Shown here: piece by piece, positions 1 through 64,000 of the stretch
How positions within the stretch are numbered: position 1 is the first letter of the stretch
Layout of the letters: each line of letters begins with the position of its first letter
Source of the DNA: Rhyzopertha dominica
Lineage: Eukaryota; Arthropoda; Insecta; Coleoptera; Bostrichidae
Reading direction: 5' to 3'
Assembly (NCBI GenBank): GCA_025024175.1
Contig: QCXZ01000003.1
Location: 19,116,392-19,180,391 of the forward strand
Length of the DNA: 64,000 bases
Translations under genes and position numbers: made by a program
Notes under the pieces: model-generated
Seen by the model: the letters and a program-made list of their open reading frames with translations, nothing else
What the model was told of the DNA's origin: nothing
The model's database searches: none

Positions 1-245
1 TTAATTAATTAATATTGAATAGAACGTTTTTGCATTGAAATATAACATTATTGATGCCTGACAAGTGAAGTTACCTAATAAGCAAAAATTTGCATGGGAA
101 GAGAGTATTTACCTGAAATCGCAGATAGGGTTAGCAGAATTCTATACTGAACAGACGGTAAACCTTTTATTATTCACACTTTTTAGTCGGAATTCAGATT
201 AAAAAACCTGGATTCAAAGTTAACACCCAAGTTGGGCGATTTTTA
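1..245. other. Unannotated left edge
   Basis: No ORF, repeat or RNA was recognised in this short AT-rich edge. It ends at the TA dinucleotide (244-245) that flanks the next element. Confidence 0.5.
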
Positions 246-3200
246 ATTTGCAGGTTGGCAGGTCAGCTGGTTATAATGTAAAATTTATGATTAGAATGCA
301 CCCTGACCTGCAGGAATATTGGCCAAGCTGCAAAGATTTTACATTACAACTTGCTAACCTGCAGCTATAATTGTTCGGAATGGGGGTAGGGGGTGTTAAT
401 CTGTAATGTAGTGTTAAAGTTTATGATGTATGATTAGAATGCACCCTGACCTGCAGGAATTTTGGCTAAGCTGCAAAGATTTTACATTACAACTTGCTAA
501 CCTGCAGCTATAATTGTTCGGAATGGGGGTAGGGGGTGTTAATCTGTAATGTAGTGTTAAAGTTTATGATGTATGATTAGAATGCATCCTGACCTGCAGG
601 AATTTTGGCCAAGCTGCAAAGATTTTACATTACAACTTGCTAACCTGCAGCTATAATTGTTCGGAATGGAGGTAGGGGGTGTTAATCTGTAATGTAGTGT
701 AAAAGTTTATGATGTATGATTACAATAGAATGCACCCTGACCTGCAGGAATTTTGGCCAAGCTGCAAAGATTTTACATTACAACTTGCTAACCTGCAGCT
801 ATAATTGTTCGGAATGGGGGTAGGGGGTGTTAATCTGTAATGTAGTGTTAAAGTTTATGATGTATGATTAGAATGCATCCTGACCTGCAGGAATTTTGGC
901 CAAGCTGCAAAGATTTTACATTACAACTTGCTAACCTGCAGCTATAATTGTTCGGAATGGGGGTAGGGGGTGTTAATCTGTAATGTAGTGTTAAAGTTTA
1001 TGATGTATGATTAGAATGCATCCTGACCTGCAGGAATTTTGGCCAAGCTGCAAAGATTTTACATTACAACTTGCTAACCTGCAGCTATAATTGTTCGGAA
1101 TGGAGGTAGGGGGTGTTAATCTGTAATGTAGTGTAAAAGTTTATGATGTATGATTACAATAGAATGCACCCTGACCTGCAGGAATTTTGGCCAAGCTGCA
1201 AAGATTTTACATTACAACTTGCTAACCTGCAGCTATAATTGTTCGGAATGGGGGTAGGGGGTGTTAATCTGTAATGTAGTGTTAAAGTTTATGATGTATG
1301 ATTAGAATGCACCCTGACCTGCAGGAATTTTGGCTAAGCTGCAAAGATTTTACATTACAACTTGCTAACCTGCAGCTATAATTGTTCGGAATGGGGGGTA
1401 GGGGGTGTTAATCTGTAATGTAGTGTTAAAGTTTATGATGTATGATTAGAATGCATCCTGACCTGCAGGAATTTTGGCCAAGCTGCAAAGATNTTACATT
1501 ACAACTTGCTAACCTGCAGCTATAATTGTTCGGAATGGAGGTAGGGGGTGTTAATCTGTAATGTAGTGTAAAAGTTTATGATGTATGATTACAATAGAAT
1601 GCACCCTGACCTGCAGGAATTTTGGCCAAGCTGCAAAGATTTTACATTACAACTTGCTAACCTGCAGCTATAATTGTTCGGAATGGGGGTAGGGGGGTGT
1701 TAATCTGTAATGTAGTGTTAAAGTTTATGATGTATGATTAGAATGCACCCTGACCTGCAGGAATTTTGGCTAAGCTGCAAAGATTTTACATTACAACTTG
1801 CTAACCTGCAGCTATAATTGTTCGGAATGGGGGTAGGGGGTGTTAATCTGTAATGTAGTGTTAAAGTTTATGATGTATGATTAGAATGCATCCTGACCTG
1901 CAGGAATTTTGGCCAAGCTGCAAAGATTTTACATTACAACTTGCTAACCTGCAGCTATAATTGTTCGGAATGGAGGTAGGGGGTGTTAATCTGTAATGTA
2001 GTGTAAAAGTTTATGATGTATGATTACAATAGAATGCACCCTGACCTGCAGGAATTTTGGCCAAGCTGCAAAGATTTTACATTACAACTTGCTAACCTGC
2101 AGCTATAATTGTTCGGAATGGGGGTAGGGGGTGTTAATCTGTAATGTAGTGTTAAAGTTTATGATGTATGATTAGAATGCATCCTGACCTGCAGGAATTT
2201 TGGCCAAGCTGCAAAGATTTTACATTACAACTTGCTAACCTGCAGCTATAATTGTTCGGAATGGGGGTAGGGGGTGTTAATCTGTAATGTAGTGTTAAAG
2301 TTTATGATGTATGATTAGAATGCATCCTGACCTGCAGGAATTTTGGCCAAGCTGCAAAGATTTTACATTACAACTTGCTAACCTGCAGCTATAATTGTTC
2401 GGAATGGGGGTAGGGGGTGTTAATCTGTAATGTAGTGTAAAAGTTTATGATGTATGATTACAATAGAATGCACCCTGACCTGCAGGAATTTTGGCCAAGC
2501 TGCAAAGATTTTACATTACAACTTGCTAACCTGCAGCTATAATTGTTCGGAATGGGGGTAGGGGGTGTTAATCTGTAATGTAGTGTTAAAGTTTATGATG
2601 TATGATTAGAATGCACCCTGACCTGCAGGAATTTTGGCTAAGCTGCAAAGATTTTACATTACAACTTGCTAACCTGCAGCTATAATTGTTCGGAATGGGG
2701 GTAGGGGGTGTTAATCTGTAATGTAGTGTTAAAGTTTATGATGTATGATTAGAATGCATCCTGACCTGCAGGAATTTTGGCCAAGCTGCAAAGATTTTAC
2801 ATTACAACTTGCTAACCTGCAGCTATAATTGTTCGGAATGGGGGTAGGGGGTGTTAATCTGTAATGTAGTGTAAAAGTTTATGATGTATGATTACAATAG
2901 AATGCACCCTGACCTGCAGGAATTTTGGCCAAGCTGCAAAGATTTTACATTACAACTTGCTAACCTGCAGCTATAATTGTTCGGAATGGGGGTAGGGGGT
3001 GTTAATCTGTAATGTAGTGTTAAAGTTTATGATGTATGATTAGAATGCACCCTGACCTGCAGGAATTTTGGCTAAGCTGCAAAGATTTTACATTACAACT
3101 TGCTAACCTGCAGCTATAATTGTTCGGAATGGGGGTAGGGGGTGTTAATCTGTAATGTAGTGTTAAAGTTTATGATGTATGATTAGAATGCATCCTGACC

Positions 3201-3711
3201 TGCAGGAATTTTGGCCAAGCTGCAAAGATTTTACATTACAACTTGCTAACCTGCAGCTATAATTGTTCGGAATGGAGGTAGGGGGTGTTAATCTGTAATG
3301 TAGTGTAAAAGTTTATGATGTATGATTACAATAGAATGCACCCTGACCTGCAGGAATTTTGGCCAAGCTGCAAAGATTTTACATTACAACTTGCTAACCT
3401 GCAGCTATAATTGTTCGGAATGGGGGTAGGGGGTGTTAATCTGTAATGTAGTGTTAAAGTTTATGATGTATGATTAGAATGCATCCTGACCTGCAGGAAT
3501 TTTGGCCAAGCTGCAAAGATTTTACATTACAACTTGCTAACCTGCAGCTATAATTGTTCGGAATGGGGGTAGGGGGTGTTAATCTGTAATGTAGTGTTAA
3601 AGTTTATGATGTATGATTAGAATGCATCCTGACCTGCAGGAATTTTGGTCAACCTGCAAGGATTTTACATTATAACCTGCTAACCTGCAGCTGACCTGCC
3701 AACCTGCAAAT
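246..3711. mobile_element. TIR element containing an expanded satellite array
   Basis: The ends are inverted copies of each other. Positions 246-269, beginning ATTTGCAGGTTGGCAG, match the reverse complement of 3688-3711 over 24 bp. After an 11-bp indel on the right side the match continues (GTTATAATGTAAAAT). The dinucleotide TA flanks both ends (244-245 and 3712-3713), which would suit a TA target duplication. There is no transposase ORF, so this is a non-autonomous, MITE-like element. The internal tandem units share the motif ACATTACAACTTGCTAACC with the right subterminal region, so the array seems to have grown from the element's own subterminal DNA. The superfamily is not assignable. Confidence 0.7.
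294..3640 (+). repeat. 143/148-bp satellite array with trimeric higher-order structure
   Basis: About 23-24 head-to-tail units start at GAATGCAYCC (294, 437, 580, 728, 871, 1014, 1162, 1305 and so on). Most units are 143 bp. Every third unit carries an extra 5 bp (GATTACAATAG instead of GATTAG), giving a super-period of about 434 bp (143+143+148). Linked diagnostic variants recur in phase: CACCC or CATCC, GGCCAAG or GGCTAAG, GGGGG or GGAGG, GTTAAAG or GTAAAAG. Two trimer types alternate along the array. Each unit holds SbfI/PstI-like palindromes (CCTGCAGG, CTGCAG). No coding potential was seen. Confidence 0.93.
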
Positions 3712-3833
3712 TAGGTAGACCCGTCAGAATTCAAAATTATTTCTAAGGAGTTATGCATTGCTAGCGCCACTGTAAGATACAACACCATCTAAATAGTAAT
3801 TGACTAAAATTACCCGCACTGAAGATTGAAATT

Positions 3834-5085
3834 TGTACAGGGTGAGCAAATATTTTTAGGTAGTAATTTCAGAGAAAGCCCTCTTGCGGTCAACACACAA
3901 ACTATGTTCTGACACTTAAATTTGCTTTTTATAAAGGCACATAAGCTCTTGAAAATGACACCTCGTTGGTTGAAATCGGTCAAGCCAAACCTGAAATATT
4001 AGCGATTTTCCATATTAATATTCACCCGCCCCCCACTCTTTTATTTGACAAAAAAATGTTTTAAACAAAAATGGTAGATTTCAGTCCAAACAATCTTAAA
4101 ATGGTTAATACCGCACACATTGATTAGGCTAAAAATGATATAAACATTAACGTTGTAATTTGGAGGTGCCATAGCGCCTCCTAGTGGTCACTTTACCAAC
4201 TCGAAAATATTTTCCAGCAATTAAGTTTGTTTGGACTAAAATTTACCATTTTTGTTTAGAACATTTTATTCTTAAATGCCAAATATAGGAGTGGGGGCTG
4301 GTGAATATTAATATAGAAAACCGCTAATATTTTGGGTTTGGCTTGACCGGTTTCAACTAACGAGGTGTCATTTTCAAGAGCTTATGTGCCTTCATAAAAA
4401 GCAATTTTAAGTGTCTGAATATAGTTTGTATGTTGACCGCAAGAGGGCGTTTTCTGAAATTACTACCTAAATATCGATTTTTCTCGAATTTTTTAAATGA
4501 TGCGGTTTTTACCATTTTAGTTTTCTCGATTTTAGTCTATATTCAATTGTTCATTTAATAAAGTAATCAACCTTATAACTTCGCATTTGAAAATTTCGAG
4601 AAAAATTGATATTTAGGTAGTAACTTCAAAAAAACGCCCTCTTGCGGTCAACACACAAACTATGTTTTNACACTTAAAATTGCTTTTTATAAAGACATAT
4701 AAGCTCTTGAAAATGACACCTCGTTGGTTAAAATCGGTAAAGCCGAACCTGAAATATAAGCGATTTTCTATATTAATATTCAGCCGCCTCCCACTCCTTT
4801 ATTTGACATTTAACAAAAAAATGTTCTAAACAAAAATGGTAGATTTTAGTCCAAACAATCTTAAAATGTTTAATATCGCAGACATTTATTAGGCTAAAAA
4901 TGACACAAACATTAATTTTGTAATTTGGAGGTACCACAGCGCCCTCTAGCGGTCACTTTACAAACTCGAAAATATTTTCCAGCAATTTCTGTTGGTCACT
5001 TTAAGAAATTTTTTACCTCAAAGCTCTAGGGCTACTGGTTTATGAGATATGACCGGCCACCTCTCTTATTTGCTCACCCTGTACA
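3834..5085. mobile_element. Foldback/MITE-like element with A-A'-A arms
   Basis: The terminal inverted repeat TGTACAGGGTGAGCAAAT occurs at 3834-3851 and, reverse-complemented, at 5068-5085. Inside, the block with the landmarks CTCTTGCGGTCAACACAC and ATGACACCTCGTTGGTT (about 3850-4180) is repeated inverted at about 4200-4490 and again in direct orientation at about 4600-4990. The first two blocks could form a hairpin with roughly 300-bp arms. No ORF suggests a transposase. The target duplication is unclear (AAATT before, TTAAA after). Confidence 0.75.
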
Positions 5086-5621
5086 TTAAATTAGAAAAAT
5101 AAAAATTTTAAATCCAGTAAACGACAAATATGNGCATCTGTTATCCAAAAAAACAAACAAAAATACTCCTAGAGTTTGGTTTCTTTTTATTGTTTTACTA
5201 ATTTTTCGAAAATATAACCGGTTCAATTTGTTAGTAAAAATTATGCAATAAGTATTATTGTGCAGAATATGTTTTAAATGTAAATAGTAATAAAAACAAG
5301 TATTTTTAAGCATACTTTATAATAACTTTATAACCGAACACAACAAGAAAGCTACGGTCAGTTTGCCGACTTTTTGTGTCGTATGAAGCAAATCTGGAGT
5401 AATTTAATTAACATGTTTACTTATTTTGCAATACATGTTATTTTTAAAGAGAAACACTTAAGGAAGCTTTTTGTAATATTAAGGGGCAATACTGCTTACT
5501 GGAGCAAAAATTTACTCAAGTTACCCTTCTTAACTTCAGCTTTAATATTTTAAATATGTGGGTACCTAACTTTCGTTAATTGATTATAGAGGTCTGTTCT
5601 ATTCTTCGAAGTAATTTTTAG

Positions 5622-5712
5622 AGATGAAACAGATAGTTGTTTGGCCGGATACCGGATATCGGCGAGCTGCTAGGCTGGATTGCCGGATATTCGGCCGCCG
5701 GATAGCTACTAA
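5622..5712. other. CCGGATA-rich cluster, possible hAT-like element end
   Basis: A GC-rich island in AT-rich DNA holds four copies of CCGGATA within about 62 bp (5645-5705), some as palindromes such as CCGGATATC. It follows TAGAGATGAAACAG, which resembles hAT-type termini. No matching right end was found, so the assignment is tentative. Confidence 0.25.
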
Positions 5713-8700
5713 TACAATCGAATCAATTCGGGCGATTGATTGATTTATGGTGGCATCTGGCATGACTGTTTAGCGAAAAATAGCTTTCTGCTTGTGTTAT
5801 TTGCTATTTGCGCATAATTGAAACATATCGTTAGTGGAAAAAAGAAGAAGTCTATTTGCAAATATTTTGAAATTAATATAATTTTTTGCGTTTTATACTT
5901 TAGTTTTATGTTATATTTTTATGTGCTTAGTAAAAGTTGTGGACGATTTTGTAAGATTTTATAATGTTTTACACTTTCTGCTTTACCTTTTCGTTCAAAT
6001 AGTGAATTTATCATTAAGCTGGTCAATGTGTGTGATTTTAGTTTTCGCAAGATTCTTTGTTACTTTTACTTTTACGGCTTCAACTGAAAGCCATGACAAT
6101 TAAAAGCCATTTTCTTATTATTTACCTCACGAAGAAGTATGTGTTAAAATTCGTTTTAGGCAATAGTCGTAGTTTTAGAACAAAAGACAAAAGTAATTAT
6201 TGCAATAAAAACTAAGGCAAAGTTCTATTATTTACCAATTTACTATGCAATCTCTCACTATCTTTCTGTTTATGTTCTCTCTGGTTTGTAACAATGTTGT
6301 TATGAGTTTGCTATATCTGCAAATAGTATTCAGCTAATTTTTATAATAATATTACGTGATTGCTATTTTATTAGATTAGTTTCTTAGAAATATAACATTT
6401 TCATTCACTAGCTGGGTGCACCTTAACATAGAATATGTTGTTTTCCACTTCGGCTTGGTGAAATGGTTCAGTTGCTATTTTATGTTCCACACTATTTAAA
6501 TGACTTATTATCACAGCTGCCATATTTACATCTCACTATCATAGGACGTCTGATAGGTATTTGAATTAACCAGTGCTTCTATTGGGGATGAACTGGGTAT
6601 AACTTAACCATTCCTTCCGGAAAGACTATATATTTTGTTTTATCAGCCTTATTTGACATACCATACTAATAATAAATTGTATGGTATACAAGATTATTAC
6701 GTCAACATGATTGCCATTGAATTCGTAGTTCACAGTTCTCCTCATGATCACAGAATGATGCTATTTGGGTATCTGTACAAGATATAAGCGATAAATTATT
6801 CTACCATAATCGAAAACAATAGTCGCCATTTTTAAAAAAACAGGATTAAAAATAATTAAATTGAAAATGGTAACGAAAAGTACAACTTGTTTGTATGTGT
6901 TTCCTACAGTTGAGATTTATAGCAAAATTTCTAAATCTAATCCGCTATAATTGCAACACTGAACTAGATGTTATGACACGTGTAACCTATCTGTAAAAGA
7001 GAAAAAACAAGACTAAATTCAAATTTGGTAAAAATATGCTGATCAATTCGTTGGTGGAGCACGATTGGTCAAAAATCTGTGGTGGAGGTAATCCCTCTTA
7101 GTTAATCAAGGATAACTCTGTAGATTGTTCGTGATCTCCCGAATCTGGAGTTAAAGTATCTATCGAAACCCGACTGATAAATTATTTTTCATTTTCATCT
7201 ATTAGTAGAGGGAACTCTCAGCGGTTTTGATAAATTGTAACCAAGTCAGCTATCTAATTTAATTACAGTCGAGCAATTCTAACCAATCACTGAAATATTT
7301 AGTATACAGTTGGTTATCTAAAATAGACCGTTAACACATTCAGTACTTCACTTGAAAGAGTATAATTTTGATATTCTCGCATACAGCTTCCTTAAAATTT
7401 TACCGGTTATGTCATTATACTACAGTGTAGAAATATTCCAAAACATTAATTTGGTGACTCATTTCTGACGGAAAATTAAAAAAAATCTAGAAATATGACA
7501 TCCTGTTTTGCTTTGGAATAATAAGATAGCTTTGCAAACTAGAATTTGATCATAAAAACTTAATTTTGTGGGAAGACATTTTGTTTTTAATAAAAAGGTT
7601 GTTTCATTGCCTCGACCCGGTAAGCGCTGCAGCGGGGAATCCGATAACCAAGGTTAAGTCGGCACGTAGTTGTTCGCGCCACCTAGCTCCAGCTGTGTCT
7701 ACTATATGAAGTACTACGAAGATATGCGATCACGATACGTGCCGTTTCACATTTTAGTTTATTTAGGTTATTCTGTATACAAAATAATGTGCACGATTTC
7801 CATGAAATATCCGGTAGTCTTACCTTTTTATTGTAAGGTGAGCTGTACCATTTCCAGTTTTACATGGTATTTGTTTTAAAGCTTTATCCAACTTTTGAAT
7901 AATGTGACATTTCTTAGTTCTCAATATTTTGTTTGGGTATGTAGATACATAACAACTGTGGACATTTTTATAGGTATTTTTATTTTGAATCCAGTGGCGT
8001 ACTCAGAATTTTTAAGGAGTTACATTTTTGATAAAAAATATCTATAAAAATGTCATTACAGTTCATTTGTATCTACATACTCAAGCGAGATATTGAGAAA
8101 TGAAGAAATGTCACGTTATTCAAAAGTTGGCTATAGCCATACAACAAAAGACGATATAAAAGTTGCGATGGCACAACTCAACTCACAACAGAAAGTAAGT
8201 TCGAAACTGCAGTCTTTTAGCATTAGTAGTTACCGAGATACACTACCATTACAACGAAAATATGATGTCATGTACATATACCAAAAGCACCATTAACATT
8301 CACTACAAACTATTTATTTCTAAGAAGACAAATACAATAATGTATGTAGCTGAAAGCTGCAAAGTAGGCCATGAGCTAGACCAGCGACTTCGACTGTATA
8401 CCAAAAGAAGAAAGCTTTCGAACCATTAATAAATTACAAATCTGTAATGTATGCCTTGGGCACGCCGTTGATTTTTTATTAGTTATGTCCATCAATGTTG
8501 GCATAATATGTGCATATAAACAAAATTAAACTGCAAGGTAATACAGAACTGATGTGCTGACCTATTACCATTAGATGACAATTCCACAATAAAACAAAAT
8601 TAAACAAGTGTGAAAGCCTTTCCGGTGAAAGAGACTGCAGCACATTTTTTTTGTTTCATTTTAAGTATGTAAGATACATTTCTTATAGAAAGCAAAAAAA

Positions 8701-9540
8701 ATGCCTATATGGCGATGCGTTGAGCCGCTCTCAAGCTATGAGTGTGACAAACATACGGACAATAGCGCCTTTTCTTCATAAATGAAGTGGAAAATGCGTT
8801 ATAAAGCCTTATCGACGAAAGAAACTTTAGCGCATTTACCTTGTGTCGTCGAGATGTACCTATTTAATTTCATCATAAGTAAAAAAAAAGTAGGTGTTGA
8901 TCGTTATTAGGCCAAGACCTATGACAGACATCAGACACACCCAAATTGCTTATAATAGCGCCTTTTCTGTATAAATGAATGGAAAATACGCCAAAAATAC
9001 CCTACCTACCATCAAACACTTAATTTTATATTTGGTGCTGTTATTACGTTTAAGACGACTTCTTAGTTTTATCCTTGGAAAGGAAAAGAAGATGTTCATA
9101 ACACGTAATAAGACGAAATGTTAGCAACTGACACCAATCAGCTATGGAGTAGTATCATGTATCTAGCTAGCAAAAATAAGGAACATTCATCTGCCCAACT
9201 CGAGGCACGCCAACAATTGAATTCTGTTATTTCCTGTGAATGCTGAGAACTTCAAAGTTTACAATTTTAAGCTGAACAAAAAAACGATTTAATATTGCAG
9301 CCTATCGGGCAAAATCTTCTGTGGTTGACACGTTGGGTCGTAACACATTCGGTAAATGCTTCTTTATCAAAATTTTATCAGATAGGTATCTTACAATTAC
9401 CAGAGCCTCTGTCGACTTGGTATGACACTGTGATGACGCGTTTTGTATAATTAGTTTTATTAAATACCTTACTGTTCCAATATGCGAAAAATCTATAAAT
9501 TACCAGCGATAGTCACCAGAGCCTCAGTCGGCTTGTTGTG
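5713..9540. other. AT-rich intergenic or intronic DNA, no gene seen
   Basis: Only short ORFs (under 70 codons) with no recognisable domains are present. They look like chance ORFs in AT-rich sequence. A short segment around 9385-9420 is partly repeated around 9505-9540 (CCAGAGCCTC..GTCG). Confidence 0.5.
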
Positions 9541-9704
9541 ACACGTTTTGACGTGGACACGTCTTAGCCCGCACTTCAGGGGTCATTTCGTGAAAATCAC
9601 CATCAGCTAATCTAGTGGTGGCGTTAAGAACTACGACGTAGATTGATACGACCTATAAGTTTAGAAACCTGCATTACGTAAGCACATTTCCCGGTCATTT
9701 TGAG
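9541..9704 (+). repeat. Dispersed repeat R1, copy 1 left part
   Basis: This segment, with the landmark TCGTGAAAATCACCATCAGC, is similar to 44978-45100. It is the left part of an R1 copy interrupted by the P-like transposon. Its last 8 bp, ATTTTGAG (9697-9704), are the target duplication. The repeat resumes at 13274. Confidence 0.65.
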
Positions 9705-9736
9705 TAAAGTCCCTAGATAGATAAAGTACCGCAATT
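9705..9736 (+). repeat. Left terminal inverted repeat of the P-like element
   Basis: 32 bp beginning TAAAGTCCCTAGATAG, perfectly complementary to 13242-13273. It is preceded by the ATTTTGAG duplication. Confidence 0.93.
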
Positions 9737-10128
9737 ACCTCCATTTTGGCGCCAAAAAAACGCGGCAAATTTAAAATGAGCGAACTTTTTCACTCGATGT
9801 ACCGGCGCCACACATTCGGATATTTGTCAAATACATGAATATTTGTAATTGCTACATTTATTCGGGTATTTGCCTCCTTTGATTTGTGTTTATTTACCGA
9901 CTTCGAACGGAAAATTTTTATAGTTGTCGAATATACGGTTTTGTGCCAATATTTCTCTTTGAACACCCCATCCACATATTCGGATATTTGTCACAGATAT
10001 CCGAATGTGTGGTGCCGGCTTAATAACAACTAATATGCAACTTCTACAGTATCTGTTTATTTACAAATTAGTATCAAATACAAATTATTGTTTATGAGGA
10101 GTATTAAAATATTCACAAACAACTAAAC

Positions 10129-11891
10129 TTATTTTACATTTTTTACCAAGTCACGCATTGCTACGCTTCTAGAACTTCTGTCTACAGTGTTGACCTTGGG
10201 CAGTCGATTTTTATTCAACTCCTTCAAAGCAAAGAAAAATCTCGTTCGAAAAAAGACTCGAACAAGGGCCTTGAAATGATTATCATGGCACAAGGACAAA
10301 TCCAATAGGATATGGTTTGCCAGAAATGTTTCAGCAGCTTGCTCAAAATTACTCTTATTTTCTAGCAACTCCAATCGGATTTGGCGAAAATATTTTTCTG
10401 CGGTCAAAAAGTATGAAAACACTTTCAGTTGTGGATAAACCAATTTGTTTTCTTTAAATTCCTTGAAACAGGTTAGTAACGATGGGTCAATTCTTTCATT
10501 TGTTGAATAAGTCAGAGCAGAAAGACAGTCTTGGCAGCTTATTCTTAATGAGCATATTAAACTTCCCAGCAAATAATATAACGTTTGCTTTAGTGTATCA
10601 GATTCTTCATCAGTATCATCTATCGTGTCTATTTCTGACAAAACACTTGCATTGTGTTCTTCTACATTATCACTTTTTTTATTTTTACAGTACCTAATTA
10701 AATGGGTGCTTGTATCTGTATCATAATTTCCGTGTATGATCTGACACTCATATTGAGATAGAGTAATCAATCTCAGTGACACTTTAAACTCATGAGGTCC
10801 AGGTACTGGCGTTCGGCTTCGAATAACGGAAAACAAATTCTCAACTGCATCTTGTGTAAGGCGACCGCCCATTACATATTTGTACCCATATTTATTCAAA
10901 TATTCTTCTTGGATATCCAGTGCAGTTTTTGTAGCCAGTATTATTCCAGATTGAACAGGTTTCCACTCAGCCTTACCTCCAATCTTAATATTATAAATAA
11001 TACTCATGAAGTCATTCATAAAATTCACAGCGTTGTCATGTGTGTCCTCATTCATGTGTGACCAGGCAAGTTTAGTGTTCCTGGAGGTTATTATTTTGAA
11101 CCACTTAAACGCTGTTTTACAAAACCAAGCAGTGGTTGCATGGGTTTCATTGATTTTGCCTTTTGCAATGAAATACTCAATACCAGCACCTGTGTCGTGA
11201 TGTAAAAGAGCATATGCTGTACTGACATTCATTTTAGCAAAATGGTTAGGATGAAACATATGCTCCTTGAGGCGTGGGGCAATTTTTAAATCCATTTCTG
11301 AATCCAAATCGAACAATTGTTTTATGGCTTCAATGTCAATATAGTCACTAGGAAGATGATATTTTTGTTGAATTTCAAAATTAATCTGAAATTTTTATGC
11401 CCAATCAATGATATTGCAAGATTTTTGAAGACGTGAACTGGATCAGGCATTATGTATAATCTCTCTTGGTTGTTTAAAGGATGTGGACAAAAGTTGACTA
11501 TTTTCTCATGTCTGTTGGCTGTAATGTGAAGTAGTTTCCAGAAACCTCTATTTAAGGGACCCATGTCGGATATTATTGTTTTTATTGTCACACCTACATC
11601 ATCTGCTCGCTTAACATAATAAAAAAGTTTTCTCAGAACTTCATCCGCGCTATATGAGTTTGCCGTCAGTTCATAGCCAACTGTTTGTTTCCACCTGGTA
11701 CTCATTCCGGCAAGCATAAATACTAAAGCATGTGATGCCAATTCCTTAGAACTGTCCAAGTTCCCAGACAGAAGCATTGTTGGCCTTCCTACTACTGATT
11801 TTGTGGAGTTGTCAAACTGAAGAGATGGTTTTATAGCCATTTCATCTAACAATAATGCAGCATGCCTTTCATGCTCCTCAAATGTCGCCAC
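10129..11891 (-). CDS. P-like transposase exon 5 (catalytic core, frame break near 11385)
   Basis: Starts at GTGGCGACA after a TTTCAG acceptor and runs to the stop at 10129. The first 505 bp or so carry two of the catalytic acids and DPVHVFKNL. The reading frame then changes near 11380-11390 (TTCAGATTAATTTTG). The second part (starting about FDLDSEMDLKIAPRLKEH) carries the insertion domain and the third acid in TQDAVENLFSV. No convincing intron explains the change, so it is called a single indel. The C-terminal about 130 residues are acidic and less recognisable. Confidence 0.85.
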
Positions 11892-13007
11892 CTGAAATAC
11901 AAGAAAAACGTATTTTTATGTACGTAATACAAGTAAATTTTTTTATTTCAGTTTTTATGTACATGTTCGATTAATATCGGATTTCCACACTTGCATTATA
12001 ATTAAAAAAAAAAAAAAATACGAAAATCACAAAACCCATCACCTTAGGTTTAAGTAATTCAAAAACGTCTTCTAGCAAACCTGGCTTAAATTTCAAATTT
12101 TCTATCCGACTTTGGAGTGTCCTGATGGCTGGTAGAGGATACTTTTGCTTGCAAAGCTCTTCATACCCTTTCTTTCCACATGCCATATACAGCTTAAGGG
12201 CATTCTGTATAGTTTCATCTGACCATTCTTTTCCTCGATGATTGCCATATTTTAAAAAATGAATTTGGTCTTCAGAAAAAATAACTTTGACCTTTCCCTC
12301 AATGTTGCTAATTTGTTTTTTTAAAGCTGCAATTTGTGCCTTAGCTGCTCGTAATTCATTCTGCAAACATTTCAAGGGGATATTGTCCTCTTGGTCACTG
12401 TTGCTAGTTGATGAACCTAAAATTTTATTGTAATTTTTTTCTAGATATCTTGCATTAGAATATCATATTCTACTAACCAGACTGTAATGTGGAAGTTGTT
12501 TTCAACTGTTCCTGGGTTGTAAAAATTTCAGAAGTTAAATCCTCACTTGGTGAGTCTGCAACATTTGCCAATTACACAATACTTGGTAGTTGTAGATAGT
12601 TGTTACAACACAAAGGTCATTCTACTTTAAATACCTGATAGTTTGCGTTTCATTCCTTGATTCTGCAAAATGTCTGGTGTCCTAATAGTTGGAATTGCAT
12701 TTCTTTTTAATAACTTTCGGTTATCCAGTCGGTTTAGCTCAAATTGGTCAGCCTCAAAATGTGCCTGAAAATAGCAATAAACACATCTTTACGTCAAATA
12801 ACACTATAACAAAGTTAACACAGACAAATTAATTACAAATGGTATATTTACCTCACACAATAACGCTCGTTCAGGTAAGTCGCTTCGATTGATAAACGCA
12901 AGCCATGCTTTTCTACGTCGGTCATCACATTTTGCTGTAGGTATTCGGAATAACCTATACCCGTTCTCGCCACGGTTTCGGCACCCGGTTAAACAACAGC
13001 TGGGCAT
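10129..13007 (-). CDS. P-element-like transposase (THAP domain + RNase H-like core), five exons, one frame break
   Basis: The gene encodes a cut-and-paste transposase that should bind the element's ends and cut DNA in the nucleus. Exons read on the minus strand are 13007-12852, 12764-12635, 12555-12478, 12416-12043 and 11891-10129. Every junction is GT-AG and the phases fit. The start MPSCCLTGCRNRG opens a C2CH THAP zinc finger that continues into exon 2 (CE|AHFEADQFEL). Exon 4 has a Leu/Lys/Gln-rich possible coiled coil (ELRAAKAQIAALKKQ) and a helix-turn-helix-like region. Exon 5 holds the likely acidic catalytic residues in LLLDEMAIKP, IISDMGPLNRGFW and TQDAVENLFSVIR. The total is about 830 codons, close to the P transposase (about 750) and THAP9 (about 900). 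One frame break near 11380-11390 separates the two long ORFs, so it is either a pseudogene or a sequencing error. Confidence 0.88.
12043..12416 (-). CDS. P-like transposase exon 4 (coiled coil and HTH-like region)
   Basis: 374 bp from a TTTTAG acceptor to CTAAG|GTGATG. It joins exon 3 in phase 1 and ends in phase 0. It encodes a probable coiled coil followed by a region with EWSDETIQNALKLYMACG and YPLPAIRTLQSRI, the pattern of the P/THAP9 N-terminal helix-turn-helix region. Confidence 0.83.
12478..12555 (-). CDS. P-like transposase exon 3 (linker)
   Basis: A 78-bp exon between TTGCAG and CTG|GTTAGT, phase 1 to phase 1. It encodes a Ser/Thr/Glu-rich linker (DSPSEDLTSEIFTTQ). Recognised by its splice sites and matching phases. 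Confidence 0.65.
12635..12764 (-). CDS. P-like transposase exon 2 (THAP C-terminal half)
   Basis: Begins after a TTTTCAG acceptor with AHFEADQFEL, supplying the HF end of the C2CH motif, then a linker rich in Arg and Lys. Donor CAG|GTATTT. Ends in phase 1. Confidence 0.82.
12852..13007 (-). CDS. P-like transposase exon 1 (THAP zinc finger, N-terminal half)
   Basis: The ATG at 13007 is chosen because THAP proteins start just before the first Cys pair (MPSCC..GC). An in-frame ATG eight codons upstream (13031) is less likely. The exon includes the conserved FRIP and KAWLAFINR segments of THAP domains and ends TGTGAG|GTAAAT. Confidence 0.85.
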
Positions 13008-13241
13008 ATTTCTACACAAACACAGAAGCACCTATAATTCACAAAAAAAAACTCGCACTAGCACACCTTTCTCGATTTTTAACCCGTCACTAACCCCAAA
13101 GACTAACCCGGCTTTCAGTTTGAAACAGAACAAGTGTGATGTGTTTTTGACAGCTCTGTCACCATCTACCACAAATCCAATCCATGATAACGAAATTCCC
13201 CAAAACTCCGCCATTTTGGCGCCAATTACATGGGACAAACC

Positions 13242-13273
13242 AATTGCGGTACTTTATCTATCTAGGGACTTTA
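13242..13273 (-). repeat. Right terminal inverted repeat of the P-like element
   Basis: Reverse complement of 9705-9736. It is followed at 13274-13281 by ATTTTGAG, the second copy of the 8-bp target duplication. Confidence 0.93.
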
Positions 13274-13500
13274 ATTTTGAGAATTGGTGTGCGTCATCTA
13301 GCGGTGGCTTTACAACCTACGATGTGTTACGGTCGGTAAGTATAAGAAAAACCCAACGAAAAAGAGCAACCGGTGTAATAAAATTGCTTTGAATGATTAA
13401 TCTTTGTCATATTAATTTTAGCTCTACGTTAACTTCCTCCTCTATCATGTATTTAAGATAGACGTGTTCACGTCAAACTGACCGGTGTGTCAAAAACTAA
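13274..13500 (+). repeat. Dispersed repeat R1, copy 1 right part
   Basis: Continuation of R1 beyond the P-like insertion. Landmarks are GTCATCTAGCGG, ATTAATCTTTGTCAT and TTTAAGATAGACGTGTTCAC, shared with 38040-38140 and 45120-45320. Confidence 0.7.
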
Positions 13501-13569
13501 GCCAACCGGAACTTTTTACATAATCTTTTTAGACAGTTCTGAAATCTTTGGCCGCGCAGTGAAACAATA

Positions 13570-14713
13570 GGGTCGTCCCGCACATTAAAATTTGATAGTT
13601 TTAACCTATGCCTTTTATTCCTTACATCATGAATACTAGTGCCACGCATCTATTTTGCTTTCAGATTAATTCAANTCGTAACAAACGGCGGTAGAAAAAT
13701 TACCCTGTTTCAAACATTTTCTTAAATCCGCCAACAACTACGTAAAAGGTTCCTAATTTCCGTGATGCGCATTGTTACAGCTCCGCAGGTAACTAGGTGC
13801 TCACTGTTTTCAGTTTTATAAATTAGCCAGAGAAATACAAATAATGCAATGGGAGTGAGAGAGAGGGGCGAAGGTATAAGTATAACCGTACCCGTCAATA
13901 TTATAATGTAAACATAGGAATAACCTGTAACTGTTTATCAGCACTAGTATTCTTACAACACGGAACAAAACACTTCTTAACATAACATAAGCTATTCTTA
14001 CATTAACAAAACAACAGATTGCCCAAATACTTCGACATCTTGCGTCACCACTTAATCTGACAAATACGAAACTCGAAAGTTTGGCCAAACTATGTAAACA
14101 AAAACGCATGGCTAGAGTTAGGGCTATTCGTGGCACATGTGACACATGCAGCACGTGCGATGTTGTCAGCGGTACTTTACCGTTTTCTTCCTAACGACGG
14201 CCAGAGATCGTCCTAACATAATAAAAATATTAGTTTAAAAGCAGGTTCAGTGGTTAAAGTGCTTTCGGGTTTCAGCAAAAGGTCAGTGAATGCACTTATT
14301 ATATTGAACTGTTCATTATAGGATAAACTGACTGAAGGATGATTTAAGTTATTTTCACAAATACACCTTAAGTTGACCTATGCATCAATGTCACAATGCC
14401 AGTTTACGTGTACATTCCTCACGGTATCGGGAAAATTTGCTCACATTGGCAACCCGACGCAGCTGAAAAAAAATGTAAACAAATATTACTTGCAATTCCG
14501 CTAGAGCACTGCCTATTATTGGTGTTTCTCGCTTTCGTTGGCATGAGAACCTTTTACGTCATCTCCGTGGCGGATTATCGAGGCATTTGAAACATATATT
14601 GAAAAAAAAATTTTTCTCGGCAGAGAAGAACCGGAAAAATCGTAAAAAATGTCTTTGTGCTTCAATTTTTATGTACATTTTAAATGTAAAATAAAAAAAA
14701 TGTTGGACGACCC
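13570..14713. mobile_element. Candidate non-autonomous TIR element
   Basis: GGGTCGTCC at 13570-13578 is inverted at 14705-14713. TA flanks both ends (13568-13569, 14714-14715). The match is short, and imperfect similarity extends inward. No transposase is seen, and the small ORFs inside (112 and 64 codons) have no recognisable domain. The superfamily is unknown. Confidence 0.45.
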
Positions 14714-14715
14714 TA

Positions 14716-15778
14716 TTATTAGATGAACCTCTTTAACAGTATATATTTCTACTGACCAATTATTTTACTACCTTAAAAAATATATTAAATTTAAATGGAT
14801 ACATATAATTTCAGCTTACTCGCAGAGTACGGCTAAAGTAACTTCCATTGTATGACATTAAGTAAGTGTTATTTTAAATAAGATTATATACTCCTATATA
14901 ATTCCTAGAATGTAACAACCTGGGAATTACACCTTTTGGATCATTTAACATACTTTGAAAAAAGGGTTATATTACTGATTGCTTAAATACTCGGAAAATT
15001 GTTTCTAAACCAGAGATGCTAACCAGAACATTTGTGTAAAAATTCACATAGAGAAAATAATTAGAGAAACTTGTTACGAAATTCCCATAAAGCTCAATAT
15101 CATTATGAAGTATTAGTTATTTAGCCCAACTGAAATGATATAATATGAAGAAATCATACTTATGGTAGGAGTGTGAAATGTACACAAATAAGGAAGATAA
15201 TGTAGTTTAGTTTAATAATAATAATGATTATTTTTTATCATCAACAACAACAGATCTTAGTCTAAAAATCATAATTATTATCATGGAACTTTAAAACTGA
15301 AAGCTAGTGCAATAGATAAAAATCGTTCAGAACAACAAAAATGACACAATGAGGGTATTACTTTTTTATTTCCTCAAAAAATAAGGATCGTATTTAGGCT
15401 AATATTTTAACTCATTACGTAAATGCCAACTGATTACTGATTTACACTCAAGCGCTGTTGGAATGTTGGAAACAAACGACTGGCGTCTAAGCTTCACCGT
15501 TGTTACCAATGTACAAGAGGATCATAAACAGAATAAAGTCGGTCATTGCAAGCTAACATTTTATGATAGATCGGGATAAAACGATGAAATGAACTGCACT
15601 GTTTCACTTTTTTATTGCAACATTATTATAATAAATAACTAGGAGCATACAAACACATGCACACTAAAATACTTACCCTAACAATGCATGCTGCTTTTTC
15701 ACAGTTTTGTGTTTACTACCACTTCTGATTTCTTCATCTTAATACAAACCTTGTATTCGATTTAATTTTATTTTGTAG
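14716..15778. other. AT-rich DNA before the first visible COLGALT exon
   Basis: No ORF or repeat was recognised. It ends in a T-rich stretch and the TTTTGTAG acceptor at 15778. It is presumably intron of the galactosyltransferase gene, since the exon at 15779 starts in mid-codon. Confidence 0.5.
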
Positions 15779-16007
15779 GATTCGCAGTGATCATAACATC
15801 GACAATTCAATTGATATAGTGAATACCTGGTTGCGATCCGTAAATAATACGTATCATTCTATACATGCAGAACTTATAGCAGACAAAGAGGTGTATGCAG
15901 GAGAAACTTCGCCGGCACATTGGACTGAAGAAAGATTTTCTCACATGATTAAGTTACGTGAATCTGCCTTGGACTACGGCCGACGCCTGTGGGCTGACTA
16001 TGTCTTG
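15779..16007 (+). CDS. COLGALT: COLGALT exon (N-terminal domain, RSDHNIDNS to WADYVL)
   Basis: Acceptor TTTTGTAG (15778) and donor TTG|GTAATG (16008). It starts with one base completing a codon and ends in phase 0. It encodes [17 protein letters not shown] and [19 protein letters not shown], typical of the first glycosyltransferase domain. The reading frame runs on past the donor to 16190, but that part is intron. Confidence 0.9.
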
Positions 16008-19000
16008 GTAATGCTTTATATGTGCAATCTGTGTGAAGTTTCATATGAAAATTCAACTTACGCTCAAGAAACGCTTTTGAAAGTTTTAATTCAATACTTT
16101 GGTTTATTTATTATAGAAAATGTGCCCTTTAATTCTACAGTTCATTTGGCTCTTATCAGTGGTGAAAAGAAGACAAGATATACCTCTTAAGGGTATATTG
16201 CCTTTTTGTTGAATACAATAGTACGATTATTTAAAAATTATTTATGGTCCCATACAATAAAAATTTAGCTACTTTGTCATTTATGTTTCCGTGTAAAAAT
16301 TACATTACATAAGCAATTAATACTTAATACCTTTTGAGAAAATAAAGCAAACGATTATATTATTTTGCTCCATCTTTTCCTTTGTGTTGATAATTAACAT
16401 TAACATTATTCGGCCCAGAAGGTTATTTTAACTTAAACAATAATACTTACAAACACATTTTACTACCGCAGTCAAACCTCTTACTGGTATCGCTTCTACC
16501 TTACCGCTTTCCACTCCCGTGGGACTAATTGACTGAATAATTACTCGTTCTTTCCTATCACACCTCACAAAATTTTCTAGAGATCGACTATACAGGAAAC
16601 TGGTACGGATTGCCATGGTGTACGGCGACGTTGTTATGTTGTGCGGATTCCTCCTGGAGGTAGGGAATTTCTTTGTAACACAACCCCTTCAGTTAACTGG
16701 CCTTGATATGGCGCAAAGTGATCAACAAACAAAAACTTATCTTTAGGCCGGGCCCTTACTGGTATTGTAGAACATAACCAGTACAAATTTGTGTACTTAT
16801 TCCTTCAAGTTGTATATCATCCGCATTTGGCTGGTTTCGTATCTGGTCTTCTCTTCATCTTTCTTGCGCAGCTCTACTAAATATAAAAATAAATAAATAA
16901 AAAGTCAAATAAATCAGGCTTCCGACAGGTTATCAAGCGTATTGTCGATTCTCGTTAAGAAGTGACTACCTTCTTGGGCGAAGTCAATTTTCACGCAGGA
17001 CCTTATACATACGTCTTTCTAGTGCACGAGGGATAAAATTAACCCAAAAGCTTTGAGAAGTTTCGGTGATACCTCTCTCTTACATTGAGCACTTCTTTGG
17101 CCCCTCTTTCTTACGTACGAACTCTATAGGAGAAATCTAAGTAGCCAGAGAGGATTTATTGGCTCCTTGCTCTCCCACGCAACACCTCTTCCTGCTTATC
17201 CCAAGGTATTCGTTAATTACCCGTTTTATCTTTTTGACTTATTTTCAGTCATTATCACTGGTTGTTTTATCTGGTGAATCATAATAATCGCCAATTTATT
17301 TCTAGTTTCTACTGGCAAACAAAACTGTTCCTAACCCTCCTAGCAAACCCCAAAAACTCCAAATAGCAAAACATGCCTTGTCCTTGCCAAGCTGCTGGAA
17401 GAATACATCACACTTGGAGTTTTCCTTTTATGCTATGCTTCCTTGATCTCAGAACATCTGTTTATGGCTGGCTCTTAAGGAACTGATTACCGTGGTTTCC
17501 CGTATTATATTCTCTCCAGAATGTACTTTAACCTCAAAATGCGAATTTTTGATTTCGGTGATATTCGACACTTCTTCTTTTTGCATATAGGAAACTTCTA
17601 TAATCTTCTCCGACCTTCTCGATAAACCGATATTTGGCTGAATCTCCGTCATCCTTCGCTAGGCGTAAACTGCAATTTTATGAAACACAGCTTTGGATGT
17701 TGCCACAATGTATTGTTCTGACTATAAAAATGCAGACTTTAACTCTGTCAACTACTGCTTATCTTATGCATACTGGTCCTTTTGTTGACTTATGATGTCG
17801 TAAACATGTGTGTTGATATGTTCTATAATTTTTTATATGATGTTATCGATCTTTTTGTTCCGAAAAATTAGCATCTGTTTTTCTACATGGTTTAATAAAG
17901 GAACAGAATCAGTTAATTAAAAGAAAGCGCTCTGCTCACAAGCAATGTAAATTGTCTCCTACAGAATTTAATTATAGCGTTTTTAGCAATTTAAGAAAGA
18001 TGTGTAAGGATAACAATGATAATGCGTATATATGATATATAAATGAAATTGAATATAAAATTGCGGAGAACGCTAGGGAATTCTGAATATACCTACATTA
18101 AAAGCAAAATCCGGATGGTAACTCAACTCTTTGTGTGATGTATTGGGTATAGAATATCATCTAATGGACAGGATATAGCAAACTTATTTCTAGAATATTT
18201 CAAGTTAGTGTATAAGGATGAAGTTAACTTATCTAACATAGACCTAGCTAATTGCTGTAAAAATCCTATTTTTCTCAGCAAGATATCATTATCTTCTGAA
18301 CAAATAAGAGTAGTAGTTAACTGTAGACCTATTTCCATACAATCATGCATTCCTCAAGGTATTCGATAAAATGGTAAACAAAATTCTTGCAAAACTTTTC
18401 AAAAGTATGTTATTAATGAGCAACACGGTTTCTGCAGTGGTAGATACTCTATTACCAATTTATTCTTATACATATATGGATTACATTAATCAATCCTAGG
18501 AAGAGTGTTATGAGGTAGACGCTGTTTATACGGATTTTCGTAAAGCTTTCGATACAATATAGACCAACAACGTCTTTTATATAAGGTGTCTGCGATGAGT
18601 GTACATACATGGATCTCTGCTTTCGTGGCGGAGTAAAAATAAGCGATTATTTATTTAACTCGGCTATTGTTACATCAGGTGTACGTCTAGGATCACATCT
18701 TGGCCCCTTTCTGTTTTTACTCTATGTAAACGACATTAAAACATGCTTTCATCACTGCAAGTTTCTTATGTTCGCAGATGATTTTTATTTTTTTAACTAT
18801 CTGCAGTCCTTTTAATGAAACAATTTTTTAAAAAGACTTATCAAGATTTGAAACTTGGTCTCTTAGCAATGGACTAGATCTTGCTATTGAAATCACACCG
18901 AGTAATATCACCTGATTACCGCTTATACGGAACTCGCCTTGAATCTTGAATGTGTTAGCTCAATCAAATATCTGAGCATAATTATTGACAGTAAATTGAC

Positions 19001-22000
19001 ATTTAATATGCACATTGAGTAATTCATTGACAGATTTAACTGCATGCTTGTTTTCGTTAAAAGGAATATTTCTTCCTATNGAGNCACACGCAAGGGCGAT
19101 GGTTGTTTTACATGNTGTATATCTAGTTAGGTCCATTTTCGAATATGGAACAGTTATCTGGTCCCTTAGATATTTATACCTAGTGAAATGCATCGAAAGA
19201 ATTCAGTCTAGATTCATAAAGTATTTGTGCTATAAGAACTCAGTTAGCTATGAGGCTAGTGAATACCAATCACTTCTATCTTATTTTGGNTTACCTTTAT
19301 TAAATTTTAGGCGTGAATGCTCCGATGTTTTCTTCTGAAACAAAGTCATTAATGCTTTCGTCAACTGTCCCCCTATATTAGAATTAAAATGTTTTCAGTT
19401 TTTACNTGTGTTTATTAGAAATCATTCTGTTATAAAAATAGATTTTCATAGGACCAACTAAGGGCCTTTAACTAGAATTGTAACCGTTGCAAATAGATAT
19501 GCTAGTGATATTAATATATTCAATTGTAACCTGAAATATTTTGTAAATGTCTCAAATATCTGTAAAATCTTTGTATGTCTTTTTCGCAATACTTGTATAC
19601 ATGAAAATGGCCTTTCCTTCCATAAATAAAGTTACTGTTATTATTATTATCTCCATGGAATGGTTGTGATGAGATGCTACACCTTAGGTTATTTTTCTTT
19701 ATAGTTAAGACTTCTAGAATGATCTCGCGAAGACGATTCTGGCAAAAACCACTCTTTTCTAATAAACTCTAGTGCATTCAATCCGATTTATAATGTCAAT
19801 GTAACGCCTTTATGATACAGGAAAGTTCTTTATTTCACGAACACTTACAACTTAAACATAATGCAGTCTATAACATCTGCAGCTCCTTTCTACTATCGCC
19901 TTCTTTTTTTTCAGCTGCCAGTTAACGATAAATAAACTAAATGATCCCTCGTTCTCGCAAATTCGCCTTTTATAACCCATTTCATCGGGTATTCTAGAAT
20001 CTTCTAGAGATCTATCCATTCCGAAAACAGCTTTGTCGCCTTTGCAACATTTTCAGGTTGAGCTTGTTTCCCTACAGGATAGGAAATTACTTTGTCTACG
20101 TCTACTTCGAAAAAACTAAAAAGGAATACAGAGAATCGCACTGTGGCCTTTTCTATAGAAGTGTACTTTATATTCTGGATAATTCAAATTCCGTATGACA
20201 CACTTTATAGGTTCATATTGCACTTGAATTTTAGGAGTAAAATAAAAATTATTACACATTTTCATATTTTTAAGTTATAAACAATGTTTATAATAGCGCA
20301 ATTAACTTTTATTAAATGACATTAAAATAAGACTGATCTATACCTCATATTGAAGCTTAATAATAGATAAGTTCTAACTAAGACATACTGTTGCAGGCCA
20401 TCGACGCTGATGTCTTTCTTACAAACCCGGATACTTTAAATCTTTTGATCCACAAAAACTATACAGTTGTGGCACCAATGCTGACATCGGAAGGACTATA
20501 TTCAAATTTTTGGCATGGCTGGACTGAGGATTNTTACTATTTGAGAACCGATGGNTATAAACCAATTTTATTTCGCAAAGAAANTGGATGTTTTGACGTG
20601 CCAATGGTTCACTCTTGCGTCTTAATTAATCTACGTCACGCTGAATCCGATTTACTAACGTACGTGCCAGAAAAAATTGAAAATTTTGATGGACCACGTG
20701 ACGATATAATAACATTTGCTATATCTGCGTATAAGAATCATATCCCGATGTATGTTTGTAATGAAATTACCTATGGATTCGTGACGGTACCGTTACAACA
20801 AACTGATGACTTAAATGTGGACCGTACTGTATTAACAAACTTGAAACTTGAAGCACTCAATGAAATTGGTCAGACGTTGACAGCGAAAGAATTATTCAAT
20901 ACTTACTTGACTGTACCTAAGAAGGATACACTTGGTTTTGACAAAATTTTCATGATAAACTTGCTGAGAAGGCCTGAGAGGAGAAGAAAAATGCTTACTG
21001 CTTTTGACGAATTGGGACTTGACGTTGATATACTTGATGCCGTCGATGGGAGGTGAGTTACTTACAGATTCCTTTTTTTCACAACAGTTGCAGATTTGAT
21101 AATTGGGTATTATCACTTTTTTTTGAAAATAACGTATAATGAATTTTGAAGTGCATTTATATTGCACGCCGTGTTAAAAAAAACGAAAAAAAATATTTGT
21201 AGGTAGAGAATTTCAGGTCTAAAATTCTAACCTTAGGATTCACTGTCAAAACGCTTCTATCCAAGATTGTTCAACTCGTGATGTCAAAAGTGATTTGTGT
21301 AGTTTTACAAGCATCTATTATGTATGGAAAAGAAAACAATTGTTGTTTTGTACCTTGCTGTTAGAGTACATCAGTCAGTACCGCTAACAAAATTTTTGTA
21401 ACCGTTCCTCGAGATTATCAACGTAAGAAAAGTGGTTTAAGGCCGGCCACTAGGCTTCATATGCCGAAATCGCAAAGTTTGTTTTTCTGTTGTGAAGATC
21501 ATGTTAATGCAAGTTTTATTATTCTTTTTGAGGTTATAGGTGTTTACCGTTCAGTTTTCATTTTGTTACGGCTGGAAGAGGATATGGAAAATTATATGCG
21601 TTTTAAGTTGATAGGAGGAAATATTATAATAAAGAAAGAAGTTGTTCCTCATATATTCGACTGTCAGCCAAACCGGAAACGAGCCGCAAGTGCCCCCGAA
21701 AATAAATGGCAATTTATATTTATTCTGACCTCTAAAATAAATGTCAAGTTTAAGGTAAATTATTGATTCTCACTATTTATGTTTACAAATAGAAGTTTTT
21801 TATTTAATTATGTCGAATGTGACAGAAATAATCATTCTTTCCATGGTACTACGACCTAATAGTAATATGCTTGTGTGATATACACTANGTTTAATTCAGA
21901 GTAATACCACTCCTAAACTTTATTAGATATTTTTCAACAGCTTTGTGTAAGCTGTATATTATTGCTGTTTAGTTAACCAATTATAAAAGATTAAGAACAT

Positions 22001-25000
22001 AAATCACCTTCTTCAAAAACTGACTTTTTTGCACTTGCGGAATTGTTCTTCTGGGAGTGCGTTATGTTGTTAGTATTTATAATTTTAAACATTTGCTGAT
22101 CAAATATAAGCAAGCAGAAAGTATTACTTCAAACTTATCCTAACCACGATAAAAATATTTTAGTTTTGTAAGGCATATTCTTTTTATGAAAAAATATTTT
22201 GTATTAGTTTTTTTACCTTACTCTTTTGAGATAATATGGCTGAATATACATTATTTTGCTGGTTATTGTGAATCACTAAAGTTCTGTTTTGAATACTAGT
22301 AATTCAAATCTAGCAATTCGTGTTAGCTGCAAAATGCTTATGTTTGTTTAGTAACAGTAATTTATTCACTGCCTGCTGCATACCTTTACCAAATATATCA
22401 AGTCGTCTATGTTAATTTTTGATACAGCTCTTTGATGAACAGTAAATTCAGATCAGATTCAGTTCAACTTGTGAAAAATGTTTTAATTTCTTACAACAAA
22501 AGAAGCATATAGTTTTAGTAAAGCAAAGTATAACCAGATTATAGTGGTCTTGGTCGCCAGTAGTAGCTGAATTTTTTAAAACAATACTGGTAACTAACTG
22601 GATGGCTTGGTTTGATTTGTTAATTGTGTTTCTCAATATTTTCTTCAACACTGCAATTTTTTGTTCAATATTACGGATAGCTCTACTAAGGATAATGATC
22701 TTTACGACCTTTCGTGCTACAAAAGCAGTTCTCTTTAAATATAGGTTTTAAATCTGATCGGTAGGTAGCGGCAGCTTATATGGTGCATGATTTTTGCTTT
22801 ATGTCTTATGGAAAAGTTACCATATCTTTTTAATTTAAAACTATTTAGATGCTATTATTGCATTGAAAATGTTGCAATGTTATTTATGTGCTTAAAAAAT
22901 GCATACAAGGGAAAATCGGCATTGCTTTCCATAAGGTTCACAGTTAAATACATAGGTATATCTATCATGCTATAGGAAGATGTGACACAGGAGAATTTAA
23001 CATAAGTTTTTAATATGCTCCGAGTAAGTTACAACACAGAATAGGTCAGCTGTTCTATTTTTACATTAAGTACTGTTTAATAAGTATCATTTATCTTTCG
23101 AGTCTTTTTGAACTTATTTTAGTTGAGTTTTACTGAATTCGTTCTTTAACATTTGACTAGACGAAATTTAGGGCCGCTCAGATTAGACAAACTAATAAAT
23201 CTGTGATAGTTTATAAGGTTCTTAATTATTATATTATTATAAGTATTGTTATTATACTGTAATTTTATACTTATGACGTTAAAATGAATTTTTGGTACCT
23301 ATTTGAAATTTTATTACTTGAAATGAAAATAAAGGTAATTCGAAATCNTTATAGTGGAGTTACAAGTATTCAACATATTTGTTATTGTCATAAAGTAAAT
23401 AACGTAGAACATATTTTTTAGAATACGTAACAATTTTTAAATAAATTTAATTTTATTTTAAATAACATCTAGGTAAGTGTCTTTNAGTTAGTCTTACATA
23501 CTTCTCATAAAATGAAATCAGATGTTAGAATTTTAACATTTTTGTGTATTCGTACGCTTTATTCGCTCTATGCAGTCAACATTTAAACATGTTGTTGCAC
23601 GCTCTCCAAATTTTGTATTCTTTGTCATACATATCAAATTATGTAGGTAATTGCCTTATAAGTGAAAATGGGAACAATATCCGAGGAGTGGCATGATTCA
23701 TGCTAATATCATTAATATTTGAAACAACAAGGTAAGGAAGGGATAATAAATAACAATATAAATTAAATTTTACATGTATTGCGCTAAATATATATATTAC
23801 AGGCAATGCACAATGTATTAGACAAAATTGTGTGCAGCTGATATATTCATATTAATGATACTATCCATAATATATTTGGTATAATTTTCTGACACAGCCG
23901 ATTTACCACAGCCTGTTCTACTTGTGCCGTACCAATATGGCTTCGCACATACCTAGTAAAGAATCTATTCCTATTATGTTTTCTGAAAGTGCAAGTTAGT
24001 TTCAGAACTAAATGTTGTTGCCGAATTAAATATTATATATAAACAAAAAATTGCTAATAACTATTCAACATTTATTTGTTTGGAGGTCTCTCCTATAATG
24101 TTCTCCATTTGCAAAACTATTTAAGCTTAGTGTAACTATGCAATTTCCAATACATCCAACCTCCAACACAATACAAGTCTTAACGAAGTATATGCGAATG
24201 TATTTACACCTGTGCCGTTTCTTGATTATTCTTCAGAATATAATCATTTTTTCTTATAGCCCTCTGGATAGCATAGTCTTTTCTTTCATCTCCTTAGATC
24301 GATTTCCATACATTTTTGAGCTACAGCCCAACAGTCATTTCTTATTAATACATACACCATATTATAAGGTCGTGTTTCACATGATGCCTTTAATATCCGT
24401 TATTTGTCTAATACGACAATTCCTGATCCTGTAATCCCGTGTTCCATCTCCAGTAATGTCAAAGGGCAGTATTTTGTTCTTTCCCATTTTTCTTACTTCC
24501 CACATTTTTGAGCCCTAGGTTCAGATGCTTTCCACGATAGTACTTTATATAATTCCTTTTAATTTTGATTATTATGAATTGTAAAGTACTATAATAGAAA
24601 AGACTGTTTATCTACCCCAACCACCGTATATTACGGATATCTTTATTCCACTATCTGTATGTAAGAGAGCAGATACCCTTAGTGCTATTTGTCTGTCTGT
24701 CAATTTATTCTGTACCCCTAACTAGTCGTGGACTCAGAGTGGCTTGACCAGGGCAATGATTTATTTTGCATTACCTAGTTAGATTTATCGTTGCTGACAG
24801 TTATTCTGTCTTTTTTAATTTAATGTTAGACCCCACTTTCCACACTTCCATTAATTTTCAAAACACATATGGAATCTATTATTTGCGGCATTTAGTACGT
24901 CATCACATGCAAATAGTGTTACATATTGTATTTTAGTATTTGGGGCAAGTAAACACCTTGTCTTGAGCCGTTATTTACATATTTCAATAAAGTTTACGCA

Positions 25001-28000
25001 TTGTTTCTACTACTTAAACATAACTTTCTGAAACCCTATTCTTATACTTACTATCATGTTAAAGTTGAAGTAGAATTTATTCAATTTGAATTGGCCTGAC
25101 TGCTGGCCGCGCTATTCAGAGGCCTTCAATCATTTTTTAACAAATATGATTAATTTAGTTCAGCCATTTTTCATCAAATGTGTTCTTTCTCACCAATGTC
25201 CAAATAAACGCAAACTAACAAAACAATTTAATAAAATTCACTTGTTCGATTCGCTGTCCTTGGTAATAAATTATTCATATCTGATACTACGAATATCGAT
25301 ACTCAGAAAACGATACGATATGTGTATCGATATACATTATTGCGATACGTATCGATACCAAATATCGATACATTTTGATGTATCGCGCAACACTAGCACC
25401 GTGCGTGGACTTGTTCGACACATGATGCCAGAGTCCGTTTTAGGTGAGAAGCATTCATTTAAATTTCTAATTTATATTTTGAACTTACTTGAGGACCAAA
25501 TTATTTTTGTCTTCCGTCATATATTGCCAAATTTCATTCTCTTTCTGGCTAACAACTATTTACCAGTATTTAAAATTCATGCAACTTCCCCATTTACTGA
25601 CATTGAAATTACTCGTAGGTTATTCTGCGATTTGCAGCATTTTCGCAGAATCAACGGTGCTCGTATGACATGTAACCGTAATTAGTAGCATGTTACAGGC
25701 ATATTATTTTCATCAGTGAAAAAACGACGAATACGTCAAATTTACATTAAATTATAAGAACTAATTCACACGATACCTTGTTACATTCGCGTTAGAACGC
25801 GTTTATGAACGCCTGTTATCAAAAGCATTTAAATTTGAGCGGAGTTTAAACAGCGTGTCCAGGAAATTAGTATTCAGCCTAGTTTGTCAGGATCGGCAGT
25901 AGAGTTCGTGCTAGATGAAAAGTTCCAGAAAATTGTTTTAGATGTATGTACATATTGAAAAACATAGAACCAGAGTAAAGCTCTAAGCATTATCATAACA
26001 GAGATGTTAGTTGTTACTATGTGTCATGCTTTGTTTAGTGTTCACTGTAAATATGTATAGGCTTGACAATTTTCTCAAATCTACGACTCGCGCGCCACCT
26101 ATTAGTTGTTTTGTAGGTTCTCGGGGACACGAAATCGTTGATTTACATAATTTTCATAAAAATATTATTATTACAAATTGAACATCTAAGGGTAGTAAAC
26201 TAGTGAAGAGCTACCGTGTGACCTGGAAATTGTAGATGGTAACAAAGATGGTAAAATCGATAGATCAGTGCTTAGAGAAACTCATGGTGATGCAAATACA
26301 AAAAAGAATGAAAATGTTTAATTATCTTTTGTTACAGTAATAAGTAGGATTGTTTGTGATACACAGTACCTCTAAAGTAGGACTGGAACTTACAAAGATT
26401 TGCATAATGTTTCCACACATGATTAAGTGTACCTCTTTTAATTGTGATTAAATGAATTTTTTTCATATCAGTACATATATGTACATCTTACGACGCACCA
26501 CTTTTATCTTTTGCATTTTTTATTCCTTTTCTCACGGATGATTAAGAAATGTGCATAAATGCATGTCAGGATTTTTTCTTTCACCGTTAGAGCAAAAAAC
26601 CACACTAAAAATTTTGATATGATCCTTTTTGCAGCCCTTAAAGCATTTTTTGTTAACTTAAGCTACTTACCAAGCCTATATTACTTTTTATATTGAAAAC
26701 AACATGCCTGCAGTTTTTCAAAACTATCTACGCAGACAGTGGGAACAGGTGTATTTACTTATAAAACGAATAATCTGAAACCTGCTCCTGTTTGGCTACT
26801 TGCTTTTGCACTACCGTTACCCAACACGCCCTATAATTTATCGAAATTAACAAGGCTAGTCGGCAAGACAGGTACATCCAAATTAAGATAAAAGGTCTAT
26901 ATACCTATAGGGTGTATAAGTTCCCTGCAAGTCAATAAAAGTCATGTGTGTTGCGCTAAATTCATGTTGTTTTTAGATTCATCGATGTCATTTTAAATAG
27001 TGCATTTTAAAATTAGACCGCACAATCTTAGTACTGTACACATAACACCGATTCCTTCATATTGCCATTTATAAATATGTATACGTATGCAATTTTCGTA
27101 GCGACTCTTCTCCCTCCAGACGTTTACTAAGTAATCTAGCCAGTGTCTCCATATAAAAACGTATGCTGCCACATTGGTTGGATGATCTTATATTCTAATT
27201 AATATATCACATCCTCTTTCTGCAACTGGAGCCTACATTCAGTCTACAGTTCTTTAGATAATAGCTTCTTTTCCTAATTTATGAATGACAAGCTTTGTCT
27301 TTTTTTGTTATTTGTCCATTTTTTCACACATTTCTTCTGCCAATAAGTTTTTCACTCGCTTCACCATTTTTGTTATCTCAGCTCTTTCTCACTAACGTGG
27401 GCAGCTATTTCATATATAAAACTTTCTTTTTCACCACTGAAGTTCACAAGTTAGCGTTCCACAAGTAAGAAGCCATAAGCGTGAGTTTGTTGGGGGTGAA
27501 AAAGCTTGTCTGCTAGTCTACGTTTACATAGGAATCTATTGAAGCCTCATTATCCTTCCAACTTAAATTTTACTGCACTCTTTCTGCCCTGTGTTCTTGT
27601 TTCGATGTCAACATATTATATAAGTACGGGACAAAAAGATGTCTTTACAACCGCAATTCTTATTTACGTTTGTTGCTTTATCATGATATACTTTGTTATT
27701 GTTTTCGTTTTCGTGCTGCAATTGAACAATAAATAGCTGTAAATTAACTTGCTAGTATGACATATCACCTTACACTGTTATGTACATTGTACATAATTCC
27801 TGACATTCTGTTTATGAGATGCACAAGGGATAGCTTAATATTAATTCCTTTGCTTTCGGCATCCATTCTACTGATGCAGGCATGGTTTGCTAATAATTTA
27901 GTGAGTAGTTAAGAATTATAGATAGTAGCATTCTGTATAAACACACAATTGTCATAGCTTATGTTTAATTTTTTTAATTCTAACACTAAGCCTGTTGATG

Positions 28001-31000
28001 TCAGAAGTTTAATTCTGAAAGTGTAATTGATATACNTAAGAGTGTACATTGAAGATGATATTAGTAATGATTATAGTACATCAAGTGCCGGAAACAGACG
28101 CCACCTTCCGGTGGTAACGCATTATACATTTGTAACAAGTAAGTCGTTGCGAATGCCGGTTAGGTTAGCAGTTGATTCCTTCGTTCTAAAGCTATGCAAG
28201 GAGGCCACCTTTGATGATTGGGAGCTCTGTGACCACTGTAAATTAGGAACCGGGGTACTGATGATTTTACTTCCACTGCAGTTGCAAAATATTTTGTTTA
28301 CTACAGCATGCTGCAGGCGTCGCATCCCATCCTGAAAATAAATACTAATGAACACAATATTAGAAATTACTGTTTTACAATTAATGCATAAATAAAAACC
28401 GTTCAAGAAGTATAGTTTTAAGCATATTAAACATTCCCAGCTGGCTGATTTTAAATCTTTATTTTAAGGTTTTGAACTGTATCTAAGGAGGTGCCCGAAA
28501 TTACCGTTAAGGAAAAAATAGTTAATGTGGAGAAAACAAATCAGTTTTTGCGTTAAACAAATTATTGTTTAGAAAAAGTTAATCGTCTTTTAATGGGAGC
28601 TTGTAAACTTTGCTGCAAGAAAGGTATCCTTTTCCCCATATATACAGAATAGAAGCAATTTATTTAAAGGTGTTGAACCTGGATTAAGGATGTTCAAATA
28701 AGGATTAAATCAAATTAAAATTTCTAAGTCTAATTTCGACATCCTTTATTAAAGAACAGTAGAGCGCTTTCGACCACTAAAAAGTGGTTATTCGCAGTGC
28801 AACATTGAAAATAGTTCAACAACAAATAAAGTGATACAAAATTTAGGCAGATGAGCTCATGAGGTTACTTTCGGGTTGATAGCCTAAAACAAAAATAGCC
28901 ATCGTTTATGTTCAAACTAGCTGATTTATAATTTTTGGGAGAAATTTTATGCAAAATTGTTCCTGATTATAAATTCAGTATTTTTTATAACGTAATAGAT
29001 TTTTTCAACAGTAGTTTAATATAAGGTTTATATTGTCAATATATATTGGAATATTATCTCACTGTTATGGTGTTCATAAAGATTTATTTCACTAAAAATA
29101 TGCTATTTAGATTCAATCTACATTGAAAAATGTTAAATAAAATTAAGCGGAAATATCAAAGATATGTCCGAGCTATTTGTTAATTTTTAAAGAATTGCTC
29201 GCAAATGTGGGCTATGAAAACCTGTATGAAGTTGATTGTTTAATTTATTTTCACGACATTCGTTTTCCAATCATTTGTACACGTTTGTCCAATAAACAAA
29301 ACAAACACTGTTTAGGATATTTCTTATGGAGTTTGATAAATGAAATTAGGTAACAGCTTGACAACCGCGAACAAACCTTCCAAAACCGATTAAGAGTATA
29401 ATATTTTCCGTATGTGGGTGTAAAATTTAAAAATAATTGTCTAAATAATTGACTCGTCAATAATTATTTTATGAAATTAAAATAATTATTGGACAAACGA
29501 ATCATGGCCCTTCTATATAGACCTTTCCCATATACTTCAGCTTAAAGAGGAAAATACAAAATCATGTGAGTTAATGAGACAAAACTATAATGTGCGATTA
29601 ATGCCCAGGGTAAGCTATGAAATTATCCGTACTCCAGAATTGTCAGAATGTCAAAATTAGGTAAACGTGTAAACCCATTGTACGCCCTAAAAATACATAT
29701 GAGATTTAAATTTCGATAGCTAATACTTTTAATTAATAAATGGTACGGTAGATGAAAATAAAGTCACAATCCAGACGGACCAGCTGTATATTGCAACCTA
29801 CTTTTACAAGTACGCGTACAGAATGTCCCCTAAAAGTTGTGCACGCAGGCACCGTTCACCCGCTTGAACATAAGTATTAAACAGAAACAGACTACACCTG
29901 GACCACGGATATCGGTGTCGTCCCAAATTATTCCCTGAACAGGCTTCTCTGGTATTTTTCTATTCCTAAGGGCCTCCAGTCATCACGGCGTTGACAAATT
30001 CGCAGGCAAATGCTCACATACAGATAAAAATTGGTGTGATGTGTCACACTGTCAGTGTAATTTTGTGAATGTAAAGTGTTTTAAAAAATCGTAAAATACC
30101 TATCAGCCAAACAGCAATACCACAACTAACTTCAGCGAACAGCTGATTCGATAAACAAGCGCCTACAAACATTCCTGAATTTCTAGCACACTGGCTTTGA
30201 ACCCAGATACAACACATGTGCGGCACTGTAATAAACACTAACAGGATATAATAACACGAGTTCAAGCATATTTAAAGCTGCTAAAACACAAACACATATG
30301 CCAAACGAAAGGAGGCCTGTCAGCTTAGGGCAGTTAGCCAACTCATTAGGTACGTCTTTATTGTATATTAAATAAATAAAATTAAATATTTGTACAGGGT
30401 TTCTATTCATGCATCCAAAGCGCTTATGGAAATTATTGACTAAATCAGTTCGCCGCTTCTCAGGAAGGTGAACAGAACAATTGCTTTGACATATACTTGT
30501 CATCTATCGAGTGTTGAATTATTTGATATATTTTAATGAGTTGGTATTTTTAACATCTTCTGTAGTGTTTTGTGCAATAATCAAATTTAAGGTTGGAGAA
30601 AGCTCACATATCGGAGCTGTAGGGTGACATGGTCTCGTATAACTTTTAGATTATGTACCGTATTTGTGAATTGCGAGGTTGTGGCTACAGTAAGCCTCTT
30701 CAATAATTACACTATGATGGACTGAAACAAGTTTTTAGCCTGCAGCAATGGTAAAATTTATAAACTAAGTGGTAGTAATGTTAACTGCTCTACACAAAGC
30801 TTTCACAGTGCAAATGTGTAGACTGTAGAGGTTGTCAGAAGCTTACTATACCAATAATTATTGCTATTTCTTGCCTTTGAAAGAAAAATACAACCGTAAA
30901 TTGTTGGAAAATTTTATCTGCAACCAAAATCTGCAATCTTCAATACTATCGTGCTCATTGATGTCGAGTGATCGCCGTGCTTAGTGTAGCTTGGCAGAGC

Positions 31001-31071
31001 TTATAAAAAGGCGGCACAAAGAATTCAGAAATCAACGCCGCCCGCGTAGCATGAATCATATATAGAAACCC

Positions 31072-31147
<76 letters not shown>

Positions 31148-34100
31148 ATTTACAAACCCATGCCCTGAGCGGGACTCAAACTCCAAGAACAGGAGCAGAT
31201 ACGCTACCCCATAGACCACCGAGGCCGGCAAAAAGAGGATACGCACCATCCTCACAGTATAACAATTGTCAAATTTTTACCTATCCCCTATCTCGTCTGA
31301 CCACTCGCAGCCCAAGTTCGCGCACATTTGTGAGGGTAATTGGCGATTCAAGCTAAACGATACTCATTCTAGCGGTAGAATAGTGAACTACTCAAAAACA
31401 GTCGCTGTTGATGGTTGCTGGGCACTTTATTGTTTTTGTGTACGCATCGTGATAAGTCTAATAATAAGAATAATAATAAGAATACGCATAACTCCACTTA
31501 AAAGGATAACCATCTTTGCCATCGCTCGTGCTACAAAAATAACTCGCTTAGAAGGATTGATAGGGGGATAGACAGAGGTTTCAAATACACCGGTAGATGG
31601 TGAGATATGATTTTTACATCTTTTGTTCTTTTTTATCATCTCATTCAGAGTGAAACACATAATAATTAGCGTTTAATAGGTATATTTGTAATACAAACTT
31701 TTTTACAATTAAGTACTGCTTCACAAGTTTTANGTGTTTTCGAATTTACCATNGTTTGAGTTTTGCTGAATTTGTTGTTTAACATTCAANTTGACAAAAT
31801 CTAAGGTCGCTTAGAACAGAAAACAAATAAATGTGCTTTAATAAGCATAANTTTTATATGGTAATTTTATACTATTATACTTATGGCGATAAACTGAATA
31901 GTTGATATTTGTAGTTTTATAACTTGAAATGGAAATAAAACCTAACGTTTATCTAGTAAAAAAGAAATTGTGTCACATTTTGCTTCATTTATTCGAAAAT
32001 TATACACTTAACACCTATCAATCGGCAATCAGTAAAAGTCTGAATTCGCCGGCAAAAACAGAGATTTGTTCGGTAACCTTAGTGTAATTATCCGCAAATA
32101 AGATATTTTGAAATAAAAATGCACCTGCCCTGGTCAATGCGTCGACAGGAACCTGCACTATGAATTTAATAATGACTAACAAATTAGATTATTCACAAAA
32201 ACTTCATTTTTCGCCATCTAAATAGAAAAACAAAAAATGGGAAAATTTTTCTGTTTTCACTGAAGAGTTTCATAGAAGTAGCAAGCATCAAGGTGCTGCT
32301 GAAGCCCTATTATTCTTGTATCAACCTTAGTATAACAAAGATGTTGATATTAAAGTGAACACTACTATTATAAGAACTGTTCCTGACCCATTTTCTTCCA
32401 ACACTAAAATCTCTCAGGTGTACAAAATTTTAACTGCCCTCATGTTTCTTTTCTAAAAAAAAGCAAATTACATATATTTATTTATTTATATATTTATTAC
32501 ATTAACTTTCCAACAGATTCACAGAATCCAAAAGCAGGAAAGCACTAGGTAGCGTATTTAGATGAAGTAATTAGGGTTGAGAGGAGTTGTAATTGAATAA
32601 GTTACATCTGAAATGTTATTTTTAACAGTTTAGCAATTATAGTTATGGTTCTTTCAAGATCTTTTTAAGAGATGTTAATGATAGTGAAAAAATATCGAGA
32701 TGAGTATAAGCCGAGTTATAACTGTAAATTACACGATATAACGGTGAATTTTGGCAGTGACTTGTCTTACAAGTGTAAACATGAAAAGTATTCTTAGTCC
32801 TAAGAGGGTTCGTGCGTCGTACATGGTTAACGGCTGACGACAGCACACGACGAGAACACAGCATGACAGCATATTTATATGCTGTGGCGAGACAGGAGAC
32901 AGCGCTGTCACTTTCAATTCACGATCCATATGAACGACTTGAATGATCCGAATCTACGCGATTGATTGAACGATTTGAAATGAATCGAATGTCCCAGCTC
33001 TAGTGACTGACGTTGGCATTAAGTAAAGGGGTTTCCATAACAGCGCGCTAGAAGCTGCATCGTTTTGGCATGTCGCTCCGAAAGTCACGTGTTCTAAAAA
33101 GCCTAATAGGCCGTTAAGGGGATATTCTTTGGTTAAGGGCAACCATATGTTTTAATGTCATTATAGCAAATAGCCTTATGATTGAAAAGTGTCACGCTAT
33201 GTATTTTTGTGAAGTTGGGAGTTCTTTTTGTCCCTTTTTAAAGATATTATTAGTGTTTTTAAACGAAAATGCCTGTTACGTGCCTTGTGCTCGGCTTGGG
33301 AGTCAGTCACAGAGGTGACGTATGGATCGCTGCAATTACGAGAGTAGAGGTGTGCAGTTCGTAAACCAACGAACGATGTGTACTATTCAGTTGCGTTACA
33401 TTGAACGATCTAGTTCGTCAGAATAAAATAAACCAGTTAATTTTGAACTATGCAAGACTTGTATGATACTAGACTGAAACAGATACGCAGTTCGGATTGA
33501 ACAATTGAGCAACCCCGAGCGACCTTTGGGAAGGAAGAACGACCGAATATGTATCTTTTCGTGAACGGACACTCGAACCACGATGTGCGGCCGGCTGAAT
33601 TACCTATGTCTTCGCAATGTCTAACGTACAATGGCGTCGCAGTCTCGCAGTCCCCGTTTCGCTGTTTAGCATTTTTATTTAACATTTTGTTGCAAACTAA
33701 AATGTTGGAATAAAGCAGTAATATACCAGATATGTAATTATTATATCAATACGTAAATATTATTGGTACTTTTGAAATGGCCTTAAGCATTTCAGTAATA
33801 GGTACCAGGAGAAGTTAAAGTAGATAGTACAATTAAATAATATACAAAAACAATATTAAATTTGATAAGCATTCGGGGACATAATAGGTTATTTTTATTT
33901 TTTTTTTCTATAAAATAGGTAATTCTCATTGCCATTTACAATTTAATATTTACGAATGCATAATTATTGGTGTGCCATTGATGACTGACAAACATAAAAG
34001 TCTCACTCGCATGCACAGCGGTTATCTATTTGTCTTTTACAGCAACTATTTTGATTGCAGTTGTATTTTTATGTATTAGTGAAGTTATTAATTATCATGT

Positions 34101-37100
34101 TATTTACAATGAATATATTTCATAACGCCAGTTTCATTAACAGTTAAAGTACCTATTACATTTCATATCTCAAATACACACGACATGTGTAGCTATCATA
34201 GAACTAAACGGCAATCAGCGGGTTGTATGTTATATGACACAAGTCCGCAAGTACATAATATGTACTAATATGTAATGTAATATGTATATGTTATATCAAC
34301 TGCAAGACTAGGAAGTACGATATGAGAAGCGTCCAGCGAATGCGAACTATAGTTCATTTTTAACGATAAAATTGAACTAATTCAGCATGAACTATTCACC
34401 AAATAGAACTAGAACGCCCATCTCTAATATGCCCTCAGCCAGGGTCACATAGTTTGGAGTGCCTAATAACTATTGTGTTCATTGATGCTGAGTGATCGCC
34501 GTGCTTATTGTAGCTTGGCAGCAGTTACAAAGTGGCGCCACAAAGAATTAAGAAATCAACGCTGAATCATTTATATAAACCCTGTATAATGCTCTTGAGA
34601 AGTCTGGCGAAGGTTCCGATAACCGATCAGGAAAGAGTCATTCGAGAGAACGCGTGACACGGATTCAGGCAGTCGTGGAAGACCTCAGGTGTTATGTCTA
34701 GTTAGGGTGACGTCATGCCGCCGTATTAAAACAGGGAAAACTGTAGGAACTTTATCTGCGTATTCTAACAAATGGGGTGAAACCGTGGACGACATGTGTT
34801 TCAACAGGCTAGTACACACACACACACATGAACCATTTAGTCCCAAAATTGGTTATCGGATAACGTGCGCATATTCTCGTTTTAGTGTTTTTCCCCCTCG
34901 ACTAATATGTTTGGATCTTAAAGCACCGCTATCGAAGTAGCATTTACTGAAACTGACGCTTTAAAGCGATGCGTGCGAGTGCTTCATCCCATGGATGGAG
35001 GCGATCAGTGCAGCTGAGGGAGGTGATGCCAAATAATTGCACTCTAGGCAGGTCACAGAACTGATACGCAAAAGGATTTTCTTTTCTTTCAAAAAAAGTT
35101 TAACTCGTCCGGATTTAAGCGGCGCATCCTGTATGTATTTATTTGTCAACATTTTCTCTTTTGCGTTAATTTGTATTGTTTGGTATGGAAATGTCTATTA
35201 GGTATCCCAAAATTAGCCTGCCAAACTTTAGTAGCAGATTCTATGGTTAAACATGTTAAAAATTTTAATAAACATATATCGAGAAATGCTTCCTAAGGGA
35301 GCTAGCGGCCCTTCGTTCACCCCAGAAGGGGGTTATTATTAAATATCTCCGAAATTAATGAAGGTAAAAAACGAAATTTTGGAAATGCACTAATAATTTT
35401 ATACTTAATAAAATGAGCTGGCGTAAATTAGAATATTTTGTTCAGGGGTAGGACAAATTGGGAGCGGAAGGTAAAAAATAACCAAACTTTTTGGTAGATA
35501 CATTTTAGGGTTTTGATGAAGAATTATGAAAATCTAATATTTTCTCCATAAAAAATGTCATTTTAAAACCAACGTTCGTTTCGATTCTTTTGTTGGGAGG
35601 CTTACCTGTATTTCAGTCATCCGAATAGTGTAGATAATAGGATTTGCTAGGCTCTTCAAAATAAGCAAAATATTCTTTACGAAAAAAATAGTGAAGAATA
35701 CATCGTTGTCTGTTTTGGAGACATAGTCTTTGAAAACCATAATTAGGGCTGCTGGTGTCCATCCTATTACGCATGATCCCAGTATGTAGAGGGTGGTCTT
35801 AACAGCACGAATGTTCCCTTCCACGTGCCTTTGATGTTGATTCTTTTCTCCAGATGTCTTACTCTTCAGTGGTTTCCATCGAGAACTCCCGTTACGTGAC
35901 AACTGAGNCCATATCTTTTGTTGTCTTTGGAGAATACATAGAATACGTGCGTAAAAGAAACACATGAACAAGAGAGGTACAAAGAAGAGGGAGGCAAACG
36001 TTATCCTGTTTTCCAACCATTCTAAATCTAATACATGTTCAAAGATGACACACACTAGAATGAGAGGTCCAATCCACAAAACGGTTATTACCAATATGAT
36101 CTTTTTGGTAGCTCGAGCTGAGTGGTATTGCAACGGTTTTAGTATACCGAGGTAATGGTATAGACTTAGTGTTAGGAGATGTAACACAGTCATAATGGCA
36201 CCACTTTGTCGGAGGCTATCTACAATTTGTCCCAGTATGGGATATTCTACTTCATAGACAACACGAAGGAAGCTGTTTATAAACAGGGATAACGTGTAGC
36301 CCAATGTAGTGCATACATCTGCCATTGCCAGACTCAAACTGAGTACCAAAATAGAAGATAATGGCCGTTGTATCCAGTGGATACAGCACAATATGGTAAG
36401 GTTTGCTAACATAACAAAGAAACTTAATAACATCTGCGGGGGTACAGTGTAATTGTAAAACATCTTCTGGAAGGTATTATCCTGAAACAGAAACGGGGGA
36501 AAGATTAGATAATGATCGAAACTGAAATTGTCGTTATTCAGCTTGTATTTAAAAAAGGATACAGGGTGCATGTTATGTACGGCGCCACCCAATATTAATG
36601 TAACAGAAATTAATGTAATGTTTTCTCTTCAACACAACAATACCTAATCGGAGGGGTTTTTTCTTACATATGATGAGATCAATCAACTATTTTTGTTAAC
36701 AAAAAATTCCGTATATATAATTACGAGTACATTCAAAAATGCTCGAACTACTAACTGAAATTGAATTTTTCATTAAATTTATATAACAAATACACTTTGA
36801 AATTATTTTTTTCTTTTTTTGACAACGCCAATTTACGCTGAATGATTCTGTTGAATTATGGGCGTGGTAGTATATACTGATCGCTTTTTTGGCCGTACTT
36901 TATTTTATTAATATTTTACTTTACAGCGATAAAAAAGCTTATGTTTAAAATCCAATAATTTAGTATAATAAACACAATATGTAACATTCAGTGCACCTAA
37001 CAATGCGGCTGCTCCAAATAAAATACAGTAACCAGCATTTTTAGCAAAATTGNGCTTTATGCATATATGCATATGTACTGCGTTTATGCGCATTTTTTGC

Positions 37101-40100
37101 GCTGGCAATGGCAGTTTTATCGTTTCTGCTAACTGTTTTAGACCCATACACAAACACAGCATCTACAATCTAGCGGGGTTGTTCCCAAAACGGAACACAG
37201 TATCTGTATATTATTATTTTTGCATTTTTGCACTTACTGTGTTTTTGTTTGGAGCAGCCGAACGTAGTCTGATGGTATTTACTATACTAGGATCACCTAA
37301 CAGATGAAGATATCACGTGTAGTCCACACATCTATCACGTGATCAGAACCCCTTCCATTCCGAAAAGTGTAACTTAAACCGCACAGCAAATTTTAACATT
37401 TATCTTTTCTGAGGCAACATTACCTCACTTTTTATGGACTTAGCGAACGTTCAGGTTTAGAATTTGCAACAGAAAAGTTTACTCACAGATGCCGTATGGC
37501 TATATCTTACAATTAAATTGCCCAAGAACATAGTTTAGCAATTTTAGTTTAATTTCGGTCGATCGGTAAGGTTGGCTAGTGTGAAACGGGGTTGAAGCAG
37601 ATCTCCCTCGGTTGCGGAGAACCAATAGGAAAGCTGCGTTTGAAAATCACGTGAAGATCAAGCGTGTTTATTACTCCGTCTGTTAGGTGATCCAATTACA
37701 GTCAATATTTACTTTTTATTTAACTGTGTAAGTTACTCACTATTATATTGGAGCTGTTATTTTCCATGGCCTCATTCTGGAAATAATTCAGTTTATCAGT
37801 TCATCCATTAATTGTAATTTGTAAAAATTACAGAATATTGTTTCATTATCTACTCAAAATGTTTTTGACGCGGAAATGGCTTACGGTACTCTTTGGGGGT
37901 CATTTTATGAAAATCGGTAATGAGTAATCTACCGATGGCTTTACGAACTACTGCGTTCGCTGGCAGAGTAGANTACAGAGATACTGCATCGCCGATTGGC
38001 CAGTGAGCGTTTGAGCTCATTGAAAAAGCCCAGCGAAATAAAATTATTTTGAAAGATTAATCTTTGTCATGTCAATTTTAGGTCAGAGTTAACAACCTCA
38101 TCTACCACGTATTTAAGATAGACGGGTCCACGTCAAACTGTATCAAAGGTACAGCCGCCGGTATACCGGGTTTCCAGTAGTATTTAGTAGATATCGTTTA
38201 AGTTACTCACCGTCGTATTGGAGTTGTTAACTTGGGTAGTCCTGAAGGTCTCATTCTGGAAATAATTCAAATTAATCAGTTAATGGATATAAATTTGTAA
38301 AAATTACAGAATTCTTTACGCCGCATGTATGTAAGTGCCTACAGAGAGTCAATATATCCCTACCTGAGGAGCCCAAACAAGGGCGAAACTAGTCGTGGGC
38401 TCCAAGTACATTGACCAGAGCAGATTCACGGAGACGCTTCTCCAATGCCATCGATAGCAACCGGCACTAAGTCGTAAGTGGTTGCCACTGTTGCAACACA
38501 GCTAGTGTGAGTGTTCCGCCTAGATGGCTCCGAGGGCCATGGCTTTCACTTACATCTATGCCCCACGCTGCGGTTAAGGCGGCAGTCTACTTTGGTCAAT
38601 ATACTCGGTATCTCTAACTNACGAGCCAAAACAAGGGCGAAACTAAATCATTATTAATTTTAGGTTTACTATTAGTTCGTAATCACTTACTTCGACGCTA
38701 CATTGCAATTGGAATTGTTTTATGCATTGGTAAATAGTAAATACCTGCAGTGCACAAATAGTCATATCATTGTTTTTGTGTAGACGTGTTATTCTTCCTA
38801 TTACCTACTATATAAGTTCAGTAGAACTTTTAAATCTTTTATCAGGCAATCTCCGTTGGCGTATCAAAAGTATTTGTACCTGCGCTAGGTGACCGTTTCG
38901 TAGACTCATTTTGTGTTTACGTTCATGATTTACTAAACCTCCATATCTTGCATTGTCTATGTCTAGTAGGAATTGAAAGCGCCTTTGTGGTTATTAGTTT
39001 TGAAACAGATGTTTGTGATTACAGGCTAAAGTAAACAGCACTCATTTTCGTTAAAATCTATGATATTATTTGTTAGTGGCACCATTTAAACCTCATTTAA
39101 TCAGGGAACGATAATGAGTTTTGTTTGGAAGTTGGGTTAAATTCGAGGCGGTTGTCCTAATTATTTTCATTTAATTCATGAGTTAATTATCCTATGTACA
39201 GTTTCAGAGTTCCATGATTCGTAGTATGCAGTCGGGCACGGGAGACTACTTTTATTTTAACTCCTGATTTCATAAACGGCTGTTGATTAGCTTACCTTAC
39301 TATTCAGTAGTGAGCGGTGCTCGACTTTAGATAGTTCCCCACTACATATATTTTCTCACGAGTTTGCTAACAGCATATATATTTATATATGTCTACTTTG
39401 TTAGTTCAATTTAATACCTCGAATACACGTTTTTCGTATATCCTAAAATTGTTATCGTATCAAATGATACATCGCGTATTTTTAATATTGTTTCAGGGAG
39501 ATAAATTCGACCATTTTGAATCAGCTAGAATTTTTGCCGGAATTTTTAGATCCTTATAAAAAAAGGTATGTAGTTGTCACATTTGTAAGAATAATTATAT
39601 TAAATATAAGCTTATTTATAGGCCCATGACCTTGGGGGAAATAGGCTGCTTCCTCAGTCACTACCGGATATGGCAGGAAATGGTCAAGATGGGATATAAC
39701 AGGGTGTTGATACTTGAAGATGACTTAAAGTTTCAGCCATTCTTTAGAGCGAAAGCGTTACAAGTTATGAAAGAAGCCGACAAGTATGGCCCTTGGGATT
39801 TAGTGTAAGTAATCTTACAGCTTAACTCTATTTACGCGACAGCTACGGTTTGAGGACATCTTAGCATGGAGTACTTCCTCCATAAATGTGACGTATTAAA
39901 TTGCGCAGAACCTCTCATTCAATAATTTAAAATTGTTTTCAGAAATGTTATACCGGAAATGCACCCTCACTTTGTTATTTTAAATAGAACACAAGCTTTT
40001 TCATTGATATATGTATTTCTGGTTTAATTTTATCCCNCTTCCCGTATCCATAAGGCNCGTGGTACCGTTACTNGAGCTCTATAAACGTAGGTTTTAGCCA

Positions 40101-43100
40101 AGGTCTGTTCGACTACTACAGGTTGCAACATTCGAGCTCCAGCCAATAGGAAGCAGTTACGTCACGGAGCGCCTCACTTCCTCTCGCTTAGATTCACAGT
40201 TCTTATGGACGCGCGTATCACACACTAACGCAATACATGGCATGCAGAAGTACCTACGAAACACAATCCACGATATTTCGAATAATTATGTTTGTGGATT
40301 CGATTTATAAGTTTCCTTGGGAGCAGAATGAGTGATAATTATATAAAACCAACCAGGACGGATGTATAAACGTCAGATAAAGCCGTATATTCATATAATA
40401 TAAAGCAGAATTGCCAGCGCTACTTGTTATAATTATTGTTGTAGATGTATTTTACATTCAAATTCGTCCCGTACGCTATGACACCTTTCACAATCCTACT
40501 ACATTTTTGTAATTTGTTTTATAAAACATTTTCGTTTCCTATTTTATTCTATAGTATTATAACCAATTCGTTATTTAGAATATTTTTTTTATTTTCGTAC
40601 ATATACATATACCTACCTACTATAAGCACTACATGTGTGATTCTCAATGAAAATTATTAACAGTTGGGTTTTTATGTAACTTAAAAGTTAAATAAAAGTT
40701 GCATACCTACTATATTTTATCATATAAGATCAAAGATTGTATCGCCTGAATGTATTTTATTATAATTGTAAGGTATGTAAATTTATAATTTGTTTTGGAC
40801 TATGCTTTATATCTGTTTTTATTACAAATAGTTAAAATAATAGTTAAATAATAAAACGGAAAGTCTATGTTACAGTAGGTATTTTATGGTATCTTTGATT
40901 AAAACATTCTATATTATCGGTACCCCGATATATTATATTACTATAAACTCAGTGTTGATAGAAAACTCAGATTAAGTAGGCAGTTCACAAAGCTTAGCGA
41001 CAAAGCAACAATGAAATCAAAATACCTAAGTAGGCAACATGTTTTACTTACATTTTTGGCTGTAACTAATGCAACGGAACAAAAAAAGTTCATTTTTTTG
41101 TATTTTATATATACATATAATTTACACTCTAATATACCAACAATACAATTAGAAGCTAACAAAATGCTACGTTTATTTGTACCGTAATTACTAGCGTTTA
41201 AAGAACAAAACAGATGCCAGTGCTATTTACAATAATACATCGCACATTGATTAACTAGTTAATCATTTTGTCAGTTTACAGTATTTTTGGGATAGCTTCT
41301 ACGATTCAGATAAATCAAGTGTGCGTTTGTTGGATGACTCAGCACTTGCAATTATATGTTAAGAATTTAAAAATTTAATACAAATGCATACATATTTGCT
41401 TTAGCGGTTTGTCTTTAGATTTTAAAGCGGGATATTCGTAGTTCTGCGCGATCAGTTTTCTTCTTTGCCAACATTACACACAGCAACTTTACATCAGCAC
41501 TCCGCCATGATAAATAAAATTAATTACTTATTTCTACTAACAAAATAATCTTAATCTGGAGCTCAAAATACCGCTTTTATAGGCATTCTCTTGCGCCTTT
41601 TTCAGATGAAGTTCATAGGGCTAGAAAAGGCTCGTAAGCATCTGTAAGTGCAGAGTCGGTTTACGAGCAATAGACGGTTGCGACAGAGATGCCCTGAGGT
41701 GCTCGCATACGTCATTTCTAACGTCTTTCCCCGCATTTACCGTGCCAATAAACCGACCGATTGATGCAACCTGTAGAGAGTAAAGTAGACCTTGGGTGTT
41801 AGCAGTCTCCATATTTGACCCATCTTCAATTTATGTATATAGGAAATACGGTATATGGATATGGTGTTTTCGGTGTAGTGTAGTAGTTATTATAAAAACA
41901 TATTAAATTTTTTCTAACTAAACCTGTAATGCCTTCCTGCTCAGCTGTAAATTGTGTAAAAAAATACACTGTTTACTTTTTTACAAACTCCGCAAGAAGA
42001 GCAACGTGGGTGCAAAATGTACGACGTGACAAACAGTGATATACGAATTTCAAAATACGAATGAGAGTATTTGATTTTGTTAAGGGAGGGCGCCGCACCT
42101 AGTGTTGCACACTCTGGGACATTGTTTGAAAACACGAGGGTGTTAGGCCGGTCCATAGGTATTCGGTGGAAAGCACGTCAGCAGTAGTGGCTTGGAGCTA
42201 CAGGATACCAAAAAGACGATCGTTTCGTCATTTTCATTTAATTGTAATTCAAAGTCAACTAATAGAGTAGTTTATTTTGTTCCCGTGTTTCATAGCGGGC
42301 AGTCGAACTCACACCAGTCACGGAGAAAGAATTCATAGCAGAGTTTATTACGTTCGTGTGAGATATAACAGAAAATTATTATTTCATAGTTTAAAATTAA
42401 AACTAAATAGGTATGTGTTTTATGGTATTAGAATCATTTTGAATGGTCTCAGTTTGGAGATTATCAGCAGGATATATGGAAGAAGTTCAAACCAAATGCA
42501 GTTCCAAGATTATTTGTCTCCCGAACGCACTTGCTATGATCATTATACGAGGTATATTCGTCAGGACCGTTTGTGTATATTTAAATAATGGCGGGTCAGA
42601 GCAAGATTGTAATGAAGGCAAAGGCGCGAAAGTGATTATGCTGTTTCAGTTGTCGTTTGCTAGTTACTGAATGCAGTCAACAATATCCGCAACAATCGTT
42701 GATCCCGCCAGTTTCGAAGTGCGAGTAGCGGTTCCTTTTTTTTGTGCACAAGGATCCTTAGCCGCTTAAATCTACAAGAAGTATGTTTTGTTTATAGACC
42801 AGCTGTAATGAGTGAAGGATATGTTAGACAATGGTGTCGAAAATTCAAAAATAGCCGCACTAATTTACACGATGAACAACGGATGACAGGCCCGGTGTTC
42901 ACACCAATGAACTCGTTCAACAGGTGTACCAACAACTTCGATCTGATCGACAATTGACAATTAGTGCTCTAGCCGATGAAAGAGCAAATAATGTCTAGTG
43001 GACGGGCGTTTTTGGATCGTTATCGACAAGACGGGGATAACTTGATTTCCCACATGGTTAGGGGTGACGAGACTTGGATATCCTACGACACCCCCGGAAC

Positions 43101-46100
43101 CAAACAACAGTCAACGCAGTGACGCCAAAACACGTACCGCGAAACGCTCACCAAACTGCGATCCAAAATCGTAAGCGCGGGAAACTGTCGACGGGAGGAA
43201 GACTCGTCCTCACACCGCCGGCACAACCAAGAATGGGGTATAAGACACTTTTCTGGAAAAATATGTTTTGTGAAGCTAAAGGTATGCTAATGCTAATTCC
43301 AAAATATTTCTTTTGTCTGTGGAGTTTTAATGCCCTAAAAAAAATATTGTAAATTGGCGGGAGACAACGCCCCTTCTTAAACGCGGCCAGTACATACGTC
43401 ATCATGACGTATGTACTGGTCGAACGTTTGACAACAGAGAAAGGCAATCAGCTGACGGACATGCCCGTAACCAATGACAAATGACAGCATGACAGTGAAA
43501 GACGAAAGTGCACGTGTTTGTGTTTGGTTATGTATAGTACTCGCAGATTTTGCTATTTGTTATTTGATGTTGTGATCAATACGCGATAAGCTGCTCGAAT
43601 CAGTCTTTATGCTTCCTGATGATATTTTGCCTACAAACTGAGAAATGGTATTAATACACCCAGTTTTCGACAACTCTAAAGTACCCATTAGTTTAGGTTA
43701 TGTTTACATAAACATATGATCATGTAAATAAACTTGGCAAGGACATACAATGATGCCAAGTGTGCAACAGACTGAATACGATTGGCTGGAAAGAAGCGCG
43801 AATTCGGCAAGTCATTGAAACCAGGACGAACGGACCCTTCAGATTTGTAATTGTTATAAACTATTCGTATGTAATTTTTTTAAATAACTGATGGTTGTAT
43901 TAGGATAGTAGAGCAAACTAGAAACATTGTAAGTGATTGTCTTGTTCAGTTTCAATAGTTGTCTTATACCCCATTCAGGATCATCGTTAGAAACTTTTTA
44001 ACCAGCCACCTTACAGTCCCAACCTTGCACCTAATGGCTACACATCAAACACTGACTTGCTGGGCAATGCTTTAAGAACGATTAGGCCCTCAAGACTGCA
44101 GTTATGTACTGGTTCAATTCCCAGGCGCGGAATTTTAATGCAGATGAGGTGTAAGAAGGTGGTGCAGCGTTATGAAAAGTGCTAAGAAGTACTTATGTGA
44201 AAAAAATGAAATACGTTAGTAGGAAACCAAAACTGTGAATAAAGGATTTTTCCAACGAATCCTTTTTTAATGACAAATAGCGCTTACTTTACAAATATGC
44301 CTCGTACTTATAAGGTAAGACTTGTAAATACAAGGCTTCTTACTATTTTTTAATAATAAGAGATGTACATTGCACACTACTTTCAGCATATCCAAATCCT
44401 TATTAGAATTGTCACTATGGGTCAAATATGGTGAATGTGAATACTCACCTTTATAGAGCCTTACTATTACCATTACATTTGATATTGTTTCAAAGAGATA
44501 TCGTTTACAGTACTGGCGAAAATTTATATCAGCGATCCGAAATTAAAGAAAAATATAAAGGGTGCCCTTCTTACCGTTTTGTAGGGCAAGAACACTATCG
44601 TTTTTATTAAGAAAAGTCATTACGCATTGTGGTGCATTCTAAATTTCTTTTAGAATAGATTGTTGTAACTTTCGATCACTGCAGTATAGCGTGCCTAGGC
44701 GAGTTAGATACTCGCAGAGTAAAAATATTTTAGCTTGTCCAAAATATTGCAAACCGCACTAGACGCCTTGATTCGTTTTCACTCATTTAGCATATAGTAT
44801 AATAGATAGTTTAATTAAGGATAAAGAAGAAGCTAATTTAAAAGTCAAAACGTACAATAGTTGTCTTAGGTATTTGCAACGTTTTTGTGATTACTATGAA
44901 AGACACTTTAAGCCTGAGGAACCAAAGGAAGGGATCTTCGCCTAGCAACCAGTGTCACTAAAGTTTTAAATTGGACACGTCCTACACCGCACTTTAGGGA
45001 CCACTTTGTGAAAATCACCGTCAGCTCATTTAGCTGTGGCCTTCTTAACTACGACTTGGTTGCTACGCACAGTAAGTGCAGGCCTAAGTACAGAGACCTT
45101 ACTGCCGTCGTTTTGTGAAAATCGGTATGCGTCGTCTAGCGGTTGCTTTACGAACTACGACCTATTACGGCCGGTAAGCACAAGAAAAAGCCCAGCAAAA
45201 AAAGAATCCAGTGAAGTGAAATTGCTTAGGATGATTAACCTTTGTCATATCCAGTTTACCTCATAATTAACTACCTCCTCTATCACGTATTTAATATGCA
45301 CGTGTTCACATCAAACTTACATGTGTATCAAGGATAGAGCCCCCCATGACTTTTTGAATTTTTTTTTCAGTAAATAAAATTAATACACAGTAATGTAATC
45401 TAACTTAGTGCTTGGCCCTACTGTAGGCATCTTTAATTATACTATCAGTGGAAAAAAAACTTCCAATTTATACAAAATATCGATAAAATAACCAAGACCT
45501 ATAATGTCGATATTTACTCCTTATTAGATAGGACGAAGTCTTGGGTCTTCACTTTCATATATCTGTACGGATTCAAATTTTGTGGAGACTATCTGTATTC
45601 GTTATTTAGTGTTGAGGGACGAACTGAAAAAGAAAACAGCAGCAAAACTCATCACCAAGGGAATCCAACTAAATCAGCAACGCAGATGTAACCTATTTGT
45701 CATCTGCTTATTCACTAGATTATTTGCCCTATTTGAATAATAAATGATTTTTCACTATCCTAGAGGTCAAATCAAAGGCGTATTTACGTACAGATACACT
45801 GATCACGTGCCCTGGGCAGCAAATTCCACGAGGCGGGAAATTTTCATCTGACATATACAGGGTATGTGATTCATGTATCCAGGGCGCTTATGGAAATTAT
45901 CGATTAAATCAATTTGCGCCTCTCAGGAAAGTGACATATACTTGTCATCTGTCGATTTTTGAATTATTTGATATATTTTATTATGATTAAACGCTCAGGA
46001 GTGCGTATTTTCAACATATTCTGTAGTGATTTGTGGGATAATTAACTTTAAGGTTGCAGAAAGCTCACATTTCAGAGCTGTTGTGTAACATTGATCTGTA

Positions 46101-46603
46101 TCCTTCATTTACTATCGCCGTGCATATTGTGGCTTGGTAGCGGTTACAAAAAGGTGGCACAAAGAATGTACAAATCAACGACGGCCGCGTTTAATGAATC
46201 ATTTATAGAAACCCTGTATGTAACTTTTTTAAACTAACACTTTGAAAAAATCTTATTCTGCCCAGGAGCGCCGAAAGCCGAGATACGACACTGGGTCAAA
46301 TAAAACATACTTCTAATGTTTTTTTGTTCATACTTTGAGCACATTTGTTGAAAGAACTTCCGTCAACATTTATTTTACTGCCTTGTCCCCAAATGCATAA
46401 TCAGCAGTCACTTGCTCCTTTGAATATATTCCTTGGAGCATATAATAATGTAAATAATTATAAAGTTCCTCCAACAGTAGTAATATTATTTTTTTGTATC
46501 TACTTTGAAATACATATAGCATGACGTCTATGTTGTTGAGACAATCATTTTATTTTCATATTTCATAAAACCATAATTTTCAACTTGAAGTTTAGTTTTC
46601 TGG

Positions 46604-46654
<51 letters not shown>

Positions 46655-49342
46655 GCTGAGTTAGAAAGGAATTTATGTCAGATTTAGTTTTTAAAAATCA
46701 GGTATTTTTATGGGATAAAATGCATTTTCTGATAAACATGCGAAAAAATCATCTTTACTTTCATTTTCATTTCTGGTCATTTGTCCTTTATAACACTCTG
46801 ACATATAGTTTTGAAAAATTCTGTCTAATTTCTTACATGAATAAAGTGCAATTGCTGGGAAAAATACGCCAAGATGTTACAAAGAGAAAATGTACTCTGA
46901 TGTTATGTCATATTTCTTATAATTTATTCTAAATAAACGTTTTTTAGGTTAATATCTTTTATTGTATTTAATAGGGCCATGAAAATGTAACGATTTTTCT
47001 GAAATTCATGCACTTATATTTCCTTTTAAACTTAATCTTCATAAAAATAAGAAATCAGATATACTAACAACGCAGCCCTTTAAAATTTTATGTTTTCATT
47101 TTTGAACATCTTGATAAATTTCGTTGTAGGTATCTTTATCAGAAAATGCACTTTATTTGTATAAAAACTCATATATTCAAGACATGCCTACTTAAAAAAT
47201 TTAAACAATATTCTGGCATCAATAACTTTCTAACTAAGCAGGGGTTATCTCTAACACATGAAAATTAATTATTTTTTTTGTGAATTATATCGATCATTAC
47301 AACGATATGTCCATCTGTCATACATCCGATAGTGAATTTACGATGTATATCTTATAATATATTTGTTCGTCGTTTTTTTCGAATTAATAAATAAATNAGT
47401 TTTATAACTGTATTTTAATGTGATGTGTTACTTCTGTTTAAGAATTCTGATTTCTAGGCAGAGATCCATTCTTTAGTTCTTCAGGCTGAAAACGTCTTTT
47501 TTGAATAGTTCCACGGTATAGACAATCAGACAAAGACTCACTGAAAGAAATGTATTAGTATTCTCAACAAAATTTTATTTAACATCAAATTTTATAGGTA
47601 AAAATGGCGTTAGGCAAAATATTTGTCCACGGAGCATTTTTCTTATTTTGAAACAAATTTGCTGCTTCTGCAAATTTAATTTTTGCTTTAAACAAATGCA
47701 TTTATTCAAATAAAATAATGTCTTACTTGATTCAGGCAATGGTTCTTGTTTTCTTAAGTAGTCGTATTTGCTCCTATTTAATAATTGATTTGCTGAAGCA
47801 AGTAAAGCTATAATTTATTCACAAAAATACTGTTTTTCCAGAGTTATTAAACGGGCATCAAAAATAAGGTATTTTAAAATATGAAGCATGTTTTATTGGC
47901 AAACTCCTTCGAACATCTCATGCATCACATCAGCACAGTAATTCCGAACAATGTGGAAATAAGGAATACCATTAAATACACAATTTCCTTTAATTCCANT
48001 TATGGAANCGTCATTTGTAGCAATATCTCTTCAACTTCAACATATTCTAAGTAGATCTTCTAAATCCTTTTTGAGACTATTTTAATACAGCTTAACACGC
48101 TCTATCCCTTGCTATAGTAGTGCAATTCTCCTACCGTTTTTACAGCCCTGCAATACTATTTACCTTTCATTTACAGACACGTGACCCTTCATAAATCAAA
48201 CTCTTTCTTTGTAATTTTGGGAATTTCCAGTGCTATGCTCCGACCTGAATTTATGGTAATAGGATTATTTGCGGATACTTATGGGGGACAGCCTGCTGTT
48301 CGAGATACAAGAAAAATTTTATTGCAGGGTTGTAATAACGGTAAGAGAATTGCATTACTATACACTATCACTACATAATCATCATTGTTCAAAATCGCCT
48401 TACCACATGGCGAGTCCGATAAATAGTGCGGGAATATACGGGTGGCGTGAACATGGTCATCCACCGCGCCATGAGACACGGTTTACTAAAATCTTTGTTG
48501 AATTAACAAACATTTTTTTGCTGTATCAACCCATGTTAACAAATAGTCAGTTTTAGAAGCAAATACATTTTCATGTACAACAAATTACAAAGTGCCAAAT
48601 AATATTAGCTACAGTTGCATGCATATTTTAGTTACTTGTACATGTGAACAAGATTAAATTTGATGAATTTACAAAAAAAAATAATCACGGTTGCAAATTT
48701 TCACACAGCAAATCTTTTTCGTTGCAAAAATTAAAACATTTCTTTCAGTGCAGATGTCTGGTTTATCACTACTTTCGGTAGTACCCATCGCATTCTTTTT
48801 TTGTGTGGTAAATGAATGAGAACAGATGATATTATTATGCCGGTTGTGACGTCTTTAGTACGGTTTGGATGCGGTAAAATATTTCTAGTATATTGATTTA
48901 TGTTATGTTTAAATGATAATACAGTTATAATTTCTTGTATATTGCAAATAAGCAGCTTTCAAACAGCTTCCCAAGTCATCTTGTATTTGTTTTAAAACAG
49001 ATACTTCGGCAGAAAACCTCTGGGAGAGGAAGAAGAACAATGGGTAAATGGTGCTCGTTATCTAGTTTTTCCGGATTTCTCTTATTGGACTTTAGGATAC
49101 GCACTGAGTCAGCAAGGGGCTCAAAAGTTGCTCGATCCCAATCCTTTAAAAAACTAGTCCCTGTCGATGAATATTTACCTATTATGTTTGATAAACACCC
49201 ACAGGATTCTTGGAAATCACATTTCCCGAAAAGAAATCTAATAGCATTTTCAGCCGCACCACTGCTTGTTTATCCAACGCGCTATGTAGGTGATGAGGGT
49301 TATATAAGTGACACAGAGGATTCCAATGTCATTACATTATAA
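15779..49342 (+). CDS. COLGALT: Procollagen galactosyltransferase (GT25 family), N-terminal exon(s) missing, frame break in last exon
   Basis: The enzyme transfers galactose from UDP-galactose to hydroxylysine of collagens in the ER lumen. Five exons splice in consistent phases: 15779-16007, 20397-21052, 39497-39565, 39622-39804, 49001-49342. Visible family landmarks in order are [15 protein letters not shown], the DxD-type [57 protein letters not shown], the acidic [16 protein letters not shown] and a C-terminal YISDTEDS. The signal peptide and first part of the N-terminal domain are not in any frame I could recognise and may lie upstream of the window. Introns are 4.4, 18.4, 0.06 and 9.2 kb. 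The last exon shifts frame at an A6 run (49148-49153). No KDEL-like ER retrieval signal is seen at the end. Identity is secure; integrity is uncertain. Confidence 0.9.
16428..17652 (-). other. Unrecognised minus-strand coding-like region, possibly decayed TE
   Basis: Two ORFs stand out. One (17652-17449) begins [16 protein letters not shown]. The other (16616-16428) starts in a good Kozak context (CACCATGG) and reads [20 protein letters not shown], then [17 protein letters not shown], ending at a donor-like TTT|GTAAGT. Between them the minus strand shows broken, charged stretches with stops. I recognise no family. It may be a degraded transposon polyprotein or a first exon of an intronic gene. 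Confidence 0.25.
17850..19660 (+). mobile_element. Jockey-like non-LTR retrotransposon fragment, degenerate
   Basis: Successive frames on the + strand show reverse-transcriptase landmarks: a Lys-rich [15 protein letters not shown] segment (about 17930), NCRPISI (about 18320), [11 protein letters not shown] (about 18410), and [13 protein letters not shown] with [10 protein letters not shown] (18690-18800). [11 protein letters not shown] (about 19130) belongs to the C-terminal part. It ends with AATAAAGTTACTG and a short (TTA)n tail at 19636-19650, as LINE 3' ends often do. Many stops and frameshifts, no endonuclease domain: a 5'-truncated dead copy within a COLGALT intron. Confidence 0.82.
18609..18815 (+). 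pseudogene. Reverse transcriptase core fragment (LINE)
   Basis: Sixty-eight open codons containing [20 protein letters not shown] and FADDF. The FADD box is the RT catalytic motif. It is part of the surrounding decayed Jockey-like element. Confidence 0.8.
19992..20008 (+). promoter_or_regulatory. Heat-shock-element-like repeat
   Basis: TTCTAGAATCTTCTAGAG has contiguous alternating 5-bp units (TTCnnGAAnnTTC), the heat-shock factor pattern. A related TTCTAGAATG lies at about 19712. It is in a COLGALT intron, about 400 bp before the next exon, so its function is unproven. Confidence 0.3.
20397..21052 (+). CDS. COLGALT: COLGALT exon (DxD region to DAVDGR)
   Basis: Acceptor GTTGCAG (20396) and donor GGGAG|GTGAGT (21053). 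Starts in phase 0, ends with two bases of an Arg codon. It carries the DAD metal-binding type motif ([11 protein letters not shown]), the FWHGW and VPMVHS segments, and the start of the second GT25 domain ([17 protein letters not shown]). Three N bases interrupt otherwise continuous coding sequence. Confidence 0.93.
21320..21706 (+). pseudogene. THAP-domain pseudogene
   Basis: Starting at the ATG at 21320, the frame reads [14 protein letters not shown], then a stop, then [31 protein letters not shown], and after an interruption [16 protein letters not shown] and VVPHIFDCQ. This is the layout of a THAP zinc finger (C2CH), but the conserved Trp is lost and an early stop is present. The interruption (about 21500-21570) looks like a former intron whose GT donor is now GC and whose acceptor AG is gone. 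It may be a remnant of another THAP transposon or host gene, inside the 18.4-kb COLGALT intron. Confidence 0.7.
21707..24880. other. AT-rich COLGALT intron, no gene seen
   Basis: Only short ORFs without recognisable domains. The one identifiable item is the dispersed repeat at 23055-23340. Confidence 0.45.
23055..23340 (+). repeat. Dispersed repeat R2, copy 1
   Basis: Similar along its length to 31700-31950. Shared landmarks are ATTAAGTACTG, GAGTTTTACTGAATTCGTT against GAGTTTTGCTGAATTTGTT, and ACTTGAAATGRAAATAAA. Origin unknown; no coding sequence. Confidence 0.6.
24690..24960 (-). mobile_element. Possible LINE reverse-transcriptase remnant
   Basis: The minus strand shows a decayed [13 protein letters not shown] followed by [11 protein letters not shown], resembling the FADD box and its following helix in LINE reverse transcriptases. 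Stops interrupt it and the boundaries are unclear. Confidence 0.3.
25285..25392. promoter_or_regulatory. Cluster of TATCGATA/CGATAC motifs
   Basis: About eight CGATA/TATCG motifs fall within 110 bp, including ATATCGATAC (twice) and GTATCGATA. In Drosophila, TATCGATA binds DREF and clustered CGATA binds BEAF-32 at boundaries. Transposon subterminal repeats are an alternative. Function here is not shown. Confidence 0.35.
25393..28121. other. Intron/intergenic DNA, nothing recognised
   Basis: AT-rich with short ORFs only. A 199-codon ORF at 25086-25685 spans the CGATA cluster but has no recognisable domain and a Phe/Ile/Leu-rich composition, so it is not called as a gene. Confidence 0.45.
28122..28331 (-). 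CDS. GPCR C-terminal tail exon
   Basis: Acceptor TTTATTTTCAG before GATGGGATG. Reads [20 protein letters not shown], with Cys residues suited to palmitoylation after helix 8, then a Ser/Thr-rich tail ending LLVTNV and TAA. Joined to the TM exon by phase, helix-8 pattern and strand, across a 7.3-kb intron. An antisense ORF on the + strand here is a shadow. Confidence 0.72.
   Translation of the reverse strand, partial: DGMRRLQHAVVNKIFCNCSGSKIISTPVPNLQWSQSSQSSKVASLHSFRTKESTANLTGIRNDLLVTNV
28122..36481 (-). CDS. Orphan rhodopsin-class (class A) GPCR, partial gene
   Basis: A seven-helix receptor of the plasma membrane, ligand unknown. Two coding exons join in phase 0: 36481-35606 (292 codons, TM1-TM7) and 28331-28122 (69 codons plus stop, helix 8 and tail). 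The joint [12 protein letters not shown] makes a normal amphipathic helix 8 after NPIIY. Hallmarks: Asn in TM1, the Asp of LSLAMADV in TM2, Trp in TM4, Pro and Tyr in TM5, GWTP in TM6, NPIIY in TM7. Oddities: the DRY box is YHY, and there is no Cys at the usual TM3 position or in the second extracellular loop. The gene lies antisense within a COLGALT intron. The N-terminal exon was not found. The subfamily cannot be named safely. Confidence 0.87.
28332..30392. other. GPCR intron, nothing recognised
   Basis: AT-rich, short ORFs only. A GC-richer patch at 29815-30000 (containing ACAGAATGTCCCC) may be transposon-derived, but its ends were not found. Confidence 0.4.
30393..31075. mobile_element. 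TIR element family R3, copy A
   Basis: Left end TACAGGGTTTCTAT and right end ATAGAAACCCTGTA are inverted repeats. Interior landmarks (GCGCTTATGGAAATTAT, GAATTATTTGATATATTTTA, GATCGCCGTGCTTA) recur in copies B (45856-46218) and C (34466-34586). The right end abuts the (TA)n tract. Non-autonomous; copy A has about 300 bp that B lacks. Confidence 0.75.
31078..31142. repeat. (TA)n microsatellite
   Basis: About 32 uninterrupted TA/AT dinucleotides between the R3 copy A right end and a SINE head. ORFs of alternating Tyr/Ile read through it but are artefacts. Confidence 0.97.
31150..31232 (-). repeat. tRNA-derived SINE head
   Basis: The minus strand from 31232 reads GCCGGCCTCGGTGGTCTATG, then GGGTAGCG and, about 25 bp on, GAGTTTGAGTCCCGCTC. 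These resemble Pol III A and B boxes of a tRNA, with the typical CGGTGGTCTA start. The sequence ends GGGCATGGGTTTGTA and runs into the TA tract as a tail. It does not fold as an intact tRNA gene. Confidence 0.6.
31700..31950 (+). repeat. Dispersed repeat R2, copy 2
   Basis: Homologous to 23055-23340 but with several N bases and small indels. No coding sequence. Confidence 0.6.
31951..33344. other. GPCR intron, nothing firm
   Basis: Short ORFs only. At about 32990, GAATGTCCCAGCTCTAG resembles a hAT-type terminus, and GAACGA/TGAACGATT motifs precede it (32930-32980), but no paired end was found. Confidence 0.35.
33345..34426. mobile_element. Candidate hAT-like MITE
   Basis: Left end TAGAGGTGTGCAGTTC (33345-33360) and right end GAACGCCCATCTCTA (34412-34426) are imperfect inverted repeats of the type TAGAGRTGGGC seen in hAT elements. 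Repeated GAACGA/TTCGT motifs lie near the left end. No 8-bp target duplication could be read and no transposase is present. Confidence 0.4.
34466..34586. mobile_element. TIR element family R3, copy C (right part)
   Basis: Matches the right part of copies A and B (TGAGTGATCGCCGTGCTTA, AGAAATCAACGC) and ends ATATAAACCCTGTA at 34586. The left part is missing. Confidence 0.65.
34587..35557. other. GC-richer segment, unresolved
   Basis: 34600-35130 is richer in GC and charged-residue ORFs than its surroundings and includes a short (AC)7 tract (34814-34827). It may be an old transposon, but no family was recognised. The remainder is AT-rich intron. Confidence 0.3.
35606..36481 (-). CDS. GPCR exon encoding TM1-TM7
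   Basis: Acceptor TTCTGTTTCAG before GATAATACC (36481) and donor ATACAG|GTAAGC after 35606. 876 bp, phase 0 at both ends. It starts [14 protein letters not shown] with an N-glycosylation site (NYT), then seven hydrophobic segments. The third intracellular loop is rich in Lys, Arg, Gln and His ([17 protein letters not shown]). The frame is open upstream to 36592, but the splice signal makes those 37 codons unlikely. One N lies in the loop. Confidence 0.9.
36482..37289. other. DNA upstream of the GPCR TM exon
   Basis: AT-rich. ORFs of 84-85 codons on both strands at 36908-37307 overlap each other and lack domains. No N-terminal GPCR exon was found. Confidence 0.4.
37290..37693. mobile_element. 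MITE-like element carrying CACGTG E-boxes
   Basis: GGATCACCTAACAGA (37290-37304) is exactly inverted at 37679-37693. TATCACGTG, TATCACGTGATC and AATCACGTG occur near the two ends, placed roughly symmetrically, so the inverted similarity extends inward. A CCAAT motif (AACCAATAGG) lies at about 37620. No ORF. Confidence 0.6.
37700..37842 (+). repeat. Direct repeat flanking R1 copy 2, left
   Basis: Shares AAGTTACTCAC, CTCATTCTGGAAATAATTCA and GTAAAAATTACAGAAT with 38190-38312, with small differences. Confidence 0.65.
37860..38160 (+). repeat. Dispersed repeat R1, copy 2
   Basis: Shares ATGAAAATCGGTAA, GATTAATCTTTGTCAT, GTATTTAAGATAGACGGGTC and CACGTCAAACTG with copies at 9541/13274 and 44960. 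The P-like element target site is uninterrupted here (TCATTTTATGAAAATCGG). Confidence 0.65.
38190..38312 (+). repeat. Direct repeat flanking R1 copy 2, right
   Basis: Second copy of the 37700-37842 segment, about 470 bp downstream of the first. Confidence 0.65.
38348..38415 (+). ncRNA. Hammerhead ribozyme, type I, minimal helix III
   Basis: All conserved parts are in order: core CTGAGGA (38364-38370, CUGANGA), helix II GCCC/GGGC (38371-38374 with 38381-38384) closing the loop AAACAA, GAAA (38385-38388), a two-pair helix III (AC..GT, 38388-38393), and the cleavage triplet GTC (38392-38394). Helix I has five inner pairs (CCTAC 38359-38363 with GTGGG 38395-38399, one G-U), an internal loop, then six outer pairs (GTCAAT 38348-38353 with ATTGAC 38410-38415). 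Cleavage would follow C38394. The short helix III resembles Penelope-type hammerheads. Confidence 0.8.
38591..38645 (+). ncRNA. Second hammerhead motif, truncated
   Basis: Core CTNACGA (38618-38624), a weakened helix II (GCC with GGC, loop including AAACAA) and GAAAC (38639-38643). The sequence then departs (TAAATCATT), so the cleavage triplet and the 3' half of helix I are lost. TGGTCAAT (38593-38600) would pair with ATTGACCA at 38410-38417 of the first copy. Confidence 0.6.
38646..39496. other. COLGALT intron, nothing recognised
   Basis: AT-rich sequence without ORFs or repeats that I could identify, up to the TTTCAG acceptor of the short exon. Confidence 0.45.
39497..39565 (+). CDS. COLGALT: COLGALT short exon ([22 protein letters not shown])
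   Basis: 69 bp, acceptor TTTCAG (39496) and donor AAAAG|GTATGT (39566). One base completes the Arg codon begun at 21051-21052. It encodes the linker between the DAVDGR and GEIGCFLSH motifs, as expected in the family. Confidence 0.88.
39622..39804 (+). CDS. COLGALT: COLGALT exon ([13 protein letters not shown] and EDD motif)
   Basis: Acceptor TTTATAG (39621) after an intron of only 56 bp, donor TTTAGT|GTAAGT (39805). It encodes [17 protein letters not shown] and [14 protein letters not shown], the most conserved GT25 motifs, with the acidic EDD expected at the nucleotide-sugar/metal site. Ends with two bases of a Val codon completed at 49001. Confidence 0.93.
39805..42700. other. COLGALT intron, mostly featureless
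   Basis: AT-rich except for a GC-rich island at 40077-40260 (listed separately). Short ORFs have no domains. Confidence 0.45.
40125..40185 (+). promoter_or_regulatory. Promoter-like cluster (CCAAT, CRE, ETS-like)
   Basis: Within 60 bp lie AGCCAATAGG (CCAAT box), GTTACGTCACGG (CRE half or full site) and CACTTCCTCTC (ETS-like), in a locally GC-richer island. It could be a promoter or enhancer in the intron, or transposon DNA. No transcript is evident. Confidence 0.3.
42740..43160 (+). pseudogene. Decayed mariner transposase fragment
   Basis: Recognisable in shifting frames: [19 protein letters not shown], then [19 protein letters not shown], then after a deletion [14 protein letters not shown] and [12 protein letters not shown], the mariner DETW-type motif. 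The central part, with the first catalytic Asp, is missing and stops abound, so it is inactive. Lies in the last COLGALT intron. Confidence 0.8.
43231..43976. mobile_element. Candidate TIR element next to the mariner fragment
   Basis: GAATGGGGTATAAGAC (43231-43246) is perfectly inverted at 43961-43976. The 746-bp interval has no transposase. It might be part of the decayed mariner region or an independent MITE. Confidence 0.4.
43387..43419. repeat. 33-bp near-perfect palindrome
   Basis: Two 16-bp arms (CCAGTACATACGTCAT and its complement) around a single central base. It contains TACGTCA and TGACGTA, which resemble CRE/ATF sites. Confidence 0.85.
44960..45345 (+). repeat. Dispersed repeat R1, copy 3
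   Basis: The fullest R1 copy: TTTGTGAAAATCACCGTCAG, TTTTGTGAAAATCGGTATGC, GTCTAGCGGTTGCTTTACGA, ATGATTAACCTTTGTCAT and CACGTATTTAATATGCACG, with no P-like insertion. Confidence 0.7.
45856..46218. mobile_element. TIR element family R3, copy B
   Basis: TACAGGGTA at the left and TATAGAAACCCTGTA at the right. The interior matches copy A (GCGCTTATGGAAATTATCGA, GAAAGCTCACAT, AAATCAACG) but is about 320 bp shorter. Confidence 0.72.
46219..49000. other. COLGALT last intron, right part
   Basis: AT-rich, with an (AAT)n tract at 46605-46654. Other ORFs (up to 95 codons) lack domains. It ends at the AAAACAG acceptor. Confidence 0.5.
46605..46654. repeat. (AAT)n microsatellite
   Basis: About 16 perfect AAT units. 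Confidence 0.96.
49001..49342 (+). CDS. COLGALT: COLGALT last exon with -1 frame break at an A6 run
   Basis: Acceptor AAAACAG (49000). The first base completes the Val codon, giving [17 protein letters not shown], then [20 protein letters not shown]. In this frame a TAG stop follows at 49155-49157. The conserved continuation [18 protein letters not shown] and [16 protein letters not shown] is in the -1 frame and ends at TAA (49340-49342). The switch falls at TTAAAAAACTAG. Alternatives are a lost A in the assembly, a real indel, or frameshifting. Confidence 0.88.
   Translation: MLRQKTSGRGRRTMGKWCSLSSFSGFLLLDFRIRTESARGSKVARSQSFKKLVPVDEYLPIMFDKHPQDSWKSHFPKRNLIAFSAAPLLVYPTRYVGDEGYISDTEDSNVITL
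49148..49157 (+). other. COLGALT: Slippery-type heptamer A AAA AAC followed by in-frame TAG in COLGALT
   Basis: In the incoming frame the codons read TTA AAA AAC TAG. A -1 slip on A AAA AAC would read AAA AAA CTA GTC and restore the conserved sequence exactly. A single missing A from an original A7 would give the same picture, so the biology is undecided. Confidence 0.8.
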
Positions 49343-51697
49343 TGTTTTCCGCACGGTCAGGCAGAATCCTTATTAGTGTAGTTAGTTATACTAATATGGA
49401 TACGTAAAAAAATCTGTCAATGTGAAATAATACTGCTGTTTACTATAAGAAAACTTGTGAGACGAAGGTGTCATATTATATTATGTTATATTAGTTACTT
49501 ATATTGTGTAGCATGTTATTTTGGATACAAATAATACTTACCATTTTGTAAAGAAGCGACGTTCTTCGGAACGCAGAAATATCCTGCAACGAGAACCAGT
49601 AATGAATATATGTTTATTGCATCTAGTCTTAAGTTAACTTCATTTTATTACGGTAAATAGTTTACTATGTTACTAGTTTTTAATACTATAAATGACTCAT
49701 TCATCTATAAAAACATCATATTCACCGAACAGTTTTATAAGAAAGAAAATTGATTGGTAAAATAATTCCCTTATCGATACATTTTACTGAATACTCTCAT
49801 TTTTCTAAACTCAACTAATTTTTATATCAGGTATCCTATAAACCAATAAAAGAACGTCTAATGCTCAGACACTGCCTGCAACTAACCAATGAACATCAAA
49901 TTAATTGTTTATTCACAATTAGCTGTTAAACTGTTGATAATCTAGCTACCCAGGATGTAATTAATAGAACGTTAACAACTCTTATTCAAGTAACAATTAA
50001 TAATTACAATAATCATCAATGGAAATGGTGATAGAAATCCATAGAGTTTTTAATAGACATTCGATGTTTCACACATTTTTTAAGACATTCTCGGATACAT
50101 CGGGTTTCATATTTTTGGGAAAGTACATATACAACATAGCACCCATCTACTAAAATAAGACAACCATACCCTGCAAATTACTTGTCGAAGAATGGTTCTT
50201 TCTTGTTATAACTATATTTCCATTTCTGTTTTACTACATATTTGAACTTTCCGAGTTCAAACAATTTTTTTATTTTAAATGGAATACCTTGTATATTTTG
50301 ATGGGATTTGTGTGTAGCTTTTTCAACATTTCGGATAGTTGGTTATGAAATTTTGACATAAAAGTATTTGTTATTAAAGCGAGAAAATAAATCAACAAAA
50401 ATTTATTCACATAAAGAAGTATTTTGTTTTAAACAACTACAAAAAAGATATGAAAACACCGTTTAAATAATGTGTTTAATGTAAGGAGCCATCGTGGTCA
50501 ACACATGTATTCATTTGCTCATCAAAATATTGCTATTATTAAAAAAAATACTANTTTCATAGATTAGGCTTGGCCTCTCCAACGTCATGTCACCGATCGT
50601 CACAGGTATGTCTAACATATTTAACCCTCACTAATGTTATAATAATTTAAATAAACAGAATAAGATGTAAATACACTTCTTTCTATTTACAGTGTGGGGT
50701 AAAAAAGACTATTATTGATTATTTGAGCGACAATTTGTACAACTAAACCCGTTCCGCTTTAATGAAAATTTGATAAAAATAATGATGCACCTCAAACTTA
50801 GGCAGTATTTAAATTATATACCACTCCAATCCCATTTTGCAGGTAAAAATGCAGTTTATTAGAAACAGAAATAGCTATTGCACCTTGCATAACTTTCGCA
50901 TTAACCTCTTCGTGTGAGGCTGACATGTTTGCACCACTTTTGTATAAGTTTGTTTTATTTTCAACCAAGTGTTTGTTGTGTTAACGTTCTGTTATTTACT
51001 TACTATATAGTATTAAGTATTAAAAACAATCAAGTGACTCCATTGAATCTAATTATAGATGAAATAAATTCCAATGCGTAATTACTTGTGTTTCATAATT
51101 GTAGAGTCCGTAATATCGTTAAAATTTCTAGCATTTAATACTTTAAGAAGTTTTTAATGAATTCGTGATCGTTTGTCAACTCCTTACTCAGTTCGATTGG
51201 AAAGTTTTCATTTTCTGCATAAGAAGTTTGGAAACTTCCTTAATTAATATTAAAAATCTCACTAGTCTTTTTTATCATAGAATAACAAATAACTCAAAAT
51301 GTGTAGACTGTAACAGGTGCCTTATTAAATTAAGTGTATGTCCTTATTTTCAACCATACGTAACCTTAAATAACTTGCTTTTATATGTCCTGTAGTGCCT
51401 TCTACATTTTAAGCAAATATTAGATGTGATTGTGAAAAGATTTATTTTATGTACATAGCGTATGGCTCTGTATTTACTTGCATGTGCATATATTATTTAT
51501 CTGTTTTATACCTTGTAAATAAATGCTACGAATCTCGAACGCTTTTCTATGAAATCCTGGTATCTAGACTTACAGGACGCTACGTGATTAAGCTAGGGAT
51601 CATTAATGGTAAGTAACATCGACTTGGAGGAAAANGTTTCCTTTGCGATAATTAATCAGTTTTATTTCACAGCTTTAAAGATCTAAATAAACTCCGT
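49343..51697. other. Downstream of COLGALT, no gene seen
   Basis: AT-rich; probably includes the COLGALT 3' UTR. An AATAAA lies at 51518-51523. No further coding exon was recognised. Confidence 0.45.
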
Positions 51698-51701
51698 ATG
51701 T

Positions 51702-52807
51702 TGTAACAGTGCATTAATCAGTAGATCAAGTGTTGCCAATCCCATCCAGTAGTTCTAATGTAAGGATAGGCTCCCACTCCGAGGCTCCCGTGGTCCCATT
51801 GGGCTTTCGAGCGGGCAGGACATTTTTGGTTCGCTGGGTAAGCTGTCCGCGTCGAAAACGTGCAGCTCCCTTTGTTNTTCGTTTGNTTTTTGCTATTGTG
51901 TGGAAAAACCCTGTTATTACAGGTAGGCATTTTTATGATTAAATAATTAACGCATGAACTAAGTGTTGTCATTTGCCGCAGGGTTTTTTTTTTCTTTCTT
52001 CTTTTGTGTGTCCTCGTTTGGTTGTTTCTCCGGAACAAAGCGGCCACATCGGCAACACGTTTGTCGCTGAGCTTTTTGGGGTTCTTAAAGGCGCTTCGTT
52101 TGTACAAACACAAGCTGATTGCAAGGTCAACTTATTCGAGGGAAAGGCTCCTTCAAAGAGTGGACGACTGCTGTACCCGACGACGCTACCGCAAGCTTAG
52201 GCGAAGGGGGACAGAGGCGCCGCAGGTGACGGTTGGCAGCTTGTACGGCGCTGAAAACGTGTGCGGCGAACAACAGTACTGTGAGTTTTTTTTTGTTTTA
52301 ATAAGAAAAAACGCGGCAATTTGACTGAACAGAAGTGACTGATATTAAGAACCCGGATTAGACAAGGCAGAATAGTTAGGCCTACTCTGTTTACTAGATG
52401 GTCATAATTATACTTGATTATTTGATTTTTATCCATTCATATGTGAAGATAATGGTACCATTTTCTATCCAGTTATCATGTTTTCTTTGAATATATACGC
52501 TATTCGTTCTTATTTACTTAAATATGTACTACCTGTATGAATTACTTTTCATTACAATATATATGTAAATAGATTTTCCGAGTTAGATCTATTCATTCAC
52601 TGTCCATCGCTACAAATTAACTCGGTGGCGCCCTAAAAATAAAAAATACCTATATTAAAAAAAAAAGAAAACAAAACAAAAAAAAATTAATAATAATCGA
52701 TAGTCTCGCCCCGTTTCGACGACCCCCACCCCCTGTCGACTGGCTGCCGTGGCGTTGAATAAAGGTAATATTTTTGTATAAGTTTTCCTTCGATGTTGAA
52801 CCTTACA
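51702..52807 (+). repeat. 5' LTR
   Basis: 1106 bp, TG...CA ends. An AATAAA lies near its 3' end (about 52757, GAATAAAGG). Two N bases. Short ORFs inside are repeated in the 3' LTR and are not genes. Confidence 0.96.
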
Positions 52808-52812
52808 AAATT

Positions 52813-52830
52813 TGGCGCATCAACGTGGGA
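52813..52830 (+). other. Primer-binding site
   Basis: TGGCGCATCAACGTGGGA starts 5 bp after the 5' LTR and begins with the TGG that pairs with a tRNA CCA end. Which tRNA is not determined. Confidence 0.7.
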
Positions 52831-52885
52831 CCCGAAGTTAGGTTGCGTTAGTTCCCGATTTTGATATTTGCGTATCGTTTGAATT

Positions 52886-54127
52886 TTGTTTTCAAAAATG
52901 GATCCTAGTACGTTGTTAGTGCATGAATTAGATTATGAATTGAAGTTGCGCAAGGCTTATAGTAATAAGGCTAATGTTTGTTTGAAAAGGAAGGCTTTGA
53001 AGAGATTGCTGGAAAAAGAGATTGTTAGGGACCCTGTTTTCGATTTATCAAGCATTGATTTAGAGGTTGAAGTCTCCGAACTAAAGAATAGTTGTGATGA
53101 AGTCAAGGAATTGATTGAAAGGTTTGACCGTTCCTCAGTAGATGCTAGTGTTCAAGAAAAAAAGATTTTGTCTAGATTTGCTCACATACAAGGTAGATTA
53201 AATAGGTTGCCTATTGATGACAGAGTAGAAATGTTGTCGTACAGAGAATTTAGGGATGAATATCGAGTGTTGTTGTTGTCTATGGAAGATGATTTAGAGG
53301 AAGGCTGTCAAAAAGAGGAAGCGGTTGATCGAGCTGAAAGTAGTATTGGTTCTGGTTCAATACAGTCTCAAATTCAATCAGTAGTTGTGAAGGGTAAAGG
53401 TATTCCAGTTTTCAAGTGGGATTTGAAGTTTGATGGTGCCAGGGAATCGGTTAGTTCTTTCTTAGAAAGAGTAGAGGAACTTCGCGTTGCTAGAAACTGC
53501 AGTAAAGAGGAAGTTTTTGCTTCAGCGATTGATCTTTTCAGTGGTACAGCTTTAATTTGGTTTAGGTCGATTCGTGGTAAGGTGAACGATTGGGATTCGT
53601 TAGTGAAGCTGATTCGAAGAGACTTCTTGCCTTCTGATTATGATGACGTATTGTGGGAACAAATCAAGGACAGAATTCAAGGAAAAAACGAACAAGTAAC
53701 AATATTTATTGCTGTTTTAGAAAACCTGTTTAGTAGATTAACGGTACCTTGTTCTGAACAATTAAAAATAAAATATATAAGGAGAAATTTGCTCCCTTGC
53801 TACTCATCTGCCTTAGCACTTGTGGATGCACCGACTGTTGAGGCATTGAGTGAACTGTGTCGCAAAATAGAAGATGCAAACATTTCGGTTAAACACCCAA
53901 CGACTTCGAAAATAGCAACATTAGAACAGGCTTTAACTTATAATACGACAAAACCAACCAGCGACGGTAGTAGGTTAAAATGTTGGAACTGCGATGAAGA
54001 TGGTCACGTTAGGAGAGACTGTAGGAAACCAAAAAGACCAATACACTGCTTCGGATGCAATGAGCCTGGAGTTATAAAACCGAATTGCCCAAAGTGCACT
54101 CCAACCGTTTCATCACCAAAAAACTAA
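52886..54127 (+). CDS. gag: Gag polyprotein of the Gypsy element
   Basis: 413 codons from the ATG in TTCAAAAATGG, 79 bp after the LTR. It forms the virus-like particle in the cytoplasm. The N-terminal half is charged and helical. The middle holds a retrotransposon Gag capsid-like region (FKWDLKFDGARESVSSFLER, ALIWFRS). Near the C-terminus there is a CCHC zinc knuckle CWNCDEDGHVRRDC. A second knuckle, CFGCNEPGVIKPNC, has Val where His is expected and may not bind zinc normally. The last codons overlap pol in the -1 frame. No stops or frameshifts within. Confidence 0.93.
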   Translation: MFSKMDPSTLLVHELDYELKLRKAYSNKANVCLKRKALKRLLEKEIVRDPVFDLSSIDLEVEVSELKNSCDEVKELIERFDRSSVDASVQEKKILSRFAHIQGRLNRLPIDDRVEMLSYREFRDEYRVLLLSMEDDLEEGCQKEEAVDRAESSIGSGSIQSQIQSVVVKGKGIPVFKWDLKFDGARESVSSFLERVEELRVARNCSKEEVFASAIDLFSGTALIWFRSIRGKVNDWDSLVKLIRRDFLPSDYDDVLWEQIKDRIQGKNEQVTIFIAVLENLFSRLTVPCSEQLKIKYIRRNLLPCYSSALALVDAPTVEALSELCRKIEDANISVKHPTTSKIATLEQALTYNTTKPTSDGSRLKCWNCDEDGHVRRDCRKPKRPIHCFGCNEPGVIKPNCPKCTPTVSSPKN

Positions 54128-57100
54128 AGGCTGGGATGCGTTCCTTTGGCCGTCGTAGTCCTAGCAATTTAGAGGCCAAACAAAATTATTTTGATCGCGA
54201 GGATTGGCAAAGATGGCTTGAATATGTTAAAAATTTCTATAAGAATTCGAGAACTGAAGTTGCTCCTGCTTTTGCAAACACTATTGACAATCGACCTCAT
54301 ATCCATGTTAAAATTTTTGATGAAGTTTTTATAGCTCTTCTAGATTCTGGGGCCAACAGAAGTGTAATGGGTAGACAAGCTTCATACTTATTAGATAAAT
54401 TTAACTTGCAAACCACAGACAGTCATGTGACCATACTGACGACGGCGGATGGAACAGCGCAGGATGTTTTAGGCACTGTTGAGGTACCACTTCTTGTCGG
54501 AAACACTGTAAAGTTGATTGACTTCTTAGTAGTGCCGTCTTTAGCACACGGAATAATACTGGGTAGTGATTTTTGTGAATATTTCGATATTTCAGTAGAT
54601 TTTAAAACGCGAACATGGAGGAGTGGATATTCGAATGTGGAAGCACTTAAAGTCGGCATTACTTTACGAAACTCTACTTCATCAGAATGCAACGCAGTCA
54701 ACGTCATACGCAGTCATTCAGAATTATCATTAGAACAAAAGAAAACTATAGATGTTTTGATAGAACACTTTAAAATTCTTTCTCCAAGACAACTAGGTCG
54801 AACAAATCGAATTGAACACAAAATTGATACTGGCGATTGCGAACCAATTAAGCAAAGACACCACGTAATGTCTCCATACATGCTTGGACACCTGAACAAG
54901 GAACTTGATAAAATGCTTGAACTCGGAGTAGTTAGACCATCGACTAGTCCTTGGGCAAGTCCCGTTTTGCTTGTAAAAAAGTCTAATGGAGACATGAGAT
55001 TCTGTTTTGATGGCAGGCGGCTGAACTCTGTTACCAAGAAATGCGCTTACCCATTGCCATTGGTTGACCACATATTAAATAAATTGTCTGGGGCGCAGTT
55101 CTTGAGTAGCATCGACCTAAAATCGGCGTTTTGGCAGATACCCTTGGAGACATCGTCTTGCGAGAAGACAGCGTTTATAGTTCCTGGGAGAGGTCTTTTT
55201 GAATTCGTAGTAATGCCCTTTGGCTTATGTAACGCTGCCCAAACACAGCAGAAGTTGATGGACAATGTTTTGGGACCGGATCTAGACCCGTATATTTTTG
55301 TATACTTGGATGACGTAATCATCGCAACCCCAACTTTTGACAAACATGTTGAATGTTTGAAGATTGTATTCGACAGACTGAGAAAAGCCAATTTGACAAT
55401 AAATATTGATAAATGTAAATTTTGTTTGCCATCGCTGAAATATTTGGGATTTGTAGTGGACAAAAGAGGATTGCGAACAGACCCGGAAAAGGTCGAGGCG
55501 ATGCTGAAATACCCGAAACCTAAGACATACACCGAAGTTAAACGTTTTCTAGGACTCTGTTCTTGGTATCGAAGATTCGTAAAAGACTTCTCAACAGTAG
55601 TAGCCCCATTAAACAGTTTGTTAAAAGGAAAAAAGAAGAGTCAAAACATTGTATGGACGGAAGAGGCAAGTGCCGCTTTTCAAGCAATAAAAGAAGCTCT
55701 GGTGTCAGCACCAATATTGGCTAGTCCGGATTTTGAGAAACCGTTTGCCATACAGGCTGATGCATCGAATGTTGGTGTAGGCGCGGTGTTGACACAAATT
55801 GTTGATGAAAAGGAATGTGTTGTTGCTTACGCTTCACGGACATTGACAGAGAGTGAACAGAAATTTACGGTAACAGAGAAAGAGTTGCTAGCCGTCGTGT
55901 TTGCCTTAGAAAAATTCAGATGTTACGTAGAAGGACAGCATTTTACGGTAGTAACAGACCATGCGTCGTTGCGTTGGCTGCATAATTTGAAAGATCCGGT
56001 AGGAAGATTGGCTAGATGGGCCATAAAATTGCAACAATTTGACATGGAAGTAGTTCATCGAAAGGGATCGCTAAACGTTGTTCCGGATGCCCTTAGTCGA
56101 GCTCCCGTAGAAATATGCTTATTAGAATTTGCAGACCTAAATTTTGATAATGATAAATGGTATAGAAAAATGTTGAATAGCGTTATGGATGAGCCACAGA
56201 AATATGCAGATTGGATGGTGGAAGGAGGTAAACTGTATAAGCATTTGCCTGATGACCTGACTTTGCGTACGAACAATCCTGTTTGGAAGCTAGTAGTACC
56301 AAAATCGCTTAGGACTGAAGCTCTAAAAGAATGTCATGACGACCCATTAGCATCGCACGGTGGAGTGTTTAAAACAACAAGCCGTTTAAAAGAATTGTAT
56401 TATTGGCCACAACTGACACGAGATGTGAAAAGATACGTTAGGAATTGTAAAGTATGTTCAGCACAAAAAGCTCCGAATTGTAGTAGACCTGGTCTGATGG
56501 GACAACCCAAACGTGCAAATTTCCCTTGGCAATACATATCGGTAGACATTCTAGGACCATTACCACGTTCAAAAAATGGATTCTGTTACTTGCTTGTGGT
56601 CTCGGACTATTTTAGTAAATATTGTCTATTACACCCTATGAAGAAGGCTACTACATCAGTCACTACTAAGTTTATAGAAAACCAGGTATTTCTTGTTTTT
56701 GGCGCACCACAAATTGTTATGACGGATAACGGATCACAGTTCGTATCTAGAAGTTTTAAGTTGTTATGTGAGGAGTATGGAGCTCAAATATGGTACAATG
56801 CTAAGTATCACGCTCAAGTGAACGCTGTGGAGCGAGTGAATAGGGTTATAGGTGCTGCCATTCGTTCATATATCAAGGAGAACCATAGAGATTGGGATAT
56901 TAATATACACAAAATAGCTTTTGCCATGCGTACAGCAGTACACCAATCCACTGGGTACAGCCCAGCCTTTATAAACTTTGGTCGATATGTACCTTGTAAG
57001 GGAACCTTTTATGGAAAAAAATTGTCTGGAGAAGAGGTTTTAGACGTCACCAATCGTGAATATTTTGTTAAGGATCTAGAGGAGTTACCTGAATTATACA

Positions 57101-57402
57101 AGGATGTTCGTCGGCATTTAGTCAAGGCATACAAACAAAATGTGAAGACTTACAATTTGAGAAAGCGACCAGCAGAACAGTACCACGTTGGAGATTTGGT
57201 ATGGAAGAAGAATTATGTACTTTCAAGCGCTGCAGACCGTTTTGCATCGAAATTAGCACCCAAATACATTTTATGCACCGTAAAGCGTGTAGTGTCTCCA
57301 TTAACTTATCACCTACATAACGAAGACGGGTCAGACATTGGCATTTGGCATGTAAAGGATCTTAAGCGTTATCATGAATCCGATCTACCCACCCAGGATT
57401 AG
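54085..57402 (+). CDS. pol: Pol polyprotein: protease, reverse transcriptase, RNase H, integrase
   Basis: 1105 open codons in the -1 frame relative to gag; translation should enter at 54118-54124. Domains in order: aspartic protease (LLDSGANRSVMG, near 54343); reverse transcriptase (MPFGLCNAA, catalytic YLDD at 55303-55314); RNase H (IQADASNVGVGAVL, EKELLAVVFALEKF, TDHASLRWL); integrase with an HHCC zinc finger (CKVCSAQK) and D-D-E acids in SVDILGPLP (56545), MTDNGSQFV (56725) and NAVERVNRV (56830). The C-terminal YILCTVKRVVSPLTYHL resembles the GPY/F end; no chromodomain seen. No inactivating change. Confidence 0.96.
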   Translation: MPKVHSNRFITKKLKAGMRSFGRRSPSNLEAKQNYFDREDWQRWLEYVKNFYKNSRTEVAPAFANTIDNRPHIHVKIFDEVFIALLDSGANRSVMGRQASYLLDKFNLQTTDSHVTILTTADGTAQDVLGTVEVPLLVGNTVKLIDFLVVPSLAHGIILGSDFCEYFDISVDFKTRTWRSGYSNVEALKVGITLRNSTSSECNAVNVIRSHSELSLEQKKTIDVLIEHFKILSPRQLGRTNRIEHKIDTGDCEPIKQRHHVMSPYMLGHLNKELDKMLELGVVRPSTSPWASPVLLVKKSNGDMRFCFDGRRLNSVTKKCAYPLPLVDHILNKLSGAQFLSSIDLKSAFWQIPLETSSCEKTAFIVPGRGLFEFVVMPFGLCNAAQTQQKLMDNVLGPDLDPYIFVYLDDVIIATPTFDKHVECLKIVFDRLRKANLTINIDKCKFCLPSLKYLGFVVDKRGLRTDPEKVEAMLKYPKPKTYTEVKRFLGLCSWYRRFVKDFSTVVAPLNSLLKGKKKSQNIVWTEEASAAFQAIKEALVSAPILASPDFEKPFAIQADASNVGVGAVLTQIVDEKECVVAYASRTLTESEQKFTVTEKELLAVVFALEKFRCYVEGQHFTVVTDHASLRWLHNLKDPVGRLARWAIKLQQFDMEVVHRKGSLNVVPDALSRAPVEICLLEFADLNFDNDKWYRKMLNSVMDEPQKYADWMVEGGKLYKHLPDDLTLRTNNPVWKLVVPKSLRTEALKECHDDPLASHGGVFKTTSRLKELYYWPQLTRDVKRYVRNCKVCSAQKAPNCSRPGLMGQPKRANFPWQYISVDILGPLPRSKNGFCYLLVVSDYFSKYCLLHPMKKATTSVTTKFIENQVFLVFGAPQIVMTDNGSQFVSRSFKLLCEEYGAQIWYNAKYHAQVNAVERVNRVIGAAIRSYIKENHRDWDINIHKIAFAMRTAVHQSTGYSPAFINFGRYVPCKGTFYGKKLSGEEVLDVTNREYFVKDLEELPELYKDVRRHLVKAYKQNVKTYNLRKRPAEQYHVGDLVWKKNYVLSSAADRFASKLAPKYILCTVKRVVSPLTYHLHNEDGSDIGIWHVKDLKRYHESDLPTQD
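54118..54124 (+). promoter_or_regulatory. Gag-Pol -1 ribosomal frameshift site A AAA AAC
   Basis: In the Gag frame the codons are CCA AAA AAC TAA. The heptamer fits X XXY YYZ and sits directly before the gag stop. Slipping -1 enters the pol frame (AAA AAA CTA AAG). No downstream pseudoknot was worked out. Confidence 0.8.
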
Positions 57403-57648
57403 ACAACCCTTTATATATTTCTTTGTATGTATGATGGAGTGAAAGTGATACGAATGGAGTGTGAATGAGCTATCTTTATCTTCTCTTCTAAACTATTATG
57501 ATGTACAACCAACCAATCAGTCAAATAACTCTACTAAGAGTAACCAACAACCCAGATAGTGACCAGTCCTTATTGAGATCTTCAAGTAACTCATTGTCGA
57601 CAAAATATTGTTACTTCGTCACAATATTTTTTGGAGGGAAAGGGGGTG
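57403..57648 (+). other. Pol to 3' LTR spacer
   Basis: Too short for an env gene. Contains the polypurine tract at its end. Confidence 0.8.
57633..57646 (+). other. Polypurine tract
   Basis: GGAGGGAAAGGGGG immediately before the 3' LTR, the usual plus-strand DNA primer position. Confidence 0.8.
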
Positions 57649-58754
57649 TGTAACAGTGCATTAATCAGTAGATCAAGTGTTGCCAATCCCATCCAGAAGT
57701 TCTAATGTAAGGGTAGTCTCCCACTCCGAGGCTCCCGTGGTCCCATTGGGCTTTCGAGCGGGCAGGACATTTTTGGTTCGCTGGGTAAGCTGTTCGCGTC
57801 GAAAACGTGCAGCTCCCTTTGTTTTTCGTTTGATTTTTGCTATTGTGTGGAAAAACCCTGTTATTACAGGTAGGCATTTTTATGATTAAATAATTAACGC
57901 ATGAACTAAGTGTTGTCATTTGCCGCAGGGTTTTTTTTTTCTTTCTTCTTTTGTGTGTCCTCGTTTGGTTGTTTCTCCGGAACAAAGCGGCCACATCGGC
58001 AACACGTTTGTCGCTGAGCTTTTTGGGGTTCTTAAAGGCGCTTCGTTTGTACAAACACAAGCTGATTGCAAGGTCAACTTATTCGAGGGAAAGGCTCCTT
58101 CAAAGAGTGGACGACTGCTGTACCCGACGACGCTACCGCAAGCTTAGGCGAAGGGGGACAGAGGCGCCGCAGGTGACGGTTGGCAGCTTGTACGGCGCTG
58201 AAAACGTGTGCGGCGAACAACAGTACTGTGAGTTTTTTTTTGTTTTAATAAGAAAAAACGCGGCAATTTGACTGAACAGAAGTGACTGATATTAAGAACC
58301 CGGATTAGACAAGGCAGAATAGTTAGGCCTACTCTGTTTACTAGATGGTCATAATTATACTTGATTATTTGATTTTTATCCATTCATATGTGAAGATAAT
58401 GGTACCATTTNCTATCCAGTTATCATGTTTTCTTTGAATATATACGCTATTCGTTCTTATTTACTTAAATATGTACTACCTGTATGAATTACTTTTCATT
58501 ACAATATATATGTAAATAGATTTTCCGAGTTAGATCTATTCATTCACTGTCCATCGCTACAAATTAACTCGGTGGCGCCCTAAAAATAAAAAATACCTAT
58601 ATTAAAAAAAAAAGAAAACAAAACAAAAAAAAATTAATAATAATCGATAGTCTCGCCCCGTTTCGACGACCCCCACCCCCTGTCGACTGGCTGCCGTGGC
58701 GTTGAATAAAGGTAATATTTTTGTATAAGTTTTCCTTCGATGTTGAACCTTACA
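57649..58754 (+). repeat. 3' LTR
   Basis: 1106 bp, equal in length to the 5' LTR. The four substitutions relative to it are all in the first about 150 bp. Confidence 0.96.
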
Positions 58755-58758
58755 ATGT

Positions 58759-59352
58759 AACCTTTGCTTTAGTAAGTATGCATTTATTACTCGGGAAATT
58801 ATTGTGTGGATAAATCCATTCAAACTACAAGACACCCATTCTCGTAATTAAAAAAAATCTTAACTGCCACATATATAAACTTAATCTTATAATTACACAA
58901 ACAAAGATTTTACTAACTCACAGCAATGGGTTTAAGCTAAAAATAATTAAACAAACATTTCTAAATGGCTTGACTACAAACTTGCACTATATTTTTGCAA
59001 TCATTTGATCTTGTGTACCTATATTAAAAACTCTGTCTCGGGTTTAGATCGCCTGTTTACGTCAGGTGTATGAGTACTGTTTTCTGTACTGTATCCTTCA
59101 TAGGTGGACGGGTTTCGGTCGCCCGCGCGCATTGCGTCACTCACGAGGTGTTCGATAGAGCGCGACTTTCGTTGCGCCGTTGAGAAGAAGGTTTTTTAAA
59201 AAGATTCCGAAATTACTAGCACAGATCTTTATTGTGGGAACACAGGATAGAGACTGATGGCATACAAATTAAATGAGACTAAAGTCGCTGTTTTACTGGA
59301 TCAGCATTAGTTCCAGCTGCAGCATCATGCTGCGGTGGGACTGTGGTTATTT
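58759..59352 (-). other. Possible 3' LTR region of the antisense provirus remnant
   Basis: On the minus strand this follows the env remnant and contains CACAATAAAGATC (AATAAA around 59228-59233) and a GC-rich patch at 59100-59180. The Gypsy element inserted at its left edge. The LTR ends were not resolved. Confidence 0.3.
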
Positions 59353-60470
59353 CTAAGATTCCCATGTTCCGACTACAGGGTTGACCACGGAGTTCGATAA
59401 CCTGTCATCAACTGGGGTTGTTGATTGATATTTTGATATAGTTGGCAGGCACCTAAACAACTTAGAATTTCGTTTATAACAAAAATAAAATATATATGCA
59501 ATTACGAATATGAACAAAACATACGGAGACAGCGATCTTTCTGAAAACATATTACTTGTTTTGTAAACAGGAAAATAATTATTTTTAACTAATTCTTGCT
59601 TTTGAGATTCGAATATACTTTTAATATTATTAACGTCATCTAAATTAGCATGTTCTATTTTAAACGGTTCAAAGTTTGATTGAGCGTTAAGTGTCCTAAA
59701 TAATAAATCTAAATGTGGTAACATCAGATTTTTAAATTTTGGTCTAACGTTTTGAAGAGTTCTTTGAGTAAAGTCATCCAATCTCACTTCGCACTAATTG
59801 CTTAGTTCACATTTCTGATTCTCAACTGAAATTTGGGGGTCATTATGATCCACTGGTTTCTCTCAAGTTTATGGGTCTTGATGCCATCTAATTTGACTGG
59901 AACTTACAAGCAACAGGCTATTTTTCTTGAATACTGCAGCATTTGGATTTCGCAGGAGCCGCTGTTCGTTAAGATATTATTTAAATTTTAACTGTTTGGA
60001 GATTTGATCAATTTCCAATAAATAATCTTGCTGTTCAATCATTGAATTATGGAAAGTGTTTAATTTTGAGAAGCTAATAGCTACCTCTATTTTTTCTAAC
60101 ATATCATAAATTATGCTGCGGTAAACTGCAATATAATAATTTCGAATTGAAAATTATTGTTATTATATACTTCGATAAACCCTAGTTTTGTTTTGACATG
60201 TTCTAGCTGCATGATTCTAGGTTCTAATACTATTTGATTGTGAGGCAAAAGTGCTGTTTTTTGCTTAAACTTTCAGTTGGTATCTGCATTAGTATTATTT
60301 GATGATTCATTAAATTTTTAATTTTGTTTTGGTTGCCTGGCAAAGAATCGATGTCTATATCGTACCTTTCGTCACCGTTTTGATGAAGATTACCTTTGAT
60401 AAATTTTAAAACAGTACCTAGGCATCTTTTTGTTATTTTATTTTTGGTGGGATTTAGGTCGTAGGCGGTG
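59353..60470 (-). pseudogene. Errantivirus-like envelope remnant
   Basis: At about 60430 the minus strand shows a basic KR pair followed by FIKGNLHQNGDERYDID, the pattern after the cleavage site in insect errantivirus envelopes. The C-terminal 144 codons (59787-59353) are open and contain a hydrophobic transmembrane segment (YVLFIFVIAYIFYFCY) and a short tail. Stops and a frame change separate the parts, so it is broken. Confidence 0.6.
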
Positions 60471-60489
60471 ACTCACGCAGCGCCGCTCT

Positions 60490-60680
60490 CGCCTTACGTT
60501 GCTTCTGAGCTGTTTTTAAGCTTTTTAAGAAAAGCTTGCCCTAATTTAGAAAATTTGTCAAGAATAGTCAAATATATTTGGCTGTCAAATTTAAATGTAT
60601 CCTCATGCAGTATTTCAAAAGGTTTTTCCATAAGTTTCAGAAATTCCACGACGGTTACATTTACCTTCATGTTGAACTCT
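60490..60680 (-). pseudogene. Integrase core fragment
   Basis: Minus-strand YLTILDKFSKLGQAF resembles the start of the gypsy integrase catalytic core. It is followed almost at once by env-like sequence, so most of the integrase is deleted. Confidence 0.55.
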
Positions 60681-61319
60681 TATTAATAATAATTGTTTTT
60701 CTTTTTCACGAATAGTGTTAATTATTTTTGTACATTTAATTAATTTTAAAACATTATCCGTGAAATAATGCATGTATATTCTATTATATAAATTATTATC
60801 GAAAAAGTATTGCAGAATATAATATCAGAAGAAGTGTATTCTCGTAAAATCGTAAAAGGTCTAAAACAAGTTTCTAGTTTGATTTGGGAATTTATACATC
60901 AAGTATTTTTAAGTGTTTGAAATCTTTACGGGTAGTTTACAGTCTATTATGAACGTTAGGTTGACCAATATTTGATTAGATTTATTACTAATTATGTCAT
61001 CTAGTATAGGCATTGTTTAAAGAATTGTCGTAATTAGAGTGTACTCTATTAAAGTCAAGTGTCTGTTTTCGTATCTGTATGTCTGGTGGCTTGATTTAAA
61101 CGTTTTGAATGTTTATTTTCTTTTTATTTTGTTCCTTTTTAGGAACAAAACTAGATGAAAGTTGAATTTAGTCTTCTAACGGATTTTCAGCGAGATTTCT
61201 TAAGCATTTCAAAATTTCTTGGTTTACTTCTCCAGGATTATTTATTACCGATTCTTTTTCTAAAGCTTTTATCAAAATATTGGTATGTTTTGACACTTTT
61301 TAAATTGGAACTCGTGAAA

Positions 61320-62530
61320 GTGTATCAGCATTTGTGTTAATCCAGTCGCAAAGCCTTCTGACTTAGAAATTTGCTCTTTGGGAACTCAACGGTTGGTAAA
61401 TATTGTAAACTTCGTACCATATAAGTACGGCCTCAAACTATTGCTTAAAGCTCTTTCTCAACCGTCGAATATCGAATTTCTGTTTCGTTAAGTGTTCTAG
61501 CAATTGATTTGTCACTAGGAATGTCTCCTTGGTATAACACAGCTCCATTAGCGAAATTGCTTGCGTCTGTACTTAGAATGAACCGTTTTGTAAAGTACGA
61601 AATCTTAAGGTTCGTTAGTCAAAATATTATTTTTACATGTTTCGAAGCAGTTGATGAATTCCTTATCGTGGATGACTTTTGCGTCGTTCTTTAAGCGTTT
61701 TGTAATGGCTTTAGTTAATTTGGCAAAGTCTCGTATAAAACGTCGGTAGTATCTACCCTGAGTCGTATGAGACTTTTGATTTCGCGTTGAGTTTTAAGAA
61801 TCGGAAAGTTTTTGCTAACAGAAATTTTATCGGCGTTGAGTCTTACTCATGTAAGATGTCCTAAATATTGTAGTGATTTTTGTAGAAATTCCGACTTATC
61901 AAGTTGCATCTTAAAATTACTTTCTCTTAATCTATTGAAAACACTTTTTAGACATTCAACATGTTCAAGCAGTGATGTACTAAAAATTAAAAAAATAATA
62001 TCGTCTTAGTAAGAGAGACTAATTTCGTTTTGAAGCCCTCTGAAAACGTCCATAACTGGGAAGTTGCGAGGCCAGTCTTAAAGCCGAAAGACATTCTACA
62101 GAATTAGGAAATCCCTACAGATGTCGCGAGGTCTGCCTCAATTTGGTGAAATCCGCTGGCTAAATCTGGCGTAGAAAAATTATTAGCCTTACCAAGTTTA
62201 TCTAAAATTTCGGTTGTTTGGAAGAGGATATCGATCATCGATCGGACGCTCATTGAGTTTCCGATAGTCGGTAACTAACCTCCATTTTACCGACCAGATG
62301 TGTCTTCTTCGGTACCATCCATATCCGACTTAACCAAGGAGATGAGATGTACTGTTTTGAATAATGCGTTCGTCTACCATTTTTTATTTTTGAGATTTTA
62401 TTTCGTTTTGTGAATTTCAGGGTATCGATAAAATTTGGTGAAAATGGTTGAATAATTTTTCTCGCAATAAAATATGTCTCTATATTCAAAGCAAATCTTT
62501 CACATCGCGTCATTTTCCTCCTTGGCAATG
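61320..62530 (-). pseudogene. Gypsy-type reverse transcriptase/RNase H remnant
   Basis: Recognisable pieces in several frames: SSPWLSRIWMVPKK (about 62320), HVECLKSVFNRLRESNF (about 61930), [18 protein letters not shown] (about 61570) and [16 protein letters not shown] (about 61480), with stops between. The catalytic YxDD box is disrupted near 62010. Confidence 0.78.
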
Positions 62531-62791
62531 GTCTAATCTTAAGTTTTTCAAATTTTGTCTGAGTAAGTTATTGTTACATCCAAAAGTTTTCACTTGTATC
62601 GATTTTGTCGACAAAATTAACATGTATTAAATTTATAGGTTCAATGTCTAAAGATCCATTACAATCAAGTTTTATTGGATTTTCGCCTAAATTATTAACT
62701 GCCGTTTTAGCAAACTTGTTGGAAATGTACTTTATATTGGCCAATCCAAGTACACAAGTACAAGTATACAGGGTGATTCAGGAGGAAGTGA

Positions 62792-63967
62792 CGATATTTT
62801 GGGAAATGGTAGTATTCACAATTCTGCACAAAAAAAAAACTCAAGTCGACTTATACCCTAAAGCGCTCCGTTTCAGGGGTACAATCCTTAGAAGTTGTAA
62901 TTAATAACCACTTTTTCTGAAATAGCTAACTAATGTAGAAATATTCAAATTTGAAATTCCTGAAATCATCTGATCTATAGAAGGGACTGATTTTCATTTT
63001 CTTTCAGTTACCCTTTATTTCTCAATAACTTTTCAACCCTTGGTGGTTTCGCATTTCTGACCTAATTTTTGCAATCTATCAATCTTCTTGCAAAAAAGAG
63101 TTACTCTTTTTTGTATGTCGATAAGATTAACCGTTTTAGAAATAATCGACATTTTATTCGAACTTACTTAAACAGAAATCGGATGTTCGAATCATGTCTT
63201 CACATCACCAAGGCTATGACAAATAAATAAATACAAAAAAAAATTAAATAAAGTAAAATTTATTCAGATTCTGGTTTCGTGCCTAGTGTGATTACACACA
63301 CTGAATGCTGAATATGCCAATATAGTACTTGTGTATGGTACGTCCCGAAAAACGTTCTCCATATCCTTTAGAAGCAGCTGATGCACTCCGTTGGCAAAAA
63401 CCATACACAAATATATACCATATTGGCATATTCAACGTGTGTAAACACACTAGGCATGATTGACTGTAAACTGGAATCTTAATTGTGACAGTAACGTCGT
63501 TGTTCATTTGTCATAGCCTTGCTGAGGTGATTCGAACATCCCATTTCTGTTTAAGCAAGTTCGAATAAAATATCGTTTATCTTGAAAACGGTTAAACTTA
63601 TCGACATACAAAAAGAGTAACTTTTTTGTGCAAGAAGAATGATAGATTCCAAAAATTATGTCAGAACTGTGAAACCACTTAGGGTTGAAAAGTTATTCAG
63701 AAGGAAGGGTTAACTACCCTTAAGTTTTCTACCCCTTAGTGAATGTAAGAGAATGAAAATGTATCTGAAATCAGGCCCTTCTATAGTTAATATGATTTGC
63801 AGAATTTCAAATTTAAATATTTCTAAATTACTTAGATATTTCAGAAAAAGTACTTGTTTATGTACAACTTCCGAAGGTTGTATTTCTGAAACCGAGCGTT
63901 TTAGGGTATAAGTTGACATGAACTTTTTTGGTGAGAATTGTGAATACTACCATTCCCCAAAATATTG
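62792..63967. mobile_element. 1.2-kb palindromic foldback element
   Basis: Arms of about 430-460 bp (62792-63224 and 63507-63967) are inverted imperfect copies. Examples are TTTTGGGAAATGGTAGTATT against AATACTACCATTCCCCAAAA, and AAGGCTATGACAAAT against ATTTGTCATAGCCTT. The inner segments (63282-63330, 63415-63475) are also inverted, leaving a loop near 63370. It follows ACAGGGTGATTCAGG, a common transposon-end motif. No ORF with domains. Confidence 0.8.
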
Positions 63968-64000
63968 TTAATCTATAAAAGGACTTAAGTAACAAGTACA

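Follow-up and report, generated by a model that had tools for sequence, protein, structure and literature searches.

A non-LTR hammerhead retrozyme family in a beetle genome, probably inserted by Penelope-like machinery

Non-LTR retrozymes of metazoans, as described in the accessible text of Cervera and de la Pena 2020 (PMC7229834), are non-coding units of 170-400 nt that each carry a type I hammerhead; they occur as copies of one to several units with target duplications of more than 4 bp, in genomes that also contain Penelope-like elements (PLEs). According to the accessible portion of a review (PMC7761336), the retrozyme repeats show no motif that reveals the mobilising retrotransposon, PLEs are named as likely candidates, and the enzyme that mobilises animal retrozymes remains an open question. 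For one PLE protein, cleavage and extension of both strands of the target are described, with reverse transcription beginning inside the RNA (PMC11167929). Penelope inserts of the rotifer Adineta, in the part of the report open to us (PMC3846280), contain an inverted pLTR and an optional tail and are flanked by duplications of 8-10 bp, with some inserts having no duplication.

Here we describe a retrozyme family of the beetle Rhyzopertha dominica that resembles the metazoan non-LTR retrozymes in the hammerhead of each unit, the unit length, the one- to multi-unit copies, the target duplications and the co-occurring PLEs. It differs from them in having two preferred 3' ends, one of each per insert in head-to-head arrangement, which are undescribed in the accessible text of PMC7229834 and PMC7761336, and in a unit GC content of 47-53%, compared with the values below 50% given there for metazoan non-LTR retrozymes. 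With PLEs, as far as the available part of the Adineta report extends (PMC3846280), the family shares head-to-head inverted arms and short duplications, but it has no ORF. No account of head-to-head retrozyme inserts or of beetle retrozymes was found in the accessible parts of the literature covered, which mostly excluded subscription journals. We consider it probable that the element is a non-LTR retrozyme, a non-coding RNA of about 276 nt with a type I hammerhead motif, that relied on Penelope-like machinery, acting in trans, for its copying and insertion. The motif, the dispersed family, the two preferred 3' ends, their use as one of each where both are assignable, the duplications and the parallel with resident PLEs are read directly from the sequence.

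The window, i.e., the whole stretch of 64,000 nt that was analysed (G000:C3:19116392-19180391), was compared with 39 further loci that were read in the same genome, and the boundaries of the retrozyme insert were placed by this comparison at about 38329..38662 on the plus strand. The insert consists, in this order, of an inverted 9-nt stub of a site-B end, about 1.2 units on the plus strand, and a site-A end (the two sites are defined below). The stub (38329..38337, minus strand; ATGTAAGTG, the reverse complement of CACTTACAT) is by itself near the noise limit, its score being 10 where the 99% point of 500 random pieces is 9.0, and its place is as expected. The site-A 3' end (38646..38662, plus strand; AATCATTATTAATTTTA), identified from the family ends, scores 12, the 99% point of 500 random 30-mers being 10.5. 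Positions 38547..38555 (plus strand) hold an internal site B (CACTTACAT), which belongs to the pair of preferred end positions of the family. The unit between the two equivalent cleavage positions (38395..38648, plus strand) is 254 nt long; its counterpart in another locus, L012, has 276 nt, and the family comparison places a loss of about 23 nt, which removed internal site A, at 38425..38426 (plus strand). The original spacing of 254 nt is therefore correct for the window but does not represent the period of the family. There is no convincing target duplication at this locus (flank match score of 4).

The first hammerhead (38348..38415, plus strand) retains every core element, with cleavage predicted after C38394. 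It comprises, as read from the sequence on the plus strand, the core CTGAGGA (38364-38370), helix II GCCC/GGGC (38371-38374/38381-38384), GAAA (38385-38388), a helix III of 2 bp, AC-TA-GT, which forms the palindrome ACTAGT (38388..38393), the cleavage triplet GTC (38392-38394), and helix I with inner strands CCTAC/GTGGG (38359-38363/38395-38399) and outer strands GTCAAT/ATTGAC (38348-38353/38410-38415). The absence of about 7 nt (CTCGGTA in copy 2 and in relatives) makes the outer part of helix I short. All the elements named in the original prediction (CUGANGA, a 4-bp helix II, GAAA, a 2-pair helix III, GUC, and five inner and six outer pairs of helix I) were located; the description as minimal is not borne out, the helix I of the family hammerheads being long and interrupted by an internal loop. 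The tandem layout was likewise recovered, the two copies being 86% identical over 37 nt at a spacing of 254 nt.

Of the second hammerhead, only the 5' part is present (38594..38645, plus strand), with one core base N, and the triplet and the 3' strand of helix I are deleted; copy 1 has the CUGANGA/GAAA core, three helices and H17 triplet of a type I hammerhead, whereas copy 2, owing to these two defects, does not. Its GAAACTA, which extends to 38645, runs directly into AATCATTATTAATTTTA, which is similar to the 3' end of the family, GATGATTATTAATTTACAT. Because GAAACTA abuts this family-like end, we attribute the loss of the triplet and the helix I strand to an internal deletion of about 31 nt, rather than to a truncation right before the triplet as initially proposed, the end of the element following the deletion. 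The window copy is a fossil, i.e., an old and decayed copy of a retrozyme. The window holds one more insert of this family, in a more advanced state of decay, at 24659..24771 (plus strand), with an inverted B arm (24659-24685) and an A arm (24720-24771) that keeps GTC and the A end; the rest of the ribozyme core is absent.

In a permissive scan, the Rfam model Hammerhead_1 (RF00163) matched positions 38358-38400 end to end at a score of 31.5 bits, with an E-value of 1.2e-5 in a search space of 1 kb and of 7.6e-4 in one of 64 kb. A scan of the whole window at gathering thresholds gave zero Rfam matches because this score is below the gathering score of 34. Across the genome, Hammerhead_1 had at least 25 matches (74 of 57767 candidates scored), 22 of which reached the gathering score. 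The hammerhead core pattern occurs once, against 0.02 occurrences expected. When copy 1 was folded alone, the hammerhead was not the chosen fold. A core-pattern scan of IMG/VR, where records close to the genome of the window are possibly excluded, produced no match. At the level of sequence, the hammerhead motif of the window is confirmed as real.

Searching the same 479-Mb genome with positions 38340-38660 yielded at least 80 matches (best 40 of 565 candidates scored), and a second query at least 83 (best 40 of 321 candidates scored). The copies are mostly 70-88% identical to the reference unit, and the family unit is about 276 nt (L012). The non-coding unit bounded by hammerheads, at 254 nt in the window and 276 nt in L012, falls within the 170-400 nt of retrozymes, and dispersed multicopy inserts with target duplications longer than 4 bp characterise the family, such a duplication not being seen at the window locus. 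No LTR, primer-binding site or polypurine tract, features that such retrozymes lack, was noticed in passing. With 254-276 nt, the unit is too short to encode a polymerase. The postulated mobile RNA unit, which carries a ribozyme and lacks a polymerase gene, is upheld by the short unit, the dispersed copies, the target duplications and the defined scar.

Among 86 matches to the hammerhead region, 38 of the longer ones, window included, were aligned. The complete hammerhead core is kept in 18/38 and ACTAGT in 27/38. The expected sister copies exist, but conservation of paired positions, the other part of that expectation, is not apparent: within the family, 84.2% of pairs are kept compared with 84.7% in shuffles, which gives no support for covariation. 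In the 39 sister loci, 15 hammerhead matches were obtained (E up to 0.5), 14 to Hammerhead_HH9 (RF02275) and one to Hammerhead_1, all below gathering scores. Hammerhead_HH9 resembles the hammerheads of this family in its long helix I with an internal loop, the difference being that helix III here is the palindrome ACTAGT. Very short palindromic helices III are also found, as far as the accessible sources go, in newt and axolotl hammerhead repeats (PMC7229834) and in dimer-cleaving Penelope hammerheads (Lunse 2017, via PMC7761336); the sequence here differs from both, and dimer activity is putative by analogy. Given such a short palindromic helix, dimeric cleavage is plausible, and ACTAGT at 38388..38393 could form an intermolecular helix III of 6 bp; copy 2 has lost the palindrome.

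When 20 of the 25 Hammerhead_1 loci were compared with the family unit, 13/20 matched it, mostly around the hammerhead, and 7 did not at that threshold. Helix III is palindromic in 11/21 hammerheads compared, window included; subfamilies of hammerheads at loci L074-L093 differ in this helix, several of them being palindromic (ACTAGT, ACCCGGGT, ACTCGAGT). Across the subfamilies, helix I position 6 is TA, CG, AT, GT or GC in 19/21, and helix III position 3 is TA, CG or TG in 11/12; these compatible pairs are not independent evidence because the covariance model itself chose 20/21 of the hammerheads, a few of which are parsed one base off. Circular folds were scored against mononucleotide shuffles and kept out of the evidence (z of -5.8 for L009, -4.3 for the window unit, -1.8 for L010, -1.1 for a partial L026 unit of 169 nt, and +0.6 for L012).

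The insertion scar was analysed in end tables made with a three-unit query, with unit positions (u) counted from the first nucleotide after the L012 cleavage site. The 3' ends pile up at site A, u38-60 (...TTATTAATTTACAT), which lies about 47 nt downstream of the position of cleavage, and at site B, u180-195 (...CTCTCACTTACAT), about 140 nt from site A; TTACAT is common to both. For the counts, the segmental duplicates L011 and L044 were dropped and the window was left out, resulting in 37 loci with 58 outer 3' ends, of which 26 fall at A, 17 at B and 15 elsewhere. Compared with a uniform spread, this clustering has a binomial P of about 1e-24, the windows that define the two sites having been set after the pile-ups were seen. 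The 21 two-ended loci include 11 A/B, 4 A/other, 3 B/other and 3 other/other, with 0 A/A and 0 B/B, that is, one A and one B end at 11/11 old-family loci where both ends are assignable. Many copies consist of head-to-head arms with scattered inner junctions.

Target duplications were sought in 11 loci and the window, a set that does not include L031, also A/B. The best ungapped flank match is 10 or longer in 6/12 inserts against 0/132 mismatched pairs (Mann-Whitney P of 6e-5 for the comparison). The arrangement known from Penelope (head-to-head arms, two preferred 3' ends with one of each, and a short duplication) is present at the family level; the window locus has a weak B stub and no visible duplication. 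The outer 5' ends of one-armed copies are located at u86-98, away from the cleavage site, in 9/16 cases, one of which, L045, is open to doubt, its second arm having been dropped by the script. The one-armed copies that start near u90 suggest uncleaved linear RNA as their template, and the shared 5' end at u86-98 may mark the start of transcription or a fixed end of the RNA.

With the relative L087 as the query, a search gave at least 159 matches (best 40 of 1024 candidates scored) and exposed a second family, which we judge to be younger because the query is at the same distance (82-85%) from dozens of its copies. Its scar was tallied at 39 loci from the coordinates of the 150 matches listed. 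Among these, 55/66 outer 3' ends lie near query position 71 or 210, the two being separated by 140 nt, and 11/66 at neither; position 210 is the site that follows the hammerhead, i.e., site A. The matches listed include 27 two-ended loci, 19 fully assignable and 8 with an unassigned end; 18 of the 19 have one end of each kind and one has the same site twice (C64:21939748-21940678). Two of the loci (C47:29336-30535 and C47:55553-56752) look like mirror duplicates and, counted once, give 17/18 with one of each. All three second-family loci read at both ends have target duplications of 13 bp (CAATTTGGTACAC, AATTACCAAATAT and ATTACTAGCTACG); the latter two were scored 13 by the script, and CAATTTGGTACAC, outside the offset range of the script, was read by eye. 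One arm of this family contains about 7 tandem units (C137:37468869-37470853), as would be expected from a circular or tandem template.

Potential partners are abundant in the genome: a GIY-YIG search produced at least 144 matches (best 150 of 2080 candidates scored), 55 of the 144 listed sharing a score of 33.5 bits. RVT_1 and GIY-YIG share a single frame both in L061 (492 aa) and in L065 (about 819-820 aa); an intact Penelope frame of L060, read whole, had no Pfam match at 0.001, and the 492-aa frame of another copy matched. The linked Penelope RT/GIY-YIG that had been suggested was not found beside the insert, but elements of this kind, bearing the same scar, are abundant in other parts of the genome. 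GIY-YIG was absent from the nine frames scanned among the 16 longest of the window, and the window unit, being too short for an ORF with RT and GIY-YIG, is not a PLE. The window element seems to move like a PLE without being one.

From 14 Penelope loci taken, nine of one family were compared, with L060, L062 and L063, which are more complex or one-armed, left uncounted. The remaining six (L061, L064, L067, L068, L072 and L073) are all head-to-head, with one tailed and one untailed arm (6/6), and the tailed arm is longer by about 37-39 nt. Their flanks match over 10-16 nt in 6/6 inserts against a control maximum of 8 in 30, these matches including microhomology with the element ends. The minus arm is left of the plus arm at 15 Penelope loci among 41 matches listed. 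With a tail-containing query (best 40 of 964 candidates), both arms were seen for six loci, five of which are tailed/untailed: C41:30504326/30505515, C1:33725648/33726552, C42:2740742/2742117, C41:44319624/44319957 and C41:38978500/38978814. At the sixth, C137:17356906/17359670, both listed copies are tailed, and a third copy, among the other 41 matches listed, lies further out (17362413); for other Penelope loci, the untailed state was deduced from absence among the best 40. The retrozyme family has ends with and without a tail in common with these elements and, in the accessible part of PMC3846280, with those of Adineta. The two ends are separated by about 37-39 nt in the resident Penelope and by 31 bp in Adineta, as given in that part of the report, compared with about 140 nt between sites A and B of the retrozyme.

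Against the proposed mobilisation, the young Penelope family (94-100% identical in the 40 best matches listed) is, judging by divergence, much younger than the retrozyme family of the window, its ends are unlike the retrozyme ends, and an Rfam scan of three Penelope loci detected no hammerhead. The two-site, one-of-each scar that the retrozymes have in common with resident PLEs is genomic evidence for this partner. In Anolis PAc (PMC11167929), reverse transcription starts internally and the hammerhead lies upstream of this start, an arrangement to which we liken that of the retrozyme. At L065:7118-7775, a related retrozyme forms a head-to-head insert about 2.5 kb from the Penelope-like ORF, and is taken as separate from it.

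These observations can be accommodated in a scheme for which we infer self-cleavage, a circular template and a Penelope-like protein as the agent. RNA with hammerheads would be made, partly trimmed and perhaps circularised. The Penelope-like protein of autonomous elements, with its RT and GIY-YIG endonuclease, would cut the target with a stagger of about 13 bp, and each of the two target DNA ends would prime reverse transcription once, one at site A and the other at site B, after which the two cDNAs would be joined 5' to 5'. Circles or tandem RNA would serve as the template for multi-unit arms, and uncleaved linear RNA for the copies that start near u90. The broader proposal, that animal retrozymes are trans-parasites of PLEs and that integration is paired, each DNA end being extended from a different RNA start site, has in our estimate about equal chances of being right or wrong. 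If it is correct, two rarely interchangeable start sites would reside on one folded, often circular RNA, one per DNA end, so that nearly every complete insert would have one end of each kind, and the RT could roll several times round an RNA circle. The scar pinpoints positions A and B of the RNA and constrains the way in which Penelope proteins would integrate.

Other explanations account for parts of this pattern. That the motif is a chance hammerhead-like sequence is hardly credible: the score under the Rfam cut-off, the absence of matches at default settings and the failure of the window copy alone to adopt the hammerhead fold would fit, but the E-value of 1.2e-5, the mere 0.02 core patterns expected, the complete core in 18 of the 38 aligned family hammerheads and the existence of sister copies bearing the same core argue otherwise. 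A SINE-like retrozyme moved by a LINE via target-primed reverse transcription is the least improbable of the alternatives, although still improbable. Twin priming generates inversions in L1 and would here account for the inverted copies, and the non-coding, dispersed inserts have target duplications in the LINE-like range. However, a poly(A) or simple-repeat tail is not apparent at the old-family ends examined, both ends are fixed to about the same degree, with one of each used where both are assignable, and resident PLEs display the same pattern.

Still less probable is a MITE-like foldback or inverted-repeat DNA element that a transposase moved with the hammerhead as cargo, which would explain the inverted arms, fixed outer ends and target duplications, and for which the window holds a fragment of a TNP-like transposase. 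The inner junctions and arm lengths differ among loci, from a stub to about 7 units, one-armed copies exist, and the two ends correspond to separate positions within a single unit, all of which count against such an element. Comparably remote is a decayed tandem satellite with hammerheads that spread by recombination and not through RNA. Tandem units do occur, and hammerhead satellites are found in cave crickets, according to the accessible part of PMC2837043, but the loci read consist of short, scattered inserts that have preferred ends and, in half of those tested, target duplications, and the long arrays with shared flanks expected of a satellite were not seen at these loci.

Apart from the retrozymes, the window contains several other repeats and genes. 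The exon at 20382-21053 has its best named matches among beetle glycosyltransferase 25 proteins (64% identity in Zophobas), with a 98% match to an unnamed one. A tandem satellite with a period of 143 and a 434-bp higher-order unit, 99% alike, occupies positions 286-3692. At 11325-11915 (minus strand), a TNP-like transposase RNase H domain (PF21787) is encoded in one of three neighbouring frames (10129-12462). An LTR-type retrotransposon with gag, protease, RT, RNase H and integrase domains spans 52886-57399 and is flanked by near-identical ORFs (51718-52131 and 57665-58078) that look like LTR parts. Partial copies of another dispersed repeat are found at 37863-38159, 9546-9639, 13275-13480 and 45107-45344. 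Finally, positions 37726-37836 and 38196-38312 form an imperfect direct repeat, about 470 bp apart and 75% identical over 121 columns, the second copy of which ends 16 bp upstream of the retrozyme insert.
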